From the NCBI GenBank assembly GCA_031763025.1, contig JASSKH010000028.1, positions 7,079,324-7,143,323 of the forward strand: 64,000 nt of DNA, written 5' to 3'. Below are positions 1 through 64,000 of the stretch, piece after piece (position 1 is the stretch's first letter; each line of letters begins with the position of its first letter). A program made the translations under genes and the position numbers. The DNA is from Macrocystis pyrifera. Lineage: Eukaryota > Sar > Phaeophyceae > Laminariales > Laminariaceae. Below the pieces are notes generated by a model. It was given only the letters and a program-made list of their open reading frames with translations, was not told the DNA's origin and made no database searches.

Positions 1-836
1 TTCGCTTATTTTGTCTCCCTTCTCTTATCATCGTTCCCGTTCTATCGTTCAGAATCTTAACAAAAAAATTGCTTACTGTGCTTAGTAGCGTTATCCCTCT
101 GTAGTTCCCCGGGTGAGCCTTATCTCCTTTCTTGAATAAGTTTACTACTGCTCCTTCTCTCCTCCTCCTGGGCGCGTACTCGTTTTTCCATATCCAGTTA
201 TCCAACATAGCCACTCATGATGAGTATTCCTTCTCCCCCCCACTTCATGAATGCATTCACTGTTTGGTCTGCCCCTGCTGCCTTTCTCTTCTCAAGTTTA
301 GCTGCACACTTATTTGCTTCTTCCCTTGTGAACTCTCTCTGTAACCCTCCTGAACCACTGTCTTCCCTTTCTGATGCATCCACGTTCGTTGTTGCCCACG
401 CGTTGATTTCCTTCTCGAATTCTGCGTCGAACGTTTAGTTGGCTGTGCGTGTTCCTAGCTTGCGGTAATGCTCTACTAATAATAGTACTTCTCGTTTTCC
501 CCTTCGAACTACTAACCATTATACCGTTCTGTGCTCGTAAAGTAGTTATTCCCGTGTCTACCTCTCCTGCTAGTTTGCCCAGTATCCCTTTTGTCCTTAC
601 CCACAGCTGCTTCTTTCCGCCCTCGAAGGCTTCATCTTTTAGTTACTACGGTACGAGTTTCCATATCCCTTTCTTCTTCTTCTCTACCATCTCTTTTACT
701 TTCTTTCTAGCTACAGCATATTCCTCCCGTCCTGTTGTAGTTTTACCCGATGTATATATTGCGTGTGCCTTTCTCCTTGCTCTTACAGCCTCTTTCACTT
801 CCTCATTCCACCATTTTACTGCTCTGTTGCATGCTA
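1..836 (-). pseudogene. Decayed non-LTR (LINE-type) retrotransposon, reverse transcriptase region, runs off the window start
   Basis: Read on the minus strand, this stretch encodes a recognisable LINE polyprotein segment. It begins near 800 with WWNEEVKEAVRARRKAHA, followed by a Lys/Glu-rich helical stretch and KAAGADQTVNAFMKWGGEG (about 230-290). Next come LFKKGDK and PGNYRGITLLSTVS (about 70-140), the hallmark entry into the RT fingers domain of LINE reverse transcriptases. The frame is broken several times: two stops near 640-650, a shift near 400-440 and a shift near 195-200, so this copy is dead. The catalytic YxDD-type block would lie beyond position 1 and is not visible. The 5' side stops at 836, exactly where a TA-flanked MITE fragment begins. 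Orientation is opposite to the ankyrin genes. The family call rests on the RT motifs; the clade is not resolved. Confidence 0.85.
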
Positions 837-922
837 TTACGGGGGTCCATAGTTAATAGGACCTATGGTATACATAAAAAACTATATACTTGCCTATTTT
901 TAGTAACAATATTTGGTCCTTT
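837..922 (+). mobile_element. Truncated TA-target MITE (left part)
   Basis: Starts with TTACGGGGGTCCATAGTTAA directly after a TA dinucleotide (835-836). It matches the left three quarters of the full copies at 19639-19739 and 45590-45695. The right terminal repeat is missing: after TTTGGTCCT the sequence changes to TTGCGTGTGCCTTTCTCC, a word that also occurs at 759-776 in the LINE. The truncation therefore looks like a rearrangement at a short repeat. Confidence 0.7.
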
Positions 923-1350
923 ATCTTGCGTGTGCCTTTCTCCATACTGTTATGACGAAGGGGGAGGGGGGGGGAGCACCTCCCTGAGAAGCGCCACAAA
1001 TCGACAGCGAAACAGACTGCACGGCCGACCTACGAAATATATATGTATATATTATACCGTGCGAGCGAACGCGTCGTGCTTGCTATTCATTCCAGCGGCT
1101 TGGAACTTACCAACGCGTCTGTGCCCTGTGTCCTGCCTCTCCAGCACTGCGGACTGCTGTCCCACGCCGCATCCAACGCTGGACCGGACGCGGCATAGAC
1201 AGCAGCAGTACGTGGTTCACCGTCGCGAAATGGCTCTGAAGATGCGGCGCTGGATGGGTGGGCGGAGTTTTTACCGCCTTTTTCCCCGTGTCGACGACCA
1301 CAGAAGGGGTAGGAGGTACTTGAAGCGCACAGGGATATTTTTCACGTTCG

Positions 1351-1627
1351 CCGCGTTTTTTCCCCGTGTTGAGACCCTCAAAAGGGAGGGGGGGTGGGGT
1401 ATTGAGGCAGACTAGAGGCGTACCCCGCCGAGTATAATCGCGGTCAACTCGTACTCGCCAATGGTTTGTTGAGAAGCCCTCGCGGGTAGTTTTGCCGCGT
1501 TTTTTCCAAGAGGGGAAGGGAGGGGTATTGAGGCAGACTAGAGGTGTACCCCGCCGAGTATAATCGCAGCCAACCAGCACTCGCCAATGGCTTGATGAGA
1601 ACCCCCGGGTCCTCGCGGGTAGTTTCG
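1351..1627 (+). repeat. Two tandem copies of a 125-140 bp repeat
   Basis: Two successive copies share CCGCGTTTTTTCC, a G-rich stretch, GTATTGAGGCAGACTAGAGG, ACCCCGCCGAGTATAATCGC and CACTCGCCAATGG. Copy 2 of the module also has two (25811-26088), while copies 3 and 4 have one (from about 40820 and about 55140). This separates copies 1/2 from 3/4 in this part of the module. Confidence 0.85.
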
Positions 1628-2357
1628 GTCGTTTTGGGCGGGTACCCGAGTGTCCGTCTAAGGTTACTCGTGTGCCCGGGAGATGCGAGGTATGTGAGAG
1701 AAAGATGATAGTTTTGAAATATTTTTCATGGATATGTTGTACGAAAGTTACTGCCAAGAGAGCGTGTGATTACGGACTAAAAGTTGCCATCCCCGGGTGA
1801 TACCCGAGTATCCGGGTACCCGTGGGTTTTCGCGAGTACCCGGGTTTGTGGCGCAAAGGATAACCTCTTGTGTAAAAGGCAGTAAAATCGCCCGTTAGAT
1901 CTTTTGAAATGGGTTTCCTAGAGAGGTGTGTACCTATTTATATGAATAGTTGTGTACGGAATACTACCCAGGGGACGCTATCTACGGGAAGCGTGTGTCC
2001 GTCCTCGGGGTTTCCATCGTGAATTAGCGGGTACTCGGGTACCCGGTATCCAGGTACGCGTGATTACCCAGAGCCCAAATACCCGACGAGTTTGAATGCT
2101 ACTCGTACCCGTGAAAGTATTGGCGAGGTGGGAAATACTCGCGAGGACCGGGTGGTTTTTGGCAAAAGGAGTACACACCTCTAACGCACGCAGCTTTTTT
2201 TGGCGCTTGACGCGTTGTTTCCCCGTGTGCACCCTTTGAACGCTACAAAAGAAGCAATGCTAGGCGAACACCAAGAAAATTGTCCTCAAACCATGGGTGT
2301 GATTGTAGAAAGGTTGAGAATCTCGTAGCGGGGTGGGGGGAAGTGGTGTACTCACGG

Positions 2358-2565
2358 CATGCATGGCCTTAGTCGTATGGCCATAGATCCTTGGCATCCC
2401 TGCAATGCCGTAGGGGAGCAAGTCGGGTGATCACCACACCAGGGAGGTATAACTTTCCACAAGCGCGAAGCGCCGTGATGCTTCTGGCAAGGCGTATGAA
2501 GGGTAAACTGCACGCTGCCAAAAACCGCTCGTGAGGCGGACTTTACTGCCTTTGGATGACAGCGT
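2358..2565 (+). repeat. Recurrent ~200 bp submodule, first occurrence in copy 1
   Basis: Runs from CATGCATGGCC to GGATGACAGC and shares the words AAGCGCGAAGCGCCGTGA and GTGAGGCGGACTT with 5538-5740, 30910-31112 and 60147-60347. In module copies 2-4 the equivalent first occurrence keeps only its last 80 bp (about 26362, 41250 and 55580). An inverted relative sits at 52796-52984. Confidence 0.85.
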
Positions 2566-3489
2566 TGAATGAATGATTTTTTAGTTTTGATGACCTCAGA
2601 GGGGGGTGTGGGGGGGGGGGGGGTATTTGAAGCGCACATTTGTCCTTAACATGACGCAATATAGACGGCGAACGGTAATTTGGTGTGGCGGTAGCGGATT
2701 ACGGGGCGGCGGTAGAGTGACGGGTGTGAGGGGTGGCGGCGTAGACAGCGAGTGGTGGCAGACATGGGGGTGTTTACGGTACTGCTGGTAGGTTACCGCG
2801 CCGGTGAATGGGGAATCTTGCGTGACTGATGGCGCACTCACACCGTACTACACGCACGCTTCATCGCGGTAAAGCCCACCTTACCCCCCCCGAAACGGTA
2901 AAGTACATGTAGCCCGCTGGCCCCCACCCCCTCCGCCGAGTACCCGCCCCCCCTCCCCCCGCGCCGAACGGTGGAGCATTCGCAGCCAGCGCAATGCGGT
3001 GCACGACGACCGGGCGGAACTCGTTGGGGAATACGATTGAACAATCCAACTCATCGTTGTTCACCTTTGCCATGTCTATGTAGCGCGTGGCGTTAGAAAT
3101 TTTTCTTTGGTTCGTAGAGTGGAAGCAGTAGCAGTAGTAGCAGCGGAAACAGTACAAACAAAAATGTTTCCGACAAAGCGTAGCGTACCATGTTAAACTG
3201 TCAGCGCTAAGACACGCTTTGGTGTCCTGCGCCGTGTAGAATGGTGGACGGGGGACCAAGGCAGTGCTTTATAGAACGCCCATGCTATGGTATCCGCCAT
3301 TATGCTTTCAGAAGCCTTGGGCGAGGTCTCGTGACGGCCTTTTATAGTGTTTCCATCTCTATGCGACAAGTGGATAGCAGCGTGTATCGTGTACTGTACT
3401 ACAAAAACTCGCGAGTTGGTAATATCCGCGGGTGCATCGGAAGCTACAATATGCTTGTTAAACGCAGAAAACCGAGTTGAAGGAACACA

Positions 3490-3670
3490 TGCTGTGTGGG
3501 GTGGTGGTGTGGGTGGGTAGAGTGGGGAGTAGAGTGGATGAGTGGGTGGGTGGGTAGGTAGCTGCGGGGAGAATGCGTGAGTTAGGCGGGCGATTTGGTG
3601 TTGGGTGAGTGGTTGAGTAGTGAGTGGTTGAGTAGCGGGTGGTTGGGCGGTGGGTGGGTGAGAGTGTTCT
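3490..3670 (+). repeat. (TGGG)-rich simple repeat
   Basis: Runs of GGGTGGGTGGG with interspersed TGAG. Equivalents follow the same flanking sequence at about 27430-27510, 42330-42405, 56655-56735 and, in the divergent fifth copy, 50455-50520. G-rich on the plus strand, so it could form quadruplexes; no gene is seen here. Confidence 0.85.
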
Positions 3671-3755
3671 TGTTCATTCTGTTTTCTGAGAGGGGTTTAG
3701 ATGCCCCGCAGCCGGGGTTGTATGTCGGGTCGATTGCCGCGTGAGAGTTCCCACA

Positions 3756-4306
3756 TCGTGCTTGGGTTTCCTCGGCCTCATGTTAGGGCCGGGAGCCGGA
3801 GCAGGAGAGTTTTGTTTTTGCCGAGGCGTGTATCTTGCTGGGTTTCCTCGGCCTCATGTTAAGGTCGGGAGTCGGAGCAGAGAAAAGTTGTGCAGTGCCG
3901 AGGCGTGTATATATCGTGCTTGGGTTTCCTCGGTCTCATGTTAAGGCCGCGGGTCGGAGCAGGGAATTCTTCTAGTTCCAAGGCGTGTATATATCGTGCT
4001 CGAGTTTTCTCGGCCTCATGTTAAGGCCGCGAGTCGGAGCGGGGAAAAGTGTTTTCGCCGAGGCGTGTATCGTACTTGAGTTTGCTCGGCCTCATCTTAA
4101 GGCCGGGGGTTGGAGCAGGAATTTTTTGTTTTTTGCCGAGGCGTGAACGAGTATCGTGCTTGAGTTTCCTCGGCCTCATGTTAAGGTCGCGGGTCGGAGC
4201 AGGGAAATGTTGCAGAGCCGAGGCGTGCATATCGTGCTTGAGTTTCCTCGGCCTCATGTTAAGGCTCGGGTCGGAACAAAAAGTTTTGTAGTGCCCAGGC
4301 GTCTTT
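3756..4306 (+). repeat. Hairpin-forming tandem array, 7 units of ~73-84 bp (copy 1)
   Basis: Each unit reads TCGTGCTTGAGTTTCCTCGG, CCTCATGTTAAGGCCGCGGG, TCGGAGCAGGGAA, a variable A/T-rich tract of 9-18 bases, then GCCGAGGCGTGTATA. Two overlapping hairpins are possible in each: a tight one (CGGCCT, loop CATGTTA, AGGCCG) and a longer one (CCTCGGC with the later GCCGAGG). Unit lengths are not multiples of three, so the open frames across the array cannot be one repeated peptide. See the finding on G.U-preserving changes. Confidence 0.9.
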
Positions 4307-4898
4307 CACCTCTGGAAATAAAAAAAGAAACAGGTAAAAATACAAGTACGATAACGCCCTTGAGCAGCTTGTACCGCGGAGTCAACTTCCTCACGAGGTT
4401 CGTCGAGAACAGCAAGACGGCGTTATCGCCCGCTACTTTCCCCGTGTTCCTATATCTAAGTTGATGTTCGAGTCATGGGTTTCCAAAATAATATGCTTTT
4501 GGTGGCAGTCCGGAGCACGTGCGGTGAAACAAGAAAAACACAGCTTCCTACACGTCCATTTCAGGTCGAGTCAGAAACGAGGTCACGTTCATAGAAATGA
4601 ACTCTACATGTCCCAGATGAGACCAGGATGTGAGCCTGCTATTAATATGTGTGTTGCATCATCACACCAGCCGAAAACCTCCCGTGCTGCTTGTCTCTGT
4701 AGGAGCTGATGGTTTCTCTCGAACGGTACTCGGGTATCACTAAAAGTCTTGGATACTGATTTCCGCTTTCTGAAAATAGAATATCCATCTCACCGCACAC
4801 CGAAACAGCGATTCGACAAATAAATGCTGCCTGCCGACGACGGACATTTACAGCGTGGCGCTCCTCTCACACACCACCTATGTCATAAAAGGCGGTGC

Positions 4899-5130
4899 TC
4901 AATTTCGCGGCTTTCGGTCGCTGTTGTGGCTTGTGCGCGAGTCATCCATCCGTGACCTCAGTTGTTCGTTTTCAAACAAGGCTTGCTTGTGTTTCGTATT
5001 TCTCATAATTCTCATAACCTCTTTTATCGTTTCCTCAGGAGTATCGAGCCAGTACAGCCAGACAGCTTTACTGGCACAGTACTTCACCATTAGGGGGGGC
5101 ATAGTACTGCATAGTACTGCAGAACCCATG
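4899..5130 (-). pseudogene. Remnant of conserved minus-strand reading frame (copy 1)
   Basis: Equivalent of the 153-residue frame at 28861-29322. The shared peptide includes KAVWLYWLD, EETIKE, MRIMRNTKHKQ and a charged helix ENEQLRSRMDD. A nonsense change (TTA to TGA) ends it ten or so residues early, and its N-terminal part is replaced because about 1.36 kb is missing beyond 5181. I counted about 15 amino-acid-changing against about 5 silent codon differences relative to copy 2. That is no sign of protein-level constraint. No family is recognised. Confidence 0.3.
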
Positions 5131-5537
5131 ATGGACTCAAACACCGTGTATCCCACTACTGCTATGTCTAGTACTATGTCGGAAGCTACTGGGGTGTCTA
5201 CTGAAAGCTGCTGAGTTCTACGGAGAGCTGCCTCTACAGTAGACGAAGTCAGTCCCAGCACACCGCGACGAATCACGCCGCACACAGCAACTTCTTCCAC
5301 CCGTGACCGGCTCCTGTATCCATGCTTGGGAGCCCGACTGCAAGGCGGCTGTCTTCGCCAGGAGCATCTGAATCGTGGGAGGGTGCGGCACTAAAAATCA
5401 ACGGCGGCGGTTGTCGCGAGGGACGGGGGGGGGGGGGGGGGGGGGAGAGTGTTGGAAACCACCAATGCCATGCGAAGGAAAGCAAAGCCGATCCAAGGAG
5501 GACAAAGGGTGCGGGGGGGGGGGGGTGTACTCGTTCT

Positions 5538-5740
5538 CATGCATGGCCGTAGTCGTATGACCACAGCCCCTCGCATCCCTACAATGCCGGGACGGAGCAC
5601 GTCGGGTTTTGACCAACCAGGCAGACATTGCTTGCACCAAGCGCGAAGCGCCGTGAGGTGTCCGGCGAGTCGCATGAAGGGTGAGCTGCATCCTACTAAG
5701 AACCGCTTTAGAGGTGGGTTTCTTGCATATGAATGACAGC
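5538..5740 (+). repeat. Recurrent ~200 bp submodule, second occurrence in copy 1
   Basis: Bounded by a G13 run and TGTACTCG on the left and ATGACAGC on the right. Contains ACAATGCCGGGACGGAGCA, CCAGGCAGACATTGCTTGCA and AAGCGCGAAGCGCCGTGAGG. Close match to 30910-31112 and 60147-60347. Confidence 0.85.
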
Positions 5741-8229
5741 ATCAATGCATTGATTTAATTTCCGGTGTGGCCACTTCCAGAGACAGCAATGGGTTTACTA
5801 TGTAACTGCCTCGTGGGTGCCTCACCATATACACACTACTGTACGTGATACGATCATTCCCCTTGTGCGGAGTAAACGTTTTCCCCGCACAAAAGAGATC
5901 TAACTTGACAGCCAGCCGTGGTGACCGCAAAAAAAAAAAAAAAAAACGGTACCCTGGCTGTCTAGCTCACGCAGTGAGAGGCGTGTTTTACAGCGTCGTC
6001 GCCAATCGACGCCAACCCAACGCCAACCCCACCTATATATACCAGGTATATAGTATAGGGGTGGGGGAGGAGGGGGGCGCAGAACAGCTGGGTGACCATT
6101 TCGTCTAGCCAGACAGGTACGGTGTTTACTGCGTGAAACTGAGTGGCAGGCGTTCAACAAAAATGCGGTGACACGTTACCTACAGGTGGTACCCGTGCCT
6201 CGTTTATCTTTGGTTTCGCTTCATCCGGAGCATTTTACGTGCACAGGTAGGTGGTCAGGACCCGCTCCTTGCACAGTGTGAACGTTCAAACATCCTTGTG
6301 GAGACATGGAACAATGTTGCACACTATTAGCCGTACCAAGTTTAGAGGTTGTCGAAACCTTATTGTGGGATTTACTACATTGTGCACTGCTGTCCCCACA
6401 AGTAAGTGCTTATGCTCCCATTATGCAGGGCGGGGGGGGGGGGGGGGGGGGTGGTCCCGGTCACTTGTGCTGCGCCACCTCCGGTAGCAAAAACGGCTTC
6501 GGATTCCAAGGCCAAACAACTGAATTCACAACAGGTACATCATCGTCACGTATACGTACGAAGTACAAGTACTACAGACTGCGAGTCGCTAACTTCCGCC
6601 CTTCCTTTTCGGGTGCCGTTCTACAAATTGGTCTGGCGGGCCATAGGTTGGTCTGCTGGTACACCGTCCACATCTTCTCACTGCCTGTACATACTCCTAC
6701 GACATACAGCAGCAACTGTGATTACCGAGAGGCCTGGAGTCAACATCTAATAAAGCAAAAAACACCGACGGAGCGAAGCAAACGATAGGAGGTACTATTC
6801 CTGCTGGCCAAGGGTTGAAAACCCCTTCAGCAAAGATAGAAGGCTCGGCGTCGGCGACGACTTATGTTGTGCATCGCTACATGATTAAGTACCAGAAAAA
6901 AACCGGCTTGTTCGCAGCATCCCCTGCGCGCCTTCTTCCCTCTGCGCCATCGACTCATACAAACACAATCACGCTACGCGTATATACACGAATGTGCGAG
7001 AACACAACAACTTCCCTCTCAAAAAGGAAGCCAGTATTCCCGTAGCAATCCTGACTTACTGTACCGCTCTCGAAACCGCGAGAAATATTCTGTCCCGGAT
7101 AAAACTGCATCCATCACCATTATTCCAGGGTACTTCACTTCGTACACACATACCGTAGGCAAGGCACATGTTGTCCGCGAGCAGAACGATTAAGTCGCCG
7201 TCTCCTTCACTCGCTCCAGGCTTATATTTCGTTTTTTCGCCTTCAACAACTGGCCACATCTCAGTGGTGGCCCGCCTGCTCCATACCCCCCTCCCCTGCC
7301 CTCCCCTCTCCCCTCCTCCTCCCCCGCGCGCGCGCTCCTAGGACTTCGCTTCTCACCGACTGGACCGATCGCAGCTCGCAAAAAACTTTCTCCTGGCGTT
7401 TAATATTCGGAGCTTCTTCACGACAGGCCCCAACCCGAGGTCGTGGTCGTGGTCGGCCATGCTCGGACCCTCCGTGGAGAGCCAGGGGTGCTCAAGTGCT
7501 CCAGCCGCCATCATCCGCTCAACTGGGTCCACCCTCGCCGGTTTGTTTCGTCACCATATCCTATCCCAAATATCGAATGGCGTCGACCGCCAGAAACAAG
7601 CAGAGAGAGAGAGGGGGGCGGGAAGGGGAGAGGGGGAGGGCGGGGGGGGGAAGGGGGAGAAGAGAGAGAGAGGGGGTGGGGGGTGGGGGTAAAGAGCGTT
7701 TGAAATCTGCTACCAGGTACGAGTGAGTGTATGTAACCAGATGATGTTCGTGCTTTATGGTATCATACCGCCTGCACCTTACTGTACCGTAGTACAAAAT
7801 CACTCGCCTAACGTGAAGAAGGAGCGCCGGACACTGCGACACCTACTATCAATACGAGCGCAAATATTGTAACGCCCTTCGTATAGGACCCCCGAACATG
7901 GCGTGTAAAAACTTATCGCTCAGCCACGAACCTCGACTATGCACTTACTTGGCCGTCCGTACTCTGTGGGCATATATCGGTCATAATTAAAGCTATTTTC
8001 TTTCTGTACACCGGCATGTGGCACGCCTCGTCGTTGCTGCTCTCTCCAGCGTACTTTCCAACAAACCGGAGGTCACCAAAACACTTGGAATGAGGTATAT
8101 ATCGCACCGAAAACTACTACCGTTGCGAAATAAAGGACTCTCGTCGCGTGGCCAAGGGGGGTTGGTCTCTGGTTTATTTAGTTTCGTATCGCGCGGCTCG
8201 TCTAAATAGTTGTGTCCAGCCATTTTAGC

Positions 8230-8810
8230 ATTTTAGCCTTGCTACTCCTCCAACTGAAATTTTGCAACTCCATTCTAACCGGGGACAAAAACGGCGACCC
8301 CCTGGGTCGATATCGCCCCGCACGGTGTGGAAACCCCAACCTCACTGGCCGGTTGCTGATTGTCTGGGTTTCGTGCAGCCAGCTCCACCCAGGGAGGATA
8401 GGATCCCATCTCCTGATCATAAATATTTCCATACATCTGTAACTCCAATAAACCGGGGTGGCACATTGCTCATCGCCTGGGGTTTGTGGAGTCAGCACCA
8501 CCCGGGGAGGCTATGGTCTCATCCCCGGATCATAAATGCTTCCATACACCCGAAACTCAAACACAATGGGGACGAAAGAGGCGGTCGCTCTCCGGGTCGA
8601 TATCGCCCCGCACGGTATGAAACCCCCAACCACACTGGTTGATTGCTGACTAGCTGGGCTTGTGGAGCCAGCCCCACCTGGGGAGGATAAAGTCCCCCAT
8701 CCTCGGATCAGATATCCTTTCATAACTCTCCAACTCCAACGAGTCGGGGACGAAATCGGACATCCTCCCGGTTGATACCGCCCCGCGCCTTGTGGAAACC
8801 CCAATACCAT
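8230..8810 (+). repeat. Tandem ~165-175 bp repeats, about 3.5 copies (copy 1)
   Basis: Each unit carries CCGGGGACGAAA, GGTCGATATCGCCCCGCACG, GTGTGGAAACCCCAAC, a GCCAGCNCCACCNGGGGAGG box and ATCCCCGGATCATAAAT. The second unit lost about 60 bp between ACCGGGG and TGGCACATTG. In module copy 2 (33450-34290) that unit is complete and a 200 bp stretch separates units 1 and 2. Minus-strand translations give a loose FHTVRGGID repeat, but frames do not run through. Confidence 0.85.
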
Positions 8811-9301
8811 TGTTGAGACGTGGTCACACCTTGATAGTGGAGTTTGTTCTCAGCGCCTAAAGCCGACCCTCCCACCCGAACCTTAAGCCGGTGATCAGTG
8901 CTTGGGTGTCGTGCTTGGTAAGACTGCTGTAGGTTGGTTAGGCCGGCTCGAGATACTGTGGCATGGAAACACTGGGTTGATTCGGCCGACTCGGGATGCT
9001 GTGGCATGGAAAGACTCTACTGTAGCTTGGTTGAGCCGCCCACAATATATCCCTGACGGTAGCCAATCATAGTTACAGTAGTACCTCAGGAAGACTCACT
9101 TCAGCACGTGACTACTACTGCCACTGTTGTCTAAGGTTTCGTGAGGCCGGCGGTTTCCACCCATTGGAGGCAAAAAGAATCAGCAATAAAGTTAATTAAC
9201 CATTAAATACCGCAAGACCAGAGGTGCACGCAAAAGCAAAGTCAGGCACCCCACTAAGGTATCCATTTTAGAGACCCAGACAGGGGGGGTGGGGGGCGCG
9301 C

Positions 9302-10012
9302 TCATTTGTTGCTTGATTTAGTCTTTTGACCACTGACCACGCATCCCTTTCGAGACGGAGCACCGTTCCTACTCCTAATAGCGACACTTCCAACAGTTGG
9401 GCGCTCATTACGTTGTTTCCATATATTACATGCTGATTTTTTTTTGCTATGCTTATCCCCTTCCTGTTTGGCCGCCTGTGGTCACCACCTATTTCAGGAC
9501 AGCGATCATTTTCTCGCTGCTATCTGGTGAATCAAACTCCTCCATGTCACTTTCGTATATTTCCCTCATCTCCTCTTCTAACACATCCCGTTCCTCCTTG
9601 TACATTTCACATTCTCCTACTACGCGGGTTCTGCTCTCTGATGCTTTGCCACACGGGCACATCTGTGCATCTATTTCCTCCTTCTCCTCCCGGCTACAGG
9701 TATACCTCTTTCTTCCTTCTGGCAGGTCCAGGTCACGTACACGAAATCGCAGTTTCAGCGTTTTCGCGAAGTCCATTGAGCCGTGCGAATACGTTTTCAT
9801 TCCTATTCCTTTGCGCAATCCTCCGTATATATGTAAGTATTTTTTCCGATTCCACCTTGTTTCTTAGCGCTAGTCTTTCCTTTGTTCCCATCCCTTCTTC
9901 TACTTCTGCCTTGTACTCCCAAACAGACAGGGGGGTATACTAAATTCAAGTGAAACAAACTTGAAAACATATTTTTCGTAAATTCGTCCAGAAATCCCAT
10001 CCCACTGGTTTT
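9302..10012 (-). pseudogene. LINE C-terminal fragment (copy 1)
   Basis: Minus-strand C-terminal end of a LINE polyprotein. It has DFAKTLKLRFRVRDLDLPEG, then CPCGKASESRTRVVGECEMY, a cysteine/histidine knuckle typical of the post-RT region of LINE proteins. A WWPQAAKQEGDK stretch follows in a shifted frame, and the end is APSRKGCVV...SNK with its stop at 9302-9304. The fragment is 5'-truncated at 10012 (CCCACTGGTTT), the same base position as the copy ending at 37051. The fragment was therefore duplicated with the module rather than inserted anew. Frameshifts break the frame. It gives the uninterrupted version of the site where the 35278-36904 elements inserted. Confidence 0.85.
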
Positions 10013-12043
10013 ATTGCCATTACTGTACGTGTATACAAGGCGCTTCGCTCAGGAAGGAAAAGTACATCAAATTATGCGAAGCTGACAGAGGTCCATGATT
10101 GCAAACCGGCGACTTGATAATGCCAAGAGTCCCGCCGCCATGCTTCAGGAGAAAACAGCTCGGACGCCACATATGCTTCGCGTCGCGGGCGACTTTCCGC
10201 TACGCTCGCTTACGTGTCGTACATACGTACATACCCCAGGTAGGGTACTTATTTTTTATTTTCTTCTTTCGGTATGTACGAAAGATAAAGCACAGCACGT
10301 CACAGCAACACAGCAGAACCAATGAAAATGAAACCGAAAAATTCTAAAAGAAAAAAATCCCCGTCCCCTTTCTTGTAATAATTTACTACCTGATTGGAAC
10401 ACCTTACACCCGTCAAAAAGAAAAAAAGAAAAAAAGAAAAGAAGAAAAAATCCTACAGCAGAGCTTCTCTCTCAGCCTCGTACGCCGCCCGGTCCTCTCG
10501 TGACCATCTCGCCACCGATTCAGTCCGGGTAAAGCTTTCCTCCCTCTCTTCCACAGTGAGCCCCGTCGACCGCCTCGCGTGAAGCCCGGTGCTCACCGTG
10601 GACCTCGACGCAAGCTCGACAATGTTGGTCCTCATTCGGGTACCTCCCTCTTGTGACTTTCAGCCCGGTCGCAAAAACAAGCACCGCTTGAATATTATCT
10701 TACAATCCCGAACGAACCTTAAATACTCGTACGTACTATATCAAAAGTCACAAATGGAGGCCAGACAGAGCCTATTGATCATTCCTCGTGTCTCGAGGCA
10801 CACGCGACGCCTAGGCACGAAAGCGGCGACCGCGCTCCTTGCAACTCCCCGTCTACCCGCCAGCATCCGCTGACACCCGCGACGGTGCCGGGTTCGCTCG
10901 CGCAACCGTGCTCGGAGTACACGCACGGACACGAAACGAAAGAAGAAAAAAAGAATGGAGGACTGAAAGTACGTCGAGAAATAGGGGAAACAAAAACCCG
11001 TTGGAAGGGTCTGGCAAGTAATAAAAGGAGGCGATTTCCAAGTGGGAGCTCTGAGAGGCCAGGGATGTACCAACCGAGCACGCTCAGAGGTCGAGATCTA
11101 AGTAAGTAGTTATATACTAATGTAGGTACGTAAAATATTAATAGTTAAAACTGTGAAATTTTCGTACTTTTTGGAATTTATCTCTATGTACGAGCGCTTT
11201 TGGGCAAAACGCCAAGTAGTCGACACGGGAAGCCCGGCCGGACACATTGGTCGAGGTCCGGGCGCGATTCGTGCACTCTGGAGCGCGTGGCGGGCGCTCA
11301 AATTCTTTTTTTTTCCGGCGGTAGTGGGTAAGACTATTTTTCTGGTTTCAGTACGAAAGGCCTTACTTTGTACGTACGTCCCGGTATAATAAAGTTGTCT
11401 GTTTTCTTCCCTCTCATGAACTGTGAGTACAAAGTCCGGACATATACCACAGGTACACAACAGACAACATGCACAGACCCCATCGTTACAACGCTACCGC
11501 CCACACGCCGTGCGTGTGCGACACAACCATATGCGCAGTATATCTGTGGCTGGTGGTGTTTATCGGAGCCTGCCGTCCGTATTCCACAGTCTGCTTCGCC
11601 AGGTACCAGAATTCTTTTCATACGTACATACCCAGGTTGATGAAGTATCTGGATCATCATCACCTCTCTGCCTGCTGCTTTTTCTGCGCATTGTTGTGTG
11701 TGATCCAACATTGCCACTGCCTCAGGCGTGCTCAGCTCAGTGCTCACAGCAGCAGCAGGCAGCGTACTATGCGCATGTGGCAGATCCGCGCTGTACTCTC
11801 AGTACTTAGTAGTGGTTGTTGTTGGCATCGGCATTGGCCTATGCATGTACCTGCTGCAGTGTGTGACCGGCATTTTTTGCTCCGTACCTATCATCCCTGG
11901 ATCGTGCACGTTCGTTGTTAAGTCCAGTACAACAAGTCATTGGTACAAGCATCGTGTACAAAAATATATACTTACAGTTACTGACTGCTGTGTGCCCTCC
12001 ACTGCTGACCGATATATCCTAGAGCCAGCTGAAAGGGCAGCAG
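10013..12043. other. Gene-poor stretch, GTAC-rich
   Basis: No frame here looks like a gene. The DNA is rich in TACGTAC and GTAC words and A-rich runs (10420-10455). The region from 10450 to 11100 is less repetitive, but no protein family is recognised on either strand. Confidence 0.5.
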
Positions 12044-12267
12044 CACACCTCCCTTTGTCACAGTACGCGTGTGTTCTGCCGTCGTATCATATCATACATG
12101 GCATTTTACAGCATTAGTACTGCACATGCAGTTATACCTGTACAACCTACTCTACACGTTCCTTTGCCGCAGTACGCGTATCTATCTTCTGCTGCCGTAT
12201 AATATCACATGGCATTTTACAGCAGTACTGCTGTACATGCAGTTGTATACCTGTACAAGCTACTCCA
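12044..12267 (+). repeat. Direct tandem duplication of ~111 bp
   Basis: Copies at 12044-12150 and 12155-12267 share CAGTACGCGT, CATGGCATTTTACAGCA, CATGCAGTT and CCTGTACAA with small indels. No coding meaning is evident. Confidence 0.85.
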
Positions 12268-12599
12268 AGAGATCTCGCAATGTGTTTTAGATTGTGTCAA
12301 AACAACCTCAACGTGTCAGTTGTATGAATACTTCTGTAGCGTAGATGACAAACTGCCCTTGATAATATTTTCGTGGCGAGGCTCGACTCGCATGATCCTC
12401 GCTTTTTTTTATTTTCAACTTTGATTTATTTTGTACCAGTACATCCACCTTCCTTTTCTGGCCTATTATTTATACGTATGATACAACACAAGTTGTGTTT
12501 TTTTACGAAAGGCCACGGAGTTTGGGCGTGCGTTCATACCTCAACCTTTCACAGTTGCTCCCAATGCTTGGGACAAAAGCAAAGTATGTTCGATAAAAT

Positions 12600-12742
12600 A
12601 CTGTAGGTACTTCGTGCACTCGTAGCCTTGCGGGTTTGTGGCATTAGAAACTGCGAGTACTCGCAGTACTACGAGGTTCTGTACTACTAGTGAGGATACT
12701 ACTCTGCCGATACTTTCGGGCTCGCACTAATATCGGGATTCG

Positions 12743-12776
<34 letters not shown>

Positions 12777-13345
12777 GGATACTTCCTGTTGCGCTTCAAG
12801 TATCTCGGGGTTCTGTGCTGCGGGTACTGCAAGTACGATCAATATTTCGTCCGTTGGTAGTGTTTGTACCGCGAGACTCGCAGTACCGAAATACTGTCAA
12901 TATTACGCCGAGTATACTTGGAGTATGACGTATACTTCGAACGTCTGCGCAACGTGTCGACGATTCTCAGGCCCATTGTTCGGCACAAAACACTCACAGA
13001 TGGCCCAAGTTGGAGCGTACTACTTTCGCTGGGGACAAATCGAGTACTTAGAGCACTGACTGGCAGTATTTCGGGAATATGTACGGCGAGGAGTATGTAC
13101 TGCGAATTCTCTCAGTATCTTGAGGTTCTTCGGTACTGCGGATATTGTGTGTACTCAAGTATTTCGTGTTACGATACTGCGGGTACATATTTGCCTGTGC
13201 TCTCGGGGTTCCGTACTGCCTATACTCTCCGTACTCTCAGTAGTTGGGCCTTCTCAGTACTCGCACTATGTGGGTCTTCTCAGTACTCGCAATATTTTGG
13301 CCGCCAGTACCCCAATACTCTCAGTACTCGGACTACGAATTGTCC
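12600..13345. repeat. Degenerate AGTACTCGC-type short repeats
   Basis: Dense recurrence of CAGTACTCGC, GGTACTGCGG and AATATT in irregular spacing, with words such as CTCAGTACTCGCA at 13255-13290. It reads like a decayed short-period satellite. Overlapping open frames are a by-product of the composition. Confidence 0.6.
12746..12775 (+). repeat. (CTG)10 trinucleotide repeat
   Basis: Ten uninterrupted CTG units inside the GTAC-rich DNA. No gene can be assigned around it. Confidence 0.95.
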
Positions 13346-13960
13346 TCGAGCATATACTATTGCTGTGTCTGTGAAACCTTTATTTCACCTTGAGCGCCAA
13401 GAAACATTTTTTTTGCGGCAATATATTTTGTATGTGCCGGACTTTCCTGAGCCGATCACAAAGTACTATGTTGCAACCTCCACCTGACGCAACGTTTACG
13501 CCGCAAGCATTGGATTGCTCATATTCAGGATCAATATCCACTTACCTGTATACCCTCTTCTATATTATTGTAGCAGTAGTAATTGATCCCACACCATTTC
13601 CAAAAACCGTAGTACATAGTCTGTCCTCGAAAATACGTGTGTGTTCTTCACATTAATGACGGGTGGATGCAGTCATTAAGAGTTCTAAGCAGGTAGGTGT
13701 GCAGGTATTTCATACCAGCATTACTTCGTTCTTGCGCCACTCCCCTAGGCACTTCTCGGAGGGGAACCTTTTAGTAGGTATGGTTTTAGGAGGGTCGTGG
13801 TGGTGTCGTTTTGTCTTTCGGTCGTGCGCTCTATATAAACTTACTTTCGGTATTCGTATAAAATGTGAATTACTGTAGTTACACATTCAACACCAGAATC
13901 AGTGGAAGACAGTGGAACACCTTCTACGACCTTCGCTTGGCGCAGCCTAATCAGAATATG
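13346..13960. other. Stretch with no recognised gene
   Basis: Mixed-composition DNA with no long frame of coding character and no repeat that I can link to the rest of the window. Confidence 0.4.
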
Positions 13961-13974
13961 CAAGTTGTGTTTTG

Positions 13975-15090
13975 TATGGTACGTACAGAACGATGCCCGG
14001 GGTACCTTCCCGGGTATTGCCCGTACCGGGAAATCTGTAAGTGCTGTAAGCCCTTGGCACAATACCCGGGGTACGGGTATACCCTTTGCAAAAACCCCGG
14101 GTGCGGGCACGGGTACGGGTTATAATTGGTACAGCTGTCGCTAGGAACTCGCGCAGCAGGATGGTTGTAACTGTCGTCAACTTGTGTGCGTTGGGTGTGG
14201 ATGAAAGACGAGAAACATACCAGGGAATCAACAAACAAATGCAACAAACGCATGTACGAAAAGAAGGGCACGCAATAACTACACGACTACTCGTACGCCG
14301 ATCACACACCCCACCCCACTGGCCACCGTCGAACTGCCCGCCACCCCGCCAGTCGGTGAGCGATTACCCCTACTGTAGCCGTCCTGCGCTTCGGTCAAAC
14401 GTTATACCATTCTCGGCCCGCTATACCTCCAAAACCCTCCTCCGTTGTACGAGTACTAGTACACCAGTAGGAACTCTTGAGTATCCAACCAAGTGTAACA
14501 CTTGTTCGGAGGTATAAGTTTCTGTAGAAGCACAACACGCATATTCAGCCCAGCGAGTCGTTCCCATCTGAGACACTGGAAGCGCACAGCCTCGGCGGCG
14601 GCTGCCTCGCCGCGGGGTGCTGTGTTTGTGTGGCCGCTGCTGTGCTCTCTGTCTGTGCTGATGCGATGATAGCGATTAACTGCTACGTACTGCTGTGAAC
14701 AGAGAAACTATTTGGTGACTGGTGTGTAATGTTTACCCGGAACTTTCGTGAGTTCGGTAAGACTTTCATACCGCCCTCGGAACTTCTGTGAGTTCTGTGA
14801 GCTCTGTGAGACCCGTACCCGGAACTTCTGTAAGTGCAAGATTATGTTCTGTAGGGTACATACCCGGGGTACTTTCCCCAGTATTACAAGTATCCGTACC
14901 AGGAACTTCTGTAAGTTCTGTACGTACGATATTTGCACATACCCGTACTCGGAACTTCTATAAGTTAAGTACGCCCATGGGACAATACCCGGGGTACGGG
15001 TATACCATTCGCGTACCTACCCGGAACTTCTGTGAGTTCTGAAAGACTCCCATACCCGTACCTGGAACTTGTGTAACTCCTGTAAGACTT
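13975..15090 (+). repeat. Interspersed CCCGGAACTTCTGTAAGT and ACCCGGGGTACGGGTA repeats
   Basis: The word CCCGGAACTTCTGTAAGT, or a close variant, recurs at about 14735, 14775, 14818, 14899, 14948, 15012 and 15058. A longer word (CAATACCCGGGGTACGGGTA preceded by AAGTRCTGTAMGCCC) occurs at about 14040-14090 and again at about 14970-15003. The pattern is a partly shuffled tandem family. The middle part (14150-14700) lacks it, and no gene is recognised there. Confidence 0.75.
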
Positions 15091-15582
15091 CTAGGCCCTC
15101 ACCCGCAATCCACAAACCCTACGGAGCACAACCTCAACCTTGGAAAAATACACCACGTGCAGTACGTACAGCAGTACAGGTGCAGTAACTACGTGATTTA
15201 CAGCAGTAGGTACGATACTCAGTAGGTCTCGTATCTTGGGTGCAGCACAAACTTAGGTTCGTATCATATACCAGGGTCGTAGGCACGTATCATACGTCCA
15301 GCAATTGGCACAGCATGCATGCAGAAGGTGCGTACTACAAGTACTAAATCAGTACCAGCTGATGTACTAGGTACACATATATACGGACACAGACACGGGC
15401 CGAACTACATAGGGCAACGCAGGGCTATATACTCTGGTCCCCTCGCTGCCTAGGCAAGGCATGCTGCGAGGCGTACCCTATCGGGCTTACAGCGAGTGGG
15501 GTATACTAGATATTTCTGGCGGGTGTAAGGCCGGACTCGCCCTCAAGGAGTGGTACCTTCTTGCTGCTGCGTGTAGCCGTGG
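15091..15582. other. Stretch with no recognised gene
   Basis: GTAC-rich to 15370, then unique sequence. No coding frame or structured RNA recognised. Confidence 0.4.
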
Positions 15583-16610
15583 GGCTTAGGGTCGTTCCTA
15601 AGGAACCGAATAAAAAACACGGTTAGTGACTTTTTGGCATGACAAAATATCCCGATCCGTGACGTTTCAATTCTAACGAAAAAAGCCGAAAAACGTCACG
15701 TTTCGTGATATTTTCATCATGTCAATATCCCTTGTTCGGGTTATATAGTATTAGTGCGCAGAATGATTATTTATAATTGTCCTGTTGACCCGGGCAGCAT
15801 CCAGGGAGCCGCTGGCCTATATCTTTAACAAGGAATCACATAGAATACGCGCGCTCGGTTTATCACAATACTTGTAAAATTCGGTAAAAATGGAATATAG
15901 ACGAGTCGTATTACGCAGCTTGCAACGTTGAGTATCAACTATTTAATCAGTCGAACTCACAGCTGACGTATTTCAAAATTTATAAAAAAAAATTGTAAAA
16001 ATTCCGATATTACAATTCCAACGATTTTTGCGGGTGGAGCCAACTCTCGCGAGTGGGACACGGCCAGGCCGGGCCGGGTGGAAGGCGCCTGGTCCGGCCC
16101 GTGATACATTCGAATCACTGGGCCGAAGCCTAACCCAGCCTGCGAGATTCCAATCTCACCGACCGTCGGCCAAGCCCGGTCCGCAGGATTCCATCTCGCA
16201 GGCCGTCTGCCTGGCCTGGTCTGTGACATTCTCAGATCATTTTCACTTCTGCTTTCGAGATGTGGCTCCTCCTCTTCGAAATTTCGAGGCCACAACGTGC
16301 TCGTTAGTGCGCGCCCAGTGACGTATTTGGGTAACCGCCCGTTGTCCACAAGCGGCGTACGAAGCAGAGTCTGTCATGCCCCTATACCGGTCTTCGGATA
16401 CCGTTGGTGTGCGTGGGTTGCGTAGCGCCTTGATCAGGCGTATTTCGATACACGACAAATGCCACGAATCTTGCTGTAGTGTTTTTTAGGGAAAAGCTGA
16501 AGTAAAGTGGCATCATGTATCGTGATTTTTTTGTCATGATTCATGGCAAAAAAAATCACGATTCGAGACAAAAATCTCACGTGATTTTTTTAGTTCGTTA
16601 GGAATGGCCC
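15583..16610 (+). mobile_element. TIR element A, left copy (1028 bp)
   Basis: Left end GGCTTAGGGTCGTTCCTAA; right end TTAGGAATGGCCC, which is the reverse complement of the left terminus apart from a few bases. Both ends also carry subterminal inverted repeats built from TCACGATTCG and GACAAAAA words. No transposase frame is present, so it is non-autonomous. It contains about 270 bp (about 15712-15984) that the mirror copy lacks. The termini and lack of coding capacity fit Tourist/PIF-Harbinger-like elements, but the target duplication is unclear. Confidence 0.75.
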
Positions 16611-16991
16611 ATGCCTGTGCCCATAGAGTCGGGTCGTAAGAGGTGCGTGAGGCTCGGACACCTACGATTCGAGCGTCTTTTTTTAGGCAGCAGCGACAGA
16701 GCAGCAATGCTCAATCGGGATGTCCGTGCGCAGAGGAAGGCGCCACCACAGGCCAAACTACGGCACAGTCTAACTGCGCCGGTAGGTGGCTGGCTTCGAC
16801 GATGAAGGAGGAGGGAGACAGAGCATCGACGAGCGGGGAAGAGACGGATTGAACTCACCCTGTGCAATTTTTTTTGTTTTTTCAGATCAGAACGGCAAGT
16901 CCGAGGAACATTTTGTTTTTGGGACTGGGGAGAAGGGGAACCGACTGAAAGGGAGTGGCAACAAGAGCACGTGCAAAGGAGCGGACCAGTT
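16611..16991. other. 381 bp between two inverted TIR copies, possible captured host DNA
   Basis: Unique sequence lying between mirror-image copies of element A. It has frames open on both strands (for example 16598-17005 minus, 135 residues), none recognised. The plus strand has a textbook splice-acceptor shape (a T-run ending TTTTTTCAG near 16885). The sequence is less A/T-rich than the elements. It may be host exon-flanking sequence caught between two insertions. Confidence 0.4.
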
Positions 16992-17745
16992 GGGCTGAGG
17001 GTCATTCCTAACGAACAAAAAAAACACGATTCGCGCTATTTCTGTCTTGAGTCGTGATTGTTTTGTCGTGAATCATGGCAAAAAAAATCACGATTCATGA
17101 CGCCAATTGGTTCAGCTTTTCCCTAAAAAAAAAAAAAACAAATCACGATTCGTGGCATTTGTCGTGTCTCTAAATACGTCTGCCCAAGGCACTAAGCAAC
17201 CCAAGCGCACCAACGGTGTCCGAAGACCGGTTTAGAGGCATGGTAGACTCCGCTTCGTACGCCGCTTGTGGACAACGGGCGGCTACCCAAAGACACCTCT
17301 GGGTGCGGGCTAACGTGCACGTTGTGGTCTTGAAATTTCGAGGAAGAGGAGTCACAGCTCGAAAATAAAATCCAAAATGATCTGAGAATATCACAGGCCA
17401 GGCCTGGCACACGGCCTGAGAGATGGAATCTCGCGGACTGGGTTTGGCCGGAGATCGGTGAGATTGGAAGCTCGCAGGCTGGATCAGGCTTCAGCCCGTG
17501 ATTCGAATATATCACGGGCCGGGCCAGGCGCGGTCGGCCCGGCCCGGCCTGGCCAGTTGGCTCCACCCGCAAAAACCGTTGGAATTGAAATATTTTGTGA
17601 ATTTTTACAATTTGAAAATCACGAAACGTGACGTTTCGCAGCTTTTTTCGTTAGAACTGAGATGTCACGGATCGTGATCTTTTGTCATGTCAAAAAGCTA
17701 CGAATCGTGATATTTTGTTACGTTCATTAGGAACAGCCCTAAGGC
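16992..17745 (-). mobile_element. TIR element A, right copy (754 bp, inverted)
   Basis: Reverse-complement counterpart of 15583-16610. It shares the internal GCGGGTGGAGCCAACT box, AACGTGCACGTTAG and TTGTCCACAAGCGGCGTACG, as well as both terminal repeats (GGGCTGAGGGTCATTCCTAA and TTAGGAACAGCCCTAAGGC). It is shorter because it lacks the 270 bp insertion of the left copy. Sequence differs by roughly one base in eight to ten, so the pair is not a fresh inverted duplication. Confidence 0.75.
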
Positions 17746-19057
17746 GATGAGGCGGCCATGGAAAACGGCAGCAGGATGGTACACGGAGACCCACGACCGG
17801 CGCCCACACCATCACGAGATCAGCAGTCATCGTTTTGCTCCTGGTTTTGCTTTGTTCGAGGCAGTAATACGTACCTGTTGTTGACGTCACCGATCTTTGT
17901 AGTGTTGGCGAGCTGTATACCCTTCATCGGGAATGACCCCCGCAATTGTCGGGGACGTGGTATCATAGCTGGGCTGCACCTTTTGTCAGACAGTCCGGGA
18001 AGACGTGGCTATCGTTGATATTTGTATGGTGGTTTTTGGTTCTATTGCTCTCATTTTTCACTGCATGTGCGCGAGTCGTCACTCTGCCAGCACCCTATTA
18101 ATAGACAGCAGGCGTTTCTCTCTGTGTTCACGACTACCGTGCGTATCGTACGGTGCAGGCAGCACTCCAGACAGCAATCGTTGTAGTCAGATTCCACGAG
18201 TTGGTTAGTTGTGGGAACAGGGGGAACTCGATGCTGTAGTTGAGGGGATGTACCCGCGGCCATATTACTGTAGTTCAGCTTGCACATTGACTTTATTTTG
18301 TGTGCGCCTTCTGCGTCTCGTCGATTTTTCAGGGACGCGTGTTACGCGTTACACGTTCGTTCGCGTTCGCATACTGACAAGACGTTTGCAAAAGGATTAC
18401 GTGCTCTTCGAAATGACCCCTGGAGGAAAAAGCCTCCATACAGTTTGGAAACCCCCTTCACAATTGTTTTGGTTGCGTCGCTTGCTGTGAAGCTACCGCA
18501 GCAGCGTCTGCAGTCTCAGCGTCTCAGCAGCAACAGCAGGGATACGTTTGCGGACTGGTACAGCTGTTGGTGGTTCGTGCTTTCAGTGTACTTTTTTTAG
18601 GCCGCAAACATTTGTTACGCATTTCGTATTTTTTTTTCACAGCTGTTCTTGCTATTACTAATTGAAACTGTACGACGTAGAGATCTAGACTATACGTCTG
18701 CTATTATTCATAATAGGATCACATGTAAGAAACAGGACAACAGAGACCCCTGACATAAGACTGCCTCCTGCCGTCGCTGCGACTGGTTGTGCAGTAAGTA
18801 AGTAGCCGACATGCAAACAAAATAAAAAATAAATAGAACGGGGCCGATTGAACTCCTTGTCAGGTTTTGCCGTTGACGTTCGCGGGCGACGTTCGCACAA
18901 TTCTCTATTTTGACGCGAACGCCCCGACGTTCGCATTTTGTTTTAGCCGTAACACGCACCCCTGGTATTTTGTTGTTTTTCATGTTTTTTTCGGATCTTC
19001 CTACCTAGGGCTCCAGAACCTTCGTTTGACCACGGACTCCTTGACTTGAGAGAAAAT
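17746..19057. other. Stretch with no recognised gene
   Basis: Unique sequence with several short frames, none with coding character or recognised family. It has a cluster of GACGTTCGC words on both strands at 18868-18935 and a perfect palindrome CTATTATTCATAATAG near 18698. Confidence 0.4.
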
Positions 19058-19980
19058 GGGCCGGTCCTAACGAGGACAACAAAAACGAAACAAAAAAAAC
19101 GGAATAAGCGAACAGACTTTCGTTTTTCGTATAAAACAACAGGGTGAGTTCTAACGAGAAAAAAAAACGAAGAAAAAAAAAAGGAGCAAAAAGAAGAAGC
19201 CGAGTCGAATTTGTGCGCGGTGCAATTTTTCAAAATGACTCCACCGCCACAGCACGTGATTCCCGGCGATAGCGCTCGACAACAACGGTGGATAGACACA
19301 AATAACTCGCACATGCGAGGCACCCTCCACAGCATGCGGTTCTCGTGGTCCAACCCGCTCCCTCCGGAGTGCTCTAGAACTTGTGTATCGGCCGTCCTTG
19401 TTCGATGGCAGACGTTGGAATGTTGAGTGGAACCCATGTCGAAAAATATACCGCACAGCCACTTCCTGATCCTCAGTTTTTTAGATGGCACCTCTTGGTG
19501 ATTCCCTACCCATATATGCTCACGCCGTCTGCAGACAAGCCGTGTGGCAGCCACATGCACTACCTCGGCCATCCCGCGCTTTCCAACGGTCGTAGAAACT
19601 TTATCGGAAGTTCATCTCAACGCTTCGAGCTCCTCCTATTACGGAGGACCATAGTAAATAACACCTACGGTACACACAAAAACCTATACATCTCCCTATT
19701 TTTACTAAAAATTTGGTTCCATTACCATGTCCCCCGTAATACGTTCCTCTTCAACCCTGGGTAACCCATATTTCGTTTATTTTGCATCCGTTTCGTTCAT
19801 TTAATTCCTCTGGAACTTGAAAAAAACTGGGACTTTGAAAAAAAAAAAAAAAAAAGTGAAAACGGAGGTATCGGGATATCTACTTCTTTTTTTTTTAATT
19901 TGACTAATAAAACTCACGTGCTCTGTAGTTCTGCTCTTCGTTTTTTTATTTCGTTTTTTTTCACTCGATAGGACCGGCCC
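19058..19980. mobile_element. TIR element B (923 bp), non-autonomous
   Basis: Terminal inverted repeats GGGCCGGTCCTAACGAG at the left and CTCGATAGGACCGGCCC at the right, followed inward by A-rich or T-rich stretches with ACGAAA words. The word TCTAACGAG recurs inside at 19151. There is no transposase frame. The MITE at 19639-19739 is nested within it. No clear target duplication. Confidence 0.75.
19639..19739 (+). mobile_element. Complete MITE (101 bp) with TA target duplication
   Basis: Starts TTACGGAGGACCATAGTAAA and ends ATGTCCCCCGTAA. A TA flanks it on each side (19637-19638 and 19740-19741). It is related to 45590-45695 and the fragment at 837-922. TA duplication and small size suggest a Tc1/mariner-type non-autonomous element, nested in element B. 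Confidence 0.8.
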
Positions 19981-19983
19981 AAA

Positions 19984-20765
19984 GGCTGTTTCCTATGCGG
20001 TTCAATTTCGAACTTCAGATTTGTATTTTTCGCTCTCGAAAACGAAAGCCCCTGCTTGCGCAATCCGAATATCCGACCGCACTTTTTTCGATTTTGAGAA
20101 TCTGATGACCCAAGTCGTCGGATTTTGGGATCCGACCGCAGTTTTTTCGATTTGAGAATCCGATGGCCCAAGTCGTCAGATTTTGGCCCAAAATCCGACG
20201 ACTTGGGTCGTCAGACTTTTCAAATCGACAAATGGCATGCTCTCTAAATTGAAAATGTTCTCCACGACAGCAAACGGCAGCAGAACGATCAATGAGTTGG
20301 ATGGTGACACAGCTGTATAGCGACGTTGCTTCGAGTCCGATGCGCGGGCGGCGGACGGTGCGTCCCTCCGTGGCCAGACTACAGTCGGCTGGCGCGGGCG
20401 CGGGCCTAGAGACCAAGAGAAGCGCACTCGGCACGCACCGCCCGCCGCCCGTGCGTCGGGCTCGAAGCAACGTCGCTATACAGCTGCTGTGTCACCATCC
20501 AACTCATCGATCGTTCTGCTGCTGTTTGCTGTCGTGGACAACATCTTGAATGTAGAGAGCATGCCATTAACCGCTTTAAAAATCTGATGACCCAAGTTGT
20601 CGAATTTTGGTCCAAAATCCGACGACTTGGGTCATCGGATTTTTAAATCGAAATGTTTCCGGTCGGATTTTGCATACTTGGACTGCATAATAAGCAGGGT
20701 CATTCATTTCTGAGATCGAAAAATAAAAATCTGAAGCTCGAAATCGAACCGCATAGGAAGCAGCC
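19984..20765. mobile_element. TIR element C (782 bp), fold-back form
   Basis: TIRs GGCTGTTTCCTATGCGGTTC and GAACCGCATAGGAAGCAGCC. The centre, 20232-20567, is a long palindrome whose arms carry ATGGCATGCTCTCT, CAGCAGAACGATC and GATGAGTTGGATGG-type words in mirror order. Two inner hairpins (CCCAAGTCGTC and its complement, around 20168-20208 and 20591-20631) flank it. No transposase frame. Same family as 35278-36084 and 36126-36904. Confidence 0.8.
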
Positions 20766-20851
20766 TTATTAATGCGAGAACATCAACATCAACAACAGTA
20801 CTGTAATGTGAGAACAACAATGGTAGCGCAACGCGCGGAGCCGTGGGCTCA

Positions 20852-21614
20852 GGGTGTGTCCAAACAGAATCGAAATCGAAAATCGAAAAACGAATTGATA
20901 ATAAACAAGGCGCTGATTGGTCCCTGGTCAAAACATGTCCCCCTTCGTTTTTTAGGTTCCGAAAAAATGAACGATTTACAACCGAATGCCAAAATCAAAA
21001 AGTTGACGGCTGGGAATCGAAAAGGAAATCGAAAGCACGAACAGCAACAGTTCAGTTCGTCCTACTGGTCAGCGCAGCCACGTGAAAATATCACATCAGG
21101 ACCGCCGTACGCAGCATCCAACCCACAGCTAGCACGGCAACACAGGCGCACAGACCCCCCGTAAACAGCCAGCAGGTGAACCACAACACCAGCCCAGACG
21201 TTCTCGGGCCTTTGTTTCCCGGCGTTCGAGCCAGAGCGAACATAGTTTGAGCAAAATTCAGGATGATACCCTCGAGAACGAGGTCGGAAGTTCGTTCTCA
21301 GTATAATTTCAAGTTTGATCTCGGGGCGTCAACGTTGGACGCGTCACCACCTCCATGGGAGGCCCAATGATCTCCCGGAATCGAATTGCCGTCGCGTTTG
21401 CTTGCTTGTGGGGTGGTTCTGTGTTACCAAGCGCTAGATTGCCGGCATGTGCGCACAGATGCGAACGGCCTAATAGGTGGTGCTCTCCGTTGTTTTTCGC
21501 CTGGATTTCTGTTTTCACTTTTCGATTCTGTTTGGACAACTCGGCATATTTTTGTCTAAATCGAAATGAATTCGATCTCCGACTGAGCTTTTCGATTCTG
21601 CTTAAGACACACCC
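20852..21614. mobile_element. TIR element D (763 bp) with TCA flanks
   Basis: Begins GGGTGTGTCCAAACAGAATC and ends GATTCTGCTTAAGACACACCC. TCA is present on both sides (20849-20851 and 21615-21617), consistent with a 3 bp target duplication. Subterminal TCGAAATCGAAA words recur and an internal inverted copy of the terminus lies near 21519-21539. No transposase frame. Confidence 0.75.
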
Positions 21615-21846
21615 TCACCACTACGTACAGCAGTAGTTATATTGAATAGAGGCTCTGCGAGTTCTCCTCGTGTCCAAGGTATTTATGTACTTCTTGCTGT
21701 ATGCGTGGGCGTACACAGCAGTCAAGCAGTCGGCGATCACCGCCATTACATCAGAATGCCGACGACTACATACAGCGACGGCCACTGCTGTGTGATCGGG
21801 GGATGGTATACGAGTACAAACTGGTGTCCGGTGTCCGGGTTACATT

Positions 21847-22222
21847 ATGTACATTACTGTCTTTTTTCGCGACATGCCGTGGCAGAGTAGGTGCATGCCG
21901 TGGCACCACCTGCGGCTAAACCTTCCACGGCATCTTCCACGGCATACCACGGAACCTTCCACGGACCTCCACGGCATACCATGGGACCCTAACCCTAACC
22001 TACGTGCCATGGACATTGGGGTGCCGTGTGGGGGTTGCCATGGAGTGCCGTGGCGGTAGCTGCGGGGGTTGCCATGGTACTACCCATGGCATGCCGGGCA
22101 CCCCCCACGGCGTGCCATGGAGTCCTACGCCACACCATGGGATGCTGTGGTGATGCCATGGTATGCCATGGGCGGTACCATGCAACGCCACGGCATGCCC
22201 ACGACAAGTTCAAATAGAGTAG
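21847..22222. repeat. Inserted cluster of CCATGG/CCACGGCAT words (~375 bp)
   Basis: About 25 occurrences of GCCATGG, GCCGTGG or CCACGGCAT on both strands, beginning near CATGCCGTGGCA and ending near CGCCACGGCATG. The ANK2 upstream copy lacks it. GTTACA occurs on both sides of the breakpoint (about 21838 and 22218), as a target duplication would. It contains two telomere-like CCCTAA units at 21986. Confidence 0.75.
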
Positions 22223-22946
22223 AACCCTGTTACAATGGAAGGACTTGTACGGCACGGGCGCAACATGGTTATGGTTCTGCAGGTATTAGATATCATACGT
22301 GCTACTGGGCGTTGATAACACCAAAGCTATACGAGTGGCACACTGGTACCAGGTACCAGGTACATACCGTAGTTGATTTGCTCGCTATTTCGGAGTCCCC
22401 AACGCTGCTGTACGATAAAAACTACAACGATGTACCTTGCTCACCGTGGCAACGCCAAGACCAGCTACCGTAATTGATCCACCTGCTCCGTTGTCAGGCT
22501 CGCCATCAGTATACCGTCATCAGCTTTACGCACTGGTATCACGAAGACAGAGGAGAGCACAGAGCAAACAGCACAGAGCAAAGAGCACAGAGCACGCAGC
22601 ACAAGGAAGCCAAGAGGACAGAGCTAGCTAGACAGAGCACAGGGAGCAGCGCCCATTGCACCACATGTTCGGCCACATTGCACCGCGTTTTACGACCTTT
22701 GTAGAAACCCTTGGGGGGGGGCACGGGAACGGGGACCGGGGACACTAATCGAGCCTGCACGGATGAAAGTTTTTCATTGGCCAAACGATAAACACTATTA
22801 ATAATAGACCGCTGATTAGTTATTGATTCGGACGGTTTCACAAATTCGGTGTTCCGTCTTCAGTACCCGGTCACCTACCAGATCCATATCTTGTTCGTAT
22901 CAGGTATTATATTGCAGTTACTGCTGCTGTACATAACATCATACGC

Positions 22947-22953
22947 TATAATA
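22947..22953 (+). promoter_or_regulatory. Possible TATA element of ANK1
   Basis: TATAATA about 160 bases before the chosen start. The ANK2 copy has TATATATA at 37929-37936 in the matching place. Position conservation is the only support. Confidence 0.3.
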
Positions 22954-23107
22954 GAGCCTGGTACGAAGCAGTGTGATTCTGCTTCCCCTGGGTGTGCATC
23001 ATCAGGAGGGGCCGGTAACCTTGGTCAGGGGTTGGAACATCGCTGGCAGCGAAACTCCAGACAAACCTCTTGCATTTGAGCCCCGCTCTCCAAGCTCCAA
23101 AGGCACC

Positions 23108-24754
23108 ATGCCGCGCAGCAATGACGACGAAGTTCTGAATGCCTTGGCGATGCGCGACAAAGCGCAACTCTTCGACGCGCTCTACCGCCTCTGTGCTCTA
23201 AACAACCGAGCGGTTTTTCTGGCCCCCGTGCTTCGGCACGCTGCTGCTGTCGGCAAACCGGGCCTACTCAGGAAGGCACTTAAGGCTGGTGCATGCGCCA
23301 ACACCCTCCAATCAAACGGAGAACCTGTGCTGCACTTGGTAGCTGCCGGCGGCAATGCGAAGGCCATACAGGCACTCCTCGATCATGGTGCGGTTGTAGA
23401 TGCGCCAGGTACGTTCGGACACACTGCGCTGCATGTAGTGGCACACAATAAAAAGGACTGCGCTGGCGCGGCCACAGCTCTCTTGGCGGCCGGAGCAAAC
23501 GCCGGCCTCCGCTTTCGGCACCAGCACGGCCGGACGCCCCTGGAACTCGCCCTCGATAAAAGATGCATTGGCGTCGTCATGGTCCTCGTGAAGCACGGGG
23601 CGGACATCCACGATACAGCCGATGACGGGCAAACCGCTCTGCACCTCGCAGTTCAGCGCAGGCACAACGATGCGATCAGCGTTCTCGTCAAGGCTGGGGC
23701 AGATATCAATGTGCCAGACGAACATGGGTTGACGCCTCTACACGTTGCCACGAACGCAAACAATCCCGAATCCATGAGAGTTCTGTTGGAACTTGGAGCA
23801 GAGATTGACAAGCGCAACGGATCAGGCGACACGCCGCTCCACTGCGCGATCACGCAGCTGACACCCCGCGTGGCGGTTGCGTTGCTGGAGGCTGGCGCGG
23901 ATGTTCACCTCCGGCAAGACGACGACGACAACTTCTCGGCGCTGGACCTGGCCGCCATGGGCGGGCACGTTAACATGCTGAAGAGGCTCATCCGGCACGG
24001 AGCGGACGTCACCGCCGCCGACAGAAAAGGCAACACAGCGCTGCATCACGCCGCCTACAGGAACCAGACAACCGCGATCCACGCGCTCGTCCAATCTGGA
24101 GCGGACGTGGACGCCCGGGACTCGGACGGCCAAACGCCCCTGCACGGCGCCTCCAGGCGGCAGGAGGTCCAAACTGCGAGCGCTCTCTTGCGCCACGCCG
24201 CTAGCGTCAACGCGCGGGACAAACTCGGGCAGCGACCGCTCCACCTCGCAGTCCGCATCTCCCGCGAAGACAGCTCCGCTCGGATCGTCGAACGTTTGCT
24301 GCGGTCAGAGGCCAACGAGAGGGCCGTCGACGACCACGGTCGCACCGCTGCAGCCGTGGTTGGACTCGACGCACCACACGGGTTGCCCGGAGGAGGCCTG
24401 CCCGGCAACCCTGCCGTGCTGAATCTGCTAGCCAACGCCCCCGCCGAAAGGATCGAGAGGAGGTGGCGCCGCCGTAGCTTCCTGGTGATGTGCCGGTCAC
24501 GCCCCAACAGGGCGCCGCCAATGCCTCCAGAGCGCGCCGACGAAGTGTCTCGCCCAGCTCACGACGTGCCGGCCCGGAAGAGGGCGAGATTGGCCGGGGT
24601 GAAGGGGGTGGGGGGCGATGCGGTCGGTGACGACGGCGGAGGGGGAAACGCTCACCGGGGAGCCGCGGAGCGCGCGAGCGCGCCTGACCTTGTTGCGACA
24701 GTGGTAGGGATGGAGGTGGACATCCTCTTCCGGCATGTGATGTCGTTTCTGTGA
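23108..24754 (+). CDS. Ankyrin-repeat protein ANK1, intact, 548 aa
   Basis: Single-exon gene. The start is the first ATG (MPR...), chosen because ANK2 and ANK3 begin with the same MPR tripeptide; in-frame sequence upstream has no ATG. An N-terminal helical cap (residues about 16-60, DKAQLFDAL...LLRKALKAGA) leads into about eleven ankyrin repeats (about 72-410). These carry the usual GxTALHxA and GADxxxxD patterns (for example 105-115, 174-185, 308-318). Then comes a basic-hydrophobic box RRWRRRSFLVMCRSRPNRA (451-469), an NLS-like RKRARLAG (490-497), a Gly/Asp-rich stretch (501-514) and the terminal DILFRHVMSFL. No signal peptide or membrane segment is seen. Ankyrin repeats are protein-binding scaffolds; the partner is unknown. 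A nuclear or cytoplasmic location is inferred from the basic patches. Downstream lies the module of copy 2. Confidence 0.9.
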   Translation: MPRSNDDEVLNALAMRDKAQLFDALYRLCALNNRAVFLAPVLRHAAAVGKPGLLRKALKAGACANTLQSNGEPVLHLVAAGGNAKAIQALLDHGAVVDAPGTFGHTALHVVAHNKKDCAGAATALLAAGANAGLRFRHQHGRTPLELALDKRCIGVVMVLVKHGADIHDTADDGQTALHLAVQRRHNDAISVLVKAGADINVPDEHGLTPLHVATNANNPESMRVLLELGAEIDKRNGSGDTPLHCAITQLTPRVAVALLEAGADVHLRQDDDDNFSALDLAAMGGHVNMLKRLIRHGADVTAADRKGNTALHHAAYRNQTTAIHALVQSGADVDARDSDGQTPLHGASRRQEVQTASALLRHAASVNARDKLGQRPLHLAVRISREDSSARIVERLLRSEANERAVDDHGRTAAAVVGLDAPHGLPGGGLPGNPAVLNLLANAPAERIERRWRRRSFLVMCRSRPNRAPPMPPERADEVSRPAHDVPARKRARLAGVKGVGGDAVGDDGGGGNAHRGAAERASAPDLVATVVGMEVDILFRHVMSFL

Positions 24755-25810
24755 ATCATGTGAGATCCATTTGCACACTCCTCTGGCATGATGATGCTGC
24801 TGTAGGGTGGGTAGGACTGCACACACAATACTGTGCGTGGTAGCGCATTTTTGCTTTTCGTTTTCGATCGAATGTTTTTCGTCTTGTACGCGAGGGTGTG
24901 TAATGCGCACATCTCGCGTTTGTCGTACATATACCCAATATTAAAATAGCCGACTGCTCCAGCAAAATTACGAGATAGCAGTACTTCGCATTTTGCATTC
25001 CTATATCGCGGGTTCTTCATCAACGTGCCACTAAAGTACTTTCTTGTGTTGGCTCGGACTATCGCGTAGGGTACCGACTACTTATACGTAACGCTTTCCA
25101 GTGTAGTGGTTCATACACAGCGCCATAAGCATTCCTCCTGTCACCAATCAATATCCGATGCCGTAGCATCCGAACCTGTAAGTCATTTGGGAAGGTCGAA
25201 GACGGGGGCAATGATCCCCACATGGGGCCTCTTGCACGGCTGTGCAAACGTCCGAACCACGATTCCACAGATTTCTTGTAACACCCCTCCCCTGTCCTTT
25301 GTTGTCGCTCGAAACACGTGGACGTTAGTCTGAGACGCGTGACACCCGAACAAAAATATGAACGAACCCCAAAAAAATCTCCAAACGCGTCTTCATATTT
25401 GTAAAAGCCCCACAGCCCGCCAGACGGGGGAGGGAGGGGGGGGCATCTCCCTGAGAAGCGCCCAAACCGACAGCGAAACAAACTGCATGGCCGACCTACG
25501 AAATATATAGCATACCGTGCGAACGAACGCGTCGTGCTTGCTGTTCATTCCAGCGGCTTGGAACTTACCAACGCGTCCGTGCCCTGTGTCCTGCCTCTCC
25601 AGCACTGCGGACTGCTGTCCCACGCCGCATCCAACGCTGGATCGGGCGCGGCATAAACAGCAGCAGTACGTGGTTCACCGTCGCGAAATGGCTCTGAAGA
25701 TGCGGCGCTGGATGGGTGGGTGGAGTTTTTACCGCCTTTTTCCCCCCTGTCGACGACGACGGAAGGGGTAGGAGGTACTTGAAGCGAACAGGGATAATGT
25801 TTCACGTTTG

Positions 25811-26088
25811 CCGCGTTTTTTTCCTGTGTTGAGAACCTTAGAGGGGAGGGGGGGTGGGGCATTGAGGCAGACTAGAGGTGTGCCCCGCCGAGTATAATCA
25901 CGGTCAACTAGCACTCGCCAATGGTTTGGTGAGAAGCCTTCGCGGGTAGTTTTACCGCGTTTTTTTCCAAGAGGAGAAGGGTGGGGTATTGAGGCAGACT
26001 AGGGGTGTACCCTGCCGAGTATAATCGCGATCAACCAGCACTCACCAATGGTTTGATGAGAAACCCCGGGTCCTCGTGGGTAGTTTCG
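25811..26088 (+). repeat. Two tandem copies of a 125-140 bp repeat (copy 2)
   Basis: Counterpart of 1351-1627, with two units each carrying GTATTGAGGCAGACTA or GCATTGAGGCAGACTA and CCGAGTATAATC. Module copies 3 and 4 hold a single unit. Confidence 0.85.
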
Positions 26089-26804
26089 GCTGTTTTCGGG
26101 GGGTATCCGAGTATCCGTCTAAGGTTACTCGTGTGCCCGGGAGATGCGAGGTATGTGAGAGAGAAAAATTGGTTTTGACGTGTTTTTCAAGGATATTTTG
26201 TACGAAAATTACTGCCAAGGAAAAGTGTGATTACGGACTAACAGTTGCCATCCCCGGGTGATACCCGAGTATCCGGGTACCCGTGGTCTTTCGCGAGTAC
26301 CCGGGTTTGTGGCGTAAAGGATAAACCTCTTGTGTAAAAGGCAGTATAATCGCCCGACAGATCAAGGGTAAGCTGCACCCTGTATTGAACCGCTTGTTAG
26401 GCGGACTTTCTTGCATATGGATGACAGCGATAAACTAATGACTTTTTGCTTTGGTGACCTAGGAGGGGGGTGAGTGGGAAGGGGGGAGAGTATTTGAGGC
26501 GCACATACGTTCTTTGCGTGACGCGCTGTAGACGGCGAACGGTGATTTGGTGAGGCGGCAGCGGCGTACGGGGCGGCGGTAGAGTGACGGGTGTGAGGGG
26601 TGGCGGCGTAGACAGCGAGTGGTGGTATACATCGGGGTGTTTGCGGTACTGACGGTAGGTTAACGCACCGGTGAATGGAGAATCTTCCGGGGCTGATGGC
26701 GCACTCACACCGTCTTACACGCACGTTTTATCGCGGTAAAGCCCGTCTTCACCCCCCCCAAACGATAGAGTACATGCAACCCGCTTGCCACCACCCCCCC
26801 CCAA

Positions 26805-26831
26805 CCCCCCCCCCCCCCCCCCCCCCCCCCC
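26805..26831 (+). repeat. C27 homopolymer
   Basis: An uninterrupted run of 27 C, preceded by CCCCCCCCCAA. The matching sites in the other copies are shorter and mixed (about 2943-2965, 41705-41728, 56034-56055). The copy 4 recombination breakpoint lies directly beside this tract. Confidence 0.9.
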
Positions 26832-27598
26832 GCGCCGAACGGTGAAGTATTCGCAGCCAGCGCAATGCGGTGCACGACGACCGGACGGAACCCGATGGGA
26901 GATACGATTGAACAATCCAACTCATCGTTGTTCACCTTCGCCATGTGTATGTAGCGCGTGGCGTTAGGTCGTTTTTCTCTACAGTAGTTCGTAGAATGGC
27001 AGCAGTAACAGTAGCAGCAGCGGAAATGGTACAAAACCGAAATGTTTCCGGCAAAGCGTAGCGTACCATGTAAAACTGTCAGCGTTAAGACACGCTTTGG
27101 TGTCCTGCGTCTTGGTGACTACGCACGACTGGTCGCGGTGTACTGGCAGAGTTTTGCCACCGTCTGTGGTCGACGAGGGGGGGTGATGGGAGAATGGTGG
27201 ACGGGGGCCAAGACAGTGTTTTATAGAACTTTCATGCCATGGTATCCGCCGTTGTGCTTTCAGAAGCCTTGGGCGAGGTCTCGTGACGGCCTACTATAGT
27301 GTTCCCGTCTCTATGCGACAGGTGAATAACAGCGTGTATCGGATACTGCACTAGAAAACCTCGCGAATGGGTAGTATCCGCGGGTGCATTTTGTTTAACG
27401 CAGGAAACCGAGCTGAAAGGACACATGCTATGTGAGGTGGTGGTTTGGATGGGTGGTTGGGTAGTAACTGGTTGATTGGCGGGGGTGGTTGGGCGGTGGG
27501 TAGGGGAGAGCGTCCTTGTTTATTCTTTTCTGAGAGGGGTTTAGATGCCCCGCAGCCGGAGTTGCAGTCGGGCCAATAGCCGCGTGAGAGTTCCCACA

Positions 27599-28306
27599 TC
27601 GTGCTTGAGTTTCCCCGGTCTCATGTTAAGGCCGGGGGTCGGAGCAGGGAAGGTTTGGTTTTTGCCGAGGCGTGTGTCTTGCTTGGGTTTCCTCGGTCTC
27701 ATGTCAAGGCCGCGGCTCACAAACAGAGAAGTTGTGCAGTGCCGAGGCGTGCATGTATCGTGCTTGAGGTTTCTCGGTCTCATGTTAAGGCCGTGGGTCG
27801 GAGCAGGGAAGGTTTGGTTTTGCTGAGGCGTGCATGTATCGTCGTTGAGTTTTCCCGGCTTCATGTTAAGGCCGTGGGTCGGAGCAGGGAAGTCTTTACT
27901 TGTGGCCTAGGTGTGTATCGTGCTTGGGTTTCCTCGGCCTCATGTTAAGGTCGTGGGTCGGAGCAGGGAGTGCTCATTTTTGCCGAGGCTTGTGTCGTGC
28001 TTGAGTTTCCTCGGTCTCATGTTAAGGCCGCGGGTCGCAGCAGGGAAGTGTTCAGTGCCGAGGCGTGCATACATCGTGCTCGAGTTTCCTCGGCTTCATG
28101 TTAAGGCCGCGGGTCGGAGCAAGCAAGTCTTGTTTTTGCCGAGGCGTGTATCGTGCTTGAACTTCCTCGGGCTCATGTTCAGCCGCGATTCGGAGCGGGG
28201 ACAGTATGTTTTTACCGAGGCGTGTATATACCGTGTTTGATTTTCCTCGGCCTCATGTTATGGCCACAGGTCGGAGAAGACAAGGTTTATAGTGCGAAGG
28301 CGTGTT
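27599..28306 (+). repeat. Hairpin-forming tandem array, 9 units of 76-81 bp (copy 2)
   Basis: Units start at 27599, 27677, 27758, 27839, 27918, 27995, 28074, 28151 and 28231. Units 1-7 all keep the six-pair stem CGGCCT/AGGCCG, each with exactly one C-to-T change that turns a C-G pair into a U.G pair. Units 8 and 9 are degenerate (four pairs). The loop CATGTTA is almost invariant. Between the conserved GGAGCAGGGA and GCCGAGG lies a short variable A/T-rich tract. The leader GTTTAGATGCCCCGCAGCCG is also conserved in all four copies. Confidence 0.9.
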
Positions 28307-28860
28307 TAAGATTTGGAAAAACAGATTAACAGGTAAAAAAATACAAGCACTAGAACGCCCCTGAGCAGCTTGTACCGCGGAGTCAACTTCCTCACGAGGT
28401 CCGTCGAGAACAGCAAGACGGCGTTATCGCCCGTGTTCCTAAATCTAAGCTGATAGTCGAGTCATGGGTTTCCAAAAAAAGATGTTTTTGGTGACAGTCT
28501 CGAGCACGCGCGCTGCAACAGGACAACCACAGCTTCCTACAAGTCAATTTCAGGTCAAGTCAGAAACGAGGTCACGTGGCATAGAAAATAGGTCTACATG
28601 TCCCAGATGTGACCAGGATGTGAGACTGCTATGTGAGTTGCATCATCACACCAGCTGAAACCTGCCGTGCTGCTTGTCTCAGTAGGAGCTGCAGGTTTTT
28701 CTCAAACGGTACTTGGGTGTCACTAAAAGTCTTGGATACTGATTTCCGCTTTCTGAAAATAGAATATCCCACCCACCGCACACAGAAACAGCGATTCGAC
28801 AAATAAATGCTGCCTGCCGACGACGGACATTTACAGCGTGGCGCTCCTCTCACACACCAT

Positions 28861-29322
28861 CTATGTCATAAAGAGTGGTGCTAAGTTTCCCGGCTTTCGG
28901 TCGTTGTTGTGGCTTGTGCGCAAGTCATCCATCCGTAACCTCAGTTTTTCGTTTTCAAGCAAAACTTGCTTGTGTTTCGTGTTTCTCATAATTCTCATAA
29001 TCTCTTTTATCGTTTCCTCAGGACCATCGAGCCAGTAGAGCCAGACAGCTTTACTGGTACAGTACTTCACCATTAGAGGGGGCATAGTACCGCATAGTAC
29101 TGCAGAACCCATGATGGACCCAAAAACCGTGTATCCCACAAATACTAATACTATGTCTACACACCGTATTTGTTTCTGCTCACTACTGTATGTTCTCAAG
29201 TAATAGCAGGTGGGGGGAAGCCCCCGTACGTCCCATGCACTCCAAAGTTCGGTACAGAACCTGGTTACAGTTTGACGCACGGTTTCTTTGTTTATGAAGG
29301 AAACAAGAAACAAAAGAAACAA
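28861..29322 (-). other. 153-residue minus-strand reading frame, probably not a working gene (copy 2)
   Basis: Frame beginning MFLLFLVSFINKETVRQTV, with KYCTSKAVWLYWLDGPEETI in the middle and a charged helical C-terminus (ENEKLRLRMDDLRTSHN). It is identical but for a few residues in copy 4 (58085-58546). Copies 1 and 3 carry stop codons. Codon differences between copies 1 and 2 are mostly amino-acid-changing (about 15 to 5). It is either a dead gene fragment carried by the module or an accidental frame. No family recognised. Confidence 0.25.
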
Positions 29323-30521
29323 GAAACAAAAAACAAACTCGGCGAAACCAAGTATAAGCCCATTCTAAAACCTACCGTACACCAAAAATAGCGGGGATTG
29401 GGGGGGAGGTAAAACAAGCCTACTCTTAAGTCCATGTTACCAAAACGACGTGCCAGTTCGTACATCGGACGAAGGACCTTCTTCTCGCACTTGCCACGCC
29501 CTCCATGTAGACGGGATGGCGGGAGGTCCTGCTACGGTGTCCACCGATACCACATGCGGACCCCAGCAAAACAAAAGAAAGCTGCATGCACGTTGTCATT
29601 TTTTTTTAATGCAAGCGAAACCACGGCGCGACTTAGAAATACAACCAACCATGAAACACAAAACTGCCGCCACGAAATAATTTGCCTCTCTATTTCGTAC
29701 TACTGCAGACATAAGCATGCGAAGCGCGGTTCGGCAGATCAATCAACCCCCAAAAGACCGCGCAACATGTTTGCGTCATATTTGTGGACATCTCCGCCAG
29801 CGTTGGGGCGCCAATGGTGGCATTGGCTGTTGCAAAAAAAAAGGAAGTCGTACAATAGCACGGCCACCTTACATCCTGAACACAAGACAAGAGCTCTCGT
29901 AACTCCTTTCCTTTCAAGAAGCCCTTCTTAAATCGTTCCGCCATGAGCCACATCAAACAAAACAAAGTGCACGCTTCGCTACCTCTAAGCAACGTGGCGC
30001 AACTCATCTTCCATATAGCAAGCGACTGTAAATTCTCGGCCTGGGCCAAAGTAGATTACGGTGGGACAATTCTAAGTCAGGTTACGCAAACAACAGATAC
30101 AGGTACACAGCAGAAGGTATCATACTACTGGGGGTCATTCCGGAGAGAAAACGGCACCAAACTTGTCCCCATCGACTGCGGACTTTTAAAGAAAAGGAAC
30201 GTGATATTTTTAAGCGTTCGAGCAACCAAGGACGCAAAAAACTACCAGTATCCGATTCACCAAGGTCAGCGTCTACAGTAGAGTGCGCAGCACACGTATA
30301 CCCATTTAGAGTTATCTCTCTGTACATGTCCTGCGGCTGGGTACAGAAACGAATTGTTTCGGCTACGAGTAATTGTGACAGTAGTCGCGGATATTTTTAC
30401 ACGGCTCGACGCTTGTATGTGGCAGCAGACGAGGTGTAGCAGGCAGGTAAGCAAGTGAAGTGGCGAGGTGCTACAAGTGGGCCAAATAAACTTTTCGCTC
30501 GCCCCGACGGGAGCCATCACA
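29159..30521 (+). repeat. 1.36 kb block present in copies 2 and 4, partial in copy 3, absent from copy 1
   Basis: Flanked by CTATGTC on the left and GTTCTACGGAGAGCTGCC on the right. In copy 1 the same flanks lie 34 bp apart (5181-5214). Copy 3 has only the first 620 bp before it is cut off at 44780. The block holds the 112-residue frame at 29943-30281. No terminal repeats are visible, so a deletion in copy 1 is as likely as an insertion. Confidence 0.8.
29943..30281 (+). CDS. Hypothetical 112 aa protein (copy 2)
   Basis: ATG-initiated frame: MSHIKQNKVHASLPLSNVAQ at the start, a Thr/Gln-rich middle (QVTQTTDTGTQQ) and a basic end (GLLKKRNVIF, RATKDAKNYQY). Base composition and codon use do not stand out. 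An identical frame lies in copy 4 (59180-59518), too recent a duplicate to test selection. No domain, signal peptide or membrane helix is recognised. It could equally be a chance frame in the 1.36 kb block. Confidence 0.2.
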   Translation: MSHIKQNKVHASLPLSNVAQLIFHIASDCKFSAWAKVDYGGTILSQVTQTTDTGTQQKVSYYWGSFRRENGTKLVPIDCGLLKKRNVIFLSVRATKDAKNYQYPIHQGQRLQ

Positions 30522-30861
30522 GTTCTACGGAGAGCTGCCCACCACAATAGACGAGTTCAGCCCCAGTGCACCGCGACGAGTTACGCCGCATACAGCAACT
30601 TCTTTTACGTCTGACCGGCTCCTCAATCTATGCTCGGGAGCACAACTGCAAGCGTGTTTCTCTTCGCCAGGAGCATCTGAATCGTGGGAGGGTGCGACAC
30701 CGAAAATCAGCGACGGTGGTCATCGCGGGGGAAGGGGGCGCGGGGGGGGGGGGAAAGTGTTGGAAACCACTACAGTAATGCCTTGCGAAGACAAGCAGAG
30801 ACAATCCAAGGAGGACGAAGAGTGTGTGTGTACTCATTATCATGCATGGCCGTAGTCGTAC

Positions 30862-31719
30862 GGGGGGGGGGGGGGGGGGGGGGTGTACTCGATAGGATGT
30901 ACTCGATCTCATGCATGGCCGCCGTAGGCGTATGACCATAGACCCTCGCATCCCTACAATGCCGGGACGGAGCATGTCGGGTTTTCACCGACCAGGCAGA
31001 CATTGCTTGCACCAAGCGCGAAGCGCCGTGAGGTGTCCGGTGAGTCGCATGAAGGGTGAGCTGCATCCTACTAAGAACCGCTTGTGAGGCGGACTTGTAT
31101 ATGGATGACAGCCTCAATGAGTTGGTTTAATGTCCGGTGTTGCCACTTCCAGAGACAGCAATGGGAGTACTATGTAACTGCCTCTTGGGTGCCTTACGTT
31201 GAACACTACGTGATACGATCAATTCCCTTGTGCAGAGTAAAGGTTCTTTACTTCGCGCAAATGATCTCACTCGAGAACCAGCTGTGGGCGACCGCCAAAA
31301 AAAAAAAAAAAAAAAAAAAAAAAACGGTACCCTGGATGTCTAGCTCACGGGGGGGGGGGGGGGGGGTGGCAGAACAGCTGGGTGGCCCTTTCGTCTAGCC
31401 AGATTGGTACGGCGTTTACTGCGAGAAACCGAGTGGCAGGCTTTCAACACAGCTGCGGTGACACCCTACCTAGTACCCGTGCGTCGTTTTTCTTCTGGAT
31501 CGCTCCACCCGGAGAATTTTACGTGCACAGGTAGTCGGGACCCGCTCCGTGCACAATGTGAGCGCAAAAACATCCTTGTGCAGACATGGAATAATGTTGC
31601 ACACCGATAGGCGTACCAAACTTAGAGATTGTCGACTTTGTGGTGTTTGCGACATTGTTTAGTGTCCCCACAGGAGGCGCTTATGCCCCCAATATGCAGG
31701 GGGGGGGGGGGGGGGGGGG
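30862..31719 (+). repeat. Homopolymer cluster: G22, A28, G18, G21 (copy 2)
   Basis: G22 at 30862-30883, A28 at 31297-31324, G18 at 31349-31366 and G21 at 31699-31719, all in the same strand sense. The tracts end in TGTACTCG, CGGTACC, TGGCAGAAC and TCCCGG respectively. The near-identical copy 4 has G24, A20, G26 and G24 at these sites. Copy 1 has G13, A18, no G tract (a 110 bp non-homologous stretch instead) and G20. Confidence 0.9.
30910..31112 (+). repeat. Recurrent ~200 bp submodule (copy 2)
   Basis: Same unit as 5538-5740 and 60147-60347, between CATGCATGGCCG and GATGACAGC. Only the last 80 bp recur at 26362-26440 in the same copy. Confidence 0.85.
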
Positions 31720-33449
31720 TCCCGGCCACCTGTACTGCGCCATCTCCGGTAGAAGACGGCTTCGGCTTCCAAGGCAAAACAACTCAATTCACAACAGGTG
31801 CACAATCGTGACGTATACTGGTACGTGCGAAGCACAAGTACTACTGACTGCGAGTCGCTGACTTCCGCCCTTCATTTTCGGGGTGCCGTTCTACAGTTAG
31901 TTCTGGCGGGCCATGGGTTGGTCTGCCGGTACACTATCCACACCTTCTCGCTGCCTGTACGTACTCCTACGACCTACAGCAGTAATTGTGATTACCGAGA
32001 GGCCTGGAGCTAAAATCTTGAAAAAAAAAAAAAAAACGGACGGAGCGAAGCGCACAACAAGAGGTGCTTTTCTTGCTGGCCAAGGGTTGAACACCCCTTC
32101 AGCAATATAAAAACACAATCACGCTATATATATCCGAATCTGCGAAGAAACACAACAGCCTCCCCCTCGAAAGAAAGCCAACATTCCTGTAGCAATCCTG
32201 ACTTATTATACCGCTCTCGAAACCGGGGGAAGTATTCCGTCCCGGGAAAAACAAAATCCATCACCATCATACCAAGGTACTTGACTTCGTGCACACATAC
32301 CGTAGGCAATGCACATGTTGGCCGCGAGCAGAATGATGAGTCCGCCATCCTTTCACCCGCCCCAGGCTTCAATTTCGTTTTTTCGCCCTCGACAACTGGC
32401 CACATCTCAGTGGTGGCCCGCCCGCTCCCATACCCCTAGCCCCTCCCCTCTCCTCCCCCCCCCTCCTCCCCGCGCGCGCGCTCCGATGACTTCGCTTCTC
32501 ACCGACTGGATCGATCGCAGCTCGCAAAAACCTTTCTCCTGGCATTAGATAGTCGGAGCTTTTTCCCGATAGGCTCCAACCCGAGGTATTGGTCGGCCAT
32601 GCTCGGACCCTTCGTGGAGAGCCAGGGGTGCTCAAGCGCTCCAGCTGCCATCATCCGCTCAACTGGGCCCACCCTCGCCAGTTTGTTTTATCATCATGTC
32701 CTATTCTAAATTATCAAATGGCGGCGACAGTCCGAAAAAAAAAAACAGAGAAGAGAGGGGGGGTGCGGGAGGGCGAGTGGAGGGGGGCGGGAGGGGGAGG
32801 GGGGAGAGAGAGAGAGAGAGGGGGGGGGGGGGGGGGGGGGGTAAAGAGCGTTTGAAATCTGCTACCAGGTACGAGTGAGTGTATGTAACCAAATGATGTT
32901 CGTGCTTTATGGTATCATACCGCCTGCACCTTACTGTACCGTAGTACAAAATCACTCGCATAACATGAAGAAGGAGCGCCGGACACTGCGACACCTACTA
33001 TCAATGCGAGCGCAAATAGTGTAACCTTCTGTAGGACCCCCGAACATGGCGTGTAAAAAATTATCGCTCAGCCACGAATCTCGACTATGAACGTACTTGG
33101 CCGTCTGTCCTCTGGGCATATATCGGTCATAATTAAAGCTATTTTGGCTCTGCGCAACCGCATGTGGCACGGCTCGTCGTTACTGCTGGCTTCAGCGTAC
33201 TTTCCAACTAACCGAAGGCCACCAAAATACTTGAATGAGGTGTATATCGACCCGAAAGCTGCTGCCGTTGCGAAAAGAAAGGACTCCCGTTGCGTGGCCA
33301 GGGGGGGCTGATACCTGGTTTTTTTTTTTCTGTGTCGAAGTCGTCTGAATAAGGCGACTCGCCTACAGTAGTCGATGATACTGATACGTACCTCGTACGT
33401 ACTATATTAGGCGGCTCGTCAAAATAGTTATCGGTGTCGAGCCATTTTA

Positions 33450-34290
33450 GCATTTTAGCCTTGCTACTCCTCCAACTGAAAGTTTGCACCTCCAACAAAT
33501 CGGGTACGAAAACGGCGATCCCCCGGGTCGATGCCGCCCCGTACGGTGTGGAAACCCCAACCCCACCGGCTGACTGCTGATTGGCTGGGTTTCGTGCACC
33601 CAGCTCCACCCAAGGAGGATAGTGTTCGAATATGGTTGTTCAGCATTTTGGCAGTTTCATGGCTGTTCGGGATATCGGCTTATTTTAGGTTAAGTGGTGG
33701 TTGTTTCTGTGAGTGCACCACTACCCACATGGTCACTCATTCTGCCTCTACTCTGCCGGGAGAATAGTACGAAAAACCTGAATCATCTTCGTTCTTTGCC
33801 TGGGATTTATCAACAGATAGGATCCCCTCTTCGCATCATAAATATTTCCATACATCTGTAACTCCAACAAACCGGGGACGAAAGAGACGGTCTCGAGGTC
33901 GATACCGCTCCGCACGGTGTGAAAACCCCAACCCCACTGGCACATTGCTCATTGCCTGGGGTTTGTGGGGCCAGAACCACTCGGGGAGGCTACGGTCTCA
34001 TCCCCGGATCATAAATACTTCCATACATCCGAAAATCAAACACAATGGGCACGAAAGAGGCGGTCGCTCTCCGGGTCGATATCGCCCCGCACGGTATGAA
34101 AAACCAAACCACGCTGGCCGATTGGTTGGGGTTTGTGCAGCCAGCGCCACCTGGGGAGGATAAGGTCCCCCATCCCCGGATCAGAAATATTTCCATAAGT
34201 CTCCAACTCCAACGAGTCGGGGACGAAATCGGACTTCCTCCCGGTTGATACCGCCCCGTGCGGTGTGGAAACCCCAATTCCGGGTACACC
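33450..34290 (+). repeat. Tandem ~165-175 bp repeats (copy 2)
   Basis: About four units. The first (33450-33620) is separated from the rest by about 210 bp of other sequence (33620-33830). Shared words are CCGGGGACGAAA, GTCGATACCGCCCCG, GGTGTGGAAACCCCAA and ATCCCCGGATCA. Copy 4 has the same layout. Confidence 0.85.
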
Positions 34291-35277
34291 GGAAGTTTTG
34301 TTCTTGGCGCCTAAAGCCGACACCCCCACCCGAACCTTAAGCCAGTGATCAGTGCTTGGGTGCTGTGCTTTGTAAAGACTGCTGGAGGTTGGTTCGGCCG
34401 GCTCGGGACACTGTGGCATGGAAAAACTCTACTATAGGTTGATGGAGCCGCCCGCAATATATTCCTGACGGTAGCCAATGATAGCTACAGTACCTCAGGA
34501 AGATTCACTTCAACACGTCACTACTAATGCCATTGTTACTGATGTCGACAGTTTCGTGAGGCCGGCGGTTTCCACCCATTGGAGACAAAAAGACTCAGCA
34601 AGGAAGTTCATTAACCATCAGATGCCGGTAGACCAGGGGTGCACGCAAAAAATCCGACACCGCACTATTATTAAGGTATCCATTTTAGAGACCCAGACAG
34701 GGGGGGTGAGGGGGCGTACTCATTTGTTGCGTGCCTTCGTCATTTGACAAATGACCGCGCATCCCTTTCGAGACGGAGCACCGTTCCTGCTCCTGATAGA
34801 GACACCTCCAACAATGGGGGTGCTCTTTACGTTGTTTCTATATATTACATTGAAACCTTTTGCTAATCTTTAATATTATCACTTTCCTGTTTGGCCGCCT
34901 GTGTGGTCACCATCTATCTCCTAGGATAGCGATCGTTTTCTCGCTGCTATCTAGTGTAAATTCCTCCATGTCACATTCGTCTATTTCCCTCATCTCCTCT
35001 TCTAACACATCCCGCCACGCCCCTCCTTGTACATTTCACATTCTCCTACTATTAATATGTGAGTTCTACTCTCTATGGCTTTGCCACACGGACACATCTG
35101 TGCATCTACTTCCTCCTCCTCCCGGCTGCTGGTATACCTCTTTCTTCTTCTTCCTGGCAGGTCCAGGTCAGCTACACGACATCGCAGTTTCAGCGTTTTT
35201 GCGAAGTCCATTGGCCCGTGCAAATACTTTTTCATTCCAATTCCTTCCCTCAATCCCCCGTATATCCCTAATAATAA

Positions 35278-36084
35278 GGCTGTTTCCTATGCGGTTCGAT
35301 TCTAAAGCTTCAGATTTTGACCCGATCGCATTTTCAGATATGAACGTGGCAAATCGAAACAGTCTTCCTATGATATGCGGAAAAATCAGATTTATTCTGC
35401 GTGTAGGGATTCGAGCAAACGCCGAGACCAACTGCTGTTATTGTGGTTTGGCGCCGCGAAGAGACGCGCTCGGTGCGCTGCCCTGCGCGCAGGACACAAG
35501 CGTCTGAGCCCACGCTGATTGCCTCTGATCTAGCGGCGAAGAGACGTGGCGAATGCGCTAGAGTCAACCTGTCTTGGCATTTTGTGTTTCATTTTGACAT
35601 GTGACTGACTGCTGCTGCTGCTGTACAGCAGCAGTGTAGTCTACGAGTACGTATCCACGGAGAGGTGCGTGCCGAGGGCGCTTCTCTTGGTCTCTAGGCC
35701 CGAGCCCGCCCCAGCCGACTGTAGTCTGGCCACGGAGGCGCCGCCCGCGCGTCGGGCGCGAAGCAACGCCGCTACACAGCTGTGTCACCATCCAACTCAT
35801 CGATCGTTCTGCTGCTGTTGGCTGTCGTGGATAACATCTTGAATTTAGAGAGCATGCCATTTTTCGATTTGAAAATCTGATGACCCAAGCCGTCGGATTT
35901 TGGGCCAAGTCGTCGGATTTTGGGATTTTGGGCCAACCCAAAATCCGACGGCTTAGGTCATCGGATTCTCTCAAATCGAAAAAATTGCCGTCGGATTGTG
36001 CATATTTGGACTGCATAAGCAGGGTCATTAATTTTTGAGATCGTAAAATCTGAAGCTCGAAATCGAACCGCATAGGAAACAGCC
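35278..36084 (+). mobile_element. TIR element E1 (807 bp), family of element C
   Basis: TIRs GGCTGTTTCCTATGCGGTTC and GAACCGCATAGGAAACAGCC. TAA lies directly on both sides (35275-35277 and 36085-36087), a 3 bp target duplication typical of PIF/Harbinger-type elements. No transposase frame. Inside: a CTGCTGCTGTACAGCAGCAG palindrome near 35615 and the CCCAAG..GTCGGATTTTGG hairpins near 35880-35970. Copy 1 of the LINE fragment shows the empty site. Confidence 0.85.
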
Positions 36085-36125
36085 TAACTTTTTTTTTTTT
36101 TTTTCCGATTCCACGCTGTTTCTTA

Positions 36126-36904
36126 GGCTGTTTCCTACTGGTATGCGGTTCGATTTCAAGCTTCAGATTTGTATTTTTCGATTTCAAAAATGAATTACCC
36201 TGCTTATGCAGTCCAAATATGCAAAATCCGACCGGAAATCTTTCGATTTGAGAATCCGACGACCCAAGTCGTCGGATTTAGGGTTGGCCCAAAATCCGAC
36301 GACCTGGCCCAATATCGAAAAAATGGCATGCTCTCTAAATTCAAGATGCTATCCACGACAGCCAACAGCAGCAGAACGATAGATGAGTTGGATGGTGACA
36401 CAGCTGTGTAGCGACGTTGCTTCGCGTCCGACGCGCGGGCGGCGCCTCCGTGGCCAGACTACAGTCGGCTGGGGCGGGCTCGGGCCTAGAGACCAAGAGA
36501 AGCGCCCTCGGCACGCACCTCTCCGTGGATACGTACTCGTAGACTACACTGCTGCTGTACAGCAGCAGCAGCAGTCAGTCACATGTCAATATGAAACACA
36601 AAATGCCAAGACAGGTTGACTCTAGCGCACTCGCCACGTCTCTTCGCCGCCAGACCAGAGGCAGTCAGCGGTGGGCTCAGACGCTTGTGTCCTGCGCGCA
36701 GGGCAGCGACCCCAGCGCGTCTTCGCGGCGCCAAACCACAATAACAACAGTTGGTCTCGGCGTTTGCTCGAATCCCTACACGCAGAATAAATCTGATTTT
36801 TCCGCATATCATAGGAAGACTGTTTCGATTTGCCACGTTCATATCTGAAAATGCGATCGGGTCAAAATCTGAAGCTTTAGAATCGAACCGCATAGGAAAC
36901 GGCC
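36126..36904 (-). mobile_element. TIR element E2 (779 bp), inverted neighbour of E1
   Basis: Reverse complement of E1 with very high similarity, from GGCTGTTTCCTACTGGTATG to the complementary terminus. A 38 bp host segment (36088-36125, containing TTTTCCGATTCCACGCTGTT) lies between E1 and E2 and matches uninterrupted LINE DNA at about 9840-9866. E2 is therefore a second insertion a few dozen bases away in opposite orientation. TTA precedes it and TTTTA follows, so the target duplication is likely TTA with two extra T. Confidence 0.8.
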
Positions 36905-37051
36905 TTTTAGCGCTAGCCTTTCCCTTCTTTCTATCTTTTCTGCCCTGTACCTTCCAAACAGGGAGGGGGGGGTATACTAAATTCAAATGAAGCAAAATTG
37001 AAAAAAACAAATTTCGTAAATTCGTCCAGAAATCCCATCCCACTGGTTTAC

Positions 37052-38089
37052 TTCTCGAGTGCCAGGTACCAGGTACCTACGCGTATTGCTTTATACGTAT
37101 ACCAATACACAGCAGCAACCGGCGACCACCGGCAAGAATGTCGACGATTACAACACAGCAGCGATAGCCATTGCTGCGTGATTGGGGGATGGTACAAATT
37201 GGTGTCCGGTGTCCGGGTTACAATGAATGCTAGGACTCGTACGGCACAGGCGCAACATGATTCTACAGGTATTGATACCATACCTGGTACGTGCCACTGG
37301 GCGTTGACTACACCAAAGCTACCTGGTATAGCCGTACAGCAGCGGTTCCAGGTATTAATAGTTGCTTTGCTAATACTGAATAGTAATAGTCGCTGTCTCG
37401 GAGGAGTCCCCAAGGGGCTAATAATAATGCTGCTGCTGTTCAAGAATGTACTCACCGTGGCAACGCCGCCAGCAGCAGCAAGTTGCTCCATCTATCTGCT
37501 CCGTTGTCGGGCTCGCCAGCAGTATACCGTCGCCAGCTTTACGCGCTCGTGTCACGAACACAGGGGAGGAGAGCGCAGACAGAGGAGCACAGAGCACAGA
37601 GCACATAGCACAGCAGCACAGGGCACAGAGCGCAGCGCCGATCGCACCGCATTTTCTCACCATGTCGCACCGCGTTTTTTTTCTACCTTGGTACAGTAGA
37701 AACCCTTCAGGGGGGGCACGGGAACGGGGACCGGGGACAGTGATCGAACCTGTAGGGATGAATATTCTTGGTTGGCCGAACGATAAATATTAGACCGCTG
37801 ATTGGCTAGTACTGATTCGGACGGTTTTTTTTTCGTTTGTTCACAAATAATTCGGTGTTCCGTTTTCGGTACCATATCTTGTTCGTAGCACAGTAAGAAG
37901 AGCAGCTGCTGTTGTCACACAGAGACGCTATATATACCAGGTACGAAGCAGTTTGGTTCTGCTTGCCCCGGAGATTGCATCATCAGGCGGCCGAAGACAT
38001 TGGGCAGAGGTTGGAACATCGCTGGCAGCGGAACTCCAGACAAACCTCTCCTTGCATTCGAATCCCGCTCTCCAAGCTCCAAAGGCACG
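37052..38089 (+). other. Upstream region of ANK2
   Basis: Aligns with 21640-23107 without the CCATGG-word insertion. Holds TATATATA at 37929-37936 and an AGCACAGAGCACA-rich stretch at 37575-37640. It starts directly at the LINE truncation point. Confidence 0.75.
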
Positions 38090-39750
38090 ATGCCGCGCCG
38101 CATCATCAATTACAACGACATCCTGAAGGCCTTGCCGATGCGCGACAAAGCGCAGCTCTTCGACGCGCTCTACAACGGCTGTGCTAGAAATGACTTAGCG
38201 GTTTTTCTGGCCCCTGCGCTTGAGCACGCTGCTACTGCCGGCAATCCGGACCTAGTCAGGAAGACACTCGTGGCTGGTGCATGCGCCAACACACTCCAGT
38301 CGAGGAACGGAGACCCTATGCTGCACCTGGTAGCTGCAGGCGGCAACGAGAAGGCTGTGCAGGCCCTTCTCGACCATGGTGCGGTTGTGGATGCGCCGGG
38401 TAAGCTCGGCTACACTGCGCTGCATCTAGTGGCACACAACCATAGGGACTGCGCTGGCGCGGCCACCGCTCTCTTGGCGGCCGGAGCAAACGCCGGGCTC
38501 CGCTCTAACCCTCCGAACGGCAAGACGCCCCTGGAGATGGCCCTCGAGTCTAAATGCATGGGCGTCATCATGGCCCTCATACAGTACGGGGCGAACATCC
38601 ACGATACCGCCTATGACGGGGAAACTGCGTTGTATACCGCAGTCCAGTGCAGGCGCAACGACGCGATCAGCGTTCTCGTCAAGGCCGGGGCCGATATCAA
38701 TGCGCCAGACCGATACGGAATAACGCCTCTACACGTTGCCTCGAACGCAAACAATCCCGAATGCGTGAAAACTCTGTGCGAACTTGGTGCAGAGATCAAC
38801 AAGCGCAACGGGACAGGCGACACGCCGCTCCATTATGCATTAGCGGACCCCTGGAGACCTCGCGCGGTAGTCGCGCTACTGGAGGCTGGCGCGGATGTCA
38901 ACCTCCGGCAAGACGACGACGACAACTTCTCAGCGCGCTGGACTTGGCCGCCATGGGCGGGCATGTTAACATGCTGAAGAGGCTCATCCGACACGGAGCG
39001 GACGTCACCGCCGCCGACAGAAAAGGCAACACAGCGCTGCACCACGCTGCCTACTGGAGCCAGACAACCGCGATCCGCGTGCTCGTCCAGTCCGGGGCGA
39101 ACGTGGACGCCCGGGACTCGGACGGCCAAACGCCCCTCCACCGCGCTTCCAGGCGGCCGGCGGTCCGAACTGCGGACACTCTCTTGCGCCACGCCGCTAG
39201 CGTCAACGCGCGGGACAAACTCGGGCAGCAACCGCTTCACCTCGCAGTCCGCATGTCCCGCGAAGACAGCTCCGCTCGGATCGTCGAACGTCTGCTGCGG
39301 TCGGAGGCCGACGAGAGGGCCGTCGACGACGACGGTCGCACCGCGGCGGCCGTGGTTGGACTCGACGCACCACACGGGTTGCCCGGGGGAGGCCTGTCCG
39401 GCAACCCTGCCGTGCTGAATCTGCTAGCCAACGCCCCCGCCGAAAGGATCGAGAGGAGGTGGCGCCGCCGTAGCTTCCTGGTGATGTGCCGCTCACGCCC
39501 CAACAGGGCGCCGCCAATGCCTCCGGAGCGCGCCGACGAAGCGCCTCGCCGAACTGAGGGCGTGATGACCCGGAAGAGGGCGAGATTGGCCGTGGTGAAG
39601 AGGGGGGGGGGCGATGCGGTGGGTGACGACGGCGGACGGGGAAACGCTCACCGGGGAGCCGCGGAGCGCGCGAGCGCACCTGATCTTGTTGCGACAGTGG
39701 TAGGGATGGATGTGGACATCCTCTTCCGGCACGTGATGTCGTTTCTGTGA
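38090..39750 (+). pseudogene. Ankyrin-repeat gene ANK2, broken by a 2-base frameshift
   Basis: Paralogue of ANK1 in tandem. It starts MPRRIINYNDILKALPMRDK and reads through the helical cap and about seven ankyrin repeats. After NFSA (residue about 282, near 38933) one extra GC in a GCGCGC run shifts the frame, and the shifted frame ends at 38977. From 38938 the other frame continues the homology without further damage to the same C-terminus (WRRRSFLVMCRSRPNRA, RKRARLA, HVMSFL). It could be a recent pseudogene, a truncated 295-residue protein, or an assembly error in a GC repeat. Upstream of the break it differs from ANK1 at roughly one residue in four. Downstream the two are almost identical. 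Confidence 0.85.
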
Positions 39751-42494
39751 AGCATGTGAGATGCATTTTATTTGCACACTCCTCTGGCATGATGATGTCG
39801 CTGTAGGGTGGGTAGGACTGCACACACAGTACTGTGCGTGGTAGCGCATTTTTGCTTTTGGTTTCTGGTCGAATGTGGTTCGTCTTGTACGCGAGGGTAT
39901 GCTGTTATTGATATTATGCACACATCTCGGCGTTGTCGTACATATACCCAATATTAAAATAGCCGACTGCTCCAACGAAATTACGAGACAGCAGCACTTC
40001 GCAATATGCATTCCTATCTCGCGCGGTCTTCACCAACATGCCACTACAATACTTTCTTGTGCTGGCTCGTCCTTCAGCGTAGTGTGCCGACTACTGCTGT
40101 TGTACGTAACGCTTTCCATCGTAGTCGTTCGTATAGAGCGCCATATGCATTCCTCCTGTCACCAAACGAGAACCGATGCCGTAGCATCCGAACCTGTCAG
40201 TCGTTTGGGAAGGCTGAAGGCAAGGGTAATGATCCCCACACGGGGCCTCTTGCACGGCTGCGCAAACGTCCGAACCACGATTCCATAGAGTTGTTGTAAC
40301 ACCCTTTGTTGTCGCTCGTAGCGCGTGGACGTCGTTTTGAGACGCGTGACACCCTAACAAAAATAACAACAAACCCCCAAAAATACTCCAAACGCTTCTA
40401 GATATTTGTGAAAACCCCACGGCCCGCCAGACGGGGGAGGGGGGGGGGGGGTATCTCCCTGAGAAGCGCCCCAAATCGACAGCGAAACAGACTGCATGGC
40501 CGACCTACGAAATACATGTTACACCGTGAGAACGAACGCGTCGTGCTTGCTATTCATTCCAGCGACTTGGGACTTACCAACGCTCCCGTGCCCTGTGTCC
40601 TGCCTCTCCAGCACCGCGGATTGCTGTCCCACGCCGCATCCAACGCTGGACCGGACGCGGCATAGACAGCAGCAGTACGTGGTTCACCGTCGCGAAATGG
40701 CTCCGAAGATGCGGCGCTGGATGGGTGGGTGGAGTTTTTACCGCCTTTTTCCCCGTGTCGACGACGGCGGAAGGGGTAGGAGGTACTTGAAGCGCACAGG
40801 AATAATGTTTCACGTTTGCCGCGTTTTTTCCCCGTGTTGAGAACCTTAGAGTGGGGGGGGGGGGGGTGGGGTATGGAGGCAGACTAGAGGTGTACCCCGC
40901 CGAGTATATTCGCGGTCAACTAGTACTCGCCAATGGTTTGGTGAGAAACCCCGGGTCCTCTGCGGGTAGTTTCGGCTGCTTTGGGCGGGGATCCGAGTAT
41001 CCGTCTATCAGCCGGATACTCCTGCACCCGGGAGATGCGAGGATGTGAGAGTGAAAAATTGGTTTTGAAGTGTTTTTCATGGATATGTTGTGGGAAAATT
41101 ACCGCCAAGGAAAAGTGTGATTACGGACTAACAGTTGCCATCCCCGGGTGATACACGAGTATCTGGGTACCCGTGGGCTTTCGCGAGTACCCGGGTTTGT
41201 GGCGTAAAGGATAAACCTCTTGTGTAAAAGTCAGTAAACTCGCCCGACAGATCAAGGGTAAGCTGCACCCTGCTTGCTATGAGCCGCATGTGAGGCGGAC
41301 TTTCTTCTATATGGATGACAGCGTTGAGTTAATGATTGTTTGCTTTGGTGACATCGAACGGGGGGGGTGGGAGGGGGGGGGGGGGGTATTTGAAGCGCAC
41401 ATACGTTTTTTGCATGACGCACTGTACACTGCGAGCGGCGACTTTGGTGTGATAGTAGCGGCGTACGGGGCGGCGGTAGAGTGACGGGTGTGAGGGGTGG
41501 AGGCGTAGACAGCGAGTGGTGGCGGACATGGGGGCGTTCGCGGTACCGATGGTAGATTAACGCGCCGGTGAATGGGGAACCTTCCGTAACTGATGGCGCA
41601 CCCACACCGTATTTCACGCATGCTTGATCGCGGTAAAGTCCGCCTTCACCCCCCCCCAAACGGTAGTACATGTAACCCGCTTGCCACCACTCCCCCGGCG
41701 CCAAGTACCCCCCTCCCTCCTCCCCCCGCGCCGAACGGTGGAGTATTCGCAGCCAGCGCAATGCGGTGCACGACGACCGGGCGGAATTCGTTGGGGAATA
41801 CGATTGAACAATCCAACTCATCGTTGTTCACCTTCGCCATGTCTATGTAGCGCGTGGCGTTAGGTCGTTTTTCTCTACAGTAGTTCGTAGAATGGCAGCA
41901 GCAACAGTAGCAGCAGCGGAAATGGTACAACCCGAAATGTTTCCGGCAAAGCGTAGCGTACCATGTAAAACTGTCAGCGCTAAGACACGCTTTGGTGTCC
42001 TGCGTCTTGGTGACTACGCACGACTGGTCGCGGTGTACTGGCAGAGTTTTGCCACCGTCTGTTGTCGACGAGGGGGGGGTGATGGGAGAATGGTGGACGG
42101 GGGGCCAAGACAGTGTTTTATAGAACGCCTATGCTATGGTATCCGCCGTTGTGCTTTCAGAAGCCTTGGGCGAGGTCTCGTGACGGCCTACTATAGTGTC
42201 ACCGTCTCTATGCGACAGGTGGATAGCAGCGTGTATCGGATACTGCACTACAAAACCTCGCGAATGGGTAATATCCGCGGGTGCATTTTGTTTAACGCAG
42301 AAAACCGAGCTGAAGGGACACATGCTATGTGAGGTAGTGGTTTGGGTGGGTAGTTGGGTAGTAACTGGTTGATTGGCGGGTGGTTGGACGGTGGGTGGGG
42401 GGAGAGCGTCCTTGTTTATTCTTTTCTGAGAGGGGTTTAGATGCCCCGCAGCCGGAGTTGCAGTCGGGCCAATAGCCGCGTGAGAGTTCCCACA

Positions 42495-43206
42495 TCGTGC
42501 TTGAGTTTCCCCGGTCTCATGTTAAGGCCGGGGGTCGGAGCAGGGAAGGTTTGGTTTTTGCCGAGGCGTGTATCTTGCTTGGGTTTCCTCGGTCTCATGA
42601 TAAGGCCGCGGCTCACAAACAGAGAAGTTGTGCAGTGCCGAGGCGTGCATATATCGTGCTTGAGTTTTCTCGGTCTCATGTTAAGGCCGTGGGTCGGAGC
42701 AGGGAAGGTTTGGTTTTGCTGAGGCGTGCATGTATCGTCGTTGAGTTTCCCCGGCTTCATGATAAGGCCGTGGGTCGGAGCAGGGAAGTCTTTACTTGTG
42801 GCCTAGGTGTGTATCGTGCTTGGGTTTCCTCGGCCTCATGTTAAGGTCGTGGGTCGGAGCAGGGAGTGCTTATTTTTGCCGAGGCTTGTATCGTGCTTGA
42901 GTTTCGTCGGTCTCATGTTAAGGCCGCGGGTCGCAGCAGCAGGGAATTGTTCAGTGCCACGGCGTGTATACATCGTGCTCGAGTTTCCTCGGCTTCATGT
43001 TAAGGCCGTGGGCCGGAGCAAGCAAGTCTTATTTTTGCCGAGGCGTGTATCGTGCTTGAATTTCCTCGGGCTCGTGTTAAGCCGCGGTTCGGAGCGGGGA
43101 CAGTATATTTTTACCGAGGCGTGTTTATACCGTGCTTGATTTTCCTCGGCCCCATGTAATGGCCACAGGTCCGAGAAGATAGGTTTTATGATGCGAAGGC
43201 GTGTTT
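42495..43206 (+). repeat. Hairpin-forming tandem array, 9 units (copy 3)
   Basis: Unit for unit the counterpart of 27599-28306. The first seven again keep the six-pair stem with one G.U wobble each. Loop variants CATGATA appear in units 2 and 4, and unit 6 has CGTCGGTCTC. The last two units are degenerate in the same way as in copy 2, so the array was already this long before the duplication. Confidence 0.9.
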
Positions 43207-44065
43207 CACATTTGGAAAAACCAATTAACAGGTAAAAAAATACAGGCACTAGAACGCCCCTGAGCAGCTTGTACCGCGGAGCCAACTTCCTCACGAGGTC
43301 CGTCGAGAACAGCAAGACGGCGTTATCGCCCGTGTTCCTAAATCTAAACTGATATTCGAGTCATGGGTTTCCAAAAAAAAAAATGTTTTTGGTGACAGTC
43401 CCGCGCACGTGCGGTGCAACCGGACAAACGCAGCTTCTTACAAGTCAATTTCAGGTCAAGTCAGAAACGAGGTCACGTGGCATAGAAATAACTCTATATG
43501 TCCCAGAAGTGACCAGGATGTGAGACTGCTATTAATATGTGTGTTGCATCATCACACCAGCCGAAAACCTTCCGTGCTGCTTGTCTCAGTTGTCAGAAAC
43601 GAGGTCACGTGGCATAGAAAATAGGTCTACATGTCCCAGATGTGACCAGGATACATCACTGCCATGAATACGTATGTTGCATCATCACACCAGCTGAAAC
43701 CTGCCGTGCTGCTTGTTTCAGTAGGAGCTGCAGGTTTCTCTCGAACGGTGCTTGCGTGTCACTACAAGTCTTGGGTACTGATTTCCGCTTTCTGAAAATA
43801 GAATATCCCACCCACCGCACACAGAAACAGCGATTCGACAAATGCTGCCTGCCGACGACGGACATTTACAGCGTGGCGCTCCTCTCACACACCATCTATG
43901 TCATAAAGGGCGGAGCTCAATTTCGCGGCTTTCGGCGTTGTTGTGGCTTGTGCGCGAGTCATCCATCCGTAACCTCAGTTTTTCGTTTTCAAACAAAACT
44001 TGCTTGTGTTTCGTGTTTCTCATAATTCTCATAATCTCTTTTATCGTTTCCTCAGGAGCATCGAG

Positions 44066-44311
44066 TCAGTAGAGCCAGACAGCTTTACTGGTACAATACT
44101 TCACCATTAGGGGGGGCATAGTACTGCGTAATACTGCAGAACCCATGATCGACTCAAACACCGTGTGTTCCAATACTAATACTATGTCTACACACCGTAT
44201 TTGGTTCTGCTCACTGCTGTATGTTCTCGAGTAATAGCAGGTGGGGGGAAGCTCCCGTACGTCCCATGCACTACAAAATTCGGTACTGAACCTGGTTACA
44301 GTTTGACGCAC
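44066..44311 (-). pseudogene. Truncated counterpart of the 153-residue minus-strand frame (copy 3)
   Basis: Keeps RQTVTRF, the LPPTCYY motif and KYCTSKAVWLY, then hits a stop where copies 2 and 4 continue with WLDGPEETI. Small indels shift the remainder. Together with copy 1 this argues that the frame is not maintained. Confidence 0.3.
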
Positions 44312-44780
44312 GGTTTCTTCGTTTATGAAGGAAACATGTAAAAAAAAAAAAAAATGTCGGCGAAACCAAGAATAAGCCCATTCTAAAACCTACCGTACTC
44401 CAAAAACAGCGGGGACTGGGGAGGGGGGGAGGTAAACAAACCTACGCTCAAGTCCATGTTACCAAAACGACGTGCCAGTTCGTACATCGGACGAAGGACC
44501 TTTCTTCTCGCACTTGCCACGCCCTCCATGTAGACGGGATGGCGGGAGGTCCTGCTACGGTGTCCACCGACACCACATGCGGACCCCAGCAACACAAAAG
44601 AAAGCTGCATGCACGTTGTCATGTTTTCTAATGCAAGCAAAACCACGACTTAGAAATACAACGAATAATGAAACAGCAAACTGCCGCCACGAAATATTTC
44701 CCCTCTCTATCTCGTACTACTGTAGACATAAGCATGCGAAGCAGGTTCGGCAGATCAATCAACCCCCAAAAGACGGCAAA

Positions 44781-46449
44781 ACCCCCGTAATAGTAGTTAT
44801 TTAGTGTGTGGACCTCCGACTAAAGGCATACCTGGTAGGTGGGGTCACGACGCCCCGAAACTGCTGCCGTCTCTTGACATCTCAAATTATTATACCAGGT
44901 ATGTGTTGGCATGTACTACCCGGTACCTGGCACAGTTTCATGATCTATATACGTCTGAAATGGTCTTCGTCCTTTGGGCTACTACTGGTAAAACCTTAAC
45001 CAATCGCCTACTACTACCCAATCTAAGCCTTATAACACTCTCTCCCCCCCCTTCGGAACAGCGGGGGGCTTGTCTTCGAATGGGGCCGTTACTTACCTAC
45101 AGTAGTGACAATCTCTGGGGACGCAGGAAGAAGAGTGTTTTATGAGGTTTTTGACATGAGAAAGTTCACCCTTTTTCTTTCAAAGGCATTTTCATGGTGG
45201 ATGCGACCAACGACCCATGTCCTGCCGACGATGCCATTTGTTAAGGTCTTAGTCCGTTGGACTACTGGTATAAGGTTAACCAATCGCCTACCCATCTAAA
45301 AAAGCCTTACAACACGTCGTGTATACATACATACGTGGTGAGTACCAGGTAGGTATATTAATAGTGTACTTCGTGCTGGTATGATGTTATTAAAGAAGCA
45401 TAACGTCATCATCATGATGAGTCGTCGAGACAATGTCAACTAACTACGAACAGTAACTGAGGATATATTACGTAGCCACATGTTGTACGAATACGAAGTA
45501 CCATACTATCTTGAAAGAAAAAGACATAACGACAGCAGCAGTAGCCGCCGACATTCATGAAGTCAGCATACTAAATACCACCAGAACTATTACGGGGGGG
45601 GGCATAGTTAATAGGACCTATCGTACACACAAAAACCTATATATTTACCCATTTTTACAACAATATTTGGTCCTATTTACTATGGTCCCCCGTAATATGT
45701 CATCTCCCGTGTGGGGAAACCGCAGACCAACCATGCAACAAGCAAAAATGATGATCGTGTCGGCAATTTTCTACACCAGGATTTATTTCGATCTCACTTC
45801 GTTCTGTCCTTGAACGATGTTTTTTGTCTTGACAATGTTCCCTTCTGTTCTTGAACGATGCTTTTTGTCGTGGCAGCAGCAAGCAGCAGTACGGTAGTAC
45901 GTAACAGTGGTAGCAGCAGTGGTACGTAGTACACAAATCTACAGCAGCAGTAGTAATATTTACTGGCACATGAAATACCAGTGCATTTCGCGTAATCACA
46001 CGTATCATGTGTGTCCTGTCTCTGTGCTGGGTGCGATTTAACGGTTTCACTTTTTTTCGATAAAAAAAAATAAAAAATATGAATATCTTCAATTGCGCCG
46101 CGCGCGAACCGTTATTATTGCGTATCGTTATTACAAAAAGAGACTACGAGCATCATCGAACATCAGGTACCGGGTACCGGTATCTGGTGATGATACTGGT
46201 ACAAGCTACGAGTACGCGTACTTGCTTGCGCCTCCACGATCCTGGTGTGAAGGTGTTCCAGGTGTCACGCGCTTTGCCTGGCTTCGGGCGGCGTGGATCA
46301 CGAGGCTAGGGGGTACTGTAAACTGTGGGCGGAGGTTGGAATGTAATCATCTTGGTTCCGACATCGAACGAAACTCTGTTTGATTCCGCGCTGCCCCATA
46401 CTGTAGGACCACCTGGTGCTACTGTACGGTAGCATCACACTTGCGCGCA
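44781..46449. other. Stretch between module copy 3 and ANK3
   Basis: Starts at a solitary MITE right terminus (CCCCCGTAA then TA, 44782-44792). Contains a direct repeat of about 70 bp (44968-45041 and 45249-45316, sharing AACCAATCGCCTAC and ACTACTGGTA). Holds the complete MITE at 45590-45695, A/T-rich DNA and the ANK3 upstream region. Frames such as 44804-45145 are not recognised. Confidence 0.5.
45590..45695 (+). mobile_element. Complete MITE (106 bp) with TA target duplication
   Basis: Terminal inverted repeats of about 28 bp: TTACGGGGGGGGCATAGTTA at the left, TAACTATGG-type complement ending TGGTCCCCCGTAA at the right. TA at 45588-45589 and 45696-45697. Internal CACACAAAAACCTATATATT matches 19639-19739. 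No coding capacity. Confidence 0.85.
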
Positions 46450-47904
46450 ATGCCTCGCACACGTCTCTGCATGGTGACAGTAGAGGACAAGGCAAAGGTG
46501 TTGGACGCTCTAGTAGCAAGCTTCAGGGCCAGGGGAGAGCTGGAGTATTTGCTGAGTGTCCCGCTCGTGAACGCTGCACAAGTCGGCGACGAACAATTGC
46601 TGAGGAACCTGCTCGCGTTTGGCGCATCACCCAACACCCAATACTCGGACGGGGACAGCATCCTGCATCTGGCAGCTAGCGCCGGCAAGCAGAACATAGT
46701 ACGGGCCCTCCTCGAACATGGGGCAAATGTGCACGCGGAAGGTCGGCACGGCCATACCGCCCTCCACGTGGCCGCAAATAACGACGATCCGCGTACGCTT
46801 GCCTCTCTCATTGCGGAGGGCGCAGCGGTCAACTTTCGCTCCGACGAGCACGACACCTCGCCCCTGGATGTGGCTGCCATCAGCGGGAACATCGCGGCCA
46901 TCGAGTTTCTCTGGCTAAACGGGGCGGACACAAATGCTGGAAACGCGAATGGGTATACCGCTTTGCACGTCGCAGCCGTGTGCAACCAGGCCGGCTCGAT
47001 CAAACAGCTCCTACGGTGCGGGGCTGAGGTCAACGCCCAGGACGGAACGGGGAAGACGCCTTTGTTCGTGGCCACTAAGGAGAAAAATGCCGCATCCGTG
47101 AGAGCTCTGTGTCATCTCGGAGCCGACGCCAACAAGCCTGACAACATTGGCCGTACGCCGCTCCACGTCGGGGTCACAGGCTGGGGGATCCACGAAGTGC
47201 ACGCGCTCCTGGAGGAGGGAGTCGACTTGGACGTGGACGCCGCGGACTCGGACGGGCGAACGCCCCTCCACTACGCTGCCGAGGCCCTGATGATGGAACC
47301 CGTGCGCGCCCTCTTAAGTCGCCGCGCTAGCGTCAACGCGATCGACGCATGGGGGCAGTCGCCGCTTCACGTTGCGGCCAGCGTATGTGACCATGACAAC
47401 TCCGCTGAATTGATCGACCAATTGCTCAGATGGGGCGCGGACGAGATGGCCGTCGACAACGACGGCGACACCCCGGTAGATGTGCTAGGATTGGACGCAC
47501 GGCAGGAAAATGGTATTGAGGTGGAAGATCAGTCAATCGATCAAGACGCGCGACGTCTGCTGGTCAACGCCCACGCGGACAGGCTCGAGAGGAGGTGGCG
47601 CCGCCGCTGCTTCCCCGTGATGTGGCGGGCTCGCCTCAACAGGGCGAGGGCGCAGGCAAACCTTGAGGAGCTCGCCGATGAAGCCTGTCGCCGGGCTTGC
47701 GACATGGAGCCCAGGAAGAGGGCGAAGGTGGTGAGCGGGGACGGTTGGGGAGGTGATGAGGCCGGGGACAACGGCGGAGGAGGAAGCACTCACCCAGGTG
47801 GCGCGGAGCGCGCGAACGTGGTCGATGATGTCAAGGGTATCGTGGAGAAGGTTGCGGGGATGGCGAATGAGGCCGTGTTCCAGAGCGTGGTGATGTTTTT
47901 GTGA
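46450..47904 (+). CDS. Ankyrin-repeat protein ANK3, intact, 484 aa, divergent paralogue
   Basis: Single-exon gene starting MPRTRLCMVTVEDKAKVLDA. The helical cap (about 11-60) parallels that of ANK1 (DKA..LDAL, LLR..L..GA). About eight ankyrin repeats follow (about 68-339; for example GHTALHVAAN at 101 and GRTPLHYAAE at 269). The tail repeats the family order: ERRWRRRCFPVMWRARLNRA (380-399), basic PRKRAKVV (421-428), GGDEAGDNGGGG (434-445), a short amphipathic helix (VKGIVEKVAGMANEAVFQSV) and the end VVMFL. It has about two repeats fewer than ANK1 and much lower identity, so it is an older duplicate. It is followed by a strongly diverged version of the same module. Function is unknown beyond protein binding. 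Confidence 0.9.
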   Translation: MPRTRLCMVTVEDKAKVLDALVASFRARGELEYLLSVPLVNAAQVGDEQLLRNLLAFGASPNTQYSDGDSILHLAASAGKQNIVRALLEHGANVHAEGRHGHTALHVAANNDDPRTLASLIAEGAAVNFRSDEHDTSPLDVAAISGNIAAIEFLWLNGADTNAGNANGYTALHVAAVCNQAGSIKQLLRCGAEVNAQDGTGKTPLFVATKEKNAASVRALCHLGADANKPDNIGRTPLHVGVTGWGIHEVHALLEEGVDLDVDAADSDGRTPLHYAAEALMMEPVRALLSRRASVNAIDAWGQSPLHVAASVCDHDNSAELIDQLLRWGADEMAVDNDGDTPVDVLGLDARQENGIEVEDQSIDQDARRLLVNAHADRLERRWRRRCFPVMWRARLNRARAQANLEELADEACRRACDMEPRKRAKVVSGDGWGGDEAGDNGGGGSTHPGGAERANVVDDVKGIVEKVAGMANEAVFQSVVMFL

Positions 47905-49099
47905 AGCAGGTAAGACTAATTTCGCCCCTCCTGTGACATGATGTGGCAGGTTTGATATGGGACTGCACAAACATATATACGTACTGGTACATGCTCGGGC
48001 TGTGCAGGTAGGTGGTGTAACACTGTGCTCTTTGCTGGGACGGCATGCATTGATACTACTGCACAGTACTGAATATATTTGTTTTCAGTTCTCCTCAGTA
48101 ACTTTACCTGCTGGGCTCTGCCAACAAAATAATGTAAATCCGCTAATAATAGGAGTAATACCCTGCTACCAACTACATTTTCACGTTCAAATCTATCTGG
48201 TTTTGCCATTCCCCCGAACCGTGCCGTGTCTAAGCTAAAAACACGATATGGCTCCGTAACCCATCGACTATCTACTCGGCCTTTCGGCTTCTGTAGCCCA
48301 CCCGTTTCGAAGGGTTCACCAATTCGATGCTCCACCTGGCATATCAACCTCAGCTCTGGGTTTCGTTATTATTTTGTTTTTGTTCCTTGCGGTATCATAG
48401 ACCTGCTTCAGTTCTTTATACCAATAAAATCTTAGAAATGAAAAGTAGAACCGCCGCACGCCACAGACCGAGAGGCGGGGAGCCGGTCGCCGCGCCTGCC
48501 CCCGCTGACAAACCCCGTGTTCGTGCCGAGGGAGGCCTCTAAGCCTCCGTGGATTGTTGATGGGATGGATTCGCGCGAGACAACGCAGAGAGCGGACGAG
48601 GTCTGTCTGTTATTCGCGCCGCTGCCGCACCAATTGCAGCAGGAAGCGGTAAACTACAGTATCGTGCGTATATACTCTCTACAAAACAGTAGCATGTGGA
48701 GCTCTACGATTCCGAACTACCATCGTCTAGCCTCGTACCTGGTATACCGCTACACCCCGTGTAGGCTCGAAAAACGCGTCACTGGGCCCCGCGTTCAGAG
48801 CAACCCCTCTGAGCGCTTTATCGTAGTCGAAGGTGACTCTACGTAAAACTTCGATAAGATGCGCACCAGACCACAAGTCCTTTCATCTCATATTTGTAAA
48901 GCAAGCGTATAATTTGATTTTTAAAAAACTCAACAACTTTTTGCCGCATTGTATGTTCGATCGTGTCTTATACGTGAGGGAAGCCATGTCGGCATTTGTG
49001 ACGAATTAGTATGAACAGCCGACCGTTCCAGCCAAATTACGACACGGCAAACCGCATCGTGTGCAACGAATATTGCGTGTATCTGCTCCAATCAATACT
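47905..49099. other. 3' flank of ANK3, no convincing gene
   Basis: The first 100 bases loosely resemble the ANK1 flank (GGACTGCACA). A frame of about 109 residues (48517-48846) has no in-frame ATG at its beginning, and its homology is unknown. TCGGCCTTTCGGCTTC near 48278 recalls the first hairpin of U2 snRNA, but the rest does not fit. Confidence 0.4.
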
Positions 49100-50460
49100 G
49101 TATGACACTACACTACTGACCGTATATTTCTTGCGCCGGTTTGGACTACGTTTAGGGTGTTGACTATCGACTACCGACGCAACGCTTCTCGTATTCGGTC
49201 GCACACAGAGGCGCATGCATTCTCCCCGGTCGATGCCGTATCAGCCAAGCGTCTTAGATGGTCTGGCAGGTTGAAGCCGGGGGGGGGGGGGGCAACAAGC
49301 TCGACACCGGACCCCTGGCACGGCTGCGCAAACGTCTTAGATTTTATGCCAATAGCCGTCCGTATGACATGCTTCGTCGTTTGATATCACGCTCCGTTGA
49401 ACGGAGGGAACCTCCTATAATAGCACAAACCCAACGATAGCGAACTAAACCACACGTCGACATGCCATACCAACGAACGCGATTACTTGAACGTGATTTT
49501 GAGGCTTGACATCCCAACAAAACAACAACAGCAAATCTAAAATATAGTTCTCCGTGCGTTTTGTGTGTATATTTTGGTGCATCCCACGCCAAGCCAGCAG
49601 TAGGGAAATACCCTTAAGAAGCGCCCCAAGAACAAAAGCGAGACGAACTGCGCGGCCGACATATCATACCGTGCGAACCAATGCGTCGCGCTTGCTGTCT
49701 TCTCCTGCTTGAAACTTCCCAACGCTTCCGTGCCCTTTGTTCTACTTCTCCAGTACTGCGACCGCTGCCCCACGCCGCATCAAACGCTGGGCCGGACGCG
49801 GCCTGGACAGCAATGAAGGTTACGCTGTCGCAACGAGGGCCTGACGATGCGGCACATGATGCCACCTACCGCGTGTTCTACCCTCGTGCTGAGAACGTCA
49901 GAGGGGGAGGGTAGGTGATAAACTCCACTCAGCCAATTGACACATTGAACGCCTTTTCCTCCCCGTGCTGAGAATCTCAGAGAGGGGGGTGGGGGGCATT
50001 TAAGGCAATCAGACAGTTTTGACGTTGCGTACTCTGTCGACGGCAGTAGAGTGGTGGAAGGGGCAGTGGCGGCGTAGACGGCGACCGGTGGCGGACATAG
50101 TAATGTTTGCGGTACCGTCCTGCGCCTTGCTAACTCCGCAAGACTGCTCGCGGTGTACTGACAGAGGTTTTCCACCGTCGGTGGCCGACGAGTGGGAGTG
50201 ATGGGAGAATGCTGGATGGGGGACCAAGGCGGTGTTTATAGACCGGCCATGCTATGGTATCCACCGTTGAGCTCTTAGATTCCTCAGGCGAGGTTCCGTC
50301 GAGGACTCTAGTGTTCTTTGCTATGCGACCACTGCGTTGTAACGTGTTTCTGGCAGTACCAAACTCGCAAGCCGATAAGGTTTGAGGATCAATCGGGAAC
50401 TACATCAGCATGCTATTTTTAGGCTGAAAAGAAAGTTAAAGAGACGCATGCTGTGCGGAA
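49100..50460 (+). repeat. Strongly diverged and shortened fifth module copy, downstream of ANK3
   Basis: Collinear matches to module copies 1-4. 49145-49340 matches 25070-25260 (CGATGCCGTA, GACCCCTGGCACGGCTGCGCA). 49610-49890 matches 25455-25720 (AAGAAGCGCCCCAA, CCACGCCGCATCAAACGCTG). 49960-50400 matches 26470-27420 (TGATGGGAGAATG, GGCCATGCTATGGTATCC). It ends in the TGGG-rich repeat, and the hairpin array does not follow. An array insertion after ANK3 split off, or its loss here, would explain this. Confidence 0.75.
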
Positions 50461-50760
50461 TGATGGAGTGGGTGGGTGGAGTGGGTGGGTGAAGTGGGGA
50501 ACGGAGTGGGGCGGTTGGGCGGGATCTCGATGTAGCCGTCGGAGTATCAAATCTTTGAGCTCGAAAGCGCCGTCGTGGAGAGGAGCGAGCGCTGCCGCCC
50601 AACGAGCACGCGAAGAAATCAGGTCGACGGTGGCTGAGCTGGGATCTTCAGAGGAGGAAGGGCGCTAGCAAGCGCGGGAGGCGGCGGGGGTACGGAAGCA
50701 GCTGAGCATGGAGAAGGAGAGGGCCGCGCGTGCATCTTGAGCTGGGGGTGAGTACCGCTG
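50461..50760 (+). pseudogene. Possible decayed coiled-coil coding remnant
   Basis: One plus frame reads GASAAAQRAREEIRSTVAEL, GSSEEEGR, stop (50666-50668), then QAREAAGVRKQLSMEKERAA and another stop. The alanine, glutamate and arginine content looks like a coiled coil. A GGTGAGTACC donor-like site follows at 50746. It may be an old exon with an in-frame stop. Minus-strand frames over the same DNA are open too, so the call is weak. Confidence 0.25.
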
Positions 50761-52795
50761 ACTTCGAGTCTTGTGGACCCACCCGGCTGTGGTTTGTTTT
50801 GTGCTATTGCGGTTTGATTTGAAGTTTGAAAGTGATACGCAGTTTTGCGTTGCCGGGGGCGATTTGACGGTGTCCGCACCTTGAGTTCGTGTTTGTACGT
50901 TGCTACGTTACACTTATTCCAGCTTTTTGTGCGCATGGCAGTTAACTCGTGTTGCACCACCCCTTGGGAATATATGTGTGATTTTTTATAACTGCCACAA
51001 CGCCGAACTGTCTGACTGGACTGCGCTCCTTCCTTGACTTTTGCGCGCACACACCTTCTCGATGCTTCCATATAGGCCCTCCTTCGAGAGCGCATGCAAC
51101 ACGGTGAAGGACAACCTACGCGGAGGTGGAACGGCTGCGCGTGGGTCTGGTAGTGGAGCTAGCAACCGTCGACGACAATCAGGCGAGTGTTTCGGTGGCG
51201 TGAATGCCGCGTGCCTGGTATTTCGCGGTAATAACAACAGGGAGTTCGGGTTCATGGGGCACTGATAGCGACCGGCAGTTCGAGGCTCTACGATGGTGTC
51301 CAGCACGCGCAAGAGATAGTGCCGGGCCTGCACAAACCGAAGAGAGCTCAAAGCTCCGGGAAGCGTGTTCGGGACGGTTCGGGACTTCTTGATCTTGTTG
51401 TGTTCTGTTAGCGTCATATTTTCCGAGAGGTCGCCATTGCTCTGCTGGCTGTGTGTTGCCCGCTCCCGTCGTCCCCTTTCTTTTTATCCAAGAGCCTAAA
51501 CAGTCCTTACACGGTGGAGTGGACGAGGGGTGCAGAGGCTTAGTAGACCATTAACAAAAAAATCTGCTATCCATACTTTCATCTTCACGATCAGGTTTAC
51601 CCGACTGTTTGTCCCGCATACACACGGTAGCATACGCGCGAATCGCTCCGGTCCACCGCCGTCTCCCACTGTCCACAGCTGTATCGCCCTCAGGGGCGAC
51701 GTTTGTGTCACCATTGAACCCGGTTCGGCCGGTGCTCTCCCAGGTCGTGGGTGATGATCATGTCAAGCACGTGAGCGTTCAGACGCGCGCATGTGGGCCT
51801 GGCAACTGCTACTGCTGCACTTATTTTGCTCCAAGTCGCCCAGGGAAACGGCATCGATTTTAGCTCCATACCCAAGCTGTTCTGATCCGACCTTCACCAC
51901 AACCCCCGGCTGCGTAGATCTGCGTCGCCTGTGACCACCCTCCCCCCTTCTTCTACCCGCGTGGCCTGATTGCAAGACCCGGGTCAGCTTGGGGTACTGC
52001 CTCCAGCGCATCTCGTCTCGAGTACCATGCTCCACGGTTCGCTGCTGGGCGCCGAAGTGGTGCCGGTGCCACGCCTCTCGCGAGTCCCAACAAAAAACAC
52101 AACGCGCGGGTGACTAATTACTGTCTATTTCCCACCGGAGTACATGTACTTCGTACACATATATATATACAGTAGTAGTAGTTCAGTTTGTTTTGGGTAC
52201 TCTATCCCGGGATCACAGAGTAAGTTTCCTCTCCCCTCTGACCTACCCCGGTCTCTCTGTCCTGAATTTTTAGCAGGCATTGAGCCCCTTGCATCGCTCC
52301 TCCACTTGCAGCGTCGGATCAATGTGATTCCTTCCCACGTGTGTTTGGCGTTTCCATGCGGCACCGGATCGATGTTATCCGAGAGTGTATAGGCGTCCTT
52401 GGGGGGGACGGGGGTGTTTGTGGGTCACTTCCGTGCGGCTGGGCTTAGTTGGTGGGGGTGTGCTACGTGGTTTTGATCCAGACAGGCGTGGAGCGGTGTG
52501 CAGGAGAGCAGCGGGTCTGTGATACCCCCCGCGCGCGCTATCACGCCAATCACTGCGTGAGCTAGACATAGAGGGTACCGCTTTGTTATTTCTGGCGGTC
52601 ACCATGGCTGGCAGTCTTGTCAGATAATTTGTGCCGGGTGGAGAATCTTAACTCCGCACGAGTGGAAGGAAAGTATCACGGAGTGTGTACGGTGTATGGC
52701 AAGGCACTCACGAGGCAATTACGTAGTATACCCCTTGTTGTCTCCGGACGTGACCACGCCGGAAAACAAATCAAGACATTCGCTGCACCCATATT
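50761..52795. other. Gene-poor stretch
   Basis: Unique sequence with no repeat shared with the rest of the window. Minus-strand frames at 51496-51714 and 51763-52035 are neighbouring but lie in different frames and are not recognised. No structured RNA seen. Confidence 0.4.
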
Positions 52796-52984
52796 CAATA
52801 AAGTCCGCCTCATAATCGGTTCCTGGTCGGATGCTCAATCTTCATTCGACTCGCCGAACACCTCAAGGAGCTTCGGGTTTGGTGCAAGAAAGCAATGTCT
52901 GCCTGGTCGTGAAAACACGATGTGCTGCGTCACAGCACTGTAGGGACGCGAGGGTCTATGTTCATACGACTACCGCCATGCATG
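52796..52984 (-). repeat. Inverted copy of the ~200 bp submodule
   Basis: Its reverse complement aligns end to end with 30910-31112: CATGCATGGCGGTAGTCGTA, CCAGGCAGACATTGCTTTCT, GAGGCGGACTTTATTGAA. A 14 nt C run at its outer edge (52989-53002) mirrors the G tract found at that edge in the modules. It lies alone, outside any module copy, so the submodule with its homopolymer moved as one piece. Confidence 0.8.
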
Positions 52985-53235
52985 GCATGAGTGCCCCCCC
53001 CCCCCCCTCTCCCCTCCTCTAAATCTGGATGGGTTGGCGTCGAGCGGCGACGTTGCTGTAAAACAAGCCACCACACACTAGACATGCAATGTAAAGACTG
53101 CTCCTTCCGGCACAAATGCCACATAGACCAGAGCAGACGTAGACACTATGCAAACAACAAACAGCTCAAAAACCAGACACACCGGTAAAGCAAACACAAC
53201 ACAACATACACGATTCACAGTTGCTTGCCCATACC

Positions 53236-53660
53236 AAAACACGAACCAGATTAGACATGAAACTACTCAACTAATTTTTTTTTTTTTTCCCCACACCGAA
53301 ACGCAAAAACCAGATTTAGACATGAAACAATCGAACCAACCAGTTTTTTTTTTTCCCATATGATTACACAAACCAGATTTAGACATGAAATTACTCAGCT
53401 AACTATTTTCTTCTCATACTAAAAACGCAAAAAAAAAAAAAATAGATGCTAAACAACTGAACTAACCAGTTTTTTTTCCCCCTTATCATAACACAAACCG
53501 GGTTTAGACATGAAATTACTCAACTAACCATTTTCTTACCAAACCAAAAACGCAAAAAAAACAGATTTAGACGCTAAACAATTGAACTAACCAGTTTTTA
53601 TTTCCCTTTATCATAGCACAAACCGGATTTAGAGATGAAACTACTCAACGAACCATTTTT
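53236..53660 (+). repeat. A/T-rich tandem repeat, ~63 bp period with ~127 bp higher order
   Basis: About six units with CAAACCAGATTTAGACATGA, AATTACTCAACTAACCA and a T-run. Alternating units carry AAAACGCAAAAA/GACGCTAAACAAYTGAAC or ACACAAACCGG/ATGAAATTACTC, giving the doubled period. No coding capacity. Confidence 0.85.
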
Positions 53661-53661
53661 T

Positions 53662-53724
53662 TGCTGCTGTAACATCGCGTGGTACGTTAATTCGTATATA
53701 GTTTGGGACAAATGAGGCCTCCAG
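53662..53724 (+). repeat. Direct repeat, left copy (~62 bp)
   Basis: GTAACATCGCGTGGTACGTT, AATTCGTA, AGTTTGGGA, AATGAGGCCTCC; repeated at 54055-54120. The 330 bp between them has no recognised content. Confidence 0.8.
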
Positions 53725-54054
53725 CTGCGACCAGCCGGAGACTATCACCCAGGGTTACTACTCCCGCGTTGGTTGTCTGGCAATCAACGCGGCACCTCGT
53801 CGCACAGAGTAGGTACCCCGGTAAATTAAACACTAACAAAACTGGTGTCGTCGTCGACGGTACACCTCGCTACCAACGATGGGCGGGCGGGATGGTCTGT
53901 TTTTTTCCTAGCCTCTTTCTACTTTGTCGTGCTGTTGTAGAGCTGCGCGATATCGCTCACGGAGTGATACTCAATCACTGTCTCCCCATTCAACAATGAG
54001 GATGTCCCGAAAAGGGATCCACCCTGCTGGCGTCCCCTCTTTTCTGTTCCAGAT

Positions 54055-54120
54055 TACTGTTGTAACATCGCGTCGTACGTTAATTCGTACGAAGTTTGGG
54101 ATCAATGAGGCCTCCTTCTG
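54055..54120 (+). repeat. Direct repeat, right copy (~62 bp)
   Basis: About 85-90% identical to 53662-53724. The segment that follows ends at 54347, where module copy 4 starts. A decayed solo or paired LTR is possible, but no matching element ends were found. Confidence 0.75.
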
Positions 54121-55688
54121 CTGCGGCATGAGATCACACCCATACTTGCTGACCCTTCTCTTATCTCAATGCCGTCGCTCGTTTGATGCGAATCCTTATT
54201 GTCCCCAAACTTGTACCCTAGTTGATTAGGGCTCCTGCTACCATTGGTTGTCCCGTGGGAACGTCGTGTACGATTTTCCATTCCCCTCCGACGGTGATAC
54301 GCGCTGAGGTATGCGATCGCGGTGCGATGCACCCGGAACGCGTTTAACATGCCACCACAATATTTTCTTGTGTTGGCTCGAACTTCAGCGTAGTGTGCCG
54401 ATTACTGCTGTTGTACGTCACGCTTTCCATCGTAGTCGCTCGTATAGAGCGCCAATGCATTCCTCATGTCACCAATCGATAACCGATGCCGTAGCATCCG
54501 AACCTGTCAGTCGTTTGGGAAGGCTGAAGGCGAGGGAAATGATCCCCACACGGGGCCTCTTGCACGGCTGCGCAAACGTCCGAACCACGATTCCATAGAG
54601 TTGTTGTAACACCCCTTCCCTGTCCTTTGTTGTCGCTCGAAGCACGTGGACGTCAGTTTGAGACGCGTGACACCCTAACAAAAATAACAACAAACCCCCA
54701 AAAATACTCCAAACGCTTCTAGATATTTGTGAAAACCCCACGGCCCGCCAGACGGGGGAGGGGGGCGGGAGCATCTCCCTGAGAAGCGCCCCAAATCGAC
54801 AGCGAAACAGACTGCATGGCCGACCTACGAAATATATATTATACCGTGCGAACGAACGCGTCGTGCTTGCTATTCATTCCAGCGACTTGGAACTTACCAA
54901 CGCGCCCGTGCCCTGTGTCCTGCCTCTCCAGCACCGCGGATTGCTGTCCCACGCCGCATCCAACGCTGGACCGGACGCGGCATTCACAGCAGCAGTACGT
55001 GGTTCACCGTCGCGAAATGGCTCTGAAGATGCGGCGCTGGATGGGTGGGTGGAGTTTTTACCGCCTTTTTCCCCTTGTCGACGACGGCGGAAGGGGTAGG
55101 AGGTACTTGAAGCGCACAGGGATAAAGTTTCACGTTTGCCGCGTTTTTTTTTTTTCCCCCGTGTTGAGAACCTTAGAGGGGAGGGGGGGGGGTGGGGTAT
55201 TGAGGCAGACTAGAGGTGTACCCCGCCGAGTATAATCGCGGTCAACTAGTACTCGCCAATGGTTTGGTGAGAAACCCCGGGTCCTCTGCGGGTAGTTTCG
55301 GCTGCTTTGGGCGGGAACCCTAGTATCCGTCTGTCAGCCGAATACTCCTGCGCCCGCGAGATGCGAGGTATGTGAGAGAGAAACATTGGTTTTGAAGTGT
55401 TTTTCATGGATATGTTGTGGGAAAATTACTGCCAAGGAAACGTGTGATCTCACGGACTAAAAGTTGCCATCCCCGGGTGATACCCGAGTATCCGAGTACC
55501 CGTGGGCTTTCGCGAGTACCCGGGTTTGTGGCGTAAAGGATAAACCTCTTGTGTAAAAGGCAGTAAAATCGCCCGACAGATCAAGGGTATGCTTCACCCT
55601 GCTTGCTATGAACCGCTTGTGAGGCGGACTTTCTTGCATATGGATGACAGCGTTGAGTTAATGACTGTTTGCTTTGGTGACATCGAAC

Positions 55689-55714
55689 GGGGGGGGGGGG
55701 GGGGGGGGGGGGGG
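55689..55714 (+). repeat. G26 homopolymer
   Basis: Uninterrupted G run followed by TATTTGAAGCGC. At this site copy 3 has G8-T-GGG-A-G14 and copy 2 only short mixed G runs. Confidence 0.95.
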
Positions 55715-56820
55715 TATTTGAAGCGCCCATACGTTTTTTGCATGACGCACTGTACACTGCGAGCGGCGACTTTGGTGTGGTGGTAGCGGCGTACGGGGCG
55801 GCGGTAGAGTGACGGGTGTGAGGGGTGGCGGCGTAGACAGCGAGTGGTGGCGGACATGGGGTGTTTGCGGTACTGATGGTAGGTTAACGCGCCGGTGAAT
55901 GGGGAACCTTCCGTGACTGATGAGACACTCACACCGTGTTACACGCACGCTTGATGGCGGTAAAGCCCGCCTTCACCCCCCCCCAAACGGTAGTACATGT
56001 AACCCGCTTGCCACCACCCCCCCGCCGCCGAGTACCCCCCCTCCCCCCCCCCCCCGCGCCGAACGGTGGAGTATTCGCAGCCAGCGCAATGCGGTGCACG
56101 ACGACCGGACGGAACCCGATGGGAGATACGATTGAACAATCCAACTCATCGTTGTTCACCTTCGCCATGTGTATGTAGCGCGTGGCGTTAGGTCGTTTTT
56201 CTCTACAGTAGTTCGTAGAATGGCAGCAGTAACAGTAGCAGCAGCGGAAATGGTACAAAACCGAAATGTTTCCGGCAAAGCGTAGCGTACCATGTAAAAC
56301 TGTCAGCGTTAAGACACGCTTTGGTGTCCTGCGTCTTGGTGACTACGCACGACTGGTCGCGGTGTACTGGCAGAGTTTTTCCACCGTCTGTGGTCGACGA
56401 GGGGGGGTGATGGGAGAATGGTGGACGGGGGCCAAGACAGTGTTTTATAGAACTTTCATGCCATGGTATCCGCCGTTGTGCTTTCAGAAGCCTTGGGCGA
56501 GGTCTCGTGACGGCCTACTATAGTGTTCCCGTCTCTATGCGACAGGTGAATAACAGCGTGTATCGGATACTGCACTAGAAAACCTCGCGAATGGGTAGTA
56601 TCCGCGGGTGCATTTTGTTTAACGCAGGAAACCGAGCTGAAAGGACACATGCTATGTGAGGTGGTGGTTTGGATGGGTGGTTGGGTAGTAACTGGTTGAT
56701 TGGCGGGTGGTTGGGCGGTGGGGGGGGGAGAGCGTCCTTGTTTATTCTTTTCTGAGAGGGGTTTAGATGCCCCGCAGCCGGAGTTGCAGTCGGGCCAATA
56801 GCCGCGTGAGAGTTCCCACA

Positions 56821-57530
56821 TCGTGCTTGAGTTTCCCCGGTCTCATGTTAAGGCCGGGGGTCGGAGCAGGGAAGGTTTGGTTTTTGCCGAGGCGTGTGTC
56901 TTGCTTGGGTTTCCTCGGTCTCATGTCAAGGCCGCGGCTCACAAACAGAGAAGTTGTGCAGTGCCGAGGCGTGCATGTATCGTGCTTGAGGTTTCTCGGT
57001 CTCATGTTAAGGCCGTGGGTCGGAGCAGGGAAGGTTTGGTTTTGCTGAGGCGTGCATGTATCGTCGTTGAGTTTTCCCGGCTTCATGTTAAGGCCGTGGG
57101 TCGGAGCAGGGAAGTCTTTACTTGTGGCCTAGGTGTGTATCGTGCTTGGGTTTCCTCGGCCTCATGTTAAGGTCGTGGGTCGGAGCAGGGAGTGCTCATT
57201 TTTGCCGAGGCTTGTGTCGTGCTTGAGTTTCCTCGGTCTCATGTTAAGGCCGCGGGTCGCAGCAGGGAAGTGTTCAGTGCCGAGGCGTGCATACATCGTG
57301 CTCGAGTTTCCTCGGCTTCATGTTAAGGCCGCGGGTCGGAGCATGCAAGTCTTGTTTTTGCCGAGGCGTGTATCGTGCTTGAACTTCCTCGGGCTCATGT
57401 TCAGCCGCGATTCGGAGCGGGGACAGTATGTTTTTACCGAGGCGTGTGTATATACCGTGTTTGATTTTCCTCGGCCTCATGTTATGGCCACAGGTCGGAG
57501 AAGACAAGGTTTATAGTGCGAAGGCGTGTT
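56821..57530 (+). repeat. Hairpin-forming tandem array, 9 units (copy 4)
   Basis: Differs from the copy 2 array by only a few bases (for example GAGCATGCAAG for GAGCAAGCAAG). Same stems, loops and degenerate last two units. Confidence 0.9.
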
Positions 57531-58084
57531 TAAGATTTGGAAAAACAGATTAACAGGTAAAAAAATACAAGCACTAGAACGCCCCTGAGCAGCTTGTACC
57601 GCGGAGTCAACTTCCTCACGAGGTCCGTCGAGAACAGCAAGACGGCGTTATCGCCCGTGTTCCTAAATCTAAGCTGATAGTCGAGTCATGGGTTTCCAAA
57701 AAAAGATGTTTTTGGTGACAGTCCCGAGCACGCGCGCTGCAACAGGACAACCACAGCTTCCTACAAGTCAATTTCAGGTCAAGTCAGAAACGAGGTCACG
57801 TGGCATAGAAAATAGGTCTACATGTCCCAGATGTGACCAGGATGTGAGACTGCTATGTGAGTTGCATCATCACACCAGCTGAAACCTGCCGTGCTGCTTG
57901 TCTCAGTAGGAGCTGCAGGTTTTTCTCAAACGGTACTTGGGTGTCACAAAAAGTCTTGGATACTGATTTCCGCTTTCTGAAAATAGAATATCCCACCCAC
58001 CGCACACAGAAACAGCGATTCGACAAATAAATGCTGCCTGCCGACGACGGACATTTACAGCGTGGCGCTCCTCTCACACACCAT

Positions 58085-58546
58085 CTATGTCATAAAGAGT
58101 GGTGCTAAGTTTCCCGGCTTTCGGTCGTTGTTGTGGCTTGTGCGCAAGTCATCCCTCCGTAACCTCAGTTTTTCGTTTTCAAGCAAAACTTGCTTGTGTT
58201 TCGTGTTTCTCATAATTCTCATAATCTCTTTTATCGTTTCCTCAGGACCATCGAGCCAGTAGAGCCAGACAGCTTTACTGGTACAGTACTTCACCATTAG
58301 AGGGGGCATAGTACCGCATAGTACTGCAGAACCCATGATGGACCCAAAAACCGTGTATCCCACAAATACTAATACTATGTCTACACACCGTATTTGTTTC
58401 TGCTCACTACTGTATGTTCTCAAGTAATAGCAGGTGGGGGGAAGCCCCCGTACGTCCCATGCACTCCAAAGTTCGGTACTGAACCTGGTTACAGTTTGAC
58501 GCACGGTTTCTTTGTTTATGAAGGAAACAAGAAACAAAAGAAACAA
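58085..58546 (-). other. 153-residue minus-strand reading frame (copy 4)
   Basis: Almost identical to 28861-29322 (RRDDL for RMDDL, RFSTEL for RFCTEL). Same doubts about coding apply. Confidence 0.25.
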
Positions 58547-59179
58547 GAAACAAAAAACAAACTCGGCGAAACCAAGTATAAGCCCATTCTAAAACCTACC
58601 GTACACCAAAAATAGCGGGGATTGGGGGGGGCGGAGGGGGGGGGAGGTAAACAAGCCTACTCTTAAGTCCATGTTACCAAAACGACGTGCCAGTTCGTAC
58701 ATCGGACGAAGGACCTTCTTCTCGCACTTGCCACGCCCTCCATGTAGACGGGATGGCGGGAGGTCCTGCTACGGTGTCCACCGACACCACATGCGGACCC
58801 CAGCAAAACAAAAGAAAGCTGCATGCACGTTGTCATTTTTTTTAATGCAAGCGAAACCACGGCGCGACTTAGAAATACAACCAACCATGAAACACAAAAC
58901 TGCCGCCACGAAATAATTTGCCTCTCTATTTCGTACTACTGCAGACATAAGCATGCGAAGCGCGGTTCGGCAGATCAATCAACCCCCAAAAGACCGCGCA
59001 ACATGTTTGCGTCATATTTGTGGACATCTCCGCCAGCGTTGGGGCGCCAATGGTGGCATTGGCCGTTGCAAAAAAAAAAAGAAGTCGTACAATAGCGCGG
59101 CCACCTTACATCCTGAACACAAGACAAGAGCTCTCGTAACTCTTTTCCCTTCAAGAAGCCCTTCTTAAATCGTTCCGCC

Positions 59180-59518
59180 ATGAGCCACATCAAACAAAAC
59201 AAAGTGCACGCTTCGCTACCTCTAAGCAACGTGGCGCAACTCATCTTCCATATAGCAAGCGACTGTAAATTCTCGGCCTGGGCCAAAGTAGATTACGGTG
59301 GGACAATTCTAAGTCAGGTTACGCAAACAACAGATACAGGTACACAGCAGAAGGTATCATACTACTGGGGGTCATTCCGGAGAGAAAACGGCACCAAACT
59401 TGTCCCCATCGACTGCGGACTTTTAAAGAAAAGGAACGTGATATTTTTAAGCGTTCGAGCAACCAAGGACGCAAAAAACTACCAGTATCCGATTCACCAA
59501 GGTCAGCGTCTACAGTAG
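59180..59518 (+). CDS. Hypothetical 112 aa protein (copy 4)
   Basis: Identical in sequence to the frame at 29943-30281, in the second occurrence of the 1.36 kb block. No family recognised. Identity reflects recent duplication and gives no independent support. Confidence 0.2.
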   Translation: MSHIKQNKVHASLPLSNVAQLIFHIASDCKFSAWAKVDYGGTILSQVTQTTDTGTQQKVSYYWGSFRRENGTKLVPIDCGLLKKRNVIFLSVRATKDAKNYQYPIHQGQRLQ

Positions 59519-60096
59519 AGTGCGCAGCACACGTATACCCATTTAGAGTTATCTCTCTGTACATGTCCTGCGGCTGGGTACAGAAACGAATTGTTTCGGC
59601 TACGAGTAATTGTGACAGTAGTCGCGGATATTTTTACACGGCTCGACGCTTGTATGTGGCAGCAGACGAGGTGTAGCAGGCAGGTAAGCAAGTGAAGTGG
59701 CGAGGTGCTACAAGTGGGCCAAATAAACTTTTCGCTCGCCCCGACGGGAGCCATCACAGTTCTACGGAGAGCTGCCCACCACAATAGACGAGTTCAGCCC
59801 CAGTGCACCGCGACGAGTTACGCCGCATACAGCAACTTCTTTTACGTCTGACCGGCTCCTCAATCTATGCTCGGGAGCACAACTGCAAGCGTGTTTCTCT
59901 TCGCCAGGAGCATCTGAATCGTGGGAGGGTGCGACACCGAAAATCAGCGGCGGTGGTCATCGCGGGGGAAGGGGGCGCGGGGGGGGGGAAAGTGTTGGAA
60001 ACCACTACAGTAATGCCTTGCGAAGACAAGCAGAGACAATCCAAGGAGGACGAAGAGTGTGTGTGTACTCATTATCATGCATGGCCGTAGTCGGGT

Positions 60097-60963
60097 GGGG
60101 GGGGGGGGGGGGGGGGGGGGTGTACTCGATAGGATGTACTCGATCTCATGCATGGCCGTAGGCGTATGACCATAGACCCTCGCATCCCTACAATGCCGGG
60201 ACGGAGCATGTCGGGTTTTCACCGACCAGGCAGACATTGCTTGCACCAAGCGCGAAGCGCCGTGAGGTGTCCGGTGAGTCGCATGAAGGGTGAGCTGCAT
60301 CCTACTAAGAACCGCTTGTGAGGCGGACTTGTATATGGATGACAGCCTCAATGAGTTGGTTTAATGTCCGGTGTTGCCACTTCCAGAGACAGCAATGGGA
60401 GTACTATGTAACTGCCTCTTGGGTGCCTTACGTTGAACACTACGTGATACGATCAATTCCCTTGTGCAGAGTAAAGGTTCTTTACTTCGCGCAAATGATC
60501 TCACTCGAGAACCAGCTGTGGGCGACCGCCAAAAAAAAAAAAAAAAAAAACGGTACCCTGGATGTCTAGCTCACGTCGGGGGGGGGGGGGGGGGGGGGGG
60601 GGGTGGCAGAACAGCTGGGTGGCCCTTTCGTCTAGCCAGATTGGTACGGCGTTTACTGCGAGAAACCGAGTGGCAGGCTTTCAACACAGCTGCGGTGACA
60701 CCCTACCTAGTACCCGTGCGTCGTTTTTCTTCTGGATCGCTCCACCCGGAGAATTTTACGTGCACAGGTAGTCGGGACCCGCTCCGTGCACAATGTGAGC
60801 GCAAAAACATCCTTGTGCAGACATGGAATAATGTTGCACACCGATAGGCGTACCAAACTTAGAGATTGTCGACTTTGTGGTGTTTGCGACATTGTTTAGT
60901 GTCCCCACAGGAGGCGCTTATGCCCCCAATATGCAGGGAGGGGGGGGGGGGGGGGGGGGGGGG
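60097..60963 (+). repeat. Homopolymer cluster: G24, A20, G26, G24 (copy 4)
   Basis: G24 at 60097-60120, A20 at 60531-60550, G26 at 60578-60603 and G24 at 60940-60963. Sites and flanks match copy 2; only the lengths differ markedly. Confidence 0.9.
60147..60347 (+). repeat. Recurrent ~200 bp submodule (copy 4)
   Basis: Near-identical to 30910-31112; preceded by the G24 run and TGTACTCGATAGG. Confidence 0.85.
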
Positions 60964-62684
60964 TCCCGGCCACCTGTACTGCGCCATCTCCGGTAGAAGA
61001 CGGCTTCGGCTTCCAAGGCAAAACAACTCAATTCACAACAGGTGCACAATCGTGACGTATACTGGTACGTGCGAAGCACAAGTACTACTGACTGCGAGTC
61101 GCTGACTTCCGCCCTTCATTTTCGGGGTGCCGTTCTACAGTTAGTTCTGGCGGGCCATGGGTTGGTCTGCCGGTACACTATCCACACCTTCTCGCTGCCT
61201 GTACGTACTCCTACGACCTACAGCAGTAATTGTGATTACCGAGAGGCCTGGAGCTAAAATCTTGAAAAAAAAAAAAAAACGGACGGAGCGAAGCGCACAA
61301 CAAGAGGTGCTTTTCTTGCTGGCCAAGGGTTGAACACCCCTTCAGCAATATAAAAACACAATCACGCTATATATATCCGAATCTGCGAAGAAACACAACA
61401 GCCTCCCCCTCGAAAGAAAGCCAACATTCCTGTAGCAATCCTGACTTATTATACCGCTCTCGAAACCGGGGGAAGTATTCCGTCCCGGGAAAAACAAAAT
61501 CCATCACCATCATACCAAGGTACTTGACTTCGTGCACACATACCGTAGGCAACGCACATGTTGGCCGCGAGCAGAATGATGAGTCCGCCATCCTTTCACC
61601 CGCCCCAGGCTTCAATTTCGTTTTTTTCGCCCTCGACAACTGGCCACATCTCAGTGGTGGCCCGCCCGCTCCCATACCCCTATCCCCCCCCTCTCCTCCC
61701 CTCCCCTCCTCTCCGCGCGCGCGCTCCGATGACTTAGCTTCTCACCGACTGGATCGATCGCAGCTCGCAAAAACCTTTCTCCTGGCATTAGATAGTCGGA
61801 GCTTTTTCACGATAGGCTCCAACCCGAGGTATTGGTCGGCCATGCTCGGACCCTTCGTGGAGAGCCAGGGGTGCTCAAGCGCTCCAGCTGCCATCATCCG
61901 CTCAACTGGGCCCACCCTCGCCAGTTTGTTTTATCATCGTGTCCTATTCTAAATTATCAAATGGCGGCGACAGTCCGAAAAAAACAGAGAAGAGAGAGGG
62001 GTGCGGGAGGGCGAGTGGAGGGGGGGGGGGAGGGGGGGGGGGAGAAGAGAGAGAGGGGGGGGTGGGGGTGGGGGTAAAGAGCGTTTGAAATCTGCTACCA
62101 GGTACGAGTGAGTGTATGTAACCAGATGATGTTCGTGCTTTATGGTATCATACCGCCTGCACCTTACTGTACCGTAGTACAAAATCACTCGCATAACATG
62201 AAGAAGGAGCGCCGGACACTGCGACACCTACTATCAATACGAGCGCAAATAGTGTAACCTTCTGTAGGACCCCCGAACATGGCGTGTAAAAAATTATCGC
62301 TCAGCCACGAATCTCGACTATGAACGTACTTGGCCGTCTGTCCTCTGGGCATATATCGGTCATAATTAAAGCTATTTTGGCTCTGCGCAACCGCATGTGG
62401 CACGGCTCGTCGTTACTGCTGGCTTCAGCGTACTTTCCAACTAACCGAAGGCCACCAAAATACTTGAATGAGGTGTATATCGACCCGAAAGCTGCTGCCG
62501 TTGCGAAAAGAAAGGACTCCCGTTGCGTGGCCAGGGGGGGCTGATACCTGGTTTATTTTTTTCTGTGTCGAAGTCGTCTGAATAAGGCGGCTCGCCTACA
62601 GTAGTCGATGATACTGATACGTACCTCGTACAAACTATATTAGGCGGCTCGTCAAAATAGTTATTGGTGTCGAGCCATTTTAGC

Positions 62685-63520
62685 ATTTTAGCCTTGCTAC
62701 TCCTCCAACTGAAAGTTTGCACCTCCAACAAATCGGGGACGAAAACGGCGATCCCCCGGGTCGATGCCGCCCCGTACGGTGTGGAAACCCCAACCCCACC
62801 GGCTGACTGCTGATTGGCTGGGTTTCGTGCACCCAGCTCCACCCAAGGAGGATAGTGTTCGAATATGGTTGTTCAGCATTTTGGCAGTTTCATGGCTGTT
62901 CGGGATATCGGCTTATTTTAGGTTAAGTGGTGGTTGTTTCTGTGAGTGCACCACTACCCACATGGTCACTCATTCTGCCTCTACTCTGCCGGGAGAATAG
63001 TACGAAAAACCTGAATCATCTTCGTTCTTTGCCTGGGATTTATCAACAGATAGGATCCCCTCTTCGCATCATAAATATTTCCATACATCTGTAACTCCAA
63101 CAAACCGGGGACGAAAGAGACGGTCTCGAGGTCCATACCGCTCCGCACGGTGTGAAAACCCCAACCCCACTGGCACATTGCTCATTGCCTGGGGTTTGTG
63201 GGGCCAGAACCACCCGGGTAGGCTACGGTCTCATCCCCGGATCACAAATGCTTCCATACATCAAAACTCAAACACAATGGGGACGAAAGAGGCGGTCGCT
63301 CTCCGGGTCGATATCGCCCCGCACGGTATGAAACACCAAACCACGCTGGCCGATTGGTTGGGGTTTGTGGAGCCAGCGCCACCTGGGGAGGATAAGGTCC
63401 CCCATCCCCGGATCAGAAATATTTCCATAAGTCTCCAACTCCAACGAGTCGGGGACGAAATCGGACATCCTCCCGGTTGATACCGCCCCGTGCGGTGTGG
63501 AAACCCCAATTCCGGGTACA
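62685..63520 (+). repeat. Tandem ~165-175 bp repeats (copy 4)
   Basis: Same layout as 33450-34290, with the 210 bp non-repeat spacer (62850-63065) after the first unit. One unit has a few bases missing (ACATCAAAACTC, 63258). Confidence 0.85.
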
Positions 63521-63956
63521 CCGGAAGTTTTTGTTCTTGGCGCCTAAAGCCGACCCCCCCACCCGAACCTTAAGCCAGTGATCAGTGCTTGGGTGCTGTG
63601 CTTTGTAAAAACTGCTGGAGGTTGGTTCGGCCGGCTCGGGACACTGTGGCATGGAAAAACTACTACTGTAGGTTGATGGAGCCGCCCATAATATATTCCT
63701 GACGGTAGCCAATCATAGCTACAGTACCTCAGGAAGATTCACTTCAACACGTGACTACTACTGCCATTGTTACTGATGTCGAAAGTTTCGTGAGGCCGGC
63801 GGTTTCCACCCATTGGAGACAAGAAGACTCAGCAAGGAAGTTCATTAACCATCAGATGCCGGTAGACCAGGGGTGCACGCAAAAAATCCGACACCCCACT
63901 ATTATTAAGGTATCCATTTTAGAGACCCAGACAGGGGGGGGGGTGAGGGGGCGTAC

Positions 63957-64000
63957 TCATTTGTTGCGTGCCTTCGTCGTTTGACAAATGACCGCGCATC
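63957..64000 (-). pseudogene. Start of LINE C-terminal fragment (copy 4), cut by window end
   Basis: TCATTTGTTGCGTGCCTTCG at the stop end matches 34720 onward. The rest would lie beyond the window. It shows that copy 4 carries the same LINE remnant. Confidence 0.8.

Follow-up and report, generated by a model that had tools for sequence, protein, structure and literature searches.

Does a tandem array of approximately 78-bp units in Macrocystis pyrifera, in which stem changes were proposed to preserve pairing only in plus-strand RNA, give rise to a transcribed structured RNA, or is it an ordinary noncoding minisatellite? Having analysed the whole 64,000-nucleotide stretch in which it lies (the window), we favour the latter as the most likely reading, with some distance to certainty. 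In line with the first-pass annotation, which reported four tandem arrays of 7-9 units, Tandem Repeats Finder together with unit splitting resolved 34 units (7+9+9+9), and a unit profile search of the window at a threshold of E 10 recovered all 34 plus one extra match at E 9.8 (Table 1). The consensus unit indeed contains the tight hairpin described before, a 6-bp stem closing a 7-nt loop (CGGCCT-CATGTTA-AGGCCG), and an overlapping 7-bp pairing of CCTCGGC with GCCGAGG located later in its own or in the preceding unit. By the cuts used here, unit lengths range from 76 to 84 bp and shift the reading frame from unit to unit, which bears out the previous exclusion of a repeated peptide. The arrays span 0.55-0.71 kb and, within copy 2, units are 58-92% alike.

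Table 1. Positions of the repeat arrays and associated features in the window. Array coordinates are approximate, the end of each last unit being the analyst's choice.
Feature	Positions	Strand	Description	Identified by
Array copy 1	3755..4309	+	7 units, older and more diverged module	Tandem Repeats Finder, unit splitting, profile search
Array copy 2 (array under study)	27598..28308	+	9 units	Tandem Repeats Finder, unit splitting, profile search
Array copy 3	42494..43207	+	9 units, orthologous to copy 2	Tandem Repeats Finder, unit splitting, profile search
Array copy 4	56820..57532	+	9 units, nearly identical to copy 2, without stem difference	duplication match, unit splitting, profile search
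Segmental duplication holding copy 2	25979..34763	+	97.3% identical to 55190-64000	
Ankyrin-repeat ORF, 593 aa	22973..24754	+	ends 2.8 kb upstream of copy 2	Pfam

Each array is contained in a long collinear duplication and has been inherited with its module. Apart from the close match between modules 2 and 4, 25979-28683 is 91.7% identical to 40864-43590, and copy 1 is older, at about 80-95% identity to copy 2 in 200-column windows. This matters for how the stem changes are counted. In copy 2, units 1-7 each carry exactly one C-to-T change in the stem, every time leaving a G.U pair (CGGTCT in units 1, 2, 3 and 6, CGGCTT in units 4 and 7, AGGTCG in unit 5), just as claimed previously; units 8 and 9, which that account omitted, do not fit, since the former breaks the stem by a C>G change plus one lost G and the latter by two mismatches. 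Copy 3 was said to repeat the pattern, and the stems of its units 1-7 are letter-identical to those of copy 2, yet this identity is inherited rather than independent. Between copies 2 and 4, zero stem positions differ. In the tree of units, copies 2-4 cluster at 8 of the 9 unit positions, the exception being unit 6 of copy 3, which carries an indel and is probably placed elsewhere due to it. Copy 1 does mix perfect and wobble stems as described, with units 4 and 5 perfect, one C>T each in units 2, 3 and 6, an A>G (U.G) in unit 1 and a changed 3' arm in unit 7. Given the identical stems of copies 2 and 3, the 34 units thus reduce to 16 distinct lineages (7 in copy 1 and 9 common to copies 2-4), and with copies 2-4 forming a single lineage, independent stem events are few. 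To our minds, the case mainly illustrates how segmental duplication can inflate evidence: of 34 units, 16 lineages are left, and the stem transitions that carry information number about eight.

Head-to-tail units of one origin are what defines a minisatellite, and the array shares with minisatellites or short satellites in segmental duplications its unequally diverged units, co-copied flanks and a multi-unit period: a two-unit period of 156-159 bp outscores the 81-bp period in copies 2-4, as does a 238-bp period in copy 1 (Tandem Repeats Finder). It differs from an ordinary minisatellite in that each unit combines two overlapping inverted repeats with one-sided stem changes. Most likely, unequal crossing-over amplified, head to tail, a founding unit of roughly 78 bp that carries an inverted repeat centred on GGCC. 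Local segmental duplications then spread the entire array along with its flanks, and the recurrent stem variants of copies 2-4 are inherited. What we infer here is the crossing-over, as well as a lack of function; the tandem structure and the joint inheritance of arrays and modules are shown by the data. The C-to-T wobble in the stem may then be chance seen after the fact or may reflect weak constraint; a modest one-sided constraint is left without explanation.

Another option is plus-strand transcription of the array, with the hairpin, or its exchange with the CCTCGGC/GCCGAGG pairing, mattering in the RNA, for instance as a putative repeated binding platform for an RNA-binding protein. We consider this option rather unlikely, though it is the strongest of the alternatives. 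Under it, selection would purge G>A changes from the stem while tolerating C>T changes, which leave G.U pairs. Consistent with this, stem cells in the 16 lineages comprise 79 Watson-Crick, 12 G.T, 1 A.C, 2 other and 2 gap states, and parsimony on the midpoint-rooted maximum-likelihood unit tree assigns to the tight stem 7 C>T changes and a single G>A, as opposed to 12 C>T and 19 G>A changes for the remaining unit positions, excluding variable tract and loop (Fisher P 0.02; two-sided binomial for 7 of 8 stem events, P 0.07). Across 200 bootstrap trees, the stem receives 5-8 C>T and always 1 G>A, the rest 9-13 C>T and 16-26 G>A. The sole stem G>A sits in unit 9, where the stem has a second mismatch. 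Equal C-to-T change in unpaired positions had been set beforehand as the outcome that would refute an RNA and, per site, C>T is in fact similar inside (7 over 5 C) and outside the stem (12 over 10 C); what differs is G>A, with 1 over 5 G in the stem being below 19 over 19 G in the rest. The stem signal therefore lies in the scarcity of G>A, which is what maintenance of pairing in the plus strand would predict. When each unit's changes were shuffled among like bases, a permutation that ignores shared descent, the plus-strand rule left 91 of 96 cells paired where the shuffles average 83.8 (P 0.005) and 13 of 16 units intact where they average 8.0 (P 0.002), whereas the minus-strand rule gave 80 paired cells for a shuffle average of 80.6 and 2 of 16 intact units. 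All these tests of stem bias, it has to be said, were picked after the pattern was known. The proposed plus-strand wobble bias of the tight stem is present in the sequence; with few independent changes (about eight), its 7:1 ratio versus 12:19 elsewhere amounts to a weak statistical hint that the hairpin matters as plus-strand RNA. The longer pairing, which holds 8 G.T and 4 A.C cells (3 and 2 in its own columns), shows little bias.

Change since the duplication points in a similar direction. Copy 3 departs from copy 2 at 1 of 107 positions in the stem (in unit 9) versus 6 of 63 in the loop (P 0.011, and again 0.011 without unit 6), although over the older comparison stem and loop changed equally fast (1.0 events per site); the longer pairing alone differs at 4 of 90 and the remainder at 30 of 454 positions, the latter comparison with the stem giving P 0.017 that rises to 0.14 without unit 6, where one indel is spread by the alignment. 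Mutation itself seems an unlikely source of one-sidedness. Each arm of the stem reads the same on the opposite strand, and so the stem controls for its own sequence context: context-dependent mutation should hit both strands of such an inverted repeat alike, and the changes seen are one-sided. Moreover, with changes between copies 2 and 3 polarised by copy 1, a C>T strand excess was not found in the 5' flank (C>T 16/246 C, G>A 25/360 G), the 3' flank (8/212 C, 8/185 G) or further upstream (10/208 C, 10/262 G); the array itself has C>T at 2/113 C and G>A at 2/182 G.

Speaking against a structured plus-strand RNA, apart from stem-breaking units 8 and 9, is the lack of covariation. In both the tight stem and the longer pairing, no double change occurs at any pair, and covariation above shuffles, the mark of a conserved structured RNA that was hoped for in the aligned units, was not found in either. 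Paired cells in the tight stem amount to 95.4%, compared with 94.8% in shuffles (62/500 as high), and RNAalifold returned a covariation term of -0.26 without any double change. An extended hairpin suggested by single-unit folds (columns 5-49) was rejected, its pairing being 83.7% versus 83.8% in shuffles and a double change occurring once, in a single unit, where 0.9 pairs are expected. As for the two pairings as such, dinucleotide-shuffling the consensus unit 1000 times gives a stem of at least 7 in 4.0% of cases and a stem of at least 6 with a loop of 10 or less in 4.6%; two stems of at least 6 arise in 7/500 shuffles and at least one such stem in 99/500. Hence the presence of two pairings per unit is above chance, not extreme. 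Nor is the plus strand favoured by the majority of folding measures. The whole array folds with z -1.0 on the plus (4/20 shuffles as good) and -1.2 on the minus strand (1/20), the 16 units folded singly with mean z -0.6 and -1.0, their consensus with -1.6 and -2.4 (below column shuffles on both strands), and the unit core with -2.1 and -2.4, respectively. Module windows inside the array do lean towards the plus strand: six overlapping ones starting there have a mean consensus-fold z of about -1.3 plus versus -0.8 minus, and among the windows scanned the plus-strand z reaches its minimum at 27676 (-2.32, 0/60), while minus-strand windows outside the array go lower still (25563 at -2.35, 26225 at -2.93).

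If there were a plus-strand repeat RNA, the G.U-weakened hairpins (7 of 7 among units 1-7 of copy 2) might conceivably exchange with the overlapping CCTCGGC/GCCGAGG pairing of their own or a neighbouring unit and so make up an array of small conformational switches, an idea we regard as a long shot. Should the RNA scenario be true, functional repeat RNAs could be found cheaply from the genome alone by looking for a G.U bias confined to the stems of palindromic tandem repeats, where the palindrome acts as an internal control for mutation context.

Less probable than a plus-strand RNA is a regulatory DNA array, in which the palindrome of each unit would be a putative site for a DNA-binding protein and repetition would strengthen binding. 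This would agree with the palindromic core changing less, at 1.0 events per site in stem and in loop as compared to 1.87 in the rest of the unit. However, the arms of a palindromic site should gather C>T and G>A in similar numbers, contrary to what is observed, and between copies 2 and 3 the loop does change (6/63). A strand-biased C-to-T process linked to transcription or replication, formerly put forward as the main alternative and capable of making the wobble pattern without selection, could draw on the G+T richness of the plus strand across the array and its upstream stretch (27250-28250; GC skew +0.14 to +0.34 and AT skew -0.15 to -0.44 over four 250-bp windows), yet is highly improbable as the flanks are without C>T strand excess and C>T roughly equals G>A per site in the rest of the units (12/10 C, 19/19 G).

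The window holds 13 ORFs of at least 200 aa, a scarcity that points to eukaryotic DNA, as similar ankyrin genes may point to a brown alga, and 136 stop-to-stop ORFs of at least 110 aa were listed; among 22 proteins scanned with Pfam, two match ankyrin, and the other 20, taken from the 136, gave no match at E 0.01. Near the array, comparison of copies 2 and 3 revealed no consistent codon periodicity; against copy 1, with 28400-30200 left out, 31700-32000 is uneven (17, 7, 6). In tblastx between modules outside the ankyrin gene, all frames are alike among the best 60 of 75 matches for copy 1 and the best 60 of 89 for copy 3. No Rfam match at gathering score and no tRNA were found in the window, the one Rfam match in 25000-29800 (E 1.3) lying below gathering score.

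Relatives of the array were found neither in the viral, plasmid and genome-contig collections searched nor, for the plasmids, with the array itself as query. A degenerate core pattern matched once each in viral_contigs (L001) and genome_contigs (L002), which we dismiss as single chance matches: the surroundings of both were read through and gave no blastn match to the window, and a tandem-repeat search on L002 yielded nothing related. The ankyrin ORF has one distant relative in viral_contigs and matches 19 phage records, 13 of them of Wolbachia, which we read as reflecting the ankyrin repeat only. Among the matches listed from the open-licence literature, including PMC6418280, PMC7151548 and PMC10505914, no description of the array was found in the portions of text available. 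According to PMC7151548, Drosophila hsr-omega carries 280-nt units across about 10 kb, and Firre has repeats of 156 nt. Tandem noncoding units, which could offer many copies of one RNA element, are a trait that the array has in common with such lncRNAs; the arrays here differ in being only 0.55-0.71 kb long, and the likeness is one of tandem organisation, any transcript from them being putative.

As regards the module neighbourhood, copy 3 likewise lies downstream of an ankyrin-repeat gene (DNA match and tblastx), and in copies 1 and 4 similarity to module 2 sets in at 957 and 54346, downstream of the ankyrin gene's place. The ankyrin gene of copy 3 (38000-39750) is split across two reading frames, whereas that of copy 2 is a single 593-aa ORF. 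At 46441 to about 50319 lies a fifth and diverged ankyrin module, which is without an array and has two noncoding patches in common with module 2 (25507-25662 / 49661-49812 and 27102-27279 / 50117-50294). These are about 82% identical, while the ankyrin proteins of the two modules share about 50% identity or less in the tblastx segments seen. The patches may be regulatory elements, RNA-coding elements or the result of recent exchange; two patterns derived from them had no match in viral_contigs. Elsewhere in the window, an inverted repeat with 600-bp arms (35272-35871 / 36310-36909, 96.7% identical and about 440 bp apart) is a possible foldback element, another large inverted repeat (15990-16610 / 16999-17613) is 82% identical between its arms, and a separate tandem array of about 62/125-bp units (53244-53659) is found about 0.7 kb upstream of where the copy-4 module has its boundary (54346).
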